Position numbers and translations under genes: made by a program. This document shows positions 1 to 60,464 of a stretch of 60,464 nucleotides of DNA, piece by piece. The stretch's first letter is position 1; each line of letters starts with the position of its first letter. Below the pieces are notes generated by a model, which was given only the letters and a program-made list of their open reading frames with translations, did no database searches and was not told the DNA's origin. This DNA comes from Syntrophaceae bacterium (GTDB lineage Bacteria; Desulfobacterota; Syntrophia; Syntrophales; Smithellaceae), in assembly GCA_009773315.1 (NCBI GenBank), contig WRPE01000015.1, forward strand, positions 1-60,464. Direction: 5' to 3'.

Positions 1-96
1 GATATATGCCATATTTTAAATATTTTGTCAAGAAAAAATTGCTGTTTATTGAATTATTTTAATGCGTTAAATGACTCTTGACTTTTTACAGGGGCA

Positions 97-2670
97 TCAT
101 TCTTTGAAGCCCAACAGGCGATAGATCTTCAGCTTCTCCATTTGCGGTTCGATATCGAAAGCGCTGATTTCTTCAACGGCCAGAGGAGACTGGGCGGCAT
201 GACAGGTCTTTTCGCTGACAAGGATGTTATCAGGCCAGGACTTGCAAAGGGCCTGGAGCTTGAAGACAAAATTCACGGCGTCGCCAATGACCGTATAATC
301 CATCTTCTTTTCGAAGCCGATATTTCCCACGACGACCTCGCCCGTGTGGATGCTTATTCCCATCGTCAGGGCTATGCCGAATTGCCGTTGAAAGTGCTCG
401 TTCAACTGGCTCATCGCCTGCTGCATCGCAAGCGCAGCCGCCACAGCGTTATCTGCATCCATCGCACTCGAGACGGGGGCGCCGAAAAGCGCGAGAAAGC
501 CGTCCCCAAGATACTTGTCCACGATTCCGTGGTACCGGAAAACGATTTCGCCCATCGTGGCAAAAAAATGGTTCAGCATGGCAACGGACTTCTGCGGACC
601 GATCCTCTTGGACAGAGGGGAAAAGTCGCGGATGTCGATGTTCAGGAGCGTCAGCGCCCGAAACTCTTCGATGATCGGTCGCTCCGCCTCGCGGCCGAGG
701 AGAATCTTGTCCACAATCTCCTTGGGAACAAACTTCTGAAACATATTGCGGATGCCCCGTTCCGTCTCGGCCATGCTTAGCGTTTCTTTGTAAAGGCGCG
801 CATTCTCCATCGCGATGCTGACGGAGGTCGCAATGGATTGCAGCAGGTGGACATCATTATCGTCGAAGGTGCTGTTGATCTTGTTTAAGACCTCGATGAC
901 GCCGATCACCTTCCCCTGGGAAACCATCGGGACGCACAGGGCGGATCGGGTCTTGAAACCCGTCTGGTCGTCCACCTTGGGGAAGAAGTGGGGGTAGAGG
1001 CTGACGTCCGGTACCAGGATCGTCTCTCCCCGGGCGGCGGCATAGCCGGCGATTCCCTGGCCCAACTTCAGGCGGAACTGCTTCAGCGCAGCAACATCGA
1101 TGTTAAAGGCCACTTCGAACTGGAGTTCGTTGCCGTCGAGGAGAAGCAGGGACCCCTCCTCCACTTTCATGGCGATACGGATCATGTCCATCGTGTATTT
1201 CAGGACTTTCTCAATATCAAAGGTCGAGGCGGACAGGGCGCTGCCAATTTGCCTGAGGGCGTCTAGCTGGTGGTTGTTATTGATGAAGGAGGTGATCATT
1301 TTCTCCTTTTCAATGGCCAGAGACAGGCTATCCACCATCATGGACAGGAGCCCGGACTGCTGATCGACGATGGCACGGACCACATTTTGTAAAAGGAGAA
1401 TGCCTGTAATCCGGCCTTCAACCTTTAGCGTCATGAGCAGGCACGTTCCATTCCCGCCTTCCGGGGCGCAAAGTTCCTTGTCCAGCGTATGGGTCAACGT
1501 GCTCACATCATCCAGGAAAAGGGTGCTTTGCTGTTTGATGACCCGGTCGATGATCGACCCCTCACATTCATAGGTGTTTCCAAGGGTAAGACGCGTGGGG
1601 ACAAAGGCCAGTAAATCCAGGATGGATAGATTGCGGGCGGCAGTCTTATCCCAATTCAGGAGGATGGCGATATCATAGGGGATATGTCCTCGGATTTCCT
1701 GAAGAATGGTATGGAAGAGCTCGGTATCCCTGAGGCTGGAATTGATGGCCTTCGAGATGAGTTCCATGGATTGCATGGCCGCACTGCGCTCCTTGGCTTC
1801 GGTGATGAGGCGGAGGTTGTCGTACGTGAAAGCGGCACCGCTGACCAGAGGGGTCAGAATGTCGATGTCGCTCTGGGTGAATGGGACATTCTCCCTTTTA
1901 CGGGAGATGGTCAGGACGCCGATGACGTCCTGGATGCTCTTCAAGGGCATGCAGATAAACGAGCTGGTGGCGTAATGGGGTCGAGAGGAACGGCCGAAGC
2001 GGGTATCCTTCTCAATATCTTCCACCAGAAGGGGTGCTTTGTTGATGACGGCGTATTTGGCGATGCTGGTCGCATAGTCGACTCGTTCGCCTTTCTTGAT
2101 ATGTTCCCCCAAGCCGATGGCAGCCTGCACAATAAAGGCATCCCGCTGGGGAGTAAGGATCAGAAGCGAGCCGACATCCGCACTCGTCAGTTTCAAGGCT
2201 CGCTCCAGCGTGATAAACAGAAGATCGTCGGGGTTGAAGGTCATGTAGCACAACTCCGATAGCTCCTTCAGAGTGGCGATCTCCGCCGTCTTCTTCTCCA
2301 GGTAACTGAAGTTTTTCCTTAGCTCCCCCTCCAGGGTCCGAAAGGAGCGGAAGATTCCCTGAAGTTCATCGGCAACGGCCGGCATCTGTCCGACCGAAAA
2401 CTCATTCGTGATGGTTTGTGAGATGTCCCGGGAGATGGCGCCGATCTTATCGAAAATTTTGCGCAGCATCATCGAGCCGAAAAAAAAGATGAGGAGCAGG
2501 GCGATGAAGAAAATGGGGACGTACTCATCGTTCAGGATGTCGTACTTGAAGGCGAAGTAGAGAAAACCCATGACCGGTGTGACGAAAAAAAGGGCGAAAA
2601 CCAGGCTAAGCTTGTAGTGAAGTCCTTTATTCCGGATGGAGAAACGATCCAGCCATGTCTTGATGTCCAT
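97..2670 (-). CDS. Membrane-anchored class III nucleotide cyclase with three GAF domains
   Basis: Predicted to make a cyclic nucleotide (probably cAMP) in response to GAF-bound ligands or redox state. The 857-residue protein has two N-terminal membrane segments (about residues 20-41 and 50-68), a helical linker, three GAF domains (roughly 133-285, 305-455 and 480-632), and a C-terminal class III cyclase domain (about 670-830). The two metal-binding aspartates are visible in NIDIRDFS (Asp679) and KYLGDGFLALFG (Asp723), and MDYTVIGDAVN fits the substrate-binding segment. The catalytic domain therefore looks intact. It is the last gene of a same-strand run from thrC, 33 bp after the ferritin-like gene. 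Adenylate rather than guanylate specificity is inferred, not shown. The GAF ligands cannot be told from sequence. Confidence 0.9.
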   Translation of the reverse strand: MDIKTWLDRFSIRNKGLHYKLSLVFALFFVTPVMGFLYFAFKYDILNDEYVPIFFIALLLIFFFGSMMLRKIFDKIGAISRDISQTITNEFSVGQMPAVADELQGIFRSFRTLEGELRKNFSYLEKKTAEIATLKELSELCYMTFNPDDLLFITLERALKLTSADVGSLLILTPQRDAFIVQAAIGLGEHIKKGERVDYATSIAKYAVINKAPLLVEDIEKDTRFGRSSRPHYATSSFICMPLKSIQDVIGVLTISRKRENVPFTQSDIDILTPLVSGAAFTYDNLRLITEAKERSAAMQSMELISKAINSSLRDTELFHTILQEIRGHIPYDIAILLNWDKTAARNLSILDLLAFVPTRLTLGNTYECEGSIIDRVIKQQSTLFLDDVSTLTHTLDKELCAPEGGNGTCLLMTLKVEGRITGILLLQNVVRAIVDQQSGLLSMMVDSLSLAIEKEKMITSFINNNHQLDALRQIGSALSASTFDIEKVLKYTMDMIRIAMKVEEGSLLLLDGNELQFEVAFNIDVAALKQFRLKLGQGIAGYAAARGETILVPDVSLYPHFFPKVDDQTGFKTRSALCVPMVSQGKVIGVIEVLNKINSTFDDNDVHLLQSIATSVSIAMENARLYKETLSMAETERGIRNMFQKFVPKEIVDKILLGREAERPIIEEFRALTLLNIDIRDFSPLSKRIGPQKSVAMLNHFFATMGEIVFRYHGIVDKYLGDGFLALFGAPVSSAMDADNAVAAALAMQQAMSQLNEHFQRQFGIALTMGISIHTGEVVVGNIGFEKKMDYTVIGDAVNFVFKLQALCKSWPDNILVSEKTCHAAQSPLAVEEISAFDIEPQMEKLKIYRLLGFKE

Positions 2671-2703
2671 GATGCGATTCCATGTTTTCGTGTTTAGAGC
2701 CTA

Positions 2704-3183
2704 TTACTTTGTGTAACGTTTTTTCATATCACACAAGATGGCGTAGTGCTTTCTTTCCTCTTCGATAATCTTTTCTATGGTCTCATGCTGCGACTGGGGA
2801 ACGAGATTCTTGATTTCGTGATAATATAAAATGGAATCCAGCTCGCGCTGCATGGCAAACGCAAAGGCGGCAGGCGTATCCGTCACGCTGGCCAGTTGTT
2901 TGTCCATGATTTCCTTCGTAAAGATAAGGTTATTGTCCACATAACTGCGAAGATAAGCACTGTATTCACCGGCATATTGCTCAGGCGGCGTGAATTTCTC
3001 CATGGCCGCAAACAGCTTCTCAAACGTACGCTTATGGGCAGCTTCGGCTTCAGCCAAATGGATAAAAAGTTTTTTTGCATCTTCCTGTTTGGCAAGCTGT
3101 TCGGCGAACTTGTAAAAATTAATCCCGTTTTCCTCAATTCTAATCGCGACCTCGACTATATCACTTGCTGCGAATACCTGCAT
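2704..3183 (-). CDS. Ferritin-like / rubrerythrin-family diiron protein
   Basis: A 159-residue all-helical protein with spaced Glu/His iron-ligand candidates: ENGINFY near the N-terminus, EAEAAHKRTFEKL, a middle RELDSILYYHE, and EEERKHYAIL near the C-terminus. This is the four-helix ferritin-like pattern of rubrerythrin and YciE-type proteins, which bind a diiron centre and act in peroxide detoxification or iron handling in anaerobes. No rubredoxin CxxC domain follows, so it is a single-domain member that would need an external electron donor. A strong ribosome-binding site (CAGGAGGCATCAAT before ATG) supports the start. Confidence 0.8.
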   Translation of the reverse strand: MQVFAASDIVEVAIRIEENGINFYKFAEQLAKQEDAKKLFIHLAEAEAAHKRTFEKLFAAMEKFTPPEQYAGEYSAYLRSYVDNNLIFTKEIMDKQLASVTDTPAAFAFAMQRELDSILYYHEIKNLVPQSQHETIEKIIEEERKHYAILCDMKKRYTK

Positions 3184-3240
3184 ATTGATGCCTCCTGAGA
3201 TTATTAAATTGTTGAGATAAGATTGAGCATATTTTAGCCG

Positions 3241-3780
3241 CTAATGCAACCCTTTTACTGCGATACTAGAACCATTTCTCCCTGCTTTTCTGATTTTGCC
3301 CTTGTCGCCGGCGAGCCTTTCCCGAACCGACTCAAAAAGCGCGCCTTCTTTTTCCTGAAAAGACAAAATAAAATTCTTCCCTAAAACGATGCTCACCTGT
3401 TCCGAATACAGCGTATCGGTTTCATGATGATGAAAATTTCTCAAAACAATATAGAGATATTCCGTTAGATCTTCTATTTTCGGCCGCTGATTCGTATTAA
3501 GAATATCTTCCAGAATAAGAGGATGAAGGCCGAACAAATTGCCGATGTTTTCCAGCAGCGCCACATCCTGCAAGCCGTCGATGTTGATCCATACCTTGCC
3601 CGGCTTATCTTTTTCTCCGCGTAAATCAGCGACGGAACTCACTTCTTTTTTCTCAAAAAGATTTTCATCATAGCGGATAACGGTAATCTTTGATTTTTCA
3701 GCATAGGTATTGCCGATGTGAATCAGCGTTCCGGGACTGAGGCCTGCCTTTTTCGATCTTTTTTTAAAAGTGGATGTCAT
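3241..3780 (-). pseudogene. CorA-type Mg/Co transporter, N-terminal domain only (C-terminus missing)
   Basis: The 179 residues match the cytoplasmic N-terminal half of CorA: VWINIDGLQD, HPLILEDILNTNQRPKIED, YLYIVLRNF and SVRERLAGDKGKIRKAG are all family hallmarks. CorA proteins are normally about 320-350 residues and end with two membrane helices carrying the GMN pore motif. Here the frame stops at a TAG a few residues after IRKAG, and the 57 bp before the next gene hold no remaining CorA sequence in any frame. The rest looks deleted rather than frameshifted. The ribosome-binding site and start are intact, so a soluble fragment may be made, but it could not form a channel. The gene upstream also shows an internal deletion. 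Confidence 0.75.
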
Positions 3781-3792
3781 AGATTTTTTTCC

Positions 3793-4926
3793 TTATTTCT
3801 TTTTGACGCGGATGGTAACGCGGACCAACGGAGATTTCCCGTCCGGAAAAGAAACACCGGCAGCCTGTATCACTTTCGCCTCCATGGTCAGGGAGGATGA
3901 TATATTTTGCAGATCGATGGGCTCCGTTTCCAGCTTCATATCTTCGGACTTCATTCGGGAATCCATCATCACCCGGACAGTGGCCGGACTCAGCGTGATT
4001 CTCTGCAAGGCAATGTCCTCAGGCAGTCTGTTACGCGTGGCAACATGGACCGCCAGCGTTGCGGGAACCAGCCTTGATGCATAAACACGGATTTTAGCGG
4101 GACTGATATCGGCAACCGATAAACTGGACGGCACATTGACCATGTCTTGTGTCAAAACAAATTCACGTTTTTTTTCGGCTATCGGGGATAAATCCAGCGA
4201 CAGCCGAAGCGACTTTTCATTCAACAGCCGAAAGGCCTGCTCGGGTCCCTGAAAAATAACTTTTACTTCCGTCAATCGGGGTTCGTCGATCTGCCAGCTT
4301 TGCGGAATATTTTTATACTCGAGGGGGATGATGACATCGCGGCGCACAATGTCACGCTGGTAGCCGAACATTTTAATCCGGTCACCACAGACAAGAACCG
4401 CGCCGTCATGGCCCAGGGAATGAGGATCAAAAATGCTTTCCAGAAGCGACCCGCTGATCAGTCCGTCCAACGGCGTGCCGCCGTTTAAATGCCGGTCCAG
4501 CGGATCATTGCCCTGAATGACAATTAAAGCGCCGATGCGCTTCTTCGCCAGATTGGACGAGGTCTCAGCGATAACACCCGCCGCTTTCTCCAGTTCCGAC
4601 AGGGGACGCGCCTCCCTGCGCAGATTACCGAGCATCGCGATACGCTCAAAGAAACTGCGCAAGTCTTCCTGAAAGATTACCACCAGCACAAAAAGCAAAA
4701 TAGCGAAAAAACCCTGCAAGACGATAACGGTCAGATAAAGCTGAAAGAAACGGGCAGCCAGGTAAACACCGCCCAAAAGCAGGATACCGACTAAAACATA
4801 GCGGGACGCTCTGGTTTTAAACCACATCAAGAGCGCGAAGATCATCGCGGCGATAATCGCCATATCCAGGACATCCTGAATGCGGATGCTCTTCATCACC
4901 GCGGCGGCGGCAGACATTAATTCCAT
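3793..4926 (-). CDS. Diadenylate cyclase (CdaA-like) fused to YbbR domains, second catalytic motif absent
   Basis: The 377-residue protein begins like CdaA: three membrane segments (about 17-37, 43-63, 68-87), then the DAC domain with IGALIVIQGNDPL, the sequence LISGSLLESIF, and the first catalytic motif DGA (residues 174-176). The usual continuation through the RHR motif, about 30 residues later, is missing. After GDRIKMFGY (around 189) the chain passes directly into YbbR/CdaR-like sequence (RDVIIPLEYKNIPQ, about 196-285), followed by a second YbbR-like stretch to the end. CdaA makes c-di-AMP and CdaR/YbbR is its partner; they are normally separate genes. Here they are one frame without an ATP-binding half-site, so diadenylate cyclase activity is doubtful. 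It could be a regulatory relic or a deletion fusion. Confidence 0.8.
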   Translation of the reverse strand: MELMSAAAAVMKSIRIQDVLDMAIIAAMIFALLMWFKTRASRYVLVGILLLGGVYLAARFFQLYLTVIVLQGFFAILLFVLVVIFQEDLRSFFERIAMLGNLRREARPLSELEKAAGVIAETSSNLAKKRIGALIVIQGNDPLDRHLNGGTPLDGLISGSLLESIFDPHSLGHDGAVLVCGDRIKMFGYQRDIVRRDVIIPLEYKNIPQSWQIDEPRLTEVKVIFQGPEQAFRLLNEKSLRLSLDLSPIAEKKREFVLTQDMVNVPSSLSVADISPAKIRVYASRLVPATLAVHVATRNRLPEDIALQRITLSPATVRVMMDSRMKSEDMKLETEPIDLQNISSSLTMEAKVIQAAGVSFPDGKSPLVRVTIRVKKK

Positions 4927-4988
4927 AAGACATGCTTTCCGGTGTTCCAGAAATTGTTGGGAATCTTATAACGGCAATCAACTCTTTT

Positions 4989-5771
4989 TTAACGAAGCGC
5001 GTTATGAAACCGCGCAACGATAATACCCGTAAACTTTTTGTTTGATCTCAGGTAAGCCCCCAGCGTTTCTTTCGAGATAACCACGGCACCTTCCTTGCTC
5101 GAGGCGTGAAGGAGCTGCAAATGCCTTCCCTGCCTTGCGGCAAACCCGACATGAGCAACATCCAGCCCCTCCTGATCCGTCGTAAAAGCAATAATATCAC
5201 CTTGTTGAATCCCGGCTTGCTGTCTCGCCACCTTGTCCTTACCGACAATAAAAAAACTTTTGCGGGAGAGATTTTTTTCCACAAGCAGCATCCTGCTCAG
5301 TTGTGCTTCATTTTTCAAACCGGCATATAAGTCGCGATGCGTGGTCATGAAGTTGATCTTTTTGCGCGTAGGTTTGCCGGCCAGGAGGCGCGAGACATCT
5401 TTCAATACTTTCTTCTTTTCATTATCACGAAGCCAGTCGATAAAATAATGCAGGCGCGACGCGTAACCATCGATTGTCGCCTGACGGTAACGGATGAATT
5501 TCACGTTTTTTTGGAAGGCAAGCGGTGAAAGGTCAGAGGCGACAGAACATCGGGCGAGCGCCAGCACGGTTTCGACAAAGGTTGTACAATCAAATTCAGC
5601 AAGGTTAATCACCAGCTTTTCCCTGCCCGCTGTCTCCAGGGTGCCCGCCTGATATGGCGCACCCTGGAAAAACCGGCCAATCTCAACGACTAAATCACCC
5701 GGAAACAAATTTTGCTCCAGCGCATTGCGCCAAAGTTCACTCATTTCGGAATGGCATTTTTCTGATTCCAT
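4989..5771 (-). CDS. DUF1460 family (N-acetylmuramoyl-L-alanine amidase-like) protein
   Basis: The 260-residue protein carries the DUF1460 signature: APYQAGTLET, KLVINLAEFDCTTFVETVLALARC with the presumed nucleophilic Cys, then IDGYASRLHYFIDWL and a C-terminal QQGDIIAFTTDQEGLDVAHVG region holding the expected His. The fold is related to NlpC/P60 cysteine peptidases and family members are thought to cleave peptidoglycan peptides. Unusually, no signal peptide is visible: the frame begins only about 25 residues before the conserved core. Either export is lost, a start is missed, or it acts inside the cell. It sits 62 bp upstream of the CdaA/YbbR fusion, and both families have links to the cell wall. 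Confidence 0.75.
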   Translation of the reverse strand: MESEKCHSEMSELWRNALEQNLFPGDLVVEIGRFFQGAPYQAGTLETAGREKLVINLAEFDCTTFVETVLALARCSVASDLSPLAFQKNVKFIRYRQATIDGYASRLHYFIDWLRDNEKKKVLKDVSRLLAGKPTRKKINFMTTHRDLYAGLKNEAQLSRMLLVEKNLSRKSFFIVGKDKVARQQAGIQQGDIIAFTTDQEGLDVAHVGFAARQGRHLQLLHASSKEGAVVISKETLGAYLRSNKKFTGIIVARFHNALR

Positions 5772-5817
5772 TCTGCATCACCGTGGTTGCCTGAATAATC
5801 AGGAGATCATGAATGCT

Positions 5818-7203
5818 TTATTTCCTGATCTTTAAATGACTCTGCAGATACTTTTTGAATGACGCAAAGTCCTTGGATATGTTGATAGCGCCGCCCTCGC
5901 GGCGAGCCAGGCCTTTCAAACTCTCTGGCGGTTCGGGCTCGATTCCCAGAAGATTTTTAATCTCATCCGGAAACTTGGCCGGATGGGCGGTTTCCAGACA
6001 AATGGCTGTTTTTTTATCTCCGGTTTTTTGGAGATAGGCTTCAAGTCCGGCCCAGCCTACGGCGCCGTGTTGTTCAAGGATGACGTGATAGCGCTCATAA
6101 ACGCTCTTAATCGTCCGGCGGGTTTGTTCGTCGGTAACGCTCACGGAGAAAATACGGCAACGCATCTCATCGAGATCGGGATAGCGATGGACAAGGCCCA
6201 CGCGATCGACGGTGCCGCCATATAAGTCAAAGAACCGAGCCAGATTGCTGGGATGCCCCACGTTCATGGCGTTGGAAATGCAGGCCCGCGACGGTGACAC
6301 TTTCGAATATTTTCCGGTTGTGAGAAAGACGGGGAATTCATCATTTTCGTTGGTGGGCATGACAAGCTTCGCCACCGGCAGGCCCATCCGTCGGGCGTAT
6401 TCGCACCCGAGGGCATCTCCAAAATTGCCGGAGGGAACGGAAAAAACAACTTCTTCGCCGGCCTCTGCCAACTGGGCATAAGCATAAACGTAATAAACAA
6501 TCTGCGGCAGAATGCGGCCAAAGTTAATCGAGTTGGCCGACGATAAATTGAATCCGGCAAGCGCTCTGTCTGCAAAAGCCTCCTTCACCAGATTCTGGCA
6601 ATCGTCGAATTTCCCATCCACGCAAATCGCCTGCACGTTGCCGCCGATGGTATCGAGCTGTTTTTTCTGCATCAGGCTCACTTCGCCCGCGGGATATAAA
6701 ATGGTTACGTCAATGCCCTGAACCCCTTTATAAGCTTCACCCACGGCGCTTCCGGTGTCACCGGAGGTTGCCACCAGAATATTGAGCCTCTCCCCTTCGG
6801 GCCGGCAGTGGCTCATCCATCTGGCCATCATCCGGGCTGCAAAATCCTTGAAGGATGCCGTAGGACCCTGATCCAGGCGCAAAACAAACGCCCGCGGATA
6901 GACCGCTTCCAGCGGCACGGGGTAATTATAAGCGTCCTTCACGATCATTTCGAGTACATCGGGCGGAAATTCTTCTGACAGAAAGGCTTGCGACACAAGA
7001 AGCGCAGCCTGCCAATAGGGTTTATCTCTTAGCACGCTGATATCATTTGTCGAAAGCTGCGGGATAGCGTCGGGAACAAATAAGCCTTCGTCCGGTGCCT
7101 GACCGGCGAGCAGCGCTTCCTTAAAGGATACGCTGCCGGTGAAGGGCGTAATTCCCGCCATGTTCTTCACGTGACGATTCGTACTGTAATATCTGATGGC
7201 CAT
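5818..7203 (-). CDS. thrC: Threonine synthase
   Basis: Converts O-phospho-L-homoserine to L-threonine with pyridoxal phosphate. The 461-residue length fits the longer threonine synthase class. Visible hallmarks are IRYYSTN at the start, DEGLFVPD, the PLP-lysine motif GPTASFKDFAARMM (Lys119), the phosphate-binding region LVATSGDTGSAVGEA, and SANSINFGRILPQIVYYVYAY. It is the first gene of the leftward run. selD is divergent across a 215-bp spacer. No leader peptide or attenuator is visible upstream. Confidence 0.95.
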   Translation of the reverse strand: MAIRYYSTNRHVKNMAGITPFTGSVSFKEALLAGQAPDEGLFVPDAIPQLSTNDISVLRDKPYWQAALLVSQAFLSEEFPPDVLEMIVKDAYNYPVPLEAVYPRAFVLRLDQGPTASFKDFAARMMARWMSHCRPEGERLNILVATSGDTGSAVGEAYKGVQGIDVTILYPAGEVSLMQKKQLDTIGGNVQAICVDGKFDDCQNLVKEAFADRALAGFNLSSANSINFGRILPQIVYYVYAYAQLAEAGEEVVFSVPSGNFGDALGCEYARRMGLPVAKLVMPTNENDEFPVFLTTGKYSKVSPSRACISNAMNVGHPSNLARFFDLYGGTVDRVGLVHRYPDLDEMRCRIFSVSVTDEQTRRTIKSVYERYHVILEQHGAVGWAGLEAYLQKTGDKKTAICLETAHPAKFPDEIKNLLGIEPEPPESLKGLARREGGAINISKDFASFKKYLQSHLKIRK

Positions 7204-7294
7204 CCCGATTATCCTTGTTCTTAATGTACCTTCCTTAAGCGTATTTGCCCGAATAAATCAACCAAAATGACGATTTTCATGTGGGCAGCGGTCC

Positions 7295-7319
7295 GCTTGC
7301 CCGTGCCTGCCGGGCAAGC
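7295..7319. repeat. Perfect 9-bp inverted repeat in the thrC-selD divergent spacer
   Basis: GCTTGCCCG (7295-7303) and CGGGCAAGC (7311-7319) flank a 7-nt loop. There is no following T-run, and the hairpin lies between two divergent genes, so it is not a standard terminator. It could be an operator or a small repetitive palindrome. The remainder of 7204-7418 shows no gene. Confidence 0.5.
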
Positions 7320-7418
7320 GTTCCCTACTATTATTATTGGAAAATGCCGACTTCTATGCTAAAAATCAGAAACGCTTCGCGGGAAGCGACACAACTTTTA
7401 TTTTTAGGTTGAGGAAAA

Positions 7419-8471
7419 ATGGAAGAAAAAAAGCCCCTCCGTTTAACGGAAACAGTCCAGAGCGCGGGTTGAGCCTGTAAGATCGGTCCGGGTGACCTGT
7501 CCGAAATTCTGCGCGATTTGCCGCTCATATCCGATCCCCATTTACTGACCGGATATGAACATGCGGAAGACGCAGGCGTGTATAAAATGTCCGACGATCT
7601 GGCGCTGGTTCAGACTCTTGATTTTTTTACGCCGACCGTGGATGACCCCTATACCTTCGGCCAGATCGCCGCAACCAACGCGATCAATGATATTTACGCG
7701 ATGGGCGGCAAGCCCCTGACGGCCATGAACATTGTTTGCTTTCCAATCAAGGCGATGGATAAATCCGTGCTCAAGGACGTTTTACGCGGGGGGCTTGACA
7801 AAATGCGCGAGGCCGGCGTCCTTTTGGTCGGCGGCCACAGTGTGGAAGACAGCGAAATTAAATACGGCCTGTCTGTAACCGGCACGATTCATCCGGATCG
7901 TGTATTGTTCAATCGCGGCGCGAGGATAGGTGACAAACTGATTCTAACCAAACCGCTGGGAACAGGCATTATCAGCACGGCGCTCAAAGCCAACGCGGTT
8001 CATGAGTCGCTGCTGCAAAAATCCATCGCCTGTATGACGGAGCTCAACAAAAAAGCCTGCGAATTAATGCTGGCCGCGGGGGATATTCATTCCTGCACGG
8101 ATATTACCGGATTCGGTTTTTTAGGCCACGCCTGTGAAACAATTGAAGGCAGCGACATCGGCCTGCGGATTAATTCGCAGGCGATACCGATTCTGGAAGG
8201 CGTCCGGGATCTGGTGGAAGCGGGCTATCTTCCCGGCGGCCTCTACCGCAACCGTAACTTCCGTATCGCTCAGATCGAAAAAGCACCGACGTGTCCGGAC
8301 TGGATTCTTGATGTCTGTTTTGATCCGCAGACCGCCGGTGGTTTGTTTTTCAGCCTGCCTGCGGCGAAAGCGCAGGCGCTCACGGAAACATTGCATGCAG
8401 CAGGAATAGTTGATGCGGCAGTCGTGGGCGACGTGGTCGGCAGGCATCCGGGTAAAATTTTAATGGCATAA
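7419..8471 (+). CDS. selD: Selenide, water dikinase, itself a selenoprotein (in-frame UGA at codon 18)
   Basis: Makes selenophosphate from selenide and ATP for selenocysteine (and selenouridine) synthesis. The frame without stops begins only near 7518, but conserved SelD sequence extends upstream through a TGA at 7470-7472. Reading from ATG 7419 (preceded by GAGG at 7411-7414) gives SAG-U-ACKIGPGDLSEIL, which aligns with the E. coli SelD active site GAGCGCK. The UGA falls exactly at the catalytic Cys/Sec position, followed by the essential Lys. Total length is then 350 codons, normal for SelD. Downstream hallmarks include DFFTPTVDDPYTFGQIAA and CTDITGFGFLGHA. Automated callers would truncate the protein. 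It starts a three-gene set with the DHH and GalT-like genes. Confidence 0.93.
7470..7497 (+). promoter_or_regulatory. Selenocysteine UGA codon with candidate bacterial SECIS hairpin
   Basis: TGA 7470-7472 encodes Sec. Twelve nucleotides later GGTC (7485-7488), loop CGGGT and GACC (7494-7497) form a short hairpin with G-U-containing apical loop sequence, at the spacing expected for a bacterial SECIS recognised by SelB. The stem can be extended slightly with one mismatch. The codon assignment is firm from alignment logic; the exact SECIS fold is a manual prediction. Confidence 0.65.
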
Positions 8472-8504
8472 AAAAATCCAACGGACGGCAAAGGCAAGTG
8501 AACC

Positions 8505-9572
8505 ATGACGTTTGAATCCATTGCCATCAAAAACGAGACCCAACAGAATTTAAAGAAGCTGCTGGAGCTTACGCTTCCTAATGATTCGCTGCTTCTGCTG
8601 ATGCATGGCAGCCCCGACCCGGACGCGATTGCTTCAGCCATGGCGCTTCGGGAACTTCTTTTGCGCAAAAAAGGCCTGTCCAAATGTGTTTTTGCGGCAA
8701 CGGAGCCTTTTCGCCGCCAGCAGAACAAAGAACTGGCCCAGGCGATGCGCCTCAACATTCGATTGTTGAGCCAGGTGGACGCCAATGACTACCGGCTCAT
8801 CGCGCTGGTGGACGCGCAACCTTCTTTTTTCGGCGATCAACGCCAGATGATCAAACCGACTATCGTCTTTGATCATCATCCACGCAAGAACGACTGGCAG
8901 GCAGAACTGACGGACATCCGTCCGCACTATGGAGCGCTCTCCACTGTTTTAACGGAATATCTGCTTTGCGCCGGCATTCGGATTCCCCGCAATCTGCATA
9001 CGGCGCTTCTTTACGGCATCAAAACGGACACGGACAATTTCGACCGCGAAACGCTGGCCGAAGACATCCGCGCCTACACGTATCACACCAGGCGCGCCAA
9101 TATGCGGCTGATCCGCCGCATTGAACTCAATCAGACGCCGATGAGTTACTTGAAATATTTCGATCATGCCTTTCATACCATGAAGCATTATCGCGGCCGC
9201 CGCATTGGTTTTCTGGGGCACGTGGAAAGTCCGGATGTTTGCGTGCAGGTGGCGGATTTCTATTTACGTCTGATCGGCACGTATTATGTGGTCGTTGCGG
9301 GAATCGTCAACGACAAACTGATCATTATTTTCCGGGGCGACGGCTACCGGCAGAACTGCGGAGCGGTCGCTCAAAACGCCTGCGGTCTGATCGGCCAGGG
9401 GGGCGGTCATCGCAGCGCCGCCCGCATTGAAATCGCGCTGGAGGTTCTAAAAACAGAATTAAAAGGGGATTTATCCCAGCAAAGCGTTGATCATTTTCTT
9501 CATCAATGCCTCAAAAAAAGCCATCCGGCAAAAAAAGACCCGACGACAACAGCAGAAAAGGAAAAAACATGA
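8505..9572 (+). CDS. DHH family phosphoesterase (NrnA-like)
   Basis: The 355-residue protein has the DHH-family metal motifs: HGSPDPDAIASAMAL (motif I), ALVDAQPSF (motif II), and VFDHHPRK (the DHH motif). The C-terminal DHHA1-type substrate motif reads GQGGGHRSAARIEI. Members with this layout degrade nano-RNAs or cyclic dinucleotide breakdown products, or act on pAp. The substrate cannot be decided here. It follows selD by 33 bp and its stop overlaps the next start (ATGA at 9569-9572), so translation of the two is probably coupled. Confidence 0.85.
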   Translation: MTFESIAIKNETQQNLKKLLELTLPNDSLLLLMHGSPDPDAIASAMALRELLLRKKGLSKCVFAATEPFRRQQNKELAQAMRLNIRLLSQVDANDYRLIALVDAQPSFFGDQRQMIKPTIVFDHHPRKNDWQAELTDIRPHYGALSTVLTEYLLCAGIRIPRNLHTALLYGIKTDTDNFDRETLAEDIRAYTYHTRRANMRLIRRIELNQTPMSYLKYFDHAFHTMKHYRGRRIGFLGHVESPDVCVQVADFYLRLIGTYYVVVAGIVNDKLIIIFRGDGYRQNCGAVAQNACGLIGQGGGHRSAARIEIALEVLKTELKGDLSQQSVDHFLHQCLKKSHPAKKDPTTTAEKEKT

Positions 9573-10606
9573 GAGACATCGGATTTCAAAAAGAGATCAC
9601 CACCGGACATTACCTCAATCCCTTTGACGGCTTTGCACCGAAGGACATCCCCATCGAAGAGCGCTACGATGAAACCACCGGCGTGGCCAGCCGCATTCTG
9701 CCCTACCGGGTGCGACCCGCTCAAAAACCGGACACCCATGCCTATTTGGAAAAGTCGCCCGAATCCATTTGTCCGTTTTGTCCTGGACTCTTCGATAAGA
9801 TCACGCCGAAATTTACGCCGGACATTATCACGGAGGGGAAATTTAAAAGAGGCGAGGCGTATTTATTTCCCAATGCGTTTCCTTATGACGCCACCAATAC
9901 GGTCGCCATTTTTTCATCACGTCACTTCATCGCGCTCGATCAGCTGACTCCCGAAACGATGCGCGGCGGCTTTGCCGTCTGCCGCGATTATTTTTACCGT
10001 ATCGCCGAACTGCAAAAAGGGTATCAATACTGTTCGATCAACTGGAACTACATGCCGCCTTCGGGAGGCGGCCTGATTCATCCTCACTTGCAGACGCTTG
10101 TCAGCAAAAAGCCGACCAATTTCATGCGGCAGCTTTTGGCCAGCGCGCAAAATTACGAGGCGGCGGCAGGCGGCGGCAACTTATGGAGAAATATCGTGGT
10201 GATAGAGCAGGAAGCCGGGGAGCGCTTTATAGCCACAACCGGCGTCATTTCCTGGCTTACCGCTTTTTCGCCCAAAGGCATGGCCGGAGAAATTGATTTT
10301 TACTTCAAGGAAAAGACATCGTTTTTTGATCTGACGGAGGCCAACTTTGATGAACTGCTGCAAGGCCTGTCCCGGGTCTTTCTTCATCTGTATGTCAGCA
10401 ATTTTATGAGTTTTAATCTGTCCCTCTATGCGACCATGACGCCGGAGAAGAACTTCTGGATACAGGGAAAAATCGTGCCGCGTTTTGAAATCAATCCTCT
10501 GGGCACAAGCGACTTGAACTATTTTGAAAAGCTGCACAATGAAATCATCTGTCCCGTCGTGCCGGAACAGTTGTGCAAGGAATTGCAGTCGTATTTCCAA
10601 ACATAA
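9569..10606 (+). CDS. Galactose-1-phosphate uridylyltransferase / HIT-superfamily-like protein
   Basis: Predicted nucleotidyl transferase or hydrolase of the GalT branch of the HIT superfamily. The 345-residue protein shows a zinc-type CPFCPG motif, NAFPYD, and GGGLIHPHLQ, where His-x-His corresponds to the catalytic HPHGQ of GalT. The canonical motif is altered (Leu for Gly), so the substrate may not be UDP-galactose. The start was set at ATG 9569, which overlaps the stop of the DHH gene and has AAAGGAAA upstream; a longer frame from 9506 would run through the DHH gene. A strong terminator follows immediately. Confidence 0.75.
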   Translation: MRDIGFQKEITTGHYLNPFDGFAPKDIPIEERYDETTGVASRILPYRVRPAQKPDTHAYLEKSPESICPFCPGLFDKITPKFTPDIITEGKFKRGEAYLFPNAFPYDATNTVAIFSSRHFIALDQLTPETMRGGFAVCRDYFYRIAELQKGYQYCSINWNYMPPSGGGLIHPHLQTLVSKKPTNFMRQLLASAQNYEAAAGGGNLWRNIVVIEQEAGERFIATTGVISWLTAFSPKGMAGEIDFYFKEKTSFFDLTEANFDELLQGLSRVFLHLYVSNFMSFNLSLYATMTPEKNFWIQGKIVPRFEINPLGTSDLNYFEKLHNEIICPVVPEQLCKELQSYFQT

Positions 10607-10638
10607 AAAGAGGCGGCATCGGGATGCCGCCTCTTTTT
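10606..10638 (+). terminator. Rho-independent terminator after the selD operon
   Basis: A 14-bp G+C-rich stem (AAAAGAGGCGGCAT with ATGCCGCCTCTTTT) with a 4-nt loop ends in a T-run. It begins at the stop codon of the GalT-like gene. The flanking A and T tracts could also let it work for the convergent fmdB transcript. Confidence 0.9.
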
Positions 10639-10728
10639 CAATTTACAAGGTGTTTTCATCCCGCTTCGCTTCGGGGATAATTCGACTTGCAGACTTCAGT
10701 TCACTTCACTTCTAAAGTCTTATTTTCA

Positions 10729-11031
10729 TCAATCTTCTTTACTGCCTGTGCTGGCCGGCGTTTCTTTGACAGAACTCTCCGTAACAGACGGCGTTGTTTC
10801 TGCTGTTTCTGCTGTTTCTGCTTTTTCATTTTTTGCTGTCGCTGTGGATTTCTTTCCCGCGTAGTCCGTCGCGTACCATCCGGCGCCTTTCAGACTGAAA
10901 GACGACAGCGACATCATTTTATGAACTTTCCCCTTACAGAACTTGCATGATTTCAAATCCGGCTCGGTAATTCCTTGAAACGCTTCAAATTGTTTACCGC
11001 ATTTCTGACACTGATATTCGTAAATAGGCAT
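10729..11031 (-). CDS. FmdB-family zinc ribbon protein
   Basis: The N-terminus MPIYEYQCQKCGKQFE and the pair KSCKFCKGKVHKM give the two CxxC knuckles of the FmdB zinc ribbon, followed by the usual FSLKGAGWYATDY. FmdB proteins are small putative regulators first linked to formamidase genes; their role is unclear. The acidic Ala/Glu/Thr tail is encoded by about three copies of a 9-bp repeat (10794-10825), a likely source of length variation. It shares the strand with the HExxH gene 17 bp upstream. Confidence 0.85.
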   Translation of the reverse strand: MPIYEYQCQKCGKQFEAFQGITEPDLKSCKFCKGKVHKMMSLSSFSLKGAGWYATDYAGKKSTATAKNEKAETAETAETTPSVTESSVKETPASTGSKED

Positions 11032-11048
11032 GGTAAAACCTCCTGTAA

Positions 11049-11585
11049 TTAATTATATAAGTCACTGATCGCAAACTCACTCGAGAAGCAGTCCAAAACG
11101 ATTTTCAGATCACTTTGCTGAACCTGCTGCAAAGCGCTTCGGGTCAGCTTGTGGACGATCTTTTCTTCCTGCTCTTTTTCTTCCTGTAACGCGTTAAAAT
11201 CAACGGCGCCGTTTTCAAACCTGGTCACGTGGATTAATTCATGAACGGCAATGTATAACATAAAAGGGCTGAATTTTATAAATGTGTTCGCCCGATCCAC
11301 CGCATCCAGAATCATGTTGTCCTGCAAACACACCCGGTAAAAATCAAAACCTTCCTTGCTCTCCGGCCTCAAATCGGTAGGCTTTTCGTAAGAATACTTG
11401 CAAAGATGCGCAAACGCGCCGTCTTTTACTTCATGCTCTTCTAAAAATGCAAGTGTTTTTACGTCATACTTGTTTTTTCGCAGATCATGTTCGCTCATCC
11501 GAAAATGGCGTGACACCAGTTTTTCCGCATCGTTAAACGCCCTGGCCGCCATCGGTATCTGCTCTTTATTAAAACATCGAACCAT
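11049..11585 (-). CDS. Uncharacterised HExxH protein (putative small metalloprotease)
   Basis: I do not recognise a named family. The 178-residue protein has no signal peptide or membrane segment. It contains HELIH (residues 115-119) in a hydrophobic helix (FMLYIAVHELIHVTRF), followed 25-35 residues later by a Glu-rich helix (EEKEQEEKIVHKLT) that could supply the third zinc ligand of a gluzincin-type site. Met12 is an alternative start; neither start has a strong ribosome-binding site. It is adjacent to the FmdB gene and probably cotranscribed. Protease activity is an inference from the motif only. Confidence 0.6.
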   Translation of the reverse strand: MVRCFNKEQIPMAARAFNDAEKLVSRHFRMSEHDLRKNKYDVKTLAFLEEHEVKDGAFAHLCKYSYEKPTDLRPESKEGFDFYRVCLQDNMILDAVDRANTFIKFSPFMLYIAVHELIHVTRFENGAVDFNALQEEKEQEEKIVHKLTRSALQQVQQSDLKIVLDCFSSEFAISDLYN

Positions 11586-11648
11586 AAAAACACCATCATA
11601 ACATCAGCAAATTCATACGTAATATATCCATTTATATGTGCGGTGTCA

Positions 11649-11678
11649 ATACGCCCTCCCGGCATACGCCCTCCCGGC
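11649..11678. repeat. Two tandem 15-bp direct repeats
   Basis: ATACGCCCTCCCGGC occurs twice head to tail (11649-11663 and 11664-11678) in the 179-bp spacer between the divergent HExxH gene and mlaE. It could be a paired regulator site or replication slippage. No gene is evident in the spacer. Confidence 0.7.
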
Positions 11679-11764
11679 AAAAGGAAGTTCTTGTCAAATG
11701 AAGTTGCCGATGTTAGTATTCGTGAACGTTCTATTATAACTACAATAATAAAGGGAACCTGTTC

Positions 11765-12613
11765 ATGGCGTTCATCACAAATAGTCAGGGCGGATCTAAA
11801 AATGAAACAAAAGGGGGACCGGGTGCGCTTGTACTGCTACCCTTCACCTTCGTCGGCCGGACGGTCATCGACTGGGTTGATAATCTTGGCGCGGCAACTA
11901 TTTTTCTCTTTACTGCGCTCACAAAAACGTTCGGGCGCAAGCAGCTATTCAAAATAGTCGAGCAGATCTATTACATCGGAGCGAAATCCATCACCATCAT
12001 CATGCTGGTGAGTTTGTTCACCGGCATGGTTCTGGGGTTGCAATCTTACCATGCTCTGGTTAAATTCGGCGCGCAAGGCGCACTGGGCTCCCTGGTCTCC
12101 CTTTCCCTGATTATGGAACTGGGGCCGGTGCTTACGGCCATCATGATTACAGCCCGGGCCGGCTCGGCGATAACGGCCGAGATCGGTATCCAGCGCATCA
12201 GCGAGCAGATCGACGCTCTGCATACCATGCGCATCAATCCGCTTCGGTATCTCGTCAGCCCCAAAATTATCGCAGCAATCATCAGCTTTCCGCTGCTCAC
12301 GGCCGTGTTTGACCTCGTCGGCATCATCGGCGGCTACATATCCGGGGTGGTACTGCTGGGTGTAAATGCCGGCGTCTACTTACACAGCATACAGGCATAC
12401 GTTGACTTGAGGGATATCATCAACGGCTTTATTAAGGTGATCGTTTTTGCAGTGATTGTTTCCACCGTCTGTTGTTACCAGGGCTATTTTGCGCACATGC
12501 GCAAGGACAGCCATGGCGCCCAGGCCGTTGGCCTGGCGACAACTTCGGCTGTCGTGCTTTCCTGCGTGCTGATCCTGGTTTCGGACTACGTCGTGACTTC
12601 ACTGCTGATATAG
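11765..12613 (+). CDS. mlaE: MlaE-type ABC transporter permease
   Basis: Inner-membrane permease of the Mla phospholipid transport system linking inner and outer membranes. The 282-residue protein has the MlaE core: an N-terminal amphipathic segment, then membrane helices with LFTGMVLGLQSYHAL, LGPVLTAIMITARAGSAITAEIG (the family signature), and a C-terminal pair of helices. AAGGGAAC precedes ATG 11765 by 6-8 nt. It opens a tight five-gene mla operon; the ATPase follows 9 bp later. Confidence 0.93.
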   Translation: MAFITNSQGGSKNETKGGPGALVLLPFTFVGRTVIDWVDNLGAATIFLFTALTKTFGRKQLFKIVEQIYYIGAKSITIIMLVSLFTGMVLGLQSYHALVKFGAQGALGSLVSLSLIMELGPVLTAIMITARAGSAITAEIGIQRISEQIDALHTMRINPLRYLVSPKIIAAIISFPLLTAVFDLVGIIGGYISGVVLLGVNAGVYLHSIQAYVDLRDIINGFIKVIVFAVIVSTVCCYQGYFAHMRKDSHGAQAVGLATTSAVVLSCVLILVSDYVVTSLLI

Positions 12614-12622
12614 AGAGGCTTG

Positions 12623-13864
12623 ATGCATACACCCCTGATTGAATTCAAAGATGTCACCAAACGTTTCGGCAATCGAACCGTACTGGAACGTGTTAATTTG
12701 CAGATCTACGAAGGACAGGTCACCACCATCATCGGCCTCAGTGGCGCGGGTAAAAGTCTTATTCTCAAACACATCATTGGACTGATCCAGCCTGACGAAG
12801 GCGCCATTTTTTTTCGCGGCAAACCGATCGCAGGGATGAAAAAGACAGAGATCGCCACATCCTTCGCGCAAATGAGCTACATGTTTCAAGGTAATGCGCT
12901 GTTCGATTCCCTGACTGTCTATGATAATATCGCGCTGCCCCTCAGGGAAACTACAAATTTGAAAAAAGCAGAAATTGACCGCCGGGTGATGGCCAGAATT
13001 GAGCAGACGGAACTCACCGAAGCAGCCCACCGCTATCCTTCGGAGCTTTCCGGGGGCATGCAAAAGAGAGCAGCGCTTGCCCGCGCTTTGATCACCGATC
13101 CGCAAATCGTCCTTTTTGACGAGCCGACTTCCGGACAGGATCCTGTTCGGAAAAATGCTATTTTAAGTATGATTGCCCAGTACCAGAGAAAATTTAACTT
13201 TACAGCCATCCTGGTCAGCCATGAAATTCCTGACGTGTATTTTATTTCCAATCGCATTCTTGCCCTTTATGACCGCCGGATTGTTTTTCAGGGAACACCG
13301 GAGGAGCTGGAAAATTTCGACCACCCGTTCACGGATGAAGTCATCAACAGTATGGAAGCGTTGCAAAAAGAATTAACCGGTCTATACTCCAAGCGCCAGT
13401 TTAAGATTTTCAACCACGTTCAGATGAGGAGGAGCAAGTCTGGGGAATTTTATTGCATTGTGTTTTTCAGTCTGCAGGAACTGAACACGATCATTACAAA
13501 ATTTGGGCACGACGCAGCGCAGGACGTTCTGCGGGATATGGGATTATATATTGATAAGCATTTTGGCGCTATTGGCGGATTTTCCACCCGCCGGGACACC
13601 AACGAACTTATTACAATGCTTCCCTATGCAAATCTTAGCGAAGCGGAAAGCATCATAAAAGATTTTGTTCATGATTTTCATGGACAAGTTACTCGCACCA
13701 TCCAGGCGGCAGCCTGCAAATCCGTTTTGGGCGAACCCACCGAATTGACGATCATGGCTGGAATTGCCCAGGGTCAATCAACCAGCAATATAGATGCTGT
13801 TATAGCTTTGGCAAAATCTCAACAAAAAGAAATTGGGCGGCTGCATTGCGCCGCCGGGGAGTGA
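12623..13864 (+). CDS. mlaF: MlaF-type ABC ATPase with a C-terminal degenerate GGDEF-like domain
   Basis: ATPase that powers MlaE. The first ~255 residues are a standard MlaF: Walker A GLSGAGKS (38-45), Q-loop MFQGNALFDSLTVYDN, signature LSGGMQKR (142-149), Walker B IVLFDEPTSGQDP and switch His200. MlaF is normally about 270 residues; this one has 413. The extra ~140 residues read like a diguanylate-cyclase fold: YCIVFFSLQELNTIITKFGHDAAQDVLRDM resembles the DxD-containing first half, and GFSTRRDTNELITMLP occupies the place of the GGDEF motif, which is lost (RRDTNEL, 323-329). It is therefore probably a non-catalytic, possibly nucleotide-sensing tail. ATG 12623 is preferred over the adjacent TTG. 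Confidence 0.88.
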   Translation: MHTPLIEFKDVTKRFGNRTVLERVNLQIYEGQVTTIIGLSGAGKSLILKHIIGLIQPDEGAIFFRGKPIAGMKKTEIATSFAQMSYMFQGNALFDSLTVYDNIALPLRETTNLKKAEIDRRVMARIEQTELTEAAHRYPSELSGGMQKRAALARALITDPQIVLFDEPTSGQDPVRKNAILSMIAQYQRKFNFTAILVSHEIPDVYFISNRILALYDRRIVFQGTPEELENFDHPFTDEVINSMEALQKELTGLYSKRQFKIFNHVQMRRSKSGEFYCIVFFSLQELNTIITKFGHDAAQDVLRDMGLYIDKHFGAIGGFSTRRDTNELITMLPYANLSEAESIIKDFVHDFHGQVTRTIQAAACKSVLGEPTELTIMAGIAQGQSTSNIDAVIALAKSQQKEIGRLHCAAGE

Positions 13865-13868
13865 GCAA

Positions 13869-14330
13869 ATGAAAAAGTATACTATGGAGACAATAGTCGG
13901 CATCTTTGTCGTTTTCGGACTACTCTGCGTTGGATATATGACCGTGAAACTCGGCAAAGTTAACTTTTTGAGTGATGATTCCTACTCACTGATGGCCAAG
14001 TTCAATTCGGCGGCAGGCCTGAGAATCGGCAATCCGGTGAATATTCTGGGAATTCATGTCGGACGCGTGAAACAAATCACTATGGACCAGGTAAACCAGA
14101 AGGCGGTTGTGGAAATAAGAATCAATAAAGACATCAAAGTCTATGATGATGCCATCGCCTCTATCAAAACGGAAGGACTCATTGGTGACAAGTATCTCAG
14201 TATTGACCCGGGTGGCGGAGGCGACCTCCTGAAGCCAAACGGAATCATCATCGATACACAGGCGGCAGTGGATATTGAGGCGATGATCAGCAAATATGCC
14301 TTTGGTGAAGTAAAAAAGGAAAAGAAATAG
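13869..14330 (+). CDS. mlaD: MlaD-type MCE domain protein
   Basis: Periplasmic-facing lipid-binding subunit of the Mla complex. The 153-residue protein has one N-terminal membrane anchor (METIVGIFVVFGLLCVGYMTV) and a single MCE domain: SLMAKFNSAAGLRIGNPVNILGIHVGRV, then IKTEGLIGDKYLSIDPGG. ATG 13869 is chosen because it follows the mlaF stop by 4 bp and starts right at the anchor; an upstream frame would overlap mlaF. Confidence 0.92.
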   Translation: MKKYTMETIVGIFVVFGLLCVGYMTVKLGKVNFLSDDSYSLMAKFNSAAGLRIGNPVNILGIHVGRVKQITMDQVNQKAVVEIRINKDIKVYDDAIASIKTEGLIGDKYLSIDPGGGGDLLKPNGIIIDTQAAVDIEAMISKYAFGEVKKEKK

Positions 14331-14348
14331 GCTACAGGAGGCCAACCC

Positions 14349-14945
14349 ATGCAAAAACGAGCTACAGTATTCTTCGGTCTATTGATTATTTTTATATTAT
14401 CTGTTCCGGTTTATGCCAGAGCGCCGATGACTGTCGTTGAGACCACCGTCAACAGAGTGCTCGACGTACTGCGCGATCCAAGTCTTAAAAGCCCGGCCGC
14501 CAAGGAAACCAAGACAGAAAAGCTCCGCGTGATCTACAAAGATATGTTTGATGAAATGGAATTTTCCAGGCGCACTCTGACGCGCAACTGGAATAAGTTT
14601 ACGCCTGCGCAGCGAAAAGAATTTGTAGATTTGTTTGAACGGGTTATGGAAAAAACATATATTGATAAGATATTGGACTACTCCAGCGAAAAAATCGTTT
14701 TTTATAAAGAAACGATGGTCTCGGAGAACCAGGCGGAAATTCAGTCGAAGATTATCACGTCCTCCAAGGAAATTCCCATCTTCTACCGAATGATTCTCAA
14801 AGACGGCAAATGGAAAGTTTACGATGTGGTTGTGGAGAATGTGAGCCTGGTTCAGAACTACCGAACCCAGTTCAATGAAATTTTGGCTGGCAATACGCCC
14901 GAACAGCTGCTGGAGATCTTGCGCAAGAAGGTAAAAGCTCATTAA
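14349..14945 (+). CDS. mlaC: MlaC-type periplasmic phospholipid-binding protein
   Basis: Soluble lipid shuttle between MlaA and the MlaFEDB complex. The 198-residue protein starts with a clear signal peptide (ATVFFGLLIIFILSVPVYARA) and continues with the toluene-tolerance Ttg2/MlaC fold: FDEMEFSRRTLTRNWNKFTPAQRKEFVDLF, and IFYRMILKDGKWKVYDVVVENVSLV near the end. A strong ribosome-binding site (CAGGAGGCC) precedes ATG. It sits 18 bp after mlaD. Confidence 0.93.
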   Translation: MQKRATVFFGLLIIFILSVPVYARAPMTVVETTVNRVLDVLRDPSLKSPAAKETKTEKLRVIYKDMFDEMEFSRRTLTRNWNKFTPAQRKEFVDLFERVMEKTYIDKILDYSSEKIVFYKETMVSENQAEIQSKIITSSKEIPIFYRMILKDGKWKVYDVVVENVSLVQNYRTQFNEILAGNTPEQLLEILRKKVKAH

Positions 14946-14965
14946 GAAATAATGGACATCCTATC

Positions 14966-15895
14966 ATGAAGGTTTACATATCTTGGATTGTATTGTTCCT
15001 TATTCTGTCCGCGGGGAGCGCCCCTGGCCTCTGCCTGGCCGCTCGTCCGATGGGAGCGCCGGTGGACGCTTTGTCGCCTCAACCGGCTTTGCCTGCCCGG
15101 ACAAGCGACATCCCGGCGCCATCGCCAAAAAAGCCGGATAGCGCTATCCAGGATGAATACAATGATGATAGGAACCTCGATTACGACGACGAACTTTTCA
15201 AGGAAGAAAGAATCACGATTGCCGATCCCATAGAACCCTTCAACCGGGCTATGCACCAATTCAATGATAAACTGTATTTCTGGGCGCTCAAGCCGGTTGC
15301 CCAGGGGTACAAAGTGGTCGTTCCTGAACCGGCTCGGATCAGCGTGAAGAATTTCTTTTCCAATCTGGCGTTTCCGGGGCGCTTTCTTAACTGTGTACTC
15401 CAGACCGACTTTGCCGGCGCTGCGACGGAATTGGGCCGTTTTACCATTAACACCGTCTGGGGTATTGGAGGGCTGATGGATCCTGCCGCCGGCAAGGCAC
15501 TGGATCTCCAGAAACAGGATGCCGATCTGGGTCAGACCCTGGGCGTTTATGGTGTGGGGCATGGTTTCTATATCGTCTGGCCGGTCTATGGACCGTCGAG
15601 TCCGCGGGATTCGGTAACGATAGTCGGTGACCAATTTCTATATCCCCCTTCGTATATTTATCCCTGGTATATCAACCGGGGCGTCTGGGCATACGAAAAA
15701 ATCAATCATGCATCCCTGAGGATCGGGGATTATGAAGCGCTTATCGGGGCCGCTATTGATCCCTATGTGTCGATCCGCGATGCCTATATCCAATACCGCA
15801 TGAAGGAAGTAAAGGCACGCCAGGCCCGGTCCGTGCTGTTTAAAAACACCGGCGAAGACCAGACGGCGAAGGGTCTGTCTCCGTCAGAGAAATAA
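14966..15895 (+). CDS. mlaA: MlaA/VacJ outer-membrane phospholipid-removal protein
   Basis: Removes misplaced phospholipid from the outer leaflet of the outer membrane and passes it to MlaC. The 309-residue protein has an N-terminal signal, a low-complexity proline-rich linker (about 25-65), and the VacJ core: DPIEPFNRAMHQFNDKLY, FFSNLAFPGRFLN, ELGRFTINTVWGIGGLMDPA and a WPVYGPSSPRDS segment. Enterobacterial MlaA is a lipoprotein; here no lipobox is clear (the Cys in GLCLAA lacks the usual context), so it may be anchored only by its amphipathic ring. Last mla gene of the operon. Confidence 0.9.
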   Translation: MKVYISWIVLFLILSAGSAPGLCLAARPMGAPVDALSPQPALPARTSDIPAPSPKKPDSAIQDEYNDDRNLDYDDELFKEERITIADPIEPFNRAMHQFNDKLYFWALKPVAQGYKVVVPEPARISVKNFFSNLAFPGRFLNCVLQTDFAGAATELGRFTINTVWGIGGLMDPAAGKALDLQKQDADLGQTLGVYGVGHGFYIVWPVYGPSSPRDSVTIVGDQFLYPPSYIYPWYINRGVWAYEKINHASLRIGDYEALIGAAIDPYVSIRDAYIQYRMKEVKARQARSVLFKNTGEDQTAKGLSPSEK

Positions 15896-15942
15896 TTGGA
15901 GAGAAGGGAGAAATCCTTACGAAGACGTTAATCACTATCTCG

Positions 15943-16701
15943 ATGTCAGCATTATGGATTCTGGCCATGAACTCGGTTGCCGCCGCGGGTGGACTGTTTG
16001 GTCCGCCGCAAACCGTTTCCAGGGAAGCCGGCGGCCTGAACACGGCGATCGGTTACCGGTATCATGAAGATACTTTCACGAGTGATACGGATCATGTTGT
16101 CAGGCAGAATCAAATTTATTCTCAGGTAGCGTATGGCGCCAAAAACCGGTGGGAAATCTACGGACGCATCGGGATATCCGATCTGAAAATATTTGACGCT
16201 TTCAACTCCACCAGCGCCCTGACAACAACTGATAAAAATAATTTTCAAGAGAACTGGAAATTTTTCGGGACGCTGGGGGCCAAAGGATTTTATCCGATCA
16301 ACAACATCTTCGGCATTGGCGCCTTCTTTCAGGCAAGCTGCAATTTCAGCAATTTTACTGATGAAATCTCCGGAATTCACAACGCAACGCCTTTCCTTGC
16401 CGATTGGAAGATTAAGAATCTCTGGGATGTCAATTTCGGTGTCGGATTGCAGGCCACGGCCCCCTACGGCATAAAACTATATACCGGCCCCTATGTTTAT
16501 TATGCGGAGGCAGACGCGTATCTTTCCTCCGCTATTCCAGGAATTCAATCCGGAACCGAAAAAGTTTTATGGAAGAACAAATCCACGGCGGGAGGATTTT
16601 TGGGAGTTGACATCCCACTCGCCAAGGGATTCCGGCTAAATATGGAGGGGCAATATACCGGCCGATTTTCTGTCGGATCGGCTATTACCTATACCTATTA
16701 A
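15943..16701 (+). CDS. Outer-membrane beta-barrel protein (start uncertain)
   Basis: About 250 residues with alternating hydrophobic/polar strands, aromatic girdles and a C-terminal SAITYTY ending in an aromatic residue, typical of barrel substrates of the Bam machine. No specific family is recognised. ATG 15943 is the first standard start, but the purine-rich ribosome-binding site (15898-15910) lies 33 nt upstream. In-frame codons between (ATC 15913 onward, giving LTKTLITIS before the ATG) extend the product into a much better signal peptide ending NSVAAA. A non-standard ATC start or a base error is therefore likely. It follows mlaA by 47 bp and may be part of the lipid-transport operon. Confidence 0.65.
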   Translation: MSALWILAMNSVAAAGGLFGPPQTVSREAGGLNTAIGYRYHEDTFTSDTDHVVRQNQIYSQVAYGAKNRWEIYGRIGISDLKIFDAFNSTSALTTTDKNNFQENWKFFGTLGAKGFYPINNIFGIGAFFQASCNFSNFTDEISGIHNATPFLADWKIKNLWDVNFGVGLQATAPYGIKLYTGPYVYYAEADAYLSSAIPGIQSGTEKVLWKNKSTAGGFLGVDIPLAKGFRLNMEGQYTGRFSVGSAITYTY

Positions 16702-16745
16702 GTTCATTAAAAAAAGGTCTCTTACACGACACAAAAGGATCCGGC

Positions 16746-17876
16746 ATGCCGCTTGAAAAATCCCGTCCCAAATCAAAATTGAAAATCGGCGTTTTGTACG
16801 GCGGTCGATCCGGCGAGCATCATGTATCGCTTTGTTCGGCGGCATCCGTTGTCGCGGCGCTGGATAAATCCACATACGACGTCATCGCCATCGGCATCGA
16901 TCGCGACGGTCGCTGGTACGTTCAGGACCAACCGGAAATTATCGCGGATAAAGCCTTCGGCAAAATTCTATCCTTAAAAAAGCGGGGATTGTGGCTGGTC
17001 AATCATTTCGAACAGCAAAACAAGCTGCATCTGTACAATCTGGAAGCAAGCGGAGAAAAGGTGGTTGTCGATCTGATTTTCCCCGTTTTGCACGGCACGT
17101 ACGGCGAAGACGGCACACTGCAGGGGCTTCTGGAACTGGCCATGGTTCCCTATGTGGGCGTGGATGTGGCCGGCTCCGCCATCGGCATGGATAAGGACAT
17201 CGCCAAGCGATTATTGAAAGAAATCGGCATCCCGGTTGTTCCCTGGATCACGGTGGGCAGGCATGAGTGGCGCGAACAGCCTGAAAAGATTCTGCGCAAG
17301 ACCCAAAAAGAACTCAACCTGCCGCTTTTTGTCAAGCCTTTATGCACCGGTTCTTCCGTGGGCATCAAAAAAGTAAAAGAAAAAAAAGAGCTGGCCTCGG
17401 CCATTGATTACGCTTTTCAGTTCGACACCAAGATTATGATTGAAACAGGCATCGACTGCCGGGAGATCGAATGCGCCGTGCTGGGAAACGAATGTCCGCA
17501 GGCGTCCGTCCTGGGCGAGATCCTTCCCCAACATGAATTTTATTCCTATGAAGCCAAGTACCTTGATCCACAAGGCGCCAAGATGAACATCCCCGCGAAG
17601 ATTCCTGCAAGGCTTGCCGCCACCCTTCGCCGGTGCGCCGTCGCCGGCTTCAAAGCGCTCAATTGCAATTCCATGGCGCGCGTGGATTTCTTTCTGGATA
17701 AAAAGACGGGCCGATTTTATCTTAACGAAATCAATACGCTACCCGGTTTTACCAGCATCAGCATGTATCCCAAGCTCTGGGAGGCCACCGGCCTTCCCTA
17801 CCGCAAACTACTCGACCAGCTGGTCGATCTGGCGCTTCAACGTCATCGGGAAAAATCGGCGATTAAAACAGATTAA
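16746..17876 (+). CDS. ddl: D-alanine--D-alanine ligase
   Basis: ATP-grasp enzyme making the D-Ala-D-Ala dipeptide for peptidoglycan. The 376-residue protein has VLYGGRSGEHHVSLCSA at the N-terminus, PVLHGTYGEDGTLQGLLE, PLFVKPLCTGSSVGIKKV (ATP-binding loop), and ARVDFFLDKKTGRFYLNEINTLPGFT (metal-binding Glu/Asn and catalytic loop). Length and motifs are complete. AAAAGGA precedes ATG. It is 44 bp downstream of the barrel gene. Confidence 0.95.
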   Translation: MPLEKSRPKSKLKIGVLYGGRSGEHHVSLCSAASVVAALDKSTYDVIAIGIDRDGRWYVQDQPEIIADKAFGKILSLKKRGLWLVNHFEQQNKLHLYNLEASGEKVVVDLIFPVLHGTYGEDGTLQGLLELAMVPYVGVDVAGSAIGMDKDIAKRLLKEIGIPVVPWITVGRHEWREQPEKILRKTQKELNLPLFVKPLCTGSSVGIKKVKEKKELASAIDYAFQFDTKIMIETGIDCREIECAVLGNECPQASVLGEILPQHEFYSYEAKYLDPQGAKMNIPAKIPARLAATLRRCAVAGFKALNCNSMARVDFFLDKKTGRFYLNEINTLPGFTSISMYPKLWEATGLPYRKLLDQLVDLALQRHREKSAIKTD

Positions 17877-18132
17877 GGCGAATCAATTTCTGTTAAACGG
17901 TATTCACACAGGGACGGGGTCATTCCAAGGGGAGTTGTAGCCGAAAATTTTGTGCGCCCGGATGGATCTCCTGGCGTTTGACGACAAGCCGATGAGGTAA
18001 CAGGTTGCAATCAAAGGATAACGCGCCTGCCAGGCCATGAACACCGGATTGAGACGACCATGCAGTCGTCTCAATCCGGTGTTTGTCAGGCCAAACCAAC
18101 GCAAAAAAACCAAGAACCCTTGTAGTTCACAA
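17877..18132. other. Intergenic region between convergent ddl and yidB-like genes
   Basis: No convincing gene. A leftward 69-codon open frame (17904-18113) spans the inverted repeat and lacks a ribosome-binding site, so it is discounted. The main feature is a long hairpin at 18040-18083. The composition and stray partial frame suggest a decayed mobile or repeat element, but I cannot identify it. Confidence 0.4.
18040..18083. repeat. Perfect 19-bp inverted repeat, possible bidirectional terminator or miniature element
   Basis: AACACCGGATTGAGACGAC (18040-18058) pairs exactly with GTCGTCTCAATCCGGTGTT (18065-18083) around a 6-nt loop. It lies between two converging genes, a natural place for a shared terminator, although neither side has a T-run. 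Such perfect arms without a T-tract are also typical of REP/MITE-like repeats. Confidence 0.8.
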
Positions 18133-18540
18133 TCACCAGGCGGAATTACCTTTCACAATAGTCAATCGCTGCTCCAGCAATTCACCTTCGGGTATTTGTC
18201 CATACATGGTCAGCTTATCGATCACATCGGGCAACATAACGGCCAATTTGCCTGCCGCCTCGTCTTCCGAAACCCCCAGCGCGCTCGCGATCTCTTGCAC
18301 CAGTTGTCCGCGGCCGAATACTTTCTTAATTTGATCGGCGGAAATCGGCAAGTTTGCTTCGGTGCCCACCCACGATTTAACTTGTTCCCCAAAGCCGTTG
18401 TCCTGAAATAACTTGACCAGTCCCTTCACCCCTCCGCTTGCCGGATCTGCAATCATTTTCGTGACGATCATGATCAGCTTGGCAGAGCTCTCCGTATCGT
18501 CGCTTTTAAAAAAGCCTTTTAATTTATCCATGAATCCCAT
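18133..18540 (-). CDS. YidB-family (DUF937) protein
   Basis: A 135-residue protein with no signal or membrane segment. The end of the protein, from ISADQIKKVFGRGQLVQEIAS through LGVSEDEAAGKLAVMLPDVIDKLT to GQIP, is characteristic of the YidB/DUF937 family, whose function is unknown. ATG 18540 (MGFMDKLKGFF) is preferred because AAAAGGAGATAAGC lies directly upstream; a longer frame to 18567 lacks such a site. It stands alone between ddl and TRAP system 1. Confidence 0.8.
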   Translation of the reverse strand: MGFMDKLKGFFKSDDTESSAKLIMIVTKMIADPASGGVKGLVKLFQDNGFGEQVKSWVGTEANLPISADQIKKVFGRGQLVQEIASALGVSEDEAAGKLAVMLPDVIDKLTMYGQIPEGELLEQRLTIVKGNSAW

Positions 18541-18626
18541 GCTTATCTCCTTTTGTGCATCGAACAAACATATCGCCCGGGTTAAGTTTAACGCATCCGG
18601 CTGAACTTAAATATTGTTCTTCTGCC

Positions 18627-19952
18627 TTAACCCGATGCAAGTCCCGCCGCCCGCGGAGCCCAGAGCAGAATGTCGGGGAAAATGGCAAATATAGCCACAG
18701 CCAAAAGCATCAGCATGATAAACGGCACAACCCCCTTATAGATATGATTGAGCGTTATTTCGGGAGGCGCAACCCCCTTGAGGTAAAAGATCGTATAGGC
18801 AAAGGGAGGCGTCAAAAATGACGTCTGCAGTACGATGATATTCATCAGGGCAAACCAGATGGGGTCAAAGCCGAGCTTGAGTGCGATGGGCGAAAAGAGC
18901 GGCACAACAATCATCACGATGCCGATCCAGTCCAGAAAACAGCCCATAATAACGATAATTGTCCACATCGCTATCATAACGCCCCACTTGCCGAAGGGCA
19001 GCGCCAGAACCATCTCCTCAACGATGTCGCCGCAACCCAGCCGCATGAAAACGCTTGTGAAAAACGCAGCGCCGATAAAAACCATGTAAACCATGGCGGA
19101 TGCCTTCGTTGTGGAGAAGGACGCATCTTTAATAACCTGCCAGTTCAGTTTTTTATACGAGGCGGCGAGAATAACGGCGGAAAAAGCGCCAAAAGCGGCT
19201 GCTTCCGTCGGCGCGGCTACGCCGAAGAAGATTGCGCCTAAAACGGCCAGAATGAGGATACACACGGGCAACACCGACGAGAAGAGCATCTGCATTTTTT
19301 TCGCCAACGGCACCCGGAGGTCTTCATGGATGGCCGGTCCCATTTCAGGCCTAATAAAACACACAACACCGATGTAAAGAAGATACAAAGCCGACAAAAT
19401 TACGCCCGGCAGAAAAGCGCCGATCAGCAAAGCGCCGACGGAAACATTCGCGGTGGGCGCATAGACCAGAATCATAATGCTGGGCGGAATCAAAATGCCT
19501 AAAGCACCGCCCGCGCAGATGGCGCCGCAGGCCATAGGTTTGTCATATTTATATTTCAGCATCGCCGGCAGCGCAATGATGCCCATCGTGGTGACGGTGG
19601 CCCCGACCACGCCGGTTGCCGCCGCAAAGATTGTAGAAGCGGCAACGGTGGACATGGCGAGTCCGCCCCGCAATCCTCCCAGCATAACATACATGGCGTC
19701 AAAGAGCCTTGCAGCGATCCCCGATTTTTCGATGACAATTCCCATAAAAATAAACAGCGGAATGGCAATCAGAGTATTATCGGAAAAGGCAACATGCATG
19801 CGCATCATGAAAACATTGCTGATCTGCGGCCCTACAAAGATAATGCCGAAAACCGTCGCGACGCCGGCCAGAGAAAAACCAATCGGGAAACCCATCATGA
19901 TAACCCCGATCAGGATGGTCAGCATCATAAAAGTGATCATTTCAATACTCAT
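18627..19952 (-). CDS. dctM: TRAP transporter large permease, system 1
   Basis: Large membrane subunit of a sodium-driven tripartite (TRAP) transporter for an organic acid. The 441-residue protein has about 12 predicted helices and the DctM signatures MGFPIGFSLAGVA, PLFIFMGIVIEKSG, GALGILIPPSIMILVYA and LDWIGIVMIVVPLFSPI. Its start overlaps the end of the small permease gene by 4 bp, giving translational coupling. It lies downstream of dctP and dctQ in one leftward operon. Confidence 0.93.
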   Translation of the reverse strand: MSIEMITFMMLTILIGVIMMGFPIGFSLAGVATVFGIIFVGPQISNVFMMRMHVAFSDNTLIAIPLFIFMGIVIEKSGIAARLFDAMYVMLGGLRGGLAMSTVAASTIFAAATGVVGATVTTMGIIALPAMLKYKYDKPMACGAICAGGALGILIPPSIMILVYAPTANVSVGALLIGAFLPGVILSALYLLYIGVVCFIRPEMGPAIHEDLRVPLAKKMQMLFSSVLPVCILILAVLGAIFFGVAAPTEAAAFGAFSAVILAASYKKLNWQVIKDASFSTTKASAMVYMVFIGAAFFTSVFMRLGCGDIVEEMVLALPFGKWGVMIAMWTIIVIMGCFLDWIGIVMIVVPLFSPIALKLGFDPIWFALMNIIVLQTSFLTPPFAYTIFYLKGVAPPEITLNHIYKGVVPFIMLMLLAVAIFAIFPDILLWAPRAAGLASG

Positions 19953-20470
19953 GAGATTTTCAGCTCCTTTCCGTTAATCAGCCGGTACAGCTCCGAGATG
20001 AATACATTGAACCCCTGGAGAACCAGCATGATGGTGCCGATCAGTATCCAGGTCTTGTAAGGATAGATGGGGGGGAAATAACCGATGGTGGATCTCTCCA
20101 GAATTCGCCAGGATTCTATCACCGTGGGCACCATCGCCCAGATAATCAGGAGCCAGCATAAAAAGAACATGGTCAGCATAAAAAATACATTCAAAAAAGC
20201 CTGCACCTTGACCGGGAACTTGACCAGAATCATGTCCACGCTGACATGTCCATTGACCTGCCAGGTATAGGCCAGGGTCAGGACCAGGGCAAGGCTGCAG
20301 AGAAAATATGTCGCATCTCCGCTCCAGGTCGTCGGCGCATTGAAAACATAGCGGGCGACGACTTCATAGATAAGTGCGAGAATCATCAAAGGCATACCGA
20401 AAGAAACAACCCTGGCGATTTTCTCATTGATGATATTGATAATTTTCATAATGGCAATAATGGTTTTCAT
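19949..20470 (-). CDS. dctQ: TRAP transporter small permease, system 1
   Basis: Four-helix DctQ subunit, 173 residues, with VVARYVFNAPTTWSGDATYFL and TWQVNGHVSVDMILVKFP as family hallmarks. It pairs with DctM to form the membrane part of the transporter. It is separated from dctP by 130 bp that contain a strong hairpin. Confidence 0.92.
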   Translation of the reverse strand: MKTIIAIMKIINIINEKIARVVSFGMPLMILALIYEVVARYVFNAPTTWSGDATYFLCSLALVLTLAYTWQVNGHVSVDMILVKFPVKVQAFLNVFFMLTMFFLCWLLIIWAMVPTVIESWRILERSTIGYFPPIYPYKTWILIGTIMLVLQGFNVFISELYRLINGKELKIS

Positions 20471-20528
20471 TATAACACTCCTAAGTTTCTCGTTCCTTAA
20501 AACAGGACATTGGCCTCTTCAGCCACGC

Positions 20529-20559
20529 GCCCGGCCGGAAACAAAATTTCCGACCGGGC
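20529..20559 (-). other. Intercistronic hairpin between dctP and dctQ (system 1)
   Basis: GCCCGG-c-CGGAAA (20529-20541) and TTTCCG-a-CCGGGC (20547-20559) form a 13-bp stem with one mismatch and a CAAAA loop. No T-run follows in the direction of transcription. The position directly after the binding-protein gene suggests mRNA 3'-end protection or partial attenuation, which would raise dctP expression over dctQM. Confidence 0.6.
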
Positions 20560-20600
20560 AACGCAGGAGAAGACTAGCATTAGGCATAAGGAAACTAATT

Positions 20601-21671
20601 TTACTTGCGAACAGGTAACATAAAATGTTCGTAATCGGAAAATTCCGCCCACATCTTATTTGCGGAAGCCCATGTTTTGGTCGTATGGGGTCTGTTGATT
20701 TTCTTCACCTCATCATCAATAAATTTCCAGGCAACTTTCCGGAACTCTCTCTGGTCCTTGTCTTCAACACGGGTCAACGTCAAGCCTTTGCTTTTGTAGA
20801 ATTTCAGGGTGTCGATACCCATGGTGATATCCTTCGTCCACATATCAATATTCATCGCCATGATGGCGCTCTGGAGAATCGCTTTGTATTCGGGGGGAAG
20901 CGCATTATATTTGTCTTTATTGAAACCGATCTCAAAATAGCAGGTTGGCTGATGCATGCCGGGACCGGCAACATACTTGACGACTTCATGGAAATTCTGT
21001 TGCTTATTGACGATCGGGGTGGAAAATTCCAGGGCATCCAGAATACCTTTCTGCAGCGAGGGATACAGGTCTACACCGGCTACCATCGTAACAGAGACGC
21101 CCATGGATTTAAGAATTTCAGCCCACCAGCCTGGGGTTCTGTATTTCAGGCCTTTAAAATCTTTGACATTTCTCAGGGGCTTGTTGGACATGGCCAGTAT
21201 TTCCGGGTGAGTCAAACCACCGGGAAAGATGACGACGTTCATTTTCATTTCATCATACATCTCCTGCATGAGTTCCTTGCCGCCGCCTTGATACATCCAG
21301 GTTATGTACATGGTCGGTTCCAGATGCATGGGAATAGAAGCAAAGAAATTGGCCGACGGATGCTTGCCCTGCCAATAGCCGGTCCAGCTGTGCCATCCGT
21401 CAAGCGTGCCTTTGGACGTCGCTTCCATGTTTTCCATGGCCCCGACAATAGCGCCCGCGGGAAGGACTTTGATAGTAAAATTGCCGCCGGTCATGTCACT
21501 GACACGTTTGGCCATCCCTTCCACCTCATCATGGATCAACCAGCCCTTCGCCCAGGTGGTTTGTACCGTCCATCTCACTTTGGGCAGCTCTGCAGCGTAG
21601 CTGAACCCTGCCAATACAAAAGAACACACCATCATCATGATAAAAATAAAAACTACTTTTCTTTTTTTCAT
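20601..21671 (-). CDS. dctP: TRAP transporter substrate-binding protein, system 1
   Basis: Periplasmic binding protein, 356 residues, with signal peptide (KKRKVVFIFIMMMVCSFVLAGFSYA). The mature part shows VRWTVQTTWAKGW, VLPAGAIVGAMENMEATSKGTLDGW, LKYRTPGWWAEILKSMGVSV and LYPSLQKGILDALEF, close in style to TakP-type binders of 2-oxo acids and related carboxylates. ATG 21671 is chosen since GAAGGAGGAAGGG sits just upstream; a frame from 21701 would include that site. The neighbouring CoA-transferase suggests the ligand is a carboxylic acid that is then activated to a CoA ester. Confidence 0.9.
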   Translation of the reverse strand: MKKRKVVFIFIMMMVCSFVLAGFSYAAELPKVRWTVQTTWAKGWLIHDEVEGMAKRVSDMTGGNFTIKVLPAGAIVGAMENMEATSKGTLDGWHSWTGYWQGKHPSANFFASIPMHLEPTMYITWMYQGGGKELMQEMYDEMKMNVVIFPGGLTHPEILAMSNKPLRNVKDFKGLKYRTPGWWAEILKSMGVSVTMVAGVDLYPSLQKGILDALEFSTPIVNKQQNFHEVVKYVAGPGMHQPTCYFEIGFNKDKYNALPPEYKAILQSAIMAMNIDMWTKDITMGIDTLKFYKSKGLTLTRVEDKDQREFRKVAWKFIDDEVKKINRPHTTKTWASANKMWAEFSDYEHFMLPVRK

Positions 21672-21716
21672 TTTTCCCTTCCTCCTTCTTTCTTTAGTCA
21701 TTCGGGTTACTGTTTA

Positions 21717-21732
21717 TGCGACAATTTTTCCA
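21717..21732 (-). promoter_or_regulatory. Candidate sigma-54 promoter for TRAP system 1
   Basis: On the minus strand the sequence TGG-N10-GCA has the -24/-12 spacing of a sigma-54 promoter (TGGAAAAATTGTCGCA). It lies about 46 bp upstream of the dctP start, allowing a leader of about 35 nt. The match outside the GG and GC pairs is poor, so this is tentative. Confidence 0.3.
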
Positions 21733-21846
21733 AAAATTAACATTGAAAATATCGTCATCCGTTTAAAATCCTTCCGACACAGTGTTTCGGCCTTCTGCTA
21801 ACACGTACTTATCCAATTTTTTCCGCATTGTAAATCAATTATCTTC

Positions 21847-23487
21847 CTAAAGGTTTCTTAACAGTTCCTCCTTCAGATCCATGGCCTCGACCCTGAAGAT
21901 CCGGGCATCCATCAGTTTCGGTGTTCCCTTGATAATGGGCCGGAAACCCATCTGGTCGAGGATATCCTTTTGCAGATCGACCCCCGGGGCGATCTCGATC
22001 AACTCCATTCCCTCTTCAGTCAGATTGAAGACACATCGCTCGGTTACAAAAAGAACATGCTTTTTATTCTGTGCCGCAAAACGGCCACTGAAGGTTTTCT
22101 GCTCAACCTGCTTGATGAACTTTTTTTCTTTCCCCTCCTGATCGATGCGGAGTTTCCCCTCGTCTATGGACACATGGAGACCGCCGGCCGTGAAGGTTCC
22201 CACGAAAACCACCTTCTTTGCTTTTTGGCTGATGTTGATGAACCCGCCGGGACCGACAAACCTCGCGCCGAACTTGCTGACGTTGACATTACCCTCCTCA
22301 TCCGCCTCTGCCGCGCCGAGAAAGGCCGTATCCAATCCGCCGCCGTCATAAAAATCAAACTGGTAGGGTTGGTCGATCAGACAGTCCATATTGGTGGCCG
22401 TCCCGAAGCGCAGCCCGCCGTTGGGCATGCCGCCGATGGTGCCGGGCTCCGTCGTCAGGGTCAGATATTCAATAACTTTTTCTTCATTGGCCACGCTTGC
22501 TATGCCTTCCGGCATGCCGATACCGAGATTGACAATGCTGTTGGGTGTAAGTTCGAAGGCTGCCCGGCGGGCGATTATTTTTCTGGGGCCCAGTTCCATC
22601 GGCGCAATAGAGTGCATGGGAATCTTGAGCTCTCCGCTGAGAGAGGGAGAGTAAAATTCGCCAAACGTCTGCCAGTGATTTTCGGGCGGCGACAAAACGA
22701 TATAATCCACGAGGATCCCCGGAATCTTCACCTGACGGCTGTTGAGTGTCCCCCGGTCCGCTATCCGTTCCACCTGAGCTATCACAAAACCGCCGGAATT
22801 CTTTGCCGCCATGGCTATGGACAAGGATTCCAGAGTCAGGGGTTCCTTCTCCATCGTGATATTACCGTCCAAGTCCGCCGTGGTTCCCCGAATAATAGCG
22901 ACATTGATCGGGAAGGATTTATAGAGAAGGTATTCCTCCCCGTTGATCTGGATCAGGTCTATGATATCTCTACCCTCTTTGAATGTTTTTTCGTTGAGCT
23001 TTCCGCCGTCAATCCGGGGATCAATGAAGGTTCCCATCCCTACTTGTGTGATGGTGCCCGGCTTGCCGGCTGCGATATCACGGAATAGATGGGCAACAAC
23101 CCCCTGGGGCATATTGTATCCAAAAACCAGATTTTCCCGGACTAATCTTTGCAGCTTTGGTGCCAGACCGATATGGCCGCCGATGACCGTTCCAATCAAA
23201 CCCTCGTGTCCAAGATGGTTCAAGCCTCTGTCCTGACCATCTCCCTGACCCGCCGCATAAACGATCGTCAGATTTCGCGGTGTGCCTGTCGCCAGAAAAT
23301 GCTTTTCCAGACCAATCGCAATCTCTTCCGCAAAACAGGCCCCGCAAAATCCTTCCGTCGCGACGGTATCTCCGTCGCGGATCATGCGCACGGCCTCCTC
23401 GGTTGAAACCACTTTGTCCTTCTTCACGCGCTGGGCAGCAGGTTGCGACGATATGGGATGAATCCCCTTGGGTAATTCTTGATTCAT
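21847..23487 (-). CDS. Acyl-CoA:acetate / propionate CoA-transferase
   Basis: Class I CoA-transferase with alpha and beta halves fused, 546 residues, like YdiF and propionate CoA-transferase. Visible motifs are VSTEEAVRMIRDGDTVATEGFCG at the N-terminus, the N-half GGHIGLAP, the second-half SIVNLGIGMPEGIA, and LTTEPGTIGGMPNGG, whose Glu is the expected catalytic residue forming the glutamyl-CoA intermediate. It moves CoA between acetyl-CoA or another acyl-CoA and a free acid, saving ATP in fermenting or syntrophic metabolism. It lies upstream of TRAP system 1 on the same strand, with the sigma-54 activator divergent from it. Confidence 0.88.
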   Translation of the reverse strand: MNQELPKGIHPISSQPAAQRVKKDKVVSTEEAVRMIRDGDTVATEGFCGACFAEEIAIGLEKHFLATGTPRNLTIVYAAGQGDGQDRGLNHLGHEGLIGTVIGGHIGLAPKLQRLVRENLVFGYNMPQGVVAHLFRDIAAGKPGTITQVGMGTFIDPRIDGGKLNEKTFKEGRDIIDLIQINGEEYLLYKSFPINVAIIRGTTADLDGNITMEKEPLTLESLSIAMAAKNSGGFVIAQVERIADRGTLNSRQVKIPGILVDYIVLSPPENHWQTFGEFYSPSLSGELKIPMHSIAPMELGPRKIIARRAAFELTPNSIVNLGIGMPEGIASVANEEKVIEYLTLTTEPGTIGGMPNGGLRFGTATNMDCLIDQPYQFDFYDGGGLDTAFLGAAEADEEGNVNVSKFGARFVGPGGFINISQKAKKVVFVGTFTAGGLHVSIDEGKLRIDQEGKEKKFIKQVEQKTFSGRFAAQNKKHVLFVTERCVFNLTEEGMELIEIAPGVDLQKDILDQMGFRPIIKGTPKLMDARIFRVEAMDLKEELLRNL

Positions 23488-23821
23488 AGCGGCTCTCTTT
23501 CTCAGATTGCCAAATCAGCAGCCTGGCAATAAAATAAATCTGTTTCGTTTTTATTTCTGTATCCACGTACTTTCAACAACGCTTGAAAAGCATGTCCTGA
23601 TGGTTCGGCCATGCAGAATTCAATTTCTAAAGCAAAAACGAGACCATCTGCCGCTATTAAAAAAATTTTAAATATAAACAATTAATTACTTTGTAATATC
23701 AAATAATTGCAAATATTAAAATCCTGCTGTTTTTTCTAGACAAACCATGTGCAATCCTATATATGTGAATCAAATTTCGTATCAATAATTATACATGTAT
23801 CTAGGAGGATACGGTCAGAGC
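23488..23821. other. AT-rich divergent control region between CoA-transferase and sigma-54 activator
   Basis: No gene is seen. The region is clearly richer in A and T than its surroundings, especially 23640-23800, and holds one sigma-54-like promoter facing the CoA-transferase. The length leaves room for upstream activator sites and bending. Confidence 0.55.
23631..23646 (-). promoter_or_regulatory. Candidate sigma-54 promoter for the CoA-transferase gene
   Basis: Reading the minus strand, TGGTCTCGTTTTTGCT has the invariant GG and GC pairs at exactly 10-nt spacing, a perfect TTGC-T at -12 and TGG at -24. It lies about 144 bp upstream of the start codon, next to a divergent gene for a sigma-54 activator, which strengthens the call. 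Confidence 0.45.
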
Positions 23822-25264
23822 ATGAAAAAGAATGATCATCCGTCGTTGAAAACGCATCCGCCAAAAGACAATATCGAAGCCATCGATATCCGGGAAGTCG
23901 ATAAACTGCAACAACGGTTGGAAATGTATGAGCTGATTTTTGAAAGCATCCATTACGGCGGCCTCGTTACCGACAGCAAGGGCTACGTCACGCATTTCAA
24001 CAAACCTTACGGGCTTTTTTTGAATTTGGATCCTCAGGCCCAAATCGGCAAGCATTGCACTGAAGTGATAGAAAACAGCCGTATGCATATCGTCGCCAAA
24101 TCGGGTAAACCCGATTTCAGCGACAGCCAGCGCATTAAAGGCCAAAACATGGTGGTGCACCGCATCCCCATCAAAAAAGACGGCAAAGTGATCGCCGTTT
24201 TTGGTCAGGTCCTCTTCAAGGATGTGCGCGACGTGGGCAAGCTGGCCAAAGAACTCTCCATGCTCGAATCCAAAGTGAAGCTTTATGAAGCCGAACTGCT
24301 GGCCCTGCGTTCCACGCGCTACACGCTGGATAGTATTGTCGGCGTGAGTGACAGCATCGCCTCCCTGAAAGCGCAAGCCCTGAAGGCCGCCGCAAGTCAT
24401 TTCCCCGTGTTGATCTCCGGTGAAAGCGGCACGGGAAAGGAATTGTTCGCGCAGGCCATTCACCAGGCCGGCCCGCGTAAAATTTATCCGTTCGTGCGCA
24501 TCAATTGCGCCACCATCCCCAAGGACCTTTTCGAATCGGAACTGTTCGGTTATGAAAGGGGCGCTTTCACCGGCGCGAAATCGGAAGGAAAACCCGGCAA
24601 GTTTGAACTGGCCCATCAGGGAACCATCTTCCTCGACGAAATCGGGGAACTGCCCGTGCCCATGCAACCGAAGCTCCTGCGCGTTCTTGAAGAAAAAGAA
24701 TTCGAGCGCGTAGGCGGCACCCAGGTGATTCGTTCGAATTTCCGCCTGATCGCCGCCACCAATCAGAACTTGGACGCCATGGTCCGGGACGGACGCTTCC
24801 GTAAAGATCTCTTTTACCGGCTGAATGTTTTTCCCATTACGATTCCCCCCTTGAGGGAACGTCGGGAAGATATTATTCCTGTTTTTATGCACCTTTTACA
24901 TAAATTATCTGAGGAAGCCGCTCTTTTCGACATCCGCCTCGACAGCAGCGCCCATAAAGTCCTCATGGAACATGGCTGGCCCGGAAACGTCAGGGAACTG
25001 TCTAATACGCTAGAATGGACGCTATCCTCGCTGGAAGGCAATTGCATTCGGGATAGAGACCTGCCTTTCTACCTGAAACCCCGATTGGATATGTTGCCCC
25101 CCGAAAAGAACTCGCCCATGCGGGAGATCCATGCCCACGCCGAGGCCCGGGCCATCCGCCAGGCCATAGAGGAAGCCGGCCACAATAAAGCCCGGGCAGC
25201 CCGTATCCTGGGGATTCACCGCACCCATCTGTATAAAAAAATAAAAAAGTATGGGCTGGTCTGA
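23822..25264 (+). CDS. PAS-domain sigma-54-dependent transcriptional activator
   Basis: Bacterial enhancer-binding protein of 480 residues. An N-terminal PAS-like sensor (YELIFESIHYGGLVTDSKGYVTHFN) is followed by an AAA+ domain with Walker A GESGTGKELFAQAIH, the sigma-54 contact loop GAFTGA, Walker B TIFLDEIGEL and the arginine region FRKDLFYRLNVFPI. A Fis-type helix-turn-helix closes it (NKARAARILGIHRTHLYKKIKKYG). There is no receiver domain, so it probably senses a ligand. ATG 23822 uses AGGAGG 13 nt upstream; ATG 23795 is a weaker alternative. It is divergent from the CoA-transferase and likely controls it and TRAP system 1. Confidence 0.9.
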   Translation: MKKNDHPSLKTHPPKDNIEAIDIREVDKLQQRLEMYELIFESIHYGGLVTDSKGYVTHFNKPYGLFLNLDPQAQIGKHCTEVIENSRMHIVAKSGKPDFSDSQRIKGQNMVVHRIPIKKDGKVIAVFGQVLFKDVRDVGKLAKELSMLESKVKLYEAELLALRSTRYTLDSIVGVSDSIASLKAQALKAAASHFPVLISGESGTGKELFAQAIHQAGPRKIYPFVRINCATIPKDLFESELFGYERGAFTGAKSEGKPGKFELAHQGTIFLDEIGELPVPMQPKLLRVLEEKEFERVGGTQVIRSNFRLIAATNQNLDAMVRDGRFRKDLFYRLNVFPITIPPLRERREDIIPVFMHLLHKLSEEAALFDIRLDSSAHKVLMEHGWPGNVRELSNTLEWTLSSLEGNCIRDRDLPFYLKPRLDMLPPEKNSPMREIHAHAEARAIRQAIEEAGHNKARAARILGIHRTHLYKKIKKYGLV

Positions 25265-25453
25265 AGGCTGAGATGCCCTTTGCGACCTGGATCCGGACTG
25301 AACTAAAACGGCTTCAAGGGAACCGCCGCTGGTCATCCCATTCTTAATCTGAATGGATAAGGCATCCTTTATTCCCTTGACCTCTCTTTTCTCTCGATGA
25401 TATGTAAACAATCAACAAAACGCGCTTCACAAGCGACACAGGAGATGAAAGCC

Positions 25454-25780
25454 ATGTCCGAAACTCTTAAGATCATTTTGATGATTTTTATTGTAATTGG
25501 GGCCTTATTCTTCGCCCTGCGCATCACCGGCTGGAAGATGAAAAAGGCCGCCGATTTTATCATCCGCGATCTAAAACTGAAAAAGGCGTTCGATCCCGCT
25601 TCGGCGATAGAGCTGCCTTACACCAAAGGCCGGCTGCTGCATATCGGTTTACGGGATTATCGCCCCCGGGCGATTGAAGAACTCTTGAAGCAAGACATCG
25701 TCCGGATGGTGGAAGGAGGACAGTATTACCTGTGCGATGAATATAAACTCAAGGGGCCGGATGACGGGTCCGGGACATAG
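25454..25780 (+). CDS. Small single-span membrane protein of unknown function
   Basis: I do not recognise a family. The 108-residue product has one N-terminal membrane helix (LKIILMIFIVIGALFFALRITGW) and a basic cytoplasmic tail with a possible small winged-helix pattern (IELPYTKGRLLHIGL, then ALEELLKQDIV-like and GGQYYLCDEY). GGAG at 25441-25444 is 9 nt from ATG 25454, so this start is preferred over in-frame starts at 25397 and 25445. It follows the activator by 189 bp on the same strand. Confidence 0.6.
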   Translation: MSETLKIILMIFIVIGALFFALRITGWKMKKAADFIIRDLKLKKAFDPASAIELPYTKGRLLHIGLRDYRPRAIEELLKQDIVRMVEGGQYYLCDEYKLKGPDDGSGT

Positions 25781-25801
25781 ACGGATCATGAAAAGAAGGA
25801 C

Positions 25802-25821
25802 GGTCTCCCTGGCGGGAGGCC
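25802..25821. terminator. Hairpin between convergent genes, weak terminator candidate
   Basis: GGTCTCCC (25802-25809) and GGGAGGCC (25814-25821) form an 8-bp stem with one G-T pair and a TGGC loop. It lies between the converging small membrane protein gene and the DUF4384 gene. No T-run follows, so termination would need Rho or the extended outer pairing. Confidence 0.35.
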
Positions 25822-25862
25822 TTGTCCCCTGTTCATATTGCGCTTGTTGAGGTTGTAACCTG

Positions 25863-26726
25863 CTATTTTTTTGTTTTAACCACCACGGCGCCCTCGGAGA
25901 ATTCCGCCGGCTGTTCGGCTTTCCCCTTCACCGCCGCCTTCACTTTAATGCTTCTGGTCTTGATGCCAATATCTTTCGTTTTGGTTTTTACCGCGAAGAC
26001 ACTGCCTTCTTCTTTCAGATTCAAATCGCCCAGTTCCGAGACGCTGGCATAGACGATAATGCTTTCATCACCGAAGGGCGGGTTCACTTCCAATTCAAAT
26101 TTATCATTTCCAGACGGGATTTCATAAATCACGCCGCCCTGAAAGTAATTGTCCTGGCGATAGGGATTGGGCAGCAACTGAAGATTATTTTTTGCCGTGT
26201 CGCGATAAATCACCCGGGCAAAGAAAGGTTTATTGCCCTTGAGATAAATTTTAATTTTCTCGCCATCGCGATAGGTTGCCTTATCCGTCCAGACTTTTAC
26301 GGCCAGAGGCAGTGACGGATCATCAAGGACGGCATCACTGGCTTTCTCATTGGCTTTCTTCATAGCCTTTTCATCCGGAATAACTTCGGCCTTCAGTTTG
26401 ATCTTGTAGCAGTCGCCCTGTGCCGGATCTTTATACCAGGCCTTTTCCAGTGTCTCGATCACCGAAACCGTGGCATTGGCATAAGCGGACACAAGATCCT
26501 TCTGAAGTTCAAAGTCTTTCACTTCAGTTGCGGACGACACATAGGTCTTGACCGATTCGACGGCGTTTCTCTTGGCGTCGGCCATCGCCGCGGTTTCGGT
26601 TTGCTTGCGCGATTTGTCATCCCCCATGCAGGCGGAGCCTTCCGCCATCTTAATCGTGGATTGCGCTGCGTAAAGCGGCGCGGTCATAAAGATACACAAA
26701 GCAATAAAAAACAAAATCTTGCGCAT
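25863..26726 (-). CDS. Secreted LPP20/DUF4384-type protein
   Basis: A 287-residue exported protein with signal peptide (RKILFFIALCIFMTAPLYAAQ). The first half, with ADAKRNAVESVKTYVSSATEV, resembles LPP20-like domains. The second half, with VWTDKATYRDGEKIKIYLKGNKPFFARVIYRD and NLQLLPNPY, is the DUF4384 beta domain. DUF4384 is often found beside or fused to caspase-like peptidases and WD40 proteins; two such proteins are encoded 7-13 kb upstream on this strand. A good ribosome-binding site (TGGAGG) precedes ATG. It is the last gene of the long leftward run. Confidence 0.8.
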   Translation of the reverse strand: MRKILFFIALCIFMTAPLYAAQSTIKMAEGSACMGDDKSRKQTETAAMADAKRNAVESVKTYVSSATEVKDFELQKDLVSAYANATVSVIETLEKAWYKDPAQGDCYKIKLKAEVIPDEKAMKKANEKASDAVLDDPSLPLAVKVWTDKATYRDGEKIKIYLKGNKPFFARVIYRDTAKNNLQLLPNPYRQDNYFQGGVIYEIPSGNDKFELEVNPPFGDESIIVYASVSELGDLNLKEEGSVFAVKTKTKDIGIKTRSIKVKAAVKGKAEQPAEFSEGAVVVKTKK

Positions 26727-26746
26727 ATAAAACCTCCATTTATTGT

Positions 26747-26869
26747 CTACTTGGCAATCACCAGTGGAAAATCCATTCCCCGCGAATCCACCACGGGATG
26801 CTGAGCTTCCTGTCTATACTTTTTTATGATTTTCAGCAACTGCTCTTCTACATAGGTTATAACCTTCAC
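26747..26869 (-). CDS. 40-codon ORF overlapping the exporter stop (GTGA), function unknown
   Basis: GTG at 26869-26867 overlaps the TGA stop of the ABC exporter, the usual arrangement for translational coupling. The frame gives a 40-residue peptide starting MKVITYVEEQLLKIIKKY and ending FPLVIAK. It is highly charged with an amphipathic N-terminal helix and no cysteine, so it is not a second precursor of the five-Cys type. It could be a small accessory protein or a chance frame. It fills most of the gap between the exporter and the DUF4384 gene. Confidence 0.4.
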   Translation of the reverse strand: MKVITYVEEQLLKIIKKYRQEAQHPVVDSRGMDFPLVIAK

Positions 26870-28671
26870 CTGTAATATTTGGCCTGGATTTCAAACAGGT
26901 GGGCGTATAGTCCATTTCGCTCGACCAGTTCTTCATGCGTGCCTGCTTCCGCGATTCCTCCGTCCTCCAGCACATAGATCCAGTCGGCCATCCGGATGGT
27001 GGAAAAACGATGACTGATGAAGATGACCGTGCGGCCTCGGGCCAGTTCCCGCAGATTTTCAAAAACCGCCGCTTCGGCTTTGGCATCCATTGAACTGGTC
27101 GGTTCATCGAGAACGATGATTTGCGCATCGCGCAGGAAGGCCCGTGCCAGCGCCACCTTCTGCCATTGGCCGATGCTCAGTTCCGCCCCGTTGCCGAACC
27201 ATTTGCCCAACATGGTTTCATAACCCAGGGGAAGCCCCGCGATAACGTCATCAGCGCCGGAATACTTGGCCGCGGCAACGATCTTCTCATCATCGGGAGC
27301 GAGCTTTGTATTCCCCATCCAGATATTTTCGCGTACTGTCATCTGGTACTGGACGTAGTCCTGAAAAATGATGCCGATTTCGCGGCGTAATGCTGTCGTG
27401 TCAAAGCTGCGCAAGTCGATATCGTCCACGGTAATCTTCCCGGCTGTCGGGTCATAAAGCCGGCACAGCAGTTTCACCAGCGTTGTTTTTCCCGACCCGT
27501 TTTCCCCGACCAGAGCTACGACCTGCCCCGGACGAATGCTGATGCTGATATCCTTGAGGACCATCGCCTCTCCCGTCGGATATCGGAAATCGATATGGTC
27601 AAAAACAATCCCTTTCTGCATGGGCCTGGGAACCGGCTCGGGTTTGGCTGGTTCGATGATGGTCGGTTTCAAATCGAGAAAATCATAAAAATTGGAAAGA
27701 AATAGGTTGTCTTCATAGAGACTCGCCAAACCGTTCAGCATCTCCTTCAGATAGCCTTGCGCCCGCTGAAAAGCCTGATAGTACATCACCATGTCCCCCA
27801 GGGTCATCATCCCCTGCACCGTCCGGTAGGCGATAAAGGCCAGAGAACCGAATATGGCAATGGCCGCAAAAGCCTCAGCAACCAGCTCTGTCAGGGCGTA
27901 CCGGAAAGCGATGCCGATTTTTTCCCGCCGGAGCAATTGGCGCAGATCCCGAAAACGCTTGATAAACAGGGGGCCAAGGTCATACAGCCGGACTTCCTTG
28001 GCATAGTACTGACTGGTAATCAGCCAGTTAAAATAAGTCGCCGCGCGATCTGTTGCTGACCGGTCGGACTGCCATTGAAACATCCTGTCCGCATATTTTA
28101 TACGAAAAAAAAGTCCGGGAATCAGTGATGCGCACAATACCGCGGCAATTCCCCAGTGGACGGAAAATAATAACGCCGCAATCCCGACGAGGGTGACACC
28201 GCTCTGGACGACCTGGATAAGACCATTGAGAATACTGGTCGGACGGTGGGGGGCTTCCTGCTGCGCACGGTGCAGGGTGTCGTAGAAGCCGGCATTTTCA
28301 TAATATTCCATATCCAGGGCAACGGACTTGCCGTGCAGCACATTCTGAATATGATCGGTAATGATCTGGGCCTGGGCCTGCCCCACGACTTTCGCCGCCG
28401 AAGCCAGCAAAACAGCAGCCAGTGCCGACGCGCCCAAAAGGCCGATGAGCGTGAGGACATGACTCATGACGATGTCCTTGCCCGGCGACGTAATGCCCGC
28501 GGTTATCGCATCCACCGTCAGCTTCATAAGGTAAAGCTGCGCAAGCGGCAGGGCGGCCTGCAACACCAGGAGCGCCGTGCTCAGCGCAGCCCAGCCGGGA
28601 GCGGCCTTCCACAAAAGCGACAACGCCCGTCGCAGGTACAATTTCTTGGGCTTTTTCGGATTCAAGGACAT
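26866..28671 (-). CDS. ABC exporter (fused permease-ATPase) of the RiPP locus
   Basis: Half-transporter of 601 residues: six predicted membrane helices in the first ~320 residues and an ATPase domain with Walker A LVGENGSGKTTLVKLL, signature LSIGQWQKVALARAF (variant of LSGGQ), Walker B IIVLDEPTSSMD and the H-loop VIFISHRFSTIRMAD. It has no N-terminal C39 protease domain, so leader removal must be done by another protein, plausibly the S26-like protein encoded two genes upstream. It starts 5 bp after radical SAM gene B. Role inferred: export of the modified peptide. Confidence 0.88.
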   Translation of the reverse strand: MSLNPKKPKKLYLRRALSLLWKAAPGWAALSTALLVLQAALPLAQLYLMKLTVDAITAGITSPGKDIVMSHVLTLIGLLGASALAAVLLASAAKVVGQAQAQIITDHIQNVLHGKSVALDMEYYENAGFYDTLHRAQQEAPHRPTSILNGLIQVVQSGVTLVGIAALLFSVHWGIAAVLCASLIPGLFFRIKYADRMFQWQSDRSATDRAATYFNWLITSQYYAKEVRLYDLGPLFIKRFRDLRQLLRREKIGIAFRYALTELVAEAFAAIAIFGSLAFIAYRTVQGMMTLGDMVMYYQAFQRAQGYLKEMLNGLASLYEDNLFLSNFYDFLDLKPTIIEPAKPEPVPRPMQKGIVFDHIDFRYPTGEAMVLKDISISIRPGQVVALVGENGSGKTTLVKLLCRLYDPTAGKITVDDIDLRSFDTTALRREIGIIFQDYVQYQMTVRENIWMGNTKLAPDDEKIVAAAKYSGADDVIAGLPLGYETMLGKWFGNGAELSIGQWQKVALARAFLRDAQIIVLDEPTSSMDAKAEAAVFENLRELARGRTVIFISHRFSTIRMADWIYVLEDGGIAEAGTHEELVERNGLYAHLFEIQAKYYR

Positions 28672-28676
28672 TGGGG

Positions 28677-29789
28677 TTATTCAGTTTTTCGTAAGGTCGT
28701 TGCTCTTAATTTGGCCACGGCGCAAAAGTAAGGGGTGGCGCCATCCATTTCACCTGTTTCGAGATGGGCATGAGCGGGACACCACAGACAAAGGTTGACA
28801 AGCGGACACACGCGGCAAGTCTTGAGAAATTCCTGACGGGTCGAACGCATATCACGAACCTTCGGCACAAAATGATTCCAGGCATCGTCGAGCTTGCCCT
28901 GCCGCAGATCATAAATCGTTGGCGGCGCCCATAAGGATGAACACAACCGGAACATGCCGTCGTAACTGACATTGAAACTGCCGTTGCCCGCACCGCAATG
29001 GAACAGATGGTCGCAGCCGAAATGCGCAAATTCATCTTTGATGAGGGTATCGCAATTCTTCTGCATAGCCCGCATCCGCTCTTTGTCCGCCTGCTCCAGC
29101 GCAATGATCTGCTCCGGTGTCAGGCGTTCCGCAATAATGTCTTTATTACATTCCCGGTTGCCGTCAAATCGCAGATGCAGTTGCGGATCGAAACGATAGA
29201 AATCCTTCGTGTAGGCGCGGCAGAAATCGGCAATGGTATCCTGCTCGTGAAGATTGGATTGGATCGCCATCGCCTTCAGGCGGATGCGCACACCGCTCTC
29301 CATCAGAAGATTCATCCCGCGCATGAATTTGTCAAACGTACCGGGCCGGCGTGTGATGCGCTCGTAGGTTTCGCGCGTCACACCATACACTGTTATTTCA
29401 ATATCACGCGGCGGATGTTTCTTGAAGAGCGCGATATGATCTTCGTTGACTAATGTGGCATTGGTAAAAACGGAAACCAGCAGTCCCTTGCGCCGAAGCC
29501 CGGTGTAAATCTCGGCAAAATCAGGGCGCAACAACGGTTCGCCGCCGGTGATGAGACACCACATGGCGCCGAGATTGACCGCCTGCTGCGCGATGTCACC
29601 GATTTCGGCAAGGGATAGTTCGCGCGCCTGTGCGTCCCTGTCGCCTACCGGCAGGTTGATATAACAATGGCGGCAATTGCAGTTGCAGCGCGCAGTGATC
29701 TCCATATCAAACGAAAGCGGGACGCTCTTGGCTTTGAGCCTCTCCCAGAGCGGAAATTCCTTGATTTCAATAGAATGGGACTTGGACAT
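28677..29789 (-). CDS. Radical SAM/SPASM peptide-modifying enzyme B
   Basis: A 370-residue radical SAM protein. The first cluster motif is CNCNCRHC (Cys35, Cys39 and Cys42 as CX3CX2C), followed by ITGGEPLLRPDF. The C-terminal SPASM region holds CGAGNGSFNVSYDGMFRLC and CRVCPLVNLCLWC, with a last Cys in ATPYFC, for auxiliary iron-sulfur clusters. Enzymes of this layout next to PqqD and a short Cys-rich peptide install thioether, carbon-carbon or epimerised residues in RiPPs. It differs from enzyme A and may act second or on other residues. Gaps to neighbours are 21 bp (upstream) and 5 bp (downstream). Confidence 0.92.
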   Translation of the reverse strand: MSKSHSIEIKEFPLWERLKAKSVPLSFDMEITARCNCNCRHCYINLPVGDRDAQARELSLAEIGDIAQQAVNLGAMWCLITGGEPLLRPDFAEIYTGLRRKGLLVSVFTNATLVNEDHIALFKKHPPRDIEITVYGVTRETYERITRRPGTFDKFMRGMNLLMESGVRIRLKAMAIQSNLHEQDTIADFCRAYTKDFYRFDPQLHLRFDGNRECNKDIIAERLTPEQIIALEQADKERMRAMQKNCDTLIKDEFAHFGCDHLFHCGAGNGSFNVSYDGMFRLCSSLWAPPTIYDLRQGKLDDAWNHFVPKVRDMRSTRQEFLKTCRVCPLVNLCLWCPAHAHLETGEMDGATPYFCAVAKLRATTLRKTE

Positions 29790-29810
29790 AAAATCATTCC
29801 TTAAGTCATG

Positions 29811-30713
29811 TTATTGCAGAGATGCCGGGGAAGTTCGCAGGAGGCCCATGTCTTCTTCTTTTTCAGGATGATCCTTTCGCAGGATGGCTTCCGCCTTCCT
29901 TTGCAGCATGGCATCCAGTCCTGCGCCACGGTAGCGCGCGCTCACAAACGACTCGTCCATCAGCCACTGACCGGATGCTTCACGCGTCAGTGTCAGCCAG
30001 GCGGCAGGCGTCTGTGAACCGTTCAGGTACAAAAGCAGTGTCCAGCGCTGCACAGGGCGTCCCCGCCAATCCTTTTGCACGCTGAATGTTTCCGGCGACA
30101 GTTGGCGATAGACCGCGTCACCCAGGGCGGGCATCGGCAGGCGCACCCGGTATGAAATTTGCGGATGGGCAAAGTGCAGCCATATCTTCATCATCCAGCG
30201 GTAAAAGGCATTCGTCTGCACTTTCGGCAGCAGATCTGTCCAGACCAAAATTATCCGCAGTCGAAGTTCGATCAGCCTGAGGCGCAGGGCAAAGTAAAAA
30301 CGCAGCGGCCATGGAGCTGATGCCGGTTGAAGCGATGCCGGTTTGCCCCCGCGTTCAATGGCAACCACAACGCCGAGCAGGTTCTCGTCAAAGGTGGGAC
30401 CGTCGCTCTCGTCCGGTGTGCGGTCCTGACGGGTAACAATGTAGGCGCGTCCTTCCTCTGCTCCCCGGGCCACGACGCGGTGGCAAAACAGATGCGTGGG
30501 TCGCCGGCAGACGACAACATCACCCAGAGAAACATCGGCCGCAGCGCGCGACTGGATACGCAGGACATCGCCCGGACGAATGGTCGGATACATGCACGTA
30601 CCCTCGGCGCGAAAGGTTACACCATCCCGGTCGGCCAGGACCCGGCCGATATCAAGAGAAGCCCTGACAAGACTCTTTGACGTATGATTTGTTTTCAAGA
30701 CATCCTGAGACAT
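29811..30713 (-). CDS. S26 signal-peptidase-like protein with Cys nucleophile, fused to a GNAT-like domain
   Basis: A 300-residue two-part protein. The first part has the S24/S26 fold: AEGTCMYPTIRPGDVL, SLGDVVVCRR and FCHRVVARG. The catalytic Ser of the GxSMxPTI motif is Cys40 here, and His78 takes the place used by the SipW/archaeal type of signal peptidase. After a hydrophobic stretch (about 135-155), the C-terminal part ends in FVSARYRGAGLDAMLQRKAEAILRK, which resembles the acetyl-CoA-binding motif of GNAT acetyltransferases. It may cleave the leader peptide, modify the product, or both. ATG 30713 is preferred (CAGGA upstream) over a longer frame. It lies between pqqD and radical SAM gene B. 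Confidence 0.75.
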   Translation of the reverse strand: MSQDVLKTNHTSKSLVRASLDIGRVLADRDGVTFRAEGTCMYPTIRPGDVLRIQSRAAADVSLGDVVVCRRPTHLFCHRVVARGAEEGRAYIVTRQDRTPDESDGPTFDENLLGVVVAIERGGKPASLQPASAPWPLRFYFALRLRLIELRLRIILVWTDLLPKVQTNAFYRWMMKIWLHFAHPQISYRVRLPMPALGDAVYRQLSPETFSVQKDWRGRPVQRWTLLLYLNGSQTPAAWLTLTREASGQWLMDESFVSARYRGAGLDAMLQRKAEAILRKDHPEKEEDMGLLRTSPASLQ

Positions 30714-30771
30714 AAACCGGAATCCTGTAACGGCCTGGGTGTTCCGAGGGAAATTCCCCCGATTTGTTATT

Positions 30772-31095
30772 TTACAACTTTGCCACAAGAATACCGCGCC
30801 GTGTCAGCTCGCTTGCAAAACCCAGAACATCGGCTTCGAGTTCGCTTGCCGGACCATCAAATACTTCGGCGAGGGATACCGCTACTTCCTTCAACGTCTT
30901 CTTACCATCTAATTTTTGCCAAATGGCCTGCCCGGTCTCATTGAGCGTATAGAGTTCATCCTCATCATCACCGATACCGGCAATAAGGGGAATGAGAACA
31001 ACTTCGCCTTCGATGGTCCTCGCCACCACGTTTTCTGAACATGCACACACGGCATCCAGGTTGAGCTGGGTCGCCATAATCTCGCCCCTTTCCAT
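30772..31095 (-). CDS. PqqD-like RiPP recognition element
   Basis: A 107-residue protein of the PqqD fold: VVARTIEGEVVLIPLIAG, DELYTLNETGQAIWQKLDGKKTLKEVA and VLGFASELTRRGILV. Such stand-alone proteins bind the leader peptide and present it to radical SAM enzymes. Two starts are possible (31095 and 31077), each with a fair ribosome-binding site. It follows the precursor gene by 80 bp that contain a strong hairpin. Confidence 0.9.
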   Translation of the reverse strand: MERGEIMATQLNLDAVCACSENVVARTIEGEVVLIPLIAGIGDDEDELYTLNETGQAIWQKLDGKKTLKEVAVSLAEVFDGPASELEADVLGFASELTRRGILVAKL

Positions 31096-31127
31096 ATTTT
31101 TATTCTCCGCCGGTCAAAGTCCGCAGC

Positions 31128-31159
31128 TGCCGCATCCCCGCAGCTGCGGGTATGCGGCA
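31128..31159 (-). other. Strong hairpin between precursor and pqqD genes
   Basis: TGCCGCAT (31128-31135) pairs with ATGCGGCA (31152-31159), and within it CCCGCAG/CTGCGGG continue the stem after one mismatch; the centre is the perfect palindrome CCGCAGCTGCGG. It begins 16 bp after the precursor stop. No T-run follows on the transcribed strand. It probably shields the precursor mRNA or attenuates read-through, giving more precursor than enzyme. Confidence 0.65.
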
Positions 31160-31175
31160 TATTGCAGACCAACGG

Positions 31176-31361
31176 CTATGATCTGTAACAATTATAACAG
31201 GACGGCTGTGGTCCCGTTACGCAATTGTAAGACCCCCTTGATGGCCCCGATGATGGAGGATTGGTGCAGCTCTTACAGCCCATGAGTACAGTTTCTTCAG
31301 GTTTGCTCCTAACCAGAGCAATTAATTCCGGTTTCTGCCACTGTTTGTTATTTTTTTCCAT
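31176..31361 (-). CDS. Candidate RiPP precursor peptide (61 residues, five cysteines)
   Basis: The short product divides into a leader (EKNNKQWQKPELIALVRSK, continuing PEETVLMG) and a core rich in Cys, Gly, Pro, Ser, Asn and Tyr. Cysteines are at 29, 32, 47, 55 and 58, with the pairs CKSC and CYNC near both ends of the core and GP repeats between. A good ribosome-binding site (AGAGGAATAAA) precedes ATG 31361. It is bracketed by two radical SAM/SPASM genes and followed by pqqD, a peptidase-like gene and an exporter. These features make it the likely substrate of the locus. The final chemistry (thioethers or other links) cannot be read from sequence. Confidence 0.85.
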   Translation of the reverse strand: MEKNNKQWQKPELIALVRSKPEETVLMGCKSCTNPPSSGPSRGSYNCVTGPQPSCYNCYRS

Positions 31362-31416
31362 TTTATTCCTCTTTTATCCTGTTGCAAATTCAATAAACAC
31401 CTGTTGTTGGTTGACA

Positions 31417-32670
31417 TTAAAACGCTTGTCTTGTCGAACGTTGACCACTGATTCTTTCCCGCCAGTTCATCACCTCCCATCCATATTCGTTTTTGCCCAG
31501 CCAACCGATATAGCGCGCCTGCACATGCGCTGTCTCACACAAATACGCGACCGGTGTATCTATCGTTCCGTGTTCCGTCCACGATTTTGCCGGACATTGT
31601 TCACACAGGCCCTTCAGAAAGCATTTCGCACAACGCCGCAGGTATTCGGGATTTGTCGCACACAGGTCGCAGAGTCCGGAAAATCGGGATAGGGCGTCTT
31701 CTAAGCCGGCACATTCGGGATGCATCCCTGGCACGGAAACACTGGAGAGGGAATCTTCTTCCCGCATGGATTTTAAATCGGGGTTCAGGTTAACCGTCCA
31801 TTCCGGTGCACGAAGCCCCATGCATGGCTGGGCGCGCCCGTAGGCATCGATACACAGGCTGCATGCCACACCACAACTAAACAGCCTGTCGCCGGATGGC
31901 CCCATGAACCGCGAGGCAAATGCCTCCATGCTTTGTTTGTATTCTGCCACGTCGCGGGTCAGGATTGCCAGTGAATCCTGCGGCGTCAAACGAAGCGATT
32001 GAATGCAGACATTTTTCTCTTCGTCGTCGCGGCGATTCCGCAAATCCAGGGAAATCACATAACTCGGCGGTCTGGTCATCCCGGGAATCGTCCCGGCCCA
32101 CGCTTCAAATTCGACCATTTCGTGCTTGTTTTGAGGCAAGATAACCCACTTTACGACAAACGGGACATTGCGTTCCAGCAACAGATTCCTGCCGCGCTGA
32201 AACTGGGCGAAAGAACCAGGACAACGGGTTACGGCTTCGTAAGATTCCTTGTGCATTCCGTACGCGGTAATCTCTATTTCCACAAGCGGTGGCATCTGCC
32301 GGAAAAGATCGGCCAGGCCGGGGGTAATCAGACAGGCATTGGTAAACAACAACACCTTCAGGCCCAGTCGACGCGCGTAAATGTACAACTCCTGAAAATC
32401 CGGCCGCAGGAGCGGCTCGCCGCCGGTGAATCGCACTTGCAGGCATCCCAGATCGACAGCTTGTCGCAACAGATCCCGGATCTGCTCCGTCGTCATTTCG
32501 CCTGCGCGCGCCACCGCATCGTTTGCCGGACGGTTGATGCAGCAATGAATACAGTCGTTATTGCAACGCTCGGTCAATTCCACGTCGAGTTGTTCAAGGC
32601 GTGGCCTGGCGCCTTTCCATAGGAGCCCCTGGTCCCGCCCTCGCTGCACAACGTAAGTCTTCTGTGTCAT
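31417..32670 (-). CDS. Radical SAM/SPASM peptide-modifying enzyme A
   Basis: A 417-residue radical SAM protein with ELTERCNNDCIHCC (Cys36, Cys40, Cys43), VRFTGGEPLLRPDF and a long cysteine-rich C-terminus: SCGVACSLCIDAYGRAQPC, CDLCATNPEYLRRC, CAKCFLKGLCEQC and a final AYLC. This is a SPASM layout with extra cysteines, able to hold two auxiliary clusters. It shares the core fold with enzyme B but is longer. ATG 32670 (AGGTG 7 nt upstream) is preferred over a frame starting at 32751. It is the first gene of the RiPP group, 55 bp before the precursor. Confidence 0.92.
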   Translation of the reverse strand: MTQKTYVVQRGRDQGLLWKGARPRLEQLDVELTERCNNDCIHCCINRPANDAVARAGEMTTEQIRDLLRQAVDLGCLQVRFTGGEPLLRPDFQELYIYARRLGLKVLLFTNACLITPGLADLFRQMPPLVEIEITAYGMHKESYEAVTRCPGSFAQFQRGRNLLLERNVPFVVKWVILPQNKHEMVEFEAWAGTIPGMTRPPSYVISLDLRNRRDDEEKNVCIQSLRLTPQDSLAILTRDVAEYKQSMEAFASRFMGPSGDRLFSCGVACSLCIDAYGRAQPCMGLRAPEWTVNLNPDLKSMREEDSLSSVSVPGMHPECAGLEDALSRFSGLCDLCATNPEYLRRCAKCFLKGLCEQCPAKSWTEHGTIDTPVAYLCETAHVQARYIGWLGKNEYGWEVMNWRERISGQRSTRQAF

Positions 32671-32764
32671 TTCACACCTGCTGTGATATTTGTCCGCACC
32701 TTTGGTTCCATGCTGTCTCGATTCTGTCGCAACGATTTCTCTTATTCTCACGGATCGAGAATAT

Positions 32765-33133
32765 TCACCATTTCTGCTGCATAATTTCTTTCCGCTTTTG
32801 CAGATACTCTTCTTCTGTAATCAACCGATCTTTTTTCAGCCTCTCCAGGCTGCGCAGTTTTTCTTCCACAGTAGGGCCGCTCTCCGGCAGATCCAGATCA
32901 ATCTCCGCCATCGCAGAGGCGGAAGCCTTTCCTGACTTCAGATTGTACACGTTATAGGCAATAATGAGAATGACAATCAGCATCCAGAACACCACAAATA
33001 TCTGTCCGATGCCGCTGCCCTCCTCCAGAAGAAGACCGAAAAATACAATGCCGAAAATAAGCATAACTCCCGCAGCAATTATCCCGATGACCGACGCCAT
33101 CTTCCCAGGTCGCACATATGCTTTTGGACTCAT
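32765..33133 (-). CDS. Two-span membrane protein with C-terminal SHOCT domain
   Basis: A 122-residue protein with two membrane helices (ASVIGIIAAGVMLIFGIVFFGLLL and IFVVFWMLIVILIIAYNVYNL) and a SHOCT tail (VEEKLRSLERLKKDRLITEEEYLQKRKEIMQQ). SHOCT motifs are short oligomerisation or tethering helices found at protein ends; function is unknown. ATG 33133 has GAGGGGAAT upstream. It lies 30 bp after the PDZ-thioredoxin-caspase gene and 94 bp before radical SAM gene A. An ATTCTC/GAGAAT inverted repeat (32744-32762) just after its stop could be an operator. Confidence 0.75.
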   Translation of the reverse strand: MSPKAYVRPGKMASVIGIIAAGVMLIFGIVFFGLLLEEGSGIGQIFVVFWMLIVILIIAYNVYNLKSGKASASAMAEIDLDLPESGPTVEEKLRSLERLKKDRLITEEEYLQKRKEIMQQKW

Positions 33134-33163
33134 TTTATTCCCCTCTTCTTGAAAACAATACAC

Positions 33164-36100
33164 CTAGCGCACGATGAACAACGAACTGTCCTTCCCAAAA
33201 TTAATGATCACTGGTATTTGCGGATGGCCGAGTTTATTGGAAATTTCTGCGGTCATCTCCCTGGAGTATATTCCCAGACTTTTAACCGTTACCATGCCGC
33301 TCTTGTTTTTGTCCACCGCCTCGCCGTTTTTCAATCCCTCCAAAAGAGAATGAGTATATAAACCGTTGCCCTGGTAGCCGTCCAGAGCGGTCTCGACGGA
33401 GCCTGCCGAGGCATAGATGTGCAGCCCCATCTTTTTAGCCAGTACGGACATGCGAGCATCATACAGCCCGCTGACAATGGTGTCAACACCACCGGCATGG
33501 CACGTATCAAAAATAAAAAGTTGCGACAGGGCTTTGATCTTTTTGGACATCTCGACGATCTCGTTGGAGCTGATCAGACTTGCGCTTCTGTCCAGAGAGC
33601 CTGCGAAACTGCCGGTGACGATGTAGTACTGGCTTTGCAAAAGCAGACCGTGGGAGGCGTTGAAGAAAATGAAGCTGTCGCCATGTTTCACCCGTACGGC
33701 CAGTTTATCGATGGCGGCTAGAATGTTGGGTTTGCCGGCCTCTCCATTGACCAGGGTCGTCAAATGGATGTTGGATGGATGATAGATGGTTTTAGCCTTG
33801 TCGGACAGTTGTGCGATGAAATCCCGGGCATCCTTGGCGGCGTATTTCAAATTGATGGAAGCGTCGCGATACCGGTCAATGCCGACCGCCAGAATATACA
33901 GCCGTGGTTCATCGGGTGCTCTGGTAGAGATAAAACGGGCTGTGCCTATGACACTCTGCACCGTGTTAGGGGCGTTGAAGGCGGTCAGACTAATCTCGTT
34001 TTCACCGGCAATCGTTTCCAGCTCCACACACTCGTTAACCAATTCACCCTTGGGACGCACGACGACCGCGCCGGGACTCTGTTTCTCCTTGATGGTCAGG
34101 GAACGCATATCCTGATAGACAGCCCTGCTGTTCAACTGAGCCAGTTTCATGGTTGTCGTTGCACTCTGCGTCGCAACGTCGCGATAGAATCCATCGGACT
34201 TGATCAATTTGCCGTTCTGGAACAAGCGCACTTCCCCAATACCGCCACCGGTGCTTTGCACCTGATAGCAGACCTTCACTTTTGGGTCGCTGGTCTGATT
34301 GGGAACGGTAGAAAACTTGACTGCCGGAGGCGGATTCTTGATCGCTTCTTCCACCGTCAGGGTGACCAGGCCCGTAATATCATCGCCTTTGAGTTTTGCC
34401 GAAACAATGTCGGGCCGGTAAAAGACATCATAAAACTGGTCAATCCCGTAAACCCTGTTGCCCCGGCGGATGTTGAGGTATTCATGCCCCCGGGCCGAGG
34501 AGTTGTAGTATCCTTCCTTTGTGATCACAATCCATTCTCCATTGCCAAAGCCAACAAACTGCCCAACCTCCCTGCCGGCAGCCGTATCCCACAGCCGGAC
34601 GGTCCCATCAGAGCTGCCGCTGGCCAGCCACAAGACAGCATCGCTTGCCGCCCCCGCATTGATTGGCGCCCGATGACCGGCAAAACGAAGTCCTTTTCCG
34701 AAGGACCGGTTACTCAGCAGACGAAATGAGTTATCGCCATTATCCGCAATCGCCAGACGATCATCAGGTCTGCCCACAACCACGCGACCGTCAGATCCAC
34801 GCTGTTTGTTTCCTTGCAGGTCGATGAGTCCTTCATCTTTCCCCGGAATCGAGACGGCCTTGCTGTCGGACGTAAACTGCAACACTGCCGCTGCACCTTT
34901 CATCGGGACAACCGCTTCACTAACCCAGTTTTTTGTGGAGAAAAGTTCAAGTTTGTTCAAGGTGGAAAGTGCAAAGTGAGCGCCATCAGGCGAAAAGACA
35001 AACATCACCGACTGCGGAGGGGTTGTATGATCAACCGGAATGGATTTGATAAGCTGGTTTGCCGGGTTCCAGATGTCGACACTGAACTGACCGCTTTGGT
35101 CTGCTCCGAAACTGGCAACCACAGTGCCCAGCGGTGATATCGCCAATTTTTCAACAAACTGTTTCGTCTGGATGGATTTCTGCTGCTGTTGCACGATATC
35201 CACAATATGGACACCCGTTCGTTTCTGATCCGCCATAGCCGCATAGGCCCCGTTGGGCGACAAGCCGGAAACTGCTGCGCGATAGGTTCGCGCCAGAACT
35301 CCTTGCTGGTAATTCCAGACCACAACCGCCCCGGAGGCATCTCTGGCAGCCATCAGCGGACTGTCCTTGATAAAAGCAACTTGCAATATCCAGTTGCCCT
35401 TACCGATTGCGGCGAAGACTTCAATCTCGTTATTGTCGCTGCGGGTCTTGGCCAGCAGTTCATCGATGTGCTCTTTGCGCGATGGCCGCGAAATCTTGTC
35501 CACTTCTCGGCCGCCGTTGAACAAAATGACCGTCGGCAAAATTCCTGAAACGCCGTAGCGATTGACGATATCGGCGCTTTTATCGATATCAATCCCCACG
35601 ATTTTAACGTCGGGATACTGCTGGCTGGCCTGTTGCATAATCGGCAGATACATTTTGCAGGGTGCACACCAGTTCGCGTAGAAATAGGCCAGCACCGGCT
35701 GGTCGGACTTCAACACCTCCTGTTCAAAGCGCGCACTTTCTACGGTCGTTATAGAGCCTAATCCGACCGTAGCTCGGGTTGGCTGACCCGGACGAACTGT
35801 ACCCGGTGAAACGGCAGCTCTCTTCAGGGTGTAGTTGATCACAATGCGCTCTTTACCGCGCGCAATCTGCACCTGCACCTGATCACCCGGCTGATAAAAT
35901 CTTGTGACCTCTTGCAGATCAGCAGGCGCCTTGATACTCCTGTCATCAACCTTCAGAATAACATCACCGGGCCGCAAGTCGCCTGCCGACGACGCCGAAA
36001 CGACGTAGGCGCCCTCGGGCATTTCCAGACCGATGAATTGCGCATATTCAACCGGTACCGCCTTGATCATCACACCAAATGACGCCCGCTCGGCCGCCCA

Positions 36101-36172
36101 AACAGATGCTGATGACAGAAGCAGAAGAAGAATGATGATACTATGGATAATACCTAACCGTTTGCTGTCCAT
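33164..36172 (-). CDS. Exported PDZ-thioredoxin-WD40-caspase-like peptidase
   Basis: A 1002-residue exported protein with an unusual domain chain. After a signal peptide (about 1-27) comes a PDZ domain (GDVILKVDDRSIKAPADLQEV), a thioredoxin domain with WCAPC (about residue 168), and a degraded WD40-like propeller (about 250-560). A linker follows (GEWIVITKEGYYNSS, YRPDIV), then an Ig-like part and a C-terminal caspase-like peptidase C14 domain. The His-Cys dyad is in FFNASHG (His841) and DTCHAGG (Cys891). ATG 36172 has AAGGA upstream. It starts 29 bp after a related WD40-caspase gene and shares its linker. A redox-linked periplasmic protease is inferred; targets are unknown. Confidence 0.85.
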   Translation of the reverse strand: MDSKRLGIIHSIIILLLLLSSASVWAAERASFGVMIKAVPVEYAQFIGLEMPEGAYVVSASSAGDLRPGDVILKVDDRSIKAPADLQEVTRFYQPGDQVQVQIARGKERIVINYTLKRAAVSPGTVRPGQPTRATVGLGSITTVESARFEQEVLKSDQPVLAYFYANWCAPCKMYLPIMQQASQQYPDVKIVGIDIDKSADIVNRYGVSGILPTVILFNGGREVDKISRPSRKEHIDELLAKTRSDNNEIEVFAAIGKGNWILQVAFIKDSPLMAARDASGAVVVWNYQQGVLARTYRAAVSGLSPNGAYAAMADQKRTGVHIVDIVQQQQKSIQTKQFVEKLAISPLGTVVASFGADQSGQFSVDIWNPANQLIKSIPVDHTTPPQSVMFVFSPDGAHFALSTLNKLELFSTKNWVSEAVVPMKGAAAVLQFTSDSKAVSIPGKDEGLIDLQGNKQRGSDGRVVVGRPDDRLAIADNGDNSFRLLSNRSFGKGLRFAGHRAPINAGAASDAVLWLASGSSDGTVRLWDTAAGREVGQFVGFGNGEWIVITKEGYYNSSARGHEYLNIRRGNRVYGIDQFYDVFYRPDIVSAKLKGDDITGLVTLTVEEAIKNPPPAVKFSTVPNQTSDPKVKVCYQVQSTGGGIGEVRLFQNGKLIKSDGFYRDVATQSATTTMKLAQLNSRAVYQDMRSLTIKEKQSPGAVVVRPKGELVNECVELETIAGENEISLTAFNAPNTVQSVIGTARFISTRAPDEPRLYILAVGIDRYRDASINLKYAAKDARDFIAQLSDKAKTIYHPSNIHLTTLVNGEAGKPNILAAIDKLAVRVKHGDSFIFFNASHGLLLQSQYYIVTGSFAGSLDRSASLISSNEIVEMSKKIKALSQLFIFDTCHAGGVDTIVSGLYDARMSVLAKKMGLHIYASAGSVETALDGYQGNGLYTHSLLEGLKNGEAVDKNKSGMVTVKSLGIYSREMTAEISNKLGHPQIPVIINFGKDSSLFIVR

Positions 36173-36201
36173 TTTTATGTCCTTACCTGAACTGAAAATA
36201 A

Positions 36202-39200
36202 TCATTTCACCCGCCCGATCGGAAACGCCTGACCGCTGATGGAAATCGTGGGGTACTGCGCCCGCTTGAATATCTTCTCCGCCAGCAGCGGCACCTCATT
36301 GTCCGCGTAATCCGCGAGATCGGTGGTCTTAATGTACCCGGTCTTCCCCTTATCCGCCTTGCCTTTCAAGCCTTCGGATAAAACGTAGGTGAACAGGCCG
36401 TGACCCTGATATCCCTCCAGCGCCTCCTGAAGCGACGTCGATGCCGAAAGAATGGTCGAACCCACCGCCCGGCTCAAAATCTTCAGTGCCGTGTCCTCGC
36501 TCATGCCGCGGGTGAGCATTGCCACCTGAATGGCCTCTCCCAGAGCGCCCGCGTTGCAGGTATCGATGATGATCAGTTTCTTGGTTGCCGGAATATTGGC
36601 AATGGCTTCTTTGAGCATGTTTTGTGAAATGGCGTCGGTCCGGAGCTTCTCCGTTCTCAATGATCCCACATTGGAGGTAATGAGAAAATATTCCCCTTCA
36701 TCCACTGTCCCGTGGCTCGCGATGTAAAAAACAAACAAATCGTCCGGACGCAAAGTCTGAAATGATTTAATCTCCCGGATGATCGCCTCGCTGGTGGTCT
36801 CTTCCGGCTTTGTCAGTGTCTTGATCGTCACTTTGTCAAACAACCCTTCCGACGCCGTTTTAAGCGTTCCTGCAAAAAGCTGCGCGTCGGCGGCAGGATA
36901 TTGAAGTTTAAGTTTCGGATTTTTAAATTCGTTAATCCCGATGATCAACGCTGTAAGCGACGGCTTTCCCGCCTGCGCATAGGTCGCCACGACTTCCAGG
37001 ATTGTTTCATTGCTCTGCATGCTGTTGTCGCCGTTGAAGGCCACGGCCTTGATAATATTCTTTCCGTTCAGCAGACTCAGATCATAGGTTTTCAAGACCG
37101 CTTTATTCGTCTTTTCCCTGATCGTCACGGCCCGGCTGTCCATCACCACGGCGGTTCCATTCAGATAAAGCCGCACATCTCCGATGCCGCCGCCCTGATC
37201 TTCAAGCCTAAGCCGCACGGTCACTTTATCCTTACTGACTAAAGCAGGCGTATCGACGATCCTCACGCTCGGCGGCTGTTTCACGTCGGCCAGATTCCGG
37301 AAATCTTTGAGCGATCCGCCCGAAAGCGCTATTTTCACCAGATCGGGACGGAAGAAGGTTTCCCGATAGTTCTCGATGCCGTAGACGTTGCTGCCTACGC
37401 GAACGTTCATGTGTTTGTCGCCGCTAGAAGATGCGTTGTAATAGCCTTCCGGGGTTATGACAATCCACTCGCCGTCTGAAAAGGAGCTCATCCGGGCAAT
37501 TTCCCTACCGGTGCTGCTGTCCCACAAATGGGCCACCGGTCCAAGACTGTCTACCGTAATCACGCGATTGGCTTTGGAAGAAATTGCCGCAGTCACAAAG
37601 GTCGATCCGCCGGGCATGATGGAAGTTTTATCACCCGCAAATGAGCGGATTTCTTTTCCGGTAGCGATATCCCAGAGCCAGCTCTTCTGGTCATCCGAGC
37701 TTCTAATCAAAAGCCACCTGCTGTCGCCGGAAAATCCCACATAGGTTATGCGCTCGTTTGCTTGCCGCAGGAATGTCTTGATTTCTTTCCGGGTTGCAAG
37801 CTCCCAGAGCTTGGCGGCGCCGACGAGGCTTTCCGTTGCGATGAACTTGCCGTCGGGAGAGAATGCCACCGAGGTAACGGTGTGCGTATGCCCCCCCAAA
37901 CGCGCTATCTCCTTGCCGGCCGTCAGGCTCCAAACGATGACTGCGCTGTCCGTACCACCGGAAGCCGCCAATTTTCCGTCCGGGCTGACGGCCACGGAAG
38001 TCACATCTGCGGTATGACCGATAAAGGACATGGTCTCCTTGCCGGAAGCGAGATCCCAAAGCCGCACAATTTTATCCTCACCACCTGACAGGATCCAGTT
38101 GCTGTCCTTGGAAAAAGCCAATGAATTGACCGCTTTAAGGCCCGTGCTGATTCGATCCACCTTAGCCAGTGTAATATCCCATACGATGAAGCCGCCGCCG
38201 ATGTTCACCGCAAACTTCTTACCGTCGAGGGCAAAGGCAACAAAAGCGAGTCGATGACCCTGACCTTCGTATCTTCCAATCTCCTGGTTTTTTTCAAGGT
38301 CCCAGAGGCTCAATCGTCCAAATCCGCGGAACAATATTTGCCTTCCGTCGGGAGAAAAAGCCGCATCGCTGGCGCCAACTTGTTTGCTGCTAAACTCTTT
38401 GATTCCATATCCGGTTTGACTGTCTGCAACCCTGAAGATTGTATCACCGGCTATAGAAGAGTTTTTCAAAAGAATCCGTTTCCCGTCAGGCGAAAGTTCC
38501 ACCAACCTAAAACCCTTGGGCAGTCGGAAGAAACCGAGTTCCCTCCCTGACGAAAAGTCCCAAAGCGTTGCAGCGGTGGCGGTGGTTGACAGGGCATAGC
38601 CGCCGTTTTTGGAAACCTGAATGGCGTAAATAGCCTCCACGGCTTTGGTAGTGGAGCGCCTCTGGAAACTACGCACTTCTTTTCCGGTAGCCAAATCCCA
38701 AAGCTCAAGTGTCTGGTCTCGTCTGGGAGATAAAACATACCGGTCGTCCGGAGAAAATGCCGCCGAATAAAATTCATCTCTGTCGAAAGTCTTTTCAATC
38801 TTTCCTTCCAGGACGTTCCAGAGGACGAGATGTATTTTGGTTGGAGAGAATTTCTTGCGAGACAATGCATATTTCCCACTGGAAGAGAAAATCACCGAGC
38901 TATTCTCCGGATAGGTAAGACTCAGTGTGCTCACCGTTCTTCCTGTCACGGTTTCCGCAATGATGATACCATCCTCACCTCTGGCCCAGAAATATTTTCC
39001 ATCCGGAGTAAATCCAGTTTTGCCATCTACAATAAAAGTGGCGTCTATTTTCTGGAGTTGCCTACCACTTTGCACATCCCAAAGCCTGCATGTTTTGTCC
39101 AACCCCCAGGAAGCAATCAATCTTTTGTCCGGAGAAAAAGCCAAAGAGGATACACTGTAAATATGTCCACCAAGGGTTCTGATTTCTCTTCTGGAAAGGA

Positions 39201-39426
39201 CATCCCAAAGCTTAATACTACCGCTCATTGCACCGGAAGCAATAACTTTCCCATCCGCAGACATAGCCGCAGCATTAACCCATTCCGTATGCCCCAACTG
39301 CACAGAAACTTCCGGTGCCTGCGGACTTCCGGCGGGGGCAAGCTTGTCGTCGGCAGAAGCTATGTTTATGGCCAGCATGAAGACCATTCCAAAACAGACC
39401 GACACAATGCCCGTATGGCCTTGCAT
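36202..39426 (-). CDS. Exported WD40-repeat caspase-like peptidase
   Basis: Up to 1074 residues: a hydrophobic signal (VCFGMVFMLAINIASA), then roughly a dozen WD40 repeats (e.g. SVAFSPDGKFIATES, KLWELATRKEI) forming one or two propellers. Next come the conserved linker GEWIVITPEGYYNASSSG with FFRPDLV, an Ig-like segment, and a caspase-like domain with FYIASHG (His905) and IIDTCNAGA (Cys957). The start is unclear: ATG 39426 follows a stop codon directly and no start has a good ribosome-binding site. The first 152 bp overlap the upstream membrane protein frame, so coupling is likely. Paralogous to the next gene downstream. Confidence 0.85.
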   Translation of the reverse strand: MQGHTGIVSVCFGMVFMLAINIASADDKLAPAGSPQAPEVSVQLGHTEWVNAAAMSADGKVIASGAMSGSIKLWDVLSRREIRTLGGHIYSVSSLAFSPDKRLIASWGLDKTCRLWDVQSGRQLQKIDATFIVDGKTGFTPDGKYFWARGEDGIIIAETVTGRTVSTLSLTYPENSSVIFSSSGKYALSRKKFSPTKIHLVLWNVLEGKIEKTFDRDEFYSAAFSPDDRYVLSPRRDQTLELWDLATGKEVRSFQRRSTTKAVEAIYAIQVSKNGGYALSTTATAATLWDFSSGRELGFFRLPKGFRLVELSPDGKRILLKNSSIAGDTIFRVADSQTGYGIKEFSSKQVGASDAAFSPDGRQILFRGFGRLSLWDLEKNQEIGRYEGQGHRLAFVAFALDGKKFAVNIGGGFIVWDITLAKVDRISTGLKAVNSLAFSKDSNWILSGGEDKIVRLWDLASGKETMSFIGHTADVTSVAVSPDGKLAASGGTDSAVIVWSLTAGKEIARLGGHTHTVTSVAFSPDGKFIATESLVGAAKLWELATRKEIKTFLRQANERITYVGFSGDSRWLLIRSSDDQKSWLWDIATGKEIRSFAGDKTSIMPGGSTFVTAAISSKANRVITVDSLGPVAHLWDSSTGREIARMSSFSDGEWIVITPEGYYNASSSGDKHMNVRVGSNVYGIENYRETFFRPDLVKIALSGGSLKDFRNLADVKQPPSVRIVDTPALVSKDKVTVRLRLEDQGGGIGDVRLYLNGTAVVMDSRAVTIREKTNKAVLKTYDLSLLNGKNIIKAVAFNGDNSMQSNETILEVVATYAQAGKPSLTALIIGINEFKNPKLKLQYPAADAQLFAGTLKTASEGLFDKVTIKTLTKPEETTSEAIIREIKSFQTLRPDDLFVFYIASHGTVDEGEYFLITSNVGSLRTEKLRTDAISQNMLKEAIANIPATKKLIIIDTCNAGALGEAIQVAMLTRGMSEDTALKILSRAVGSTILSASTSLQEALEGYQGHGLFTYVLSEGLKGKADKGKTGYIKTTDLADYADNEVPLLAEKIFKRAQYPTISISGQAFPIGRVK

Positions 39427-39916
39427 CTAAAATAGACTGCGGCAAAGTCCTGTTCTGATAGCTTTGATGCCTTTTCTTGTAGTAAGGGTCGTCCTGGCTG
39501 TTTGTGAAAACAAATAAAATTAAAAGGAAAACCAGCAACAGAAAAACAACCAGCACATTCGCCTTGAGTCTAAAGAGCGCTGTAAACAGTCCGGGCAGGC
39601 CGACACGATTTTCCTGGCCGCTTTTCTGGAAACGGCACAGCAACCCCAGGACAATGAAAGGTCCAAGCAAAGGAAAAACTGTCACTGCCGCGATCAAGTA
39701 GAAGCGCCAGTCTTTAAAGGGAGAGTAGCCTCTGTTTTTCAATTCCGAAAATGCACCGACAACCAGCAGCACACAGGAAAACGGAAAGACTATACTAAAA
39801 AAATAGTCTGTCCCGGATGACGAAAGCATTGCAACGAGCAGGGCTGCCAGATGACTGATGAGCCCCGAAAAAAGAGCATTTCTTCCTATTTTAGTATAGG
39901 CAATTTCAGGCATCAT
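39275..39916 (-). CDS. Small polytopic membrane protein, C-terminus overlapping the WD40-caspase gene
   Basis: The first ~145 residues hold four or five hydrophobic segments (ALFSGLISHLAALLVAML, FFSIVFPFSCVLLVVGAF, FYLIAAVTVFPLLGPFIVLGLLC and VLVVFLLLVFLLILFVF). No family is recognised. The last ~50 residues (rich in Arg, Cys, His) are read out of frame across the signal peptide of the WD40-caspase gene and look unlike real protein, so a frameshift near 39430 or a remodelled junction is possible. Its ATG is adjacent to the ankyrin gene stop (39918). Confidence 0.6.
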   Translation of the reverse strand: MMPEIAYTKIGRNALFSGLISHLAALLVAMLSSSGTDYFFSIVFPFSCVLLVVGAFSELKNRGYSPFKDWRFYLIAAVTVFPLLGPFIVLGLLCRFQKSGQENRVGLPGLFTALFRLKANVLVVFLLLVFLLILFVFTNSQDDPYYKKRHQSYQNRTLPQSILDARPYGHCVGLFWNGLHAGHKHSFCRRQACPRRKSAGTGSFCAVGAYGMG

Positions 39917-39917
39917 C

Positions 39918-42218
39918 TTATCTTCGAATTCCAGATGTGGAACCGGCCTCTTCTAAAATCATGGGGACATCTTTCGATTTTTCAAAAACCCGCATATGAT
40001 ATTGGCCGCCCGCCTGGAAAGGCCCGCTCAAACGCAACATCACGTCATGAAGCGAATAGGCAATAACCAGTTTGCCGTCGCGACGTTCGGGTCCGCTGAA
40101 TCCGATAGAATAAAGCCATCGCGCGTCATGCCCCAGAAAAACACAGGCCACCACATATTTTTCAAAATCCATCCGGGGCGCGGGCTTTCCAAAGGCGCGC
40201 AGCCATAGCTCGGACCATTCCTTTGGCGTCTCCACCACTTTAATGAATGCCTCTTTTTGCTTGGAAACATTGCCCTTCCATTCCATCCCGAGATAGTCCC
40301 GGACCGCACCGGCTTTTTCCAGAAGGCTCACAATAGCCGGATTGGCGCCTTCTACCGCATAAGTCCAGGCCGACTTTCCCTCTTTATCTTTCAGTGATGC
40401 GGCGGCTCTCTTTTCGGCCAATATTTTTACCATGTCCGCGTTGCCTCTTTTGACCGCCAGAATCAGCGCCGTCTCCCCCTTTTTGTTGGCCGCATTGAGA
40501 TCTGCGCCCTGGTCGATGAAATACTTGACGCAAGAAAGATTTGATTCTTTAAAAGACTTAACCGCCTTCATCAAAGCCGTCTCTCCTTCGTCATCCTTTA
40601 TGTTAACATCCGCGCCTCTTTCGACCAGAAATTTCACCAGGACAATATCGCCGTCCGCGGCCAGCATCAGAGCAGTTCCCGAGGCAAAGCCGCGCATATT
40701 CACATCCATATCCTTGGTCAGCAAAAGTTTGACGATCTCCTGATCACCGGCAATAACGGCCGAAAAAAGAGCTTCCCGTCTGTCAAAATTCCCGCTGTTT
40801 TTTATCAATGTTCTGACGATCCGAACATTTTTTGCAGCGATGGCCTTGCTTAAGGCCGTATCCCCGTATTTCGATTTTTGATTGATATCCGCTCCGGCCT
40901 TCAAAAGCGCTTCCACTAAATCGGCATTACCCTTTTCACAGGCAATCATCAAGGCCGTCGTTTGATCTTTATCCACGGCATTGACATCCGCTTTATGGGC
41001 AATCAGTAATTTGGCTATATCGGAACTGCCGTCATGGATGGCCATCATCAGGGCTGATTTCTCATCATCATATTTACCGTTTACCTTTGCGCCGTGCTTC
41101 AGCAATAGGCCGACCACTTCCCGTTTTTTACCCGTTACCGCATAGATCAGGGCATCGCCCCGGCCCAGGTTCTTGACATTCCCATCTGCTTTTTTCCCTA
41201 AAAGCTCATGGACGATGGCCACATACCCTCTGGTGGCGGCAAAGATAAGCGCCGTGTTGTTCTGGCCGTTCTTGGCATTCACGTCGGCGCCGAAAGAAAG
41301 CAATATCCGGACGATTTCCAGTTTATTGCCGTCCGCTGCATACATTAAGGGCGTGCTGCCGGTCGGCGCCCGGAGATTCACGTCAATGCCTTCGGCAATC
41401 AGTGCCTTGACTTTATCGGAACGGCCTTCCTTAATGGCAACAAATAGAGGATGCACGGCAGGATCAATGAGTTTTGATGGCGCTTTTGCGCCGTCAACCG
41501 GTTTTTCCAGCAATTGGGCAATATATTCCAGCCCATCTTTTTTCGCCAGGGACAAGGCCGTCTCACCCTCCTTATTTTTCAGGTCGAGCCTTGCGCCGCG
41601 GGCCAGCAAGTCCTGCACCAGGGCGGCATCTCCCTGCATCACCGCATACATCAACGGTGTCCGTCCCGTTTTCATCCACGACTCGTCTTGAACATTCACA
41701 TCCGCGCCATTTTCCAAAAGGATGCGAATGGTCTTTGCTTTATCAGTGGCAGAGCCGGAGGTTATTCGTCCCCAGCCGGTGGCGGCAAGAAGCGGCGTAA
41801 GCCCTTTCCCCCCGGCGTTCACATCAGCCCCCCCCGTAATCAGGTATTTTACAACATCGGCGTTGCCCTGGCTTGCCGCTTCCAGCAAAGGGGTTCTGTC
41901 ACCGGTTTCTTTGCCGGCATTAACATGGGCGCCATGCTCGACCAATAGCTTGACGATTTCCAAATTGCCGCGCGAGGCGGCAACCGATAACGGCGTATCG
42001 CCGGTTCTGCCTTTTTGATTGACCTCATATTTACTGGAGGCTGAGGGGGGGCCGCTAAGAATAGATTTTACCTTTTCCAAGTCGTTCTTTTTAATAGCCT
42101 CTAAAAGAGGGACGTCGGGCGGAGGCATGCGGCTGTCGGCGATACTCTTCGCCGGCAGGAATGCTAAAATCAGTAAAAAAAGAAGAGCACCAAAAAGGAA
42201 AAAGATGATCTTGCGCAT
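39918..42218 (-). CDS. Exported ankyrin-repeat protein with C-terminal PrcB-like domain
   Basis: A 766-residue protein with signal peptide (RKIIFFLFGALLFLLILAFL) and about 18 consecutive ankyrin repeats (pattern GxTALMxAxxxGNxxIVKLLLxxGADVN), covering residues ~38-640. The last ~120 residues (WSELWLRAFGKPAPRMDFEKYVVACVFLG) resemble the PrcB C-terminal domain of protease-complex subunits. A scaffold or protease-partner role in the periplasm is inferred, fitting the two caspase-like proteins encoded downstream. It opens the long leftward gene run. Confidence 0.85.
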   Translation of the reverse strand: MRKIIFFLFGALLFLLILAFLPAKSIADSRMPPPDVPLLEAIKKNDLEKVKSILSGPPSASSKYEVNQKGRTGDTPLSVAASRGNLEIVKLLVEHGAHVNAGKETGDRTPLLEAASQGNADVVKYLITGGADVNAGGKGLTPLLAATGWGRITSGSATDKAKTIRILLENGADVNVQDESWMKTGRTPLMYAVMQGDAALVQDLLARGARLDLKNKEGETALSLAKKDGLEYIAQLLEKPVDGAKAPSKLIDPAVHPLFVAIKEGRSDKVKALIAEGIDVNLRAPTGSTPLMYAADGNKLEIVRILLSFGADVNAKNGQNNTALIFAATRGYVAIVHELLGKKADGNVKNLGRGDALIYAVTGKKREVVGLLLKHGAKVNGKYDDEKSALMMAIHDGSSDIAKLLIAHKADVNAVDKDQTTALMIACEKGNADLVEALLKAGADINQKSKYGDTALSKAIAAKNVRIVRTLIKNSGNFDRREALFSAVIAGDQEIVKLLLTKDMDVNMRGFASGTALMLAADGDIVLVKFLVERGADVNIKDDEGETALMKAVKSFKESNLSCVKYFIDQGADLNAANKKGETALILAVKRGNADMVKILAEKRAAASLKDKEGKSAWTYAVEGANPAIVSLLEKAGAVRDYLGMEWKGNVSKQKEAFIKVVETPKEWSELWLRAFGKPAPRMDFEKYVVACVFLGHDARWLYSIGFSGPERRDGKLVIAYSLHDVMLRLSGPFQAGGQYHMRVFEKSKDVPMILEEAGSTSGIRR

Positions 42219-42278
42219 ACAACCTCCATCGGTAGTTTACCAGAAATTATGCAGCAGCGCTGAAAAAATGATTGGATG

Positions 42279-42310
42279 GGAGAGGCCGGGCAGCAAAGCC
42301 CAGCCTCTCC
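42279..42310 (-). terminator. Hairpin terminator after TRAP system 2
   Basis: GGAGAGGC-c-GGGC (42279-42291) pairs with GCCC-a-GCCTCTCC (42298-42310). On the minus strand a T-run (CATTTTTTC) follows about 12 nt after the stem. It lies 53 bp beyond the dctM stop and before the ankyrin gene start, so it separates the two leftward units. Confidence 0.6.
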
Positions 42311-42362
42311 GGGGACAGAATCTATGTTTTAGCGTTTCGTTGTCCATACCGGCGCAACGTTT

Positions 42363-43676
42363 TTAATTGACCATCAATTTCGGCAACAAAAGGGCGATCT
42401 CCGGAAAAATGATGACGATAGCCAGCCCGATACCTTGAATGATCACAAACGGCACTATCGATCGGTAGATATCGGCCATTGTTATCCCGGGCGGGACGAT
42501 GGCTTTCATATAAAACAGGTTGAAGCCAAAAGGAGGGGTCAGGTACCCCATCTCCATATTCATGATGAAAAGCACACCGAACCAGAGAGGATCAAATCCC
42601 AGCGCCGTAATGACTGGAACAAAGACGGGGGTGCAGATCATGATGATACCCACGGGGTCCAGAATACATCCCAGGATGAAAAAGATGATCATCATCGTGA
42701 TCAGGATGCCCCAGCGCCCTCCGGGAATGGACATCATAATGTTTTCCATCAGGACATGCGCGCCGGTACCGGTGTAAACAGCCGTGAAAGCGTAAGCCCC
42801 GATGAGAATCCAGACGATCAGGGCCGTAAGGGCGGCTGTCCGGAAACAGGCCTCTTTGATCAAAGTCCAGCTCATTTTACGATAGACAACCGCCGAAATG
42901 AGCGCCCCCACACAGCCCAGAGCGGAAGCCTCGGTGGCTGTGCAAATTCCCGCATAAATCGATCCCAGAACCATGATGATAATCATAATCGGCAGCAGCA
43001 CCGCCCGGAGAGATATAAATTTCTCCCGCCACGATACCCTTTCCGCCACGGGAAGCGGAGGCCCCAGGTTAGGCTGGAAGTAACAGCGGACGCCGATGTA
43101 AATGATGAAGAGAGAGGCGAGCAGAAGACCGGGTAAGATACCGCCGGCGAATAGCCCCCCGATAGACACGCCGGTCAGGGTTGCGTAAAGAATCATGGGC
43201 ACGCTGGGAGGAATCAGTATCCCGAGCGCCCCGCCGCCGGAGATACAACCCATGGCAATTGTTTTATCATAGCCTCGGTTAAGCATGGCCGGCAGGGCAA
43301 TGACCCCCATGGACACGGTTGCCGCCCCGCTGATTCCGGCCATAGCGGCGAATATAGTGCAGATGATCACTGTGCCGATGGCCAACCCGCCCGGCAGGGG
43401 ACCCATCCAGCGGTGCATCAGGGTGTAAAGGTCATCGGCCACTCCCGCTCTTTCTAAAATCATCGCCATAAAGATAAAGAGCGGAATAGCCAGCAGGGTA
43501 AATTTCCCCATGGATGCATAGGCTTGCGTTGCGATAAGGTACAGACCCCTGTCTCCCCAGAGCAAATAAGAACCTACCACCCCTACGCCTCCCAGAACAA
43601 AAGCCAGGGGAAGACCCAAAATTAAGAGCAGGATGAGAGCTCCGAAAAGCAAGATCGTTATTAATTCAATGCTCAT
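42363..43676 (-). CDS. dctM: TRAP transporter large permease, system 2
   Basis: A 437-residue DctM with about 12 helices: LGLPLAFVLGGVGVVGSYLLWG, PLFIFMAMILERAGVADDLY, GALGILIPPSVPMILYA and LDPVGIIMICTPVFVPV. It overlaps dctQ by 4 bp. It is clearly related to, but well diverged from, the system 1 protein, so the two transporters likely carry different acids. Confidence 0.93.
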   Translation of the reverse strand: MSIELITILLFGALILLLILGLPLAFVLGGVGVVGSYLLWGDRGLYLIATQAYASMGKFTLLAIPLFIFMAMILERAGVADDLYTLMHRWMGPLPGGLAIGTVIICTIFAAMAGISGAATVSMGVIALPAMLNRGYDKTIAMGCISGGGALGILIPPSVPMILYATLTGVSIGGLFAGGILPGLLLASLFIIYIGVRCYFQPNLGPPLPVAERVSWREKFISLRAVLLPIMIIIMVLGSIYAGICTATEASALGCVGALISAVVYRKMSWTLIKEACFRTAALTALIVWILIGAYAFTAVYTGTGAHVLMENIMMSIPGGRWGILITMMIIFFILGCILDPVGIIMICTPVFVPVITALGFDPLWFGVLFIMNMEMGYLTPPFGFNLFYMKAIVPPGITMADIYRSIVPFVIIQGIGLAIVIIFPEIALLLPKLMVN

Positions 43677-44179
43677 GGGGTATCCTCCTTGCCGGTAATG
43701 GCCACTTTTAGATCACCGATGTATTTGACCAGGCCCTGCAGCAGGAGAAGCAAAGCGCCCAGCGGGATCAACATTTTAAGGGGATAGATGGGCGGGGCAA
43801 AAACGGTCGGATCCGTTTCCCGATACAGGAAAGAATCCCAGGCCATCTCTCCTCCTTTTAATAAAATCACACCACAAAAGGCGAAGAAGAGGAGCCAGGT
43901 GAAGAGATTGATAACTGCCCGAGTGCGAGGTTCGAAGCGCGAGTAAAGAATATCCACGTTCACATGCCCGTTGCGCTGCTGGAGATATCCCCCCAGGAGA
44001 ATGACATAGCCACCATAGACCATCTGAGAAATTTCGTGAGCCCAAATGGTCGGGCTGTTGAAAAAATACCGGAGAGCTATCTCATACACGATCACGACGA
44101 TGAGAATGAGAATCAAAAAGCTTATCGCTTTGCCGATCAGCTCATTCATCCGGTCGATGAATTTAAAGAACTTTTTCAT
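43673..44179 (-). CDS. dctQ: TRAP transporter small permease, system 2
   Basis: Four-helix DctQ subunit of 168 residues with ALRYFFNSPTIWAHEISQMVYGGYVI and QQRNGHVNVDILYSRFEPRTRAVI. It lies between dctP and dctM, 68 bp after dctP, and that gap contains a hairpin like the one in system 1. Confidence 0.92.
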   Translation of the reverse strand: MKKFFKFIDRMNELIGKAISFLILILIVVIVYEIALRYFFNSPTIWAHEISQMVYGGYVILLGGYLQQRNGHVNVDILYSRFEPRTRAVINLFTWLLFFAFCGVILLKGGEMAWDSFLYRETDPTVFAPPIYPLKMLIPLGALLLLLQGLVKYIGDLKVAITGKEDTP

Positions 44180-44216
44180 GAACCATTAACCTCCTCCGCA
44201 AAAAGGAAATGAGAAA

Positions 44217-44245
44217 GGACGCCGTTTTTTCCGTGTACGGTGTCC
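44217..44245 (-). other. Intercistronic hairpin between dctP and dctQ (system 2)
   Basis: GGAC-g-CCGT (44217-44225) pairs with ACGG-t-GTCC (44237-44245), nine pairs including one G-T, around an 11-nt loop. It is at the same operon position as the system 1 hairpin but has unrelated sequence, suggesting a shared expression-balancing function. Confidence 0.5.
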
Positions 44246-44247
44246 GA

Positions 44248-45282
44248 TTAATCAATGTATTTAAGCGTCCTAAGGTAATCTTTCAGCATGCCGATAGCTT
44301 TGGCGGATTCGGCGTCCTTGGCCGCTACTTTATCCCACTGCTTCATTGCCGCCACCATCATTATTTTCTGATCTGCCGGTTCCAAGGTGGATACCGTGAC
44401 TTTATAATCCTTGATCATGGTTTCCAAAGCCTTTTTCTCTTCACCGATATACTCTTCCGACCGTTGATATACTCTATCCTTCAGCGCCTTATCGAGGATG
44501 GTCTGCAGATCCTTGGGCAGGGCATTAAAGGCATCCTTGTTGATGATGATCACATCCGTGCCGGACATGGCCAGGTCGGGCTGGATGTAATACTTGGCGA
44601 CCTCAGGAAGTTTCATGGTCAAGGCACCGCTCGCCGCTCCCCAGTGCGCCCCATCGATAACGCCTGTTTGCAGGGCCAGATAAAGTTCCTCACCGGGAAT
44701 TAAAGTGGGGGCAGCGCCCAAATCTTTCAGCATTTCGGCGATCGCCCCGGAAGAACGGATTTTATAACCCTTGAAATCACTGACCTTGCGGATGGGCTTT
44801 TTTCCGATCATCGCTGTGGGATAAATTTTCTCCGTGTAATAAAGCAGGTTGTGCTTGGCGTGAGCGTCTTTCAGCATCTGCTCGAAGCCGAGATTAAAAT
44901 GAAAATATAAACCTTCTTTGGCGGTGCGAAAGGTCATCGGGCAGTTGGCCGCCACCGCAGCGATAGGAATAATGCTCATCCAGTAGATCGGGGCTGCCGT
45001 TGCGCCTTCAATCGTGCCTTTGCGGCAAACGGCGAATATGTCCTTGGAGGGAACCATCGATCCGGCCGGATGCAGCGTAATCAGCAGCCGTCCATTGGTC
45101 ATCTTGGACACATTCTGGTCAAAGAAATCTTTCAGTGGTTTAAAAGATGCGCTGCCGGCCGGCCAGTGAGACTGAAAATTCCATTTATAAACTTTCTGGT
45201 CTGCCGGTTGGGCAAAGACTGCACCCGCTGCGAAAATCATTAAAGAACTGACTAAAACAATGTAAAATAATTTTCTTTTCAT
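44248..45282 (-). CDS. dctP: TRAP transporter substrate-binding protein, system 2
   Basis: Periplasmic binding protein of 344 residues with signal peptide (KRKLFYIVLVSSLMIFAAGAVFAQ). Family marks include YKWNFQSHWPAGSASFKPLKDF, TLHPAGSMVPSKDIFAVCRKGTIEG, IRKVSDFKGYKIRSSGAIAEML and LYLALQTGVIDGAHWGA. The ligand is unknown; a CoA ligase gene directly upstream on the same strand hints at an organic acid. The 272-bp spacer to that gene shows no gene or clear promoter. Confidence 0.9.
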   Translation of the reverse strand: MKRKLFYIVLVSSLMIFAAGAVFAQPADQKVYKWNFQSHWPAGSASFKPLKDFFDQNVSKMTNGRLLITLHPAGSMVPSKDIFAVCRKGTIEGATAAPIYWMSIIPIAAVAANCPMTFRTAKEGLYFHFNLGFEQMLKDAHAKHNLLYYTEKIYPTAMIGKKPIRKVSDFKGYKIRSSGAIAEMLKDLGAAPTLIPGEELYLALQTGVIDGAHWGAASGALTMKLPEVAKYYIQPDLAMSGTDVIIINKDAFNALPKDLQTILDKALKDRVYQRSEEYIGEEKKALETMIKDYKVTVSTLEPADQKIMMVAAMKQWDKVAAKDAESAKAIGMLKDYLRTLKYID

Positions 45283-45554
45283 ATGAACCCCCCCTTTTTT
45301 TGAAGTATTTTTAAAAAACTAATATCGTCAAGAGTGGGAGGCGAGGCAAGTTGCAAATCTTAAAAACAGTTATATTGCTACGCCGCTACACCCCAGTGAC
45401 ATACAATACTTTGGTCCTTAAACATTGCTTCTCTATTTACTGATTACTGATTATGGTACAGATGGTTTGAGCTTATAACAAAATAATTTACTCCGCGTCA
45501 AGGAAATAAAGCTTGAACGTGAAATGAATACCTCCAAAATATTTACCCTTGCGG

Positions 45555-47171
45555 CTATTTCGGGGTGCCGTCTATTTTTCTCAGCTCTCTCCTCAGTATT
45601 TTACCGACCGCGCTCCTGGGCAGGGAGTCCATAAGCTGAATCACTTTCGGCCTTTTATAGGTGGGCAGATTCTCCCTGCAGAAATTCATCAGGTCTTCCT
45701 CACTGGCCGCGCCCGCATTTTTGAGAACGACAAACGCTTTCACCACTTCCCCGTACACTGCGTCGGGAATGCCGATTACTCCCGCCTCCAGCACCTGAGG
45801 ATGCCTGTGGAGGATATTCTCTATTTCCTTCGGATAAATGTTTTCTCCTCCCCGGATAATCAGGTCTTTCTTCCGGTCGGTAATATAAAGATAACCGTCT
45901 TCGTCGGCATATCCCACATCACCGGTATGCAGCCAGCCGTTGCGGAGCACTTCCGCCGTTTCCACAGGTTTGTTCCAGTAGCCCTTCATGACTCCCGGCC
46001 CTTTGATCACGATCTCTCCCGTCTGTCCGGCGGGAAGCTCCCGGTCGTTTTCGTCAAATATCTTGATCGTATTGCACTTCTGGTAACAAAGGCCTATGGA
46101 ACCGTATTTGGGGGGACGCCTTCCGGCAACGTTGCCGCAGTTGACGGTAGTCGCCTCGCTTAATCCATAACCTTCCCAGATATCTATGCCGTATTTCTCT
46201 TTCCAGTTGCGGGCTATCTCGAGAGGCATCGGGGCGGAACCGCAGATACAGGTCTTCAGGGAACTCAAATCATATTGAGCGGCGGCGGGGTGGTTAAGCA
46301 GCTGGATATACATGGTTGGTACGCCGCGAAATTCAGTGATCTTAAATTTCTCAATACGCTTCATCGCCTCTTCCGTGTCCCACCGGCTGATCATGACCAG
46401 CTTCCCGCCTGTCAGAAATTCCAGATTCAGAGCAAATACGCCATACCCGTGAAACAGGGGAAGCGCTATCAAAGACACACGATTCCGGGTAACGCCGAAC
46501 ACTTCCTCTCTTTTATCGGTCATTTTATCCTGTCCGCCGGCGCGCTTTAAAATTTTACCTTTCGCGGCAACACCCCAGGAGTCCAGTAAGACCAATTCAT
46601 AATATCCTGTTACGTGAGTGTACCAGTTATAATGGGTGAGCATGACACCTTTTGGATTTCCCGTAGTGCCCGCGGTATAAATCATGACGGCGGTATCATC
46701 GTTGTCCGTATCCTCGATGGCCAGCTGATCCGAACTTTGCTGAACAATTTTTGCATAGGGTAGAAAACCATCCGGTATTTTTTCCCCTTTCAGGATAACA
46801 TTCTTCAACTGTGTCGCTTCGCGCCGGGCTTCTTTGATGACGTCCACATAATCAACACTGCTGATCAGGGCGGATATACCCGCGTCCTGATACAAATAGG
46901 CGAGTTCATGAACACGCAGTGACGGATTCATCGGAACCAATATCGCCCCTATTTTAAAAACGGCAAAAAAAGCCTGCATGAGCTCTACGCAGTTCAATAG
47001 CTGAACGCCAACCTTGTCGCCTTTTCCGACACCCAGTTTTTTCAAAGCGTTTCCCAGCCTGTTGGCAATAAGATCCATTTCCACATTCGTATGCCAACGC
47101 CCTTCAAAGTTGACAAATTTGTATTCGCCGAATCTTTTAATATTGTCCTCTGCCAGTCTTCCGATATTCAT
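45555..47171 (-). CDS. AMP-forming acyl-CoA synthetase
   Basis: Activates a fatty, aromatic or other organic acid to its CoA ester with ATP. The 538-residue protein has the adenylate-forming signatures AVMIYTAGTTGNPKGVMLTH (P-loop), WEGYGLSEATTVNCG, WLHTGDVGYADEDGYLYI, DRKKDLIIRGGENIYPKEIE and the C-terminal catalytic Lys in SAVGKILRREL. All are intact. It resembles medium/long-chain ligases; the actual acid is not determinable. AAGGAG precedes ATG. It is upstream of TRAP system 2 and may activate its cargo. Confidence 0.9.
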   Translation of the reverse strand: MNIGRLAEDNIKRFGEYKFVNFEGRWHTNVEMDLIANRLGNALKKLGVGKGDKVGVQLLNCVELMQAFFAVFKIGAILVPMNPSLRVHELAYLYQDAGISALISSVDYVDVIKEARREATQLKNVILKGEKIPDGFLPYAKIVQQSSDQLAIEDTDNDDTAVMIYTAGTTGNPKGVMLTHYNWYTHVTGYYELVLLDSWGVAAKGKILKRAGGQDKMTDKREEVFGVTRNRVSLIALPLFHGYGVFALNLEFLTGGKLVMISRWDTEEAMKRIEKFKITEFRGVPTMYIQLLNHPAAAQYDLSSLKTCICGSAPMPLEIARNWKEKYGIDIWEGYGLSEATTVNCGNVAGRRPPKYGSIGLCYQKCNTIKIFDENDRELPAGQTGEIVIKGPGVMKGYWNKPVETAEVLRNGWLHTGDVGYADEDGYLYITDRKKDLIIRGGENIYPKEIENILHRHPQVLEAGVIGIPDAVYGEVVKAFVVLKNAGAASEEDLMNFCRENLPTYKRPKVIQLMDSLPRSAVGKILRRELRKIDGTPK

Positions 47172-47266
47172 TGCCTTTACTCCTTTACATTGGATTCAGT
47201 TGACAGCAGGGTCGAGCTTGCCGCCCGCCCCTGCTGTCTTAAAAGACGATGGGTGCTTGTTGGATG

Positions 47267-47986
47267 CTATTTCTCTGCCTTTGGTTTCGGTGCGGCAGCC
47301 GGAGGCATCGCAGGCGGTGCAGGTGCTTTCGTGTCCAGCAGTTCCACCTCAAAAATCAGCGTTGCGCCACCCGGGATGACGGGCGGACGTCCCTGATCGC
47401 CGTAAGCCGTCTCCGACGGACAAACCAGCTTAGCCTTGCCGCCCACTTTCATCATGCTGACGCCTTCCGTCCAGCAGGGAAATACCTGATTTAACGGCAA
47501 TTCCACGGGCTTGCCTTGTTTGATGGAGCTGTCAAATTCTTTGCCGTCAATCAGCGTACCGACGTAGTGGACTTTGACGATATCCGTGGCTTTAGGCTGC
47601 GCGCCTGTGCCGGCCTTGATTTCTGTATAGACCAGACCGGAAGCGGTTTTTTGCGCGCCTTTTTCAGCGGCGGCTTTCTCTAAGTAGGGTTTGGCCTGCG
47701 CTTTTTGCTTTTCAGTGGCTTTTGCCATGCGAGCCTGAGCCAATTCGCCCAGTTTCTGCATGTTGGCTTCCGGTTCCGTTACCAGCTTCTTGCCGGCGGC
47801 CGCGTCGGACATGCCCTGCTGAACATATTTCAACTCCTCGGGGCTCAGGTCAAAAACGGACAATTGTTTATTGAGGTGAGCGCCTAGCGCATAGAAGGCC
47901 TTCTGGTCTTCTGTTTTCGGCGCTTCCGGGGAACATCCCCAAACAGCAAAAAGGGCAATAAAAACAAAAAACATCAATTTACGCAT
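47267..47986 (-). CDS. FKBP-type peptidyl-prolyl isomerase, lipoprotein form
   Basis: Mip/FkpA-like periplasmic isomerase of 239 residues. A lipoprotein signal is visible (FIALFAVWGC), followed by a helical dimerisation region (about 25-120) and an FKBP domain: VKVHYVGTLIDGKEFDSS, FPCWTEGVSMMKVGGKAKLVCP and GATLIFEVELLD. The tail is proline/alanine-rich. It is a tandem copy of the next gene upstream, which has a non-lipoprotein signal. The hairpin at 48024-48043 suggests separate transcription. Confidence 0.92.
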   Translation of the reverse strand: MRKLMFFVFIALFAVWGCSPEAPKTEDQKAFYALGAHLNKQLSVFDLSPEELKYVQQGMSDAAAGKKLVTEPEANMQKLGELAQARMAKATEKQKAQAKPYLEKAAAEKGAQKTASGLVYTEIKAGTGAQPKATDIVKVHYVGTLIDGKEFDSSIKQGKPVELPLNQVFPCWTEGVSMMKVGGKAKLVCPSETAYGDQGRPPVIPGGATLIFEVELLDTKAPAPPAMPPAAAPKPKAEK

Positions 47987-48023
47987 AACAATCCTTTCTT
48001 TTCTCTTTTAATTTAAAAATGAA

Positions 48024-48043
48024 TCTTTGCCCTGAAGCAAAGA
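48024..48043 (-). terminator. Terminator between the tandem FKBP genes
   Basis: TCTTTGC (48024-48030) and GCAAAGA (48037-48043) form a 7-bp stem with a 6-nt loop; on the minus strand TTCATTTTTAAATT follows. It ends the upstream FKBP/moeA transcript, possibly only partly because the stem is short. Confidence 0.5.
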
Positions 48044-48080
48044 GTCTAATCAACTTGGGCTTAACCTGATCAACTCAAAC

Positions 48081-48797
48081 CTATTTCTTTTTACTTGCCT
48101 TGGGCGTTGCGGGCGTCTTGGCTGGGGGCGCCGCGAGAGCTTTCACCTCCAGCAGTTCCACGTCAAAGACCAGCGTTGCGCCACCGGGAATGATGGGTGG
48201 TCTGCCCTCGTCGCCGTAAGCGAGATCCGCAGGACACGTAAGCTTGGCCTTGCCGCCGACTTTCATCCGACCTACACCTTCCGTCCAGCAGGGGATGACC
48301 TGCCCCAGAGGAAATTCCGCGGGCTCGCCGCGCCGGACGGAGCTGTCAAATTCCTTGCCGTCAATCAAGGTGCCGGTGTAGTGCACTTTAACGGTGTCCG
48401 TGGCTTTAGGCTGAACGCCGGTCCCGGCTTTGATTTGCTGGTAAATTAGGCCGGAAGCCGTTTTCTCGGCGCCTTTTTCCTTGGCGGCATTCTCTAAATA
48501 GGGCTTGGCCAGCTCTTTTTGTTTTTGCGAGGCAATCTGCATCCGCGCCTGTACAAGCGCATTGATGTTTTGCCCATAAGCTTCCGGTTCGGCAATTAGT
48601 TTTTTACCGGCGGCCGCGTCGGAAAGGCCCTCCTTGACAAATTCGTACTCCTCGGCAGACAGGTTGAAAACGGCCATTTGTCGCGTCATATGAACACCCA
48701 ACGCATAGAGGGTTTTCTGGTCTTCAGTCTGAGGCTGGGCGGCCCAAGCCGGAACAGCCAGAAGTATAACAAAAACAACAAGCATTAATTTTCGCAT
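48081..48797 (-). CDS. FKBP-type peptidyl-prolyl isomerase, soluble periplasmic form
   Basis: A 238-residue paralogue of the downstream FKBP gene with the same helical N-domain and FKBP domain (VKVHYTGTLIDGKEFDSS, IPCWTEGVGRMKVGGKAKLTCP). The signal ends in AVPAWAAQP with no lipobox Cys, so it should be freely soluble in the periplasm. A Lys/Ala/Pro tail ends the protein. The pair probably arose by tandem duplication and then split between membrane-tethered and soluble roles. Confidence 0.92.
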   Translation of the reverse strand: MRKLMLVVFVILLAVPAWAAQPQTEDQKTLYALGVHMTRQMAVFNLSAEEYEFVKEGLSDAAAGKKLIAEPEAYGQNINALVQARMQIASQKQKELAKPYLENAAKEKGAEKTASGLIYQQIKAGTGVQPKATDTVKVHYTGTLIDGKEFDSSVRRGEPAEFPLGQVIPCWTEGVGRMKVGGKAKLTCPADLAYGDEGRPPIIPGGATLVFDVELLEVKALAAPPAKTPATPKASKKK

Positions 48798-48856
48798 AAC
48801 AATCCTTTCTTTCCTTATGATATTCCAAATTGATTTTTACGAGCAGGACAAAAGAT

Positions 48857-50122
48857 CTACCCGAAGCGGGTAAACTCTGTTCTGGTAAATATTTCATCAA
48901 GTAATTGCACGACAACGTCGTCACCCTTTTTAATGAAAGAAACATTTTCACCCAGAACAATGAAGGCATTGGCCGCAACCATCGATTTCAGCATACCTGA
49001 CCCTTGTTCTCCCGTCACTTTCGCAATGTAAACATTGCCATTTACGTAAACAATAGCCCGGATGAAATTTTTAACGCCGGCGCTCTTCTTAATATCCTGC
49101 GCATTTACCGCCGTGAGCGTCTGACGGAATATTCGGGTGTGTCCCTGCATTTTCAATAGGTAGGGACGGACAAACTGTTCAAAGGACACCATGGCGGAAA
49201 CCGGATTGCCGGGCAGACCGAACAGGGGCAAGCCGTCGATAGAACCAAAAGCGAGCGGTTTGCCGGGTCGCATGGCTACTTGCCAGAAGTGCATGGCGTT
49301 ACCGATGTCGCCCATCACATCCTTGACAAAATCATAATCGCCGACCGAGACGCCGCCGGAAGAAAGAATAACGTCGGCGCGTCGTGCCACCTGAAATTTT
49401 TCCACAAGCTCTTCTTTTTTATCGCGGCCGATGCCCAGCATAATCGGAATGCCGCCGCAATCAAGGACCTGCGCGGCAAGCGAATAGCTGTTGGAGTTGA
49501 CAACTTTACCGGGCGGCGGGTCGGTCGAAATATCAACCAGTTCGTCGCCGGTGGAAAGAATCGCCACACGCGGCTTCTGATAAACACCGACAAACGCCTT
49601 TCCCAGCGCAGCCAGCATACCGATATGTCCCGGACGCAAAACACTGCCCGCCGCAATGACACGTTCTTCCTTTTGCACATCTTCCCCGGCAAAACGGATA
49701 TCCAGTCCTTTGGAGGCGGCCACTTTAATCAGCACCGTCTTGTCCCGCGTTTCGGCATCTTCACGGCGAACAACTGCATCAGCGCCCTTGGGGATCAAGG
49801 CGCCGGTCATAATGCGCGCCGCCTGACCTTCCTTCAGTGTTTTGCGGGGAATGCTGCCCGCCGCGATGGTTTCAATCACCTTGAATTCCAAGGGCTTTCC
49901 GGCTCTTACACCTTTCGTGTCACCGGACCGCACGGCGTAACCATCCATTGCAGAATTAGCAGCAGAGGGAATATCGCGCGGGGCAATAATATCCTCGCCG
50001 ATCACCCGGCCGCAGGCTTCCAGAATATCCACTTTTTCCAGTCCCAGCGGGCGACAACCGACCAGAATGGCTTGAAGCGCTTCTTCCACAGAAATCATTT
50101 CTTTGTTGTCTCCATTGCTCAT
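48857..50122 (-). CDS. moeA: Molybdopterin molybdenumtransferase
   Basis: Inserts molybdenum (or tungsten) into adenylylated molybdopterin. The 421-residue protein shows the MoeA landmarks DIPSAANSAMDGYAVRSGD, KEGQAARIMTGALIPKGADAVVRRED, VAILSTGDEL, DVILSSGGVSVGDYDFVKD and PGKPLAFGSIDGLPLFGLPGNPVSAMVSF. It would serve formate dehydrogenases and other molybdo- or tungsto-enzymes typical of such anaerobes. AAGGTG lies upstream of ATG. No Moco riboswitch is evident in the upstream spacer. Confidence 0.93.
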   Translation of the reverse strand: MSNGDNKEMISVEEALQAILVGCRPLGLEKVDILEACGRVIGEDIIAPRDIPSAANSAMDGYAVRSGDTKGVRAGKPLEFKVIETIAAGSIPRKTLKEGQAARIMTGALIPKGADAVVRREDAETRDKTVLIKVAASKGLDIRFAGEDVQKEERVIAAGSVLRPGHIGMLAALGKAFVGVYQKPRVAILSTGDELVDISTDPPPGKVVNSNSYSLAAQVLDCGGIPIMLGIGRDKKEELVEKFQVARRADVILSSGGVSVGDYDFVKDVMGDIGNAMHFWQVAMRPGKPLAFGSIDGLPLFGLPGNPVSAMVSFEQFVRPYLLKMQGHTRIFRQTLTAVNAQDIKKSAGVKNFIRAIVYVNGNVYIAKVTGEQGSGMLKSMVAANAFIVLGENVSFIKKGDDVVVQLLDEIFTRTEFTRFG

Positions 50123-50372
50123 TAGGAATGCACCTTATCAAAGACGGATAGGTTGTCAATAAAAAAGGCTGAAGGCTGAAGGCTGAAGGTTTATTTTGTT
50201 AGCCTTCAGCTTTTTTATCTTCATGGATATCCGCCTCCGATATATCACGGCGCGTCAAGTGCTTTTCATTTTGGCCTTCAGTCTTCAGCCTTCGGCCTTT
50301 GTCTTTATTTGTTCCCCTTGAACTCTCCATCCTTTTGCGCTAGGGAAAGAGGAACTTATAGAGAAGGAAACG
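50123..50372. other. Spacer with CTGAAGG repeats in both orientations
   Basis: Between divergent moeA and mfd. Units of GGCTGAA are repeated in tandem at 50167-50190 and the complementary CTTCAGC/CTTCAGT units recur at 50202-50210 and 50275-50300. Apart from the terminator-like hairpin and the nadA-like remnant listed separately, no gene is seen. Confidence 0.5.
50161..50216. terminator. Bidirectional terminator-like hairpin in a divergent spacer
   Basis: AAAAAAGGCTGAAGGCT pairs with AGCCTTCAGCTTTTTT with one bulged base, flanked by A and T tracts so it could terminate transcription both ways. Its location upstream of moeA rather than after a gene is odd and suggests that a gene once ended here. 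Confidence 0.6.
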
Positions 50373-50453
50373 ATGCAGCCGGTGATCACGGCGCCCCGGG
50401 ATGTGAGCCTGGCCGCTAAAAAAGTGCTGGATAAAATGCTGGCGGTATCTTAA
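50373..50453 (+). pseudogene. Probable 3' remnant of quinolinate synthase (nadA)
   Basis: A 26-codon frame ending TAA reads MQPVITAPRDVSLAAKKV then LDKMLAVS. This closely resembles, from family knowledge, the NadA C-terminus, where a segment like EVTVPEDIAxKARxALxRML follows the last cluster-binding Cys region. The open frame extends upstream a little (to about 50331), but no other NadA motif is found. It is therefore a leftover tail rather than a small gene, even though GAAGGAAACG upstream of ATG could act as a ribosome-binding site. It lies 17 bp before mfd. Confidence 0.5.
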
Positions 50454-50470
50454 CCACCTGCTTAACCCGT

Positions 50471-53400
50471 TTGGTTGGATTGATTTCATTGAGAAAAATA
50501 ATTGATAAAAAAATTATCCACGACGCCCCGCCTGTGCGGGAGCTCCTGGACCTGATCGAAAAAGAGACGCCTGTTATTGATGTTCAGGGGCTCACCGGCG
50601 CCGCGTGTCCGTTTCTAACCGCGCTTTTGTTTGATCGTCTGCAAACTCCCGTCACGGTCATTTGTCCCACGGCCAGGGAAGCCGCCGCGTTCGCCCGCGA
50701 TCTGGCCCTATTCCTGGGAGAAAATGATGTCTTGCATTACCCGCCGCTGGATTTTCTATCCATCGATATGTTTGCCCTGCAACGGGAAGAAGAACTGGCG
50801 CGTCTGAATGTGCTGACGCAGTTGCAGGTGGACAGCCGTAAGATCATCGTGACCTGCCTTGCGGCCTGCATGCAAAAAGTCATGCCGTTTGCTGAATTTC
50901 AGCAGTATTTGAAAATTCTCTCTATCGGCGATACGCTCCTGATGGAGGAGTTCCCGTCCCGGCTCCTGGCGGGCGGCTATCAAAGGGTATCGCTTGTGGA
51001 AAACCCCGGCGAATTCAGCCTCCGCGGCAATATTCTGGATATTTTCCCGCCCACCGAAACAGCAGGGCTTCGCCTGGAAATGGCCGGCGACGAGATTGAA
51101 ACGATCCGCCGCTTTGACTGCTCATCCCAACGCTCAGGCCTTGCCGTTGATGCTTTCGTTCTGGGGCCCGCCGGTGAAATTCTGATCGACGAAGCAAGTC
51201 TGAATCGCGCCGTCAGCAATGTCAAACGCCGCGCCGATGATCTGGACCTTTCACGCGATCTGCGCAAAAGGCTTTCGGAAACGCTCCGGCAGCAATCCGC
51301 TACGTCCGTCAACCCGATTTTCCTGCCCCTGTTTTACGAAGACGATGACGACCAGGGCGGCATCACCTTGCAAAAGCTTTCCAATGTTTTTGATTACCTG
51401 CCGCAAAATGCTCTGATTGTGCTCAACGATCCGCTGGCGATTGAGCAGGCCGCGCAAAACGCCGCAGACAACATCGACAAGATGCTCTACAAGGCTGCAT
51501 CCGGCGGCAAGTTTTATCTGGAAAGCGCCGGGGTCTATCTTACCTTCGAAACGTTACGCGCCTGCTTGAGCAATTTCCGGCAGTTGCAGTTTGCCAGTCT
51601 GACGCTTGATGCACAAAGCAGTCCAACCCCTTCGGTGACACTCGCGGCGCACCGGCACATCGTGGCCGCCCAGCCGCAGGCCTGTGAAGTCAAGGAAGAA
51701 GCGCTCCTGCGCAGCACGGCGGATAAAATTAAAAACTGGATGGCAGAGGGCATCCTGGTCTGCCTGATTTCGCCCACGCCGGAAGACACGACCCGGATGA
51801 AGCACCTGCTCGCGGGGTATGATCTGCCGGTGCGGATTGGGCCTCGGGACACGCCCCTTCTCACAACCGTCACGACACCCGGCGACGCCTCATTGCTTTT
51901 TTTACGGGAAGGGAAAATATCCGGCAGTTTTGTCTTTGAAACATTGGGGCTGGCCTTTTTGAGCGAAGAAGAAATTTTTGTCAAAAAGACATCCCGCCGC
52001 CGCGGGCGGCCGATTCACGAAGGTTATTTCCTGAAATCCTTCGGCGATCTGAAAGAGGGAGATTTTGTCGTGCACACGGATTTCGGCATCGGGCAATACC
52101 TCGGCCTGCAAAAAATTACCGTGGGCCTTATCGAAAATGATTTTCTGGTCATCGAATATCTGGACGGCGATAAACTCTACCTGCCGGTGAACGCGCTGGA
52201 AAAAATTCAGCGCTATCTGGGGCCGGACGGCTACACGCCGAAAATTGAAAAGATGGGCGGCGCCTCCTGGGACGCGGTCAAGGAACGGGTCAAAAAGTCC
52301 GTCCGCGACGTGGCCGAGGAACTGGTGGCGATCTACGCGGCACGCGAGGCGCTGGAGCGCAAATCCTTCGCACCGCCGGACCGCATCTATGAAGAATTCT
52401 GTTCAACGTTTGAATTTGAAGAAACACCCGATCAGGCCCGGGCGATTGAAGATATTCATGCCGATATGGATGATTTGAAACCGATGGACCGCCTGATCTG
52501 CGGCGACGCGGGGTTTGGTAAAACGGAAGTTGCGCTTCGGGCCGCGTTTCGGGCGGTCATGGACGGCAGGCAGGCGGCGCTTCTGGCGCCGACCACCATT
52601 CTGGCCGAGCAGCATTACGCGACGTTCTCGCGACGCCTGACCGACTTCCCGATCCGCGTGGAGGTGCTCAACCGTTTCAAGACCACCACCGAACTCAAGA
52701 AGACCATAACGGACCTTCGTCTGGGAAAAGTGGATATTGTCGTCGGCACACACCGCCTGCTGCAAAAGGACGTGGACTTCAAGAACCTGGGGCTGGTCAT
52801 TATCGACGAAGAGCAGCGTTTCGGCGTGACGCATAAAGAAAAGCTGAAGAAAATCAGGACGCTAGTCGATGTTCTGACGCTGTCGGCCACGCCGATTCCG
52901 CGCACACTGCACCTGTCACTGGTCGGTATCCGCGATTTATCCATTATCAACACACCGCCGGAAAACCGGCAGCCGATAAAAACCTATGTACTTGAATTTG
53001 ATGAAGATACCATCAAGGCCGCGGTGGAGGCAGAGCTTTTGCGGGGCGGCCAGGTGTTTTTTGTCCATGACCGGGTGCGCTCCATCTATTCCATCGCCCA
53101 TCTGGTGCAGCGGCTCTCCCCCCAGGCAAAAGTCGGCGTGGTGCACGGTCAGATGAAACCGGCGGATATTGAAAAGGCGATGTCGCAGTTTATCCGGCGC
53201 GAATTCGACGTGCTGGTCTGCACAACCATTATCGGATCAGGTCTGGATATTCCATCGGCAAACACGATCATTATCAACCGCGCCGACCGATTCGGCCTGG
53301 CCCAGCTCTACCAGATCCGCGGCCGCGTGGGCCGGGGCAATCAGGAGGCCAGCGCCTATCTGCTCTTGCCGAAGGGCGCCCTGCTTTCACGCGACGCTTT

Positions 53401-54043
53401 GAGGCGACTTCAGGCCATCAAGGAATTTTCCGAACCCGGCTCCGGTTTCCGCATCGCTTACAACGATCTGGAAATCCGCGGGGGCGGCAATCTGCTGGGC
53501 CTGTCACAGGCGGGACATATTTCCGCCGTCGGTTACGAACTCTATACCGAACTGATGGAAAAGACGGTGCGGGAAATCAAGGGCGATCCAACGCCTGTCG
53601 AGGAAGCGCTTCCGGAAATTCAAATGGGGATTTCCGCCTTTCTCCCCGAAGACTATGTCGAGGATGTTCATCAGCGGCTGATTTTATACAAACGCATATC
53701 GCACGCGGAAGGCCATGAAGATCTCGATGAGCTTCGCAACGAGCTTGCCGACTGTTACGGCCCGTTGCCTGAGAAGGCGAATAATCTGCTGCGCGTGATC
53801 GGCATCCGTAATCTCTTAAAACCGCTCAAGGCCAAAAAGATGGGCTATGACGGCAAATATTTTTATCTGTATTTCCGGGAAACCTCTCCGATTGATCCGG
53901 CCAAAATCATCGCCCTCTCGCGTAAGAAAATCAAAGATTTACGCTTTACACCCGACTTTAAGCTATTTTTGCCCGCCCAGGCGGCAACCGCGCCGGAAAT
54001 ACTGGATCAGGCCGAAGGGCTTTTAAAGATGCTTGCCCAATAA
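50471..54043 (+). CDS. mfd: Transcription-repair coupling factor
   Basis: Removes RNA polymerase stalled at DNA damage and recruits UvrA. The 1190-residue protein has the UvrB-like N-terminal modules (GLTGAACPFLTALL, YPPLDFLSID, FSLRGNILDIFPPTE) and an RNA-polymerase-interacting domain (GDFVVHTDFGIGQYLGL). The RecG-like motor has Walker A GDAGFGKTEVALRAAF (about residue 678), the DEEQ box and the TRG motif, and the TRCF C-terminal domain follows. There is no ATG at the start; TTG codons at 50471, 50480 and 50489 are candidates and none has a clear ribosome-binding site, perhaps because rearrangement upstream removed the original one. uvrA lies two genes downstream. Confidence 0.95.
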   Translation: MVGLISLRKIIDKKIIHDAPPVRELLDLIEKETPVIDVQGLTGAACPFLTALLFDRLQTPVTVICPTAREAAAFARDLALFLGENDVLHYPPLDFLSIDMFALQREEELARLNVLTQLQVDSRKIIVTCLAACMQKVMPFAEFQQYLKILSIGDTLLMEEFPSRLLAGGYQRVSLVENPGEFSLRGNILDIFPPTETAGLRLEMAGDEIETIRRFDCSSQRSGLAVDAFVLGPAGEILIDEASLNRAVSNVKRRADDLDLSRDLRKRLSETLRQQSATSVNPIFLPLFYEDDDDQGGITLQKLSNVFDYLPQNALIVLNDPLAIEQAAQNAADNIDKMLYKAASGGKFYLESAGVYLTFETLRACLSNFRQLQFASLTLDAQSSPTPSVTLAAHRHIVAAQPQACEVKEEALLRSTADKIKNWMAEGILVCLISPTPEDTTRMKHLLAGYDLPVRIGPRDTPLLTTVTTPGDASLLFLREGKISGSFVFETLGLAFLSEEEIFVKKTSRRRGRPIHEGYFLKSFGDLKEGDFVVHTDFGIGQYLGLQKITVGLIENDFLVIEYLDGDKLYLPVNALEKIQRYLGPDGYTPKIEKMGGASWDAVKERVKKSVRDVAEELVAIYAAREALERKSFAPPDRIYEEFCSTFEFEETPDQARAIEDIHADMDDLKPMDRLICGDAGFGKTEVALRAAFRAVMDGRQAALLAPTTILAEQHYATFSRRLTDFPIRVEVLNRFKTTTELKKTITDLRLGKVDIVVGTHRLLQKDVDFKNLGLVIIDEEQRFGVTHKEKLKKIRTLVDVLTLSATPIPRTLHLSLVGIRDLSIINTPPENRQPIKTYVLEFDEDTIKAAVEAELLRGGQVFFVHDRVRSIYSIAHLVQRLSPQAKVGVVHGQMKPADIEKAMSQFIRREFDVLVCTTIIGSGLDIPSANTIIINRADRFGLAQLYQIRGRVGRGNQEASAYLLLPKGALLSRDALRRLQAIKEFSEPGSGFRIAYNDLEIRGGGNLLGLSQAGHISAVGYELYTELMEKTVREIKGDPTPVEEALPEIQMGISAFLPEDYVEDVHQRLILYKRISHAEGHEDLDELRNELADCYGPLPEKANNLLRVIGIRNLLKPLKAKKMGYDGKYFYLYFRETSPIDPAKIIALSRKKIKDLRFTPDFKLFLPAQAATAPEILDQAEGLLKMLAQ

Positions 54044-54066
54044 TCATTATCAAGATATAGAATGCC

Positions 54067-55056
54067 ATGAACAACATGCGGCCGCCAATATTAAGAAAAT
54101 TAATCAAACCATCCAGACCTTTCATGCCCCTGGTTTTTCTGGGGGTTTTGTGCCTGATTACCGCCTGCGGCAGGGATGATCTTCCCCATCGAAAGCATGT
54201 CGCCACGGTCAACGGCGAAAAAATTTATCTGGATGAATATCGAGCGCGATTGAATACCCAAAAAGAGCTGCTCTCCCCCAAGACCTTCCAGGATTCATCA
54301 GATAAACGGGAGTTGCTGGAAAAGGAAATTCTGGAATCCATGATCACGGAAAAAATCGTCCTCCAGAGAGCGCAGGCATTGAACCTGTCGGTCAGTGACA
54401 CGGAACTGGAAAAAAAGCTGACCGATATCCGGAAAGATTACGGCGACAATTTTTTTGATTTGCTCCGGCAGGAAAATGTGCGATATGAAGACTGGCGCGA
54501 AGAGCTCAGAAAAGAGATGCTCTGGGACAAGCTGGTGGCCGCGGACGTGAATGCATCCATCCGCATTGCGGAAGACGAAGCGGAAGATTACTTTAATAAA
54601 AATCCCGGCCTGTGCAAGACAGAAGCGAGTGTCCGGGCGTCGCAAATCGTCGTCGGGGACGCCCGGAAGGCTGACGAAATAAAAGCAAGGCTTCAAAAAG
54701 GCGAAGATTTCTCCGTCGTTGCGACACAAGTATCCACGGGGCCGGAAGCGGTTCGCGGAGGCGATCTGGGTTTGATTTCCCGTGAGACCATGCCGGAACC
54801 GCTGGACAAAACTCTTTTTAATCTGCCGGCGGGCAAAATAAGCCCGGTTGTGAAAAGCGCTTATGGATACCATATTTTCAAGGTGACGGACATACAGCCG
54901 GCCCGGACCAGACCTTTTTCCGATTGTAAGGAAGACGTCATGGCCGCTATCCGGGCCCAAAAGGAGGAGGCGGCCTTTGCCGTCTGGCTGGAGGGATTGA
55001 AGATGAAAGCCGTCGTTAAAAAAGAAATCCCTGTCCTCAGTGCAAAGACGCCATAA
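54067..55056 (+). CDS. Parvulin-type (PpiC/SurA-like) foldase lipoprotein
   Basis: A 329-residue exported chaperone. The signal ends in a lipobox (LCLITAC), so it should be a lipoprotein. A SurA-N-like helical domain (VATVNGEKIYLDEYRARL) is followed by a parvulin domain (SVRASQIVVGD, GEDFSVVATQVSTGPEAVRGGDLGLISRETMP, YGYHIFKVTDI). Parvulins isomerise prolyl bonds of outer-membrane proteins. It is 23 bp after mfd and 25 bp before a second SurA-like gene. Confidence 0.9.
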   Translation: MNNMRPPILRKLIKPSRPFMPLVFLGVLCLITACGRDDLPHRKHVATVNGEKIYLDEYRARLNTQKELLSPKTFQDSSDKRELLEKEILESMITEKIVLQRAQALNLSVSDTELEKKLTDIRKDYGDNFFDLLRQENVRYEDWREELRKEMLWDKLVAADVNASIRIAEDEAEDYFNKNPGLCKTEASVRASQIVVGDARKADEIKARLQKGEDFSVVATQVSTGPEAVRGGDLGLISRETMPEPLDKTLFNLPAGKISPVVKSAYGYHIFKVTDIQPARTRPFSDCKEDVMAAIRAQKEEAAFAVWLEGLKMKAVVKKEIPVLSAKTP

Positions 55057-55081
55057 TAAATTTCATACAGGGGGAAAGATT

Positions 55082-56053
55082 GTGAAGGTTTTTAAAACAG
55101 GTCTCGCGATAATCTTGGCGATCGGGCTTATGTGCACAGCGGGTGCCGCCGACGTGACGGATAGAATTGTTGCCGTAGTCAATGATGAGGTCATCACCCT
55201 TGCCGAACTCAATCGGGGGTTTGAGCCCTATGCAAAAAATATCGACGCCACCTATCAAGGGAATAACAAGGAAGCCGTTTTGAAGCAGAACAAAGAACTC
55301 TTCCTGCAGAACCTGATTGATCAGATGCTGATCGAAAACGAGGCAAAAAAAGCAGGGGGCGGTGTGGCCGCCATAAAAGATGAAGACGTGATGGATGTCA
55401 TCAAGGATATGCTGGCCAAGAACAACACGACCATGGAGGTCTTTACAAGTAAACTGGCGGCGGAAGGAAAATCTCTTACAGTCGTGAAAAAAGAAATCAG
55501 GGGACAAATGCTGCGGATGAGACTGCTCCGGAGAGAAGTACAATCCAAAATTCTGGTCACCGATGAAGAAATCGGTGATTTTTACGACAAACACCGCCAG
55601 GATTATGAAGGGAAGGAAGCGGTGCGCATCAAACAGATTTTATTGCCGGCGCCCGAAAACAAAACAGCGCGGGAAGGCGTCAAAAAACAGGCGCAGCAAT
55701 TACACGAACGCATCCGGAAAGGTGAGCCGTTTGAAATGCTGGCGGCGCAATATTCCAAAGGGCCGGCAGTGGCTCAGGGCGGTGATATCGGCTTTGTGGA
55801 AAGAGGCGCTATTCTGCCGGACGTCGAAAAGGCGGCCTTCAACCTGCCCGTGGGAGGCGTCAGCGACGTGATCGAATCGGACATGGGATTTCACATTATC
55901 GCGGTTGTCGATAAGCGGGGCGAGGGGCTGAAACCCATACCCGTGGTGCGCGACGAAATCAAAGCAAAAATTGAAGATGAAAAAATCGCCAAAAAATATG
56001 ACGAATGGATTGCAGGCATCCGCAAGAAATCCTTCATCGATGTCCGGTTCTAG
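55082..56053 (+). CDS. SurA-like periplasmic chaperone / peptidyl-prolyl isomerase
   Basis: A 323-residue protein with signal peptide (FKTGLAIILAIGLMCTAGAA), SurA-N domain (IVAVVNDEVITLAELNRGF, NLIDQMLIENEAKK) and one parvulin domain (VRIKQILLPAP, EPFEMLAAQYSKGPAVAQGGDIGFVERG, DMGFHIIAVVDK). E. coli SurA has two parvulin domains; this has one. GTG 55082 is chosen because AGGGGGAAA precedes it and it starts the signal peptide; a frame from 55040 overlaps the previous gene. Works with the upstream lipoprotein on outer-membrane protein folding. Confidence 0.9.
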   Translation: MKVFKTGLAIILAIGLMCTAGAADVTDRIVAVVNDEVITLAELNRGFEPYAKNIDATYQGNNKEAVLKQNKELFLQNLIDQMLIENEAKKAGGGVAAIKDEDVMDVIKDMLAKNNTTMEVFTSKLAAEGKSLTVVKKEIRGQMLRMRLLRREVQSKILVTDEEIGDFYDKHRQDYEGKEAVRIKQILLPAPENKTAREGVKKQAQQLHERIRKGEPFEMLAAQYSKGPAVAQGGDIGFVERGAILPDVEKAAFNLPVGGVSDVIESDMGFHIIAVVDKRGEGLKPIPVVRDEIKAKIEDEKIAKKYDEWIAGIRKKSFIDVRF

Positions 56054-56078
56054 GAACTAGGAAGCGGCAAACGGCACT

Positions 56079-58928
56079 ATGGATTTCATAAGAATTAAGG
56101 GCGCGTCCCAACATAATCTCAAAAAAGTTAATCTGGATATTCCCCGCGACAAGCTGGTGGTCATCACCGGCGTCTCCGGCTCCGGCAAATCTTCCCTGGC
56201 GTTCGACACCATTTACGCCGAAGGTCAGCGCCGTTATGTCGAATCACTCTCCACTTACGCGCGCCAGTTTATCGGCCAGATGGACAAACCGGATGTGGAA
56301 TCCATCGAAGGCCTCTCGCCCGCGATTGCCATTGAACAGCGCGCGGCCAGCCACAATCCGCGTTCCACTGTGGGCACGGTCACCGAAATTTACGACTATT
56401 TCCGCCTGCTTTTTTCCGGGATCGGCGTGTGCCACTGTTACAGTTGCGGCCGGGAAATTAAAGCACAAACCATTGACAACATTGTGACCGGCGTGCTTTC
56501 CCTGCCTGAGGGCGCGCGCTTCAGCGTCATGGCGCCTCTGACGCGCGGGAAAAAAGGCGAGTTTGCCAAAGAATTGAAAAAACTCCAGAAGGAAGGCTTT
56601 GCCCGCGTCCGCATTGACGGCGAAATTCGCGATCTGGCCGAAGATATCATTCTATCCAAAACAAAACGCCACGATATCGATCTGATCGTTGACCGTCTGG
56701 TCTTGAAGGAAGGCGTTCGAAAAAGACTGCGCGACTCCGTGGAAATCGCCGCAGGGAAAAGCGACGGCCTGGTCAGGATCGTAACCGCCGACGGGTGTGA
56801 AACGCTGTACTCTGAAAAATACGCTTGTCCCGATTGCGGCATCAGCATGGCGTCGCTGGCGCCCCGCGTGTTTTCGTTCAACAGCCCGTACGGCGCCTGC
56901 CCGGCGTGTAACGGTCTGGGTTCGCGCATGCACTTCGCGCTCGACCTGGTGGTGCCGGACGCAGGCCTGTCGCTTCGCGAGGGCGCTATCGTGCCCTGGG
57001 CCGGACGAAACTCCCTTTACTATCATAACATGCTCGATGCGCTATCATCGCATTATAAGTTCGACATCAACACACCGTTTAACAAACTGCCTGAAAAAAT
57101 CCAAAACGTTCTCCTTTACGGATCGGGAACGGAATCGATTAAATTCTATTCCGACCGTCCGGACAAGCGCTACTTCGCCCACCGTTCCTTTGAGGGTGTG
57201 ATCAAACAACTGGAACGGCGCTGGCGGGAAACAACCTCCACGGCGGTGCGCAACGACCTGGGCCGCTTCATTGATTTGAGGCCCTGTGAAACCTGCGGCG
57301 GTGCGCGCCTGAAGAAAGAAAGCCTGGCCGTTACCGTGGGCGGTAAAAACATCTACGACCTGTGCCTGATGTCCATCCGCGAATGCTTCCAGTTTTTTGA
57401 AACAATAACCCTTTCGGCGCAGGAGCTGTTCATTACTGAACGTATTCTCAAGGAAGTCAAAAGCCGCCTTCAGTTTCTGCTGAATGTCGGCATGGATTAT
57501 TTGAATCTGGCGCGCTCCACCTCCACCCTGTCGGGCGGGGAGTCCCAGCGCATCAGGCTCGCCACGCAAATCGGCTCCGGCCTGATGGGCGTTTTGTATG
57601 TGCTCGACGAGCCGACCGTCGGCCTGCATCAGAAAGACAATCTGCGGCTGATCGACACGTTGAAAAAATTGCGCGACATGGGCAACACCGTGCTGGTTGT
57701 GGAGCATGACGCCGATATGATGCTGGCGTGCGACCATATTGTGGATATGGGACCGGGCGCCGGCGCCCAGGGCGGCGAAGTCATTTTTCAGGGCACGCCC
57801 GCCGACGTGCTGATCAGCGAAACCTCGCTCACCGGCAAATTTCTGTCCGGAAGGGAAACCATCGCCGGGCCGGCCGGGAGGCGGTCCACAAAAGGCCGCC
57901 ACATCATTCTGGAAGGCGCGTCGCAAAACAATCTCCAGAATATTGATATTAAAATCCCGACAGGCGTTTTGACGGCGGTGACCGGCGTGTCCGGTTCCGG
58001 CAAAAGCACCATGGTGATTGAAACGCTGTATAAAGTGATGGCGCGCCGCTTAAACCAGCATAGCGGATCGATGGGAAAAATCAAACGGGTCAAAGATATG
58101 GGAGACATCGAACGGGTGATCATGATTAATCAGCAGCCGATCGGACGGACGCCCCGTTCCAATCCCGTCACCTACACCGGCATTTTTTCTTTTATCCGCG
58201 ATCTTTTCACAGGGCTCCCGGAAGCGCGCGTGCGCGGCTACAAACCGGGGCGTTTCAGCTTTAACGTCAAAGGCGGGCGCTGCGAGGCCTGCGAAGGCAA
58301 TGGGTTGATCAAGATTGAAATGCATTTTCTGCCGGACGTCTATGTGACCTGTGACGCCTGCCGGGGCAAGCGCTTCAACGCCGACACGCTGGACATCAAA
58401 TATAAGGATCAGAGCATTGCCGGCGTGCTGGACATGACCGTCCATCAGGCGCTGGATTTCTTTGCCAATATTCCTTCTCTCCAAACGCATCTGCAGCTCC
58501 TGGCCGATGTGGGATTGGGGTATATCCGTCTGGGACAATCGGCCACGACACTGTCCGGCGGCGAGGCGCAGCGTATCAAGATCGCGCGGGAGCTGGGCAA
58601 AAGAGTCAACAGCAATACCCTGTATATTCTGGACGAACCGACCATCGGCCTGCACTTTGCGGATATCCAGAGATTGCTCGATGTGTTGATGCGTCTGGTG
58701 GATATGGGCAATACGATGGTGGTGATCGAACACAATCTGGATATCATCAAGTCCGCGGATCATGTGATTGATCTGGGTCCCGAAGGCGGCCCGGGCGGCG
58801 GACGGATTGTAGCATCCGGCACGGTTGCGGACGTGGCGCAAAACGAACAATCCCCCACCGGCCTGTTTTTAAGAAAAATCCTTGATGATCAGAAAAACCG
58901 GATGCCCGGCAAGCAGGCGGCGGGATAA
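56079..58928 (+). CDS. uvrA: Excinuclease ABC subunit A
   Basis: DNA damage recognition ATPase of nucleotide excision repair. The 949-residue protein has two ABC modules: Walker [21 protein letters not shown] near the N-terminus and [15 protein letters not shown] in the second half, signatures [12 protein letters not shown] and [12 protein letters not shown], and Walker B motifs [14 protein letters not shown] and [13 protein letters not shown]. Zinc-binding clusters are visible at CPDCGISM...CPACNGLG and [11 protein letters not shown]...CDACRGKRF. Length and motifs are normal. Confidence 0.97.
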
Positions 58929-58991
58929 CCCGGCCAGGGTCCTGTCAACGATACTCTGAGACCTGCGCAACAACATAAAACCAACAAATTT

Positions 58992-59099
58992 GTCATTCCC
59001 GTCTTGTGACCTTTAGGTTACGAAAGACGGAATCCAGTATTATTAAATACTTCCTAGATTCCGGGTCATAACCTAAAGGTCACGAGAGCCCGGAATGAC
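58992..59099. repeat. 108-bp nested palindromic repeat element
   Basis: Outer arms GTCATTCC (58992-58999) and GGAATGAC (59092-59099), a 15-bp inner pair GTGACCTTTAGGTTA (59006-59020) with TAACCTAAAGGTCAC (59069-59083), and central pairs GGAATC/GATTCC and AGTATT/AATACT give a long cruciform. The nested layout is like REP/MITE-type intergenic repeats. It follows uvrA by 63 bp and may also end its transcript. Confidence 0.75.
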
Positions 59100-59238
59100 G
59101 CAAATAGAGGTTGTGCAAAGCTCTCACGACTTGATTGCGATCATCGTCATTTTGTTTATTTCCGCTTTTTTTCTTTTGTATATTCTGCTATCCTTCAGCA
59201 TATCTGGCTTCTCGACGATAGACAGGCTGGACGTATAA
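59095..59238 (+). CDS. Possible 47-residue single-span membrane peptide
   Basis: An open frame from ATG 59095 to TAA 59236-59238 begins inside the palindromic element and encodes a hydrophobic helix (LIAIIVILFISAFFLLYILL) with polar ends. There is no clear ribosome-binding site and AT-rich spacers often give hydrophobic frames by chance. Listed because the hydropathy pattern is clean. Confidence 0.2.
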   Translation: MTQIEVVQSSHDLIAIIVILFISAFFLLYILLSFSISGFSTIDRLDV

Positions 59239-59268
59239 ACTATTTATCGCTTTTATGGACTTAAACCT

Positions 59269-60441
59269 ATGAATCCATTTCCATTATCACCATTAAAATA
59301 CCGTCATTCGATCCTGCTGATTGATGACGAGGCAGCTATTCTGGACATCATGACCATGATGCTGGCGGATGAAGGGTATGATTTGCACACGGCCGGTTCC
59401 GCCGCAGAAGGGCTTAAAATATTGAAAGAATCGCCAAATTTTTCCCTGATTATCTCCGATCACATGATGCCGGGCATGACCGGCGTGCAATTCTTTGCGC
59501 AGGCCCGGGAAATCTGCCCTAACGCGCTGCGCGTCCTTTTGACCGGCTATACCGACATGGATGCGATGATCGACGCGATCAACAGCGGCGGCATTCATCT
59601 GTATCTTACCAAGCCGTGGCAGAGAGATGAGTTGCTTTATTCAATCAACCAGATGCTGTCCAAAGCGGAACTGATTATCGAGAACCGGCGTCTGGATGAA
59701 TTGGTCAAAAAACAAAATGAAGAATTGCTCGAACTCAACAAAAATCTGGAAGAAAAAGTGCGGATCAAAACGCGCCATCTGGATCAACGGGCCGATGAAC
59801 TCAAAACCAGTTATGAAAAGACTCGGCTTATTTTGAGTGGAACCGTGCTGGCCATGTCCAAAATCGTGGAAAGCCGCGATCCTTACACGGCAGGCCATGA
59901 ACAACAGGTATCCGCAATCGCCGGCCTCATCGCGCAAAAAATGTCTCTTTCTAACGACCAGGTGGAAGCCATCCGGGTTGCCGGATCGCTTCATGATATC
60001 GGCAAAATCGGCGTTCCAGCAGAGATTCTGACCAAACCGGGACGATTAAGCTGGCTGGAAATGGAGATGATCAAGACCCACACGCAGAATGCTTATGATA
60101 TTCTCAAGACGATCGAGTTTCCTTATCCGATTGCGCAGATTATCTTACAGCATCACGAAAGGATCGATGGTTCCGGTTATCCGCAGGGACTCCAAGGAGA
60201 GGATATCCTCCTTGCGGCGCGGATTATCGGCGTGGCCGATGTTCTGGAAGCCATGTCCGCGCATCGGCCCTACCGTCCCGCGCTGGGCATGGAGGCCGCC
60301 ATGGATGAAATCGTCAAAAACCGCGGCGTCCTTTACGACCCGAACGTCGTCGATGCCTGCCTCGGTATGAACCCCTCCCCATTGTCAAGACAAAAAATAT
60401 ACAAAGTTAAGGTGTGTTCAATAAGCCTGCACGTTGTTTAA
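59269..60441 (+). CDS. Response regulator with HD-GYP phosphodiesterase domain
   Basis: A 390-residue two-domain signalling protein. The receiver domain (about 14-130) has the acidic pair IDDE, the phospho-acceptor Asp64 in ISDHMMPGMTG and the switch Lys in LTKPW. A coiled coil (about 140-195) links it to an HD-GYP domain with SLHDIGKIGVP, ILQHHERIDGSGYPQG and ARIIGVADVLEAM. The metal ligands and GYP motif are intact, so c-di-GMP hydrolysis is expected. Residues after CLGMNPSP are not part of the usual domain end. No partner kinase is in the window. Confidence 0.93.
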   Translation: MNPFPLSPLKYRHSILLIDDEAAILDIMTMMLADEGYDLHTAGSAAEGLKILKESPNFSLIISDHMMPGMTGVQFFAQAREICPNALRVLLTGYTDMDAMIDAINSGGIHLYLTKPWQRDELLYSINQMLSKAELIIENRRLDELVKKQNEELLELNKNLEEKVRIKTRHLDQRADELKTSYEKTRLILSGTVLAMSKIVESRDPYTAGHEQQVSAIAGLIAQKMSLSNDQVEAIRVAGSLHDIGKIGVPAEILTKPGRLSWLEMEMIKTHTQNAYDILKTIEFPYPIAQIILQHHERIDGSGYPQGLQGEDILLAARIIGVADVLEAMSAHRPYRPALGMEAAMDEIVKNRGVLYDPNVVDACLGMNPSPLSRQKIYKVKVCSISLHVV

Positions 60442-60464
60442 AAAATCCTTTTCCCTTTACTCAT

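Follow-up and report, generated by a model that had tools for sequence, protein, structure and literature searches.

The window, i.e. the whole stretch of 60,464 bp analysed here (contig WRPE01000015.1 of a Syntrophaceae bacterium), harbors on its minus strand six genes lying side by side: a radical SAM/SPASM protein of 417 aa (rSAM A; 31417–32670; Pfam PF04055, 9.7e-21), a 61-aa peptide with five cysteines (31176–31361), a PqqD-like RRE protein of 107 aa (30772–31095; PF05402, 8.5e-15), a fusion of an S26-type peptidase domain with a GNAT-like domain (29811–30713), a second radical SAM/SPASM protein of 370 aa (rSAM B; 28677–29789; PF04055, 1.7e-22) and an MsbA-like ABC exporter of 601 aa (26866–28671; PF00664 and PF00005, with TIGR02203 matched at 296.6 of 602 bits). 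The peptide was assigned as the precursor from family alignments, statistics of 103 precursors and an excess of synonymous differences, and the fusion from its predicted fold, a profile match and a table of nucleophile residues. All seven leftward frames of the original prediction are present in the predicted positions and order, the seventh being a 40-codon ORF (26747–26869, minus strand) which had also been counted in the locus. That part was not borne out: in genome G004 its homologue forms the last, in-frame part of a caspase-type reading frame (79% over 39 aa, and 91% DNA identity over 109 bp), and the ORF is therefore placed outside the cassette, as what is left of the end of a caspase-type gene. 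Beyond rSAM A, the ORF at 32765–33133, which resembles a SHOCT protein although no library match gave that name, was rejected as a core member because about 2 kb separate it from rSAM A in the congener G007.

The gene content and order of the cassette are kept in congeners and in the related locus L031. Congener G008 represents an empty site, with the flank matches located 61 bp apart compared to 6.3 kb in the window, and the cassette was probably acquired horizontally.

In the window precursor, the cysteines occupy positions 29, 32, 47, 55 and 58 of 61 residues, the very pattern that had been predicted. Its leader, WQKPELIALVRSKPEETVLMG, carries W8-x-x-P-x-L and extends up to G28, and the putative core begins with C29-K30 and ends with S61. 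The W-x-x-P-x-L motif is held by the leader in the precursor family and, according to the portions drawn on here of a 2026 paper on linear polyphosphorylated peptides (LPP) of Bacillota, is also the RRE motif in the leaders of lasso peptides, PQQ and LPP (PMC13381572). Among 103 non-redundant precursors, a hydrophobic residue is found at position −3 from the junction Cys in 101, Lys directly after it in 98, and Ser or Thr at the C-terminus in 102; the last Cys is followed by exactly six residues in 81, and the leader Trp lies 21 residues ahead of the junction Cys in 95 of the 100 sequences with the leader motif. Just ahead of the junction Cys, no more than 63 of the 103 have a small residue (A/G/S/T), which would make a weak case for a signal-peptidase site exactly before that cysteine. 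The cores vary between loci and mostly contain four cysteines, the window belonging to a subclade with five Cys, in which the S26 protein carries Cys-His-Asp in place of the Ser-His-Asp of the relatives. Loss of the leader and of the cysteine pattern among relatives had been named in advance as a point against the proposal; both turned out to be conserved.

Within the 61 precursor codons, G007 and G015 differ by nine synonymous and no non-synonymous changes, the window and G007 by four and two, and the window and G015 by seven and two, respectively, which suggests that this ORF is conserved among the congeners more than by chance. No Pfam or NCBIfam model was over its cut-off on any of 71 precursors, in agreement with the prediction of a new-looking core. 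The weak matches were to lasso_PadeA (14 of the 71, best 0.0099), rhodolasso (six, best 0.0049) and ScmA (one, 0.22).

The precursor was found at 67 of 79 rSAM A loci, with 15 labelled phyla and methanogens included, and its profiles gave no matches on three block-shuffled copies of the 79 loci; for the 12 loci that the profiles missed, a motif search revealed no family member recognisable by eye. Out of 155 genomes, seven possess an rSAM A orthologue (E < 1e-100) and all seven carry the precursor, which occurs in two of the 148 others. Where rSAM A is flanked by 3.5 kb or more on each side (39 loci), the counts were 38 for PqqD, 38 for rSAM B, 35 for the S26 protein and 33 for the precursor, with the exporter detected at the threshold used in only 14. 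The proposal of a RiPP locus is thus supported by both the co-occurrence and the partner counts. Loci keeping the partners without the peptide, which had been regarded as evidence against it, do exist (L042, L049, L080, L081 and L099, with no detectable precursor) and bear out that objection in part; they amount to five of the 39, and 33 have a precursor; at the remaining well-flanked locus, L061, precursor, PqqD, S26 protein and rSAM B are all absent. Several further cases deviate: genome G127 has a degenerate precursor-like ORF (L144) with no rSAM or S26 partner within 17 kb, L014 and L017 are precursor-like ORFs without partners, to which little weight is given due to their position at contig edges, and G049 has its precursor and rSAM A on separate contigs. 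The family as a whole combines a conserved leader and a variable core with an RRE and modifying enzymes nearby, as is general for RiPP clusters.

Apart from the PqqD protein, nothing in the window genome matches PF05402 at E ≤ 0.001. Directly 3′ of the precursor gene there is an RNA hairpin (31100–31178, minus strand) with a folding z-score of −5.5 in the window, −6.8 in G007, −8.0 in G015, −3.2 in L032 and −2.0 in L040, and with no excess in L031 (+0.8); its function may possibly be to stabilise or attenuate the transcript. The exporter consists of ABC_tran and ABC_membrane domains, and Pfam finds no C39 peptidase in it, as had been predicted.

Both radical SAM enzymes possess complete cysteine sets: C36-C40-C43 and SPASM cysteines 266, 283, 347, 350, 356, 359 and 378 in rSAM A, with all ten kept in 79 of 79 aligned rows, and C35-C39-C42 and SPASM cysteines 265, 283, 325, 328, 334, 337 and 356 in rSAM B, with the seven of SPASM kept in 64 of 64. 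SPASM radical SAM enzymes act on Cys-rich precursors in sactipeptides and ranthipeptides as well. The window cassette shares these two elements and the auxiliary-cluster cysteines with them and differs in its discrete PqqD protein, paired enzymes, unrelated leader, S26 peptidase and C-terminal Ser/Thr. Curated rSAM families matched at low score include PqqE and the mycofactocin maturase, and the leader motif is common to PQQ precursors in the sections of PMC13381572 used here; as Cys-rich cores may also bind metal, the product, instead of being an antimicrobial or signal for export, could be a small cofactor or metal-binding peptide like PQQ, mycofactocin or the peptidic metallophores. This seems unlikely to us, given the high variability of the cores between loci, the frequent presence of several precursors per locus and the linkage of the exporter in the window, its congeners and L031.

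A third enzyme, which joins a radical SAM protein and an HprK/ScmC-like kinase domain in one chain, is encoded in 49 of the 79 related loci and is absent from both the window and the window genome. The near-constant C-terminal Ser/Thr probably marks a site of recognition or modification, and in those 49 loci the rSAM-kinase could phosphorylate it. That the rSAM-kinase alone explains the spacing of this residue found no support, because the six-residue tail is equally common without that gene (28 of 35, some of them on cut-off contigs, vs 54 of 69 with it).

In the fusion protein, the S26-type domain covers about residues 29–125 and includes C40, H78 and D97; the GNAT-like domain (about 184–299) keeps an R-x-x-G-x-G motif and is shorter at its C-terminus than in full-length relatives, for example L015 and L018, the latter matching Pfam Acetyltransf_1 at 1.1e-13. 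The AlphaFold2 model (mean pLDDT 81, pTM 0.52) appears to combine an S26 fold with a GNAT-like fold, with VIA-align Z values of 11.4 to SipA of S. pyogenes, 10.7 to E. coli signal peptidase and, for the GNAT-like domain, 8.4 to an aminoglycoside acetyltransferase, a Z of about 8 being the grey zone of the tool. There is a profile match to SEC11A (8.5e-5) and a weak one to Pfam Peptidase_S24, below its cut-off (0.0014; 18.7 of 23.3 bits). The Cys-type nucleophile that had been predicted occurs in 11 of 66 S26 rows, of which the window is one; all 11 retain His and Asp, and these rows form one clade (SH-aLRT 99). The Lys after the junction Cys could not be attributed to the GNAT domain alone, as it is kept in loci with an S26 protein of only about 165–180 aa.

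SipA is a signal-peptidase homologue lacking the usual catalytic residues and, by analogy, an S26 homologue can be non-proteolytic. With SipA as the best structural match, an S24/S26 Pfam score below cut-off and a retained R-x-x-G-x-G motif, the fusion might serve as a scaffold or acyltransferase accessory, the leader being removed by a housekeeping protease or not at all. We consider this quite unlikely, since a dead scaffold would not need the Cys, His and Asp kept in every Cys-type row, the GNAT part is itself truncated in the window, and in the LPP system leader cleavage by the SpI-like protein LppS requires its Ser, His and Asp (S29, H68 and D93), LppS acting jointly with the RRE protein LppB (PMC13381572, in the part drawn on). 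Because LppS is a proven S26-type leader peptidase, the earlier suggestion that the S26 protein replaces the missing C39 protease is plausible. What did not stand is the role given to the cysteine: Ser is the usual form in the S26 family here, therefore the replacement of C39 does not lie in the cysteine itself.

SynChlorMet loci (TIGR04248–TIGR04252) comprise two rSAM/SPASM proteins, a PqqD relative and ScmC, and it is a ScmC relative that is fused to the third rSAM in other loci of the window family. The similarity of rSAM B to ScmE (87.3 of 400 bits) and of rSAM A to ScmF (68.5 of 400), along with a ScmD match of 31.3 of 100 bits, is low, and membership was rejected as every protein scanned stays below the SynChlorMet cut-offs. 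A search for ScmA across 395 genomes from the phylum, the window genome included, gave weak matches in 13 genomes, none over the cut-off, and two of 14 control genomes also matched, which makes this search uninformative.

More is shared with LPP as presented in the consulted portions of PMC13381572: a discrete RRE, a leader motif of the [Y/W]xxPx[LVIFA] type, an S26 (SpI-like) protein with a His/Asp pair, an MsbA-like exporter and, in some window relatives, an HprK-like domain and an NTP-transferase-like protein. The window encodes both the RRE and the S26 protein, the latter apparently with a Cys nucleophile where LppS has Ser, and its leader does not fit the LPP consensus YxxPxVLxHQxIxFETxxS with its Y, HQ and FET. 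The LPP core is phosphorylated and regarded as linear, unlike what is proposed for the window, and the main text of the paper makes no mention of radical SAM, rSAM or SPASM. Neither an HprK-like kinase nor an NTP transferase is present among the cassette proteins; the window genome contains one HprK-like match elsewhere (39 of 200 bits) and no match to NTP_transf_5 (PF14907).

Paeninodin-type lasso peptides share the WxxP leader motif and an RRE (PMC13381572), and in a related cluster the C-terminal Ser is phosphorylated by PadeK together with a nucleotidyltransferase, as stated in the part of PMC9266682 drawn on. The place of the macrolactam cyclase and B2 peptidase is taken in the window by the two SPASM enzymes, no cassette protein having a domain match to the cyclase (Asn synthase-like) or to B2. 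That the cassette is a divergent SynChlorMet, or an LPP- or lasso-type phosphorylated peptide with the rSAM genes as add-ons, could be argued from the low-score ScmE and ScmF similarities and the weak precursor matches to lasso_PadeA, rhodolasso and ScmA, but is very unlikely considering scores far under the curated cut-offs, the lack of kinase, NTP transferase and lasso cyclase among the cassette proteins and the unmatched LPP leader consensus.

In the open-licence papers searched, no description of the cassette combination was found, and no paper was found pairing SynChlorMet with radical SAM or containing the leader letter strings. The combination of radical SAM, S26 and PqqD retrieved one work, on ortho-tyrosine peptides, and among the papers listed for at least four of signal peptidase, RiPP, radical SAM, RRE and HprK, the LPP paper is the relevant one. 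A 2023 review of RiPP leader proteases does not mention S26, S24 or signal peptidase.

It is quite reasonable to suggest, and we consider it likely, that the six genes form a RiPP cassette, probably acquired horizontally, working by PqqD leader binding, two rSAM modifications, S26 cleavage and ABC export. Judging by the motif and its precedents, PqqD would bind the leader via W8-x-x-P11-x-L13 and present the precursor to rSAM A and rSAM B, each of which would modify different sites of the Cys-rich core; the simplest such change would be a thioether joining a cysteine to a residue nearby. The S26-type protein together with PqqD, as shown for a relative, may then remove the leader near the V-L-x-x-C-K junction, using Cys40-His78-Asp97 in place of Ser-His-Asp, and the MsbA-like protein would export the product. 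Chances are about even that the loci constitute an unnamed, widespread RiPP class of about 15 bacterial and archaeal phyla, in which the WxxPxL leader, RRE and S26 protein are joined to two or three SPASM rSAM enzymes and a Cys-type branch has a Cys-His-Asp S26 leader peptidase.

If right, this would be a RiPP family missed by the current Pfam and NCBIfam models, linking rSAM peptide chemistry with the leader-processing module of lasso peptides and LPP and containing a signal-peptidase-type enzyme in which Ser has naturally been exchanged for Cys. A specific prediction on enzyme recognition follows from the C-terminal Ser/Thr, which is almost invariant and in most precursors stands at a constant spacing from the last Cys. 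Most known members come from metagenome bins of uncultured anaerobes, but one locus (L107) belongs to the named strain Desulfofustis glycolicus DSM 9705, so the family is testable.

All seven minus-strand frames named in the original prediction are present at their predicted coordinates between 26747 and 32670 of the window, which is contig 50 of a source genome consisting of 86 contigs (2.98 Mb). Pfam and NCBIfam searches confirmed the two radical SAM proteins (rSAM A and rSAM B), the PqqD-like protein and the MsbA-like ABC exporter, for which C39 gave no match, with no curated radical SAM family over its cut-off among the NCBIfam matches listed. The S26 protein has a weak S24/S26 match by sequence in Pfam, and the 61-aa peptide has zero matches in either library. 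The G+C content is 54.3% in the cassette compared to 51.2% in the window overall.

The cassette lies between a DUF4384 gene (25863-26726) and, on the opposite side, two neighboring minus-strand genes coding for caspase-domain proteins, one with a WD40 propeller, PDZ and thioredoxin domains (33164-36178) and the other with a WD40 propeller (36205-39426). A 766-aa protein consisting mostly of ankyrin repeats is encoded at 39921-42218 (minus strand). The caspase-type and DUF4384 flanking genes also occur in congeners lacking the precursor. The flank matches, about 6.3 kb apart in the window (26853-33185), are 61 bp apart in G008 and about 1 kb apart in G012, and in G004 the interval is occupied by a further caspase-type reading frame. 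The end of this G004 frame matches the 40-codon ORF at 26747-26869 with 79% amino acid identity (39 aa) and 91% DNA identity (109 bp). The ORF had been proposed as a cassette member, which is not borne out, since this homology identifies it, judging by sequence, as a remnant at the junction lying outside the RiPP gene set. Among 20 genomes of the genus sample the precursor was found in three; the gene content of the window cassette recurs in two congeners, G007 and G015, with proteins 85-98% identical and precursor differences mostly at synonymous sites. After the precursor gene there is a stable hairpin, with z from -5.5 to -8.0 across the window, G007 and G015; it is weaker in the related loci L032 and L040 and shows no excess in L031.

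Precursor profiles built from nine (A2) and later 71 (A5) sequences match precursors well outside the genus. Scanning of genome contigs with rSAM A (A4) gave 146 confirmed places; the top-ranking 80 represent 79 distinct loci, including those of G007, G015 and G069. In these 79 loci, cut-off contigs being counted, precursor ORFs were found in 67, rSAM B in 65, PqqD in 70, S26 in 63, the MsbA-like ABC protein in 19 and a third radical SAM protein in 49; three block-shuffled copies of the loci gave no precursor matches at the same threshold. The 39 well-flanked loci of this set, with at least 3.5 kb on each side of rSAM A, contain rSAM B in 38 cases, PqqD in 38, S26 in 35, the third radical SAM protein in 27 and the ABC protein in 14. 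Loci keeping partners with no peptide detected, which correspond in part to what the original prediction regarded as evidence against it, do exist (5/39), and the precursor is present in 33/39. Partners are kept with the precursor undetected in L042, L049, L080, L081 and L099, and L061 has rSAM A and the third radical SAM protein only. In the order-level sample of 155 genomes (as many as at class level), each of the seven genomes whose rSAM A orthologue scores E < 1e-100 carries the precursor, on separate contigs in G049, as do two of the 148 genomes without one, namely G042, on a short contig with rSAM B, PqqD and S26, and G103, with a match at E 4e-4. The A2 match in G127 (5.4e-5) is a degenerate-looking ORF with no radical SAM or S26 partner within the 17 kb examined, and the partnerless precursor ORFs of L014 and L017 are both located at contig edges.

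Out of 109 annotated precursor ORFs, two copies from L067 and five others (two truncated, one mis-anchored, two duplicates) were left out and the window was added, giving 103 sequences. The leader and the Cys pattern are conserved among the relatives as predicted, with the motif W-x-x-P-x-[LIVM] in 100/103 and four Cys in the putative core in 73; the others have three (21), five (6), six (2) or seven (1). The W sits 21 residues ahead of the junction Cys in 95 of the 100 motif-bearing precursors. Relative to this Cys, position -3 is hydrophobic in 101/103, E occupies -6 in 96%, K follows directly in 98/103, and position -1 is A, G, S or T in only 63/103. Against a background of 20.6%, 102/103 precursors end in Ser or Thr, and the stretch after the last Cys is exactly six residues long in 81/103. 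In the window precursor Cys55 is at the usual last-Cys position and Cys58 is additional.

The S26 protein matched SEC11A/SEC11C at 8.5e-5 to 2.4e-4 in a profile search against solved structures, its C-terminal part giving a weak N-acetyltransferase match (0.015). In the AlphaFold2 model (mean pLDDT 81, pTM 0.52) residues 29-125 are predicted to adopt a LexA/signal-peptidase fold (Z 11.4 against SipA and 10.7 against E. coli signal peptidase) and residues ~184-299 a GNAT-like fold, with Z ~8 falling in the tool's grey zone. For the related protein of L018 the Pfam acetyltransferase matches are clear (1.1e-13); compared to L015 and L018, the GNAT-like domain lacks its end in the window's lineage. 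Equivalents of His78 and Asp97 are present in 66/66 aligned rows, and the nucleophile position is Ser in 55 and Cys in 11, the rows having been chosen by a motif permitting S or C only, with three near-duplicate loci left out. The Cys-type rows form one clade (SH-aLRT 99). In L043 (Omnitrophota), region 7927-10580 contains four precursor ORFs together with a Ser-type and a Cys-type PqqD-S26 pair.

Three radical SAM Cys and seven SPASM Cys are present in 79/79 rows of rSAM A, and seven SPASM Cys in 64/64 rows of rSAM B; cytosylglucuronate decarboxylase, PqqE and SkfB are among the sequence relatives of solved structure. The third radical SAM protein of the relatives (~590-770 aa; seen in L016 and L100, among others) has an HprK/ScmC-like C-terminal part, which in L016 and L107 matches ScmC (5.9e-8 and 1.1e-5) as well as HprK-related kinase, and 47/50 of these proteins contain a P-loop motif. 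Searching the window's genome for it returned only rSAM A, rSAM B and other radical SAM stretches, the latter aligning to the N-terminal half of the query. According to PMC9266682, the C-terminal Ser of one lasso precursor is a phosphorylation target of PadeK, which may serve as a lead for the role of the third protein in the relatives, not for the window. An accessory protein of ~400 aa, NTP_transf_5-like by reading, was seen in 23 related loci (PF14907 at 1.1e-32 in L016), and a ~270-aa protein, named methyltransferase-like by eye, in 12.

In a quick rSAM A tree of 79 rows (78 loci from the best 80 of 146 places, and the window), the window groups with L030, L031, L032 and L040 (SH-aLRT 100). 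All five share a five-Cys core starting C-[KN]-x-C-T-x-P-P-[ST]-S-G-P-S and a Cys-type S26 protein, and no third radical SAM protein was found in them, the L032 and L040 contigs being only 7 kb long. Phylum labels are mixed in the tree, with 34 changes for 15 groups, where the minimum would be 14 and shuffling gives 50.5 on average. Because of this intermixing, transfer between phyla is suggested, though nearly all records are metagenome bins and misbinning is possible; L107 comes from a named strain, Desulfofustis glycolicus DSM 9705.

No model of the precursor was found in the libraries searched, nor any description of this combination in the papers searched; many radical SAM RiPP surveys lie outside these, and the combination may have been noticed elsewhere. 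As stated in PMC13381572, lasso, PQQ and linear polyphosphorylated peptide (LPP) systems use the same leader motif for RRE binding, the S26-type LPP peptidase LppS cut the leader only with the RRE present, S29A, H68A or D93A each abolished cutting, and LPP clusters contain an MsbA-like transporter. Because LppS cuts in this manner, we infer PqqD-dependent leader removal by the S26 protein in the window, with Cys40 replacing Ser29 of LppS. The two SPASM enzymes would most likely install thioether links on the core Cys, as proposed solely from the enzyme family and the Cys content, and the ABC protein would export the product, given the gene linkage and the transporter of the LPP clusters.
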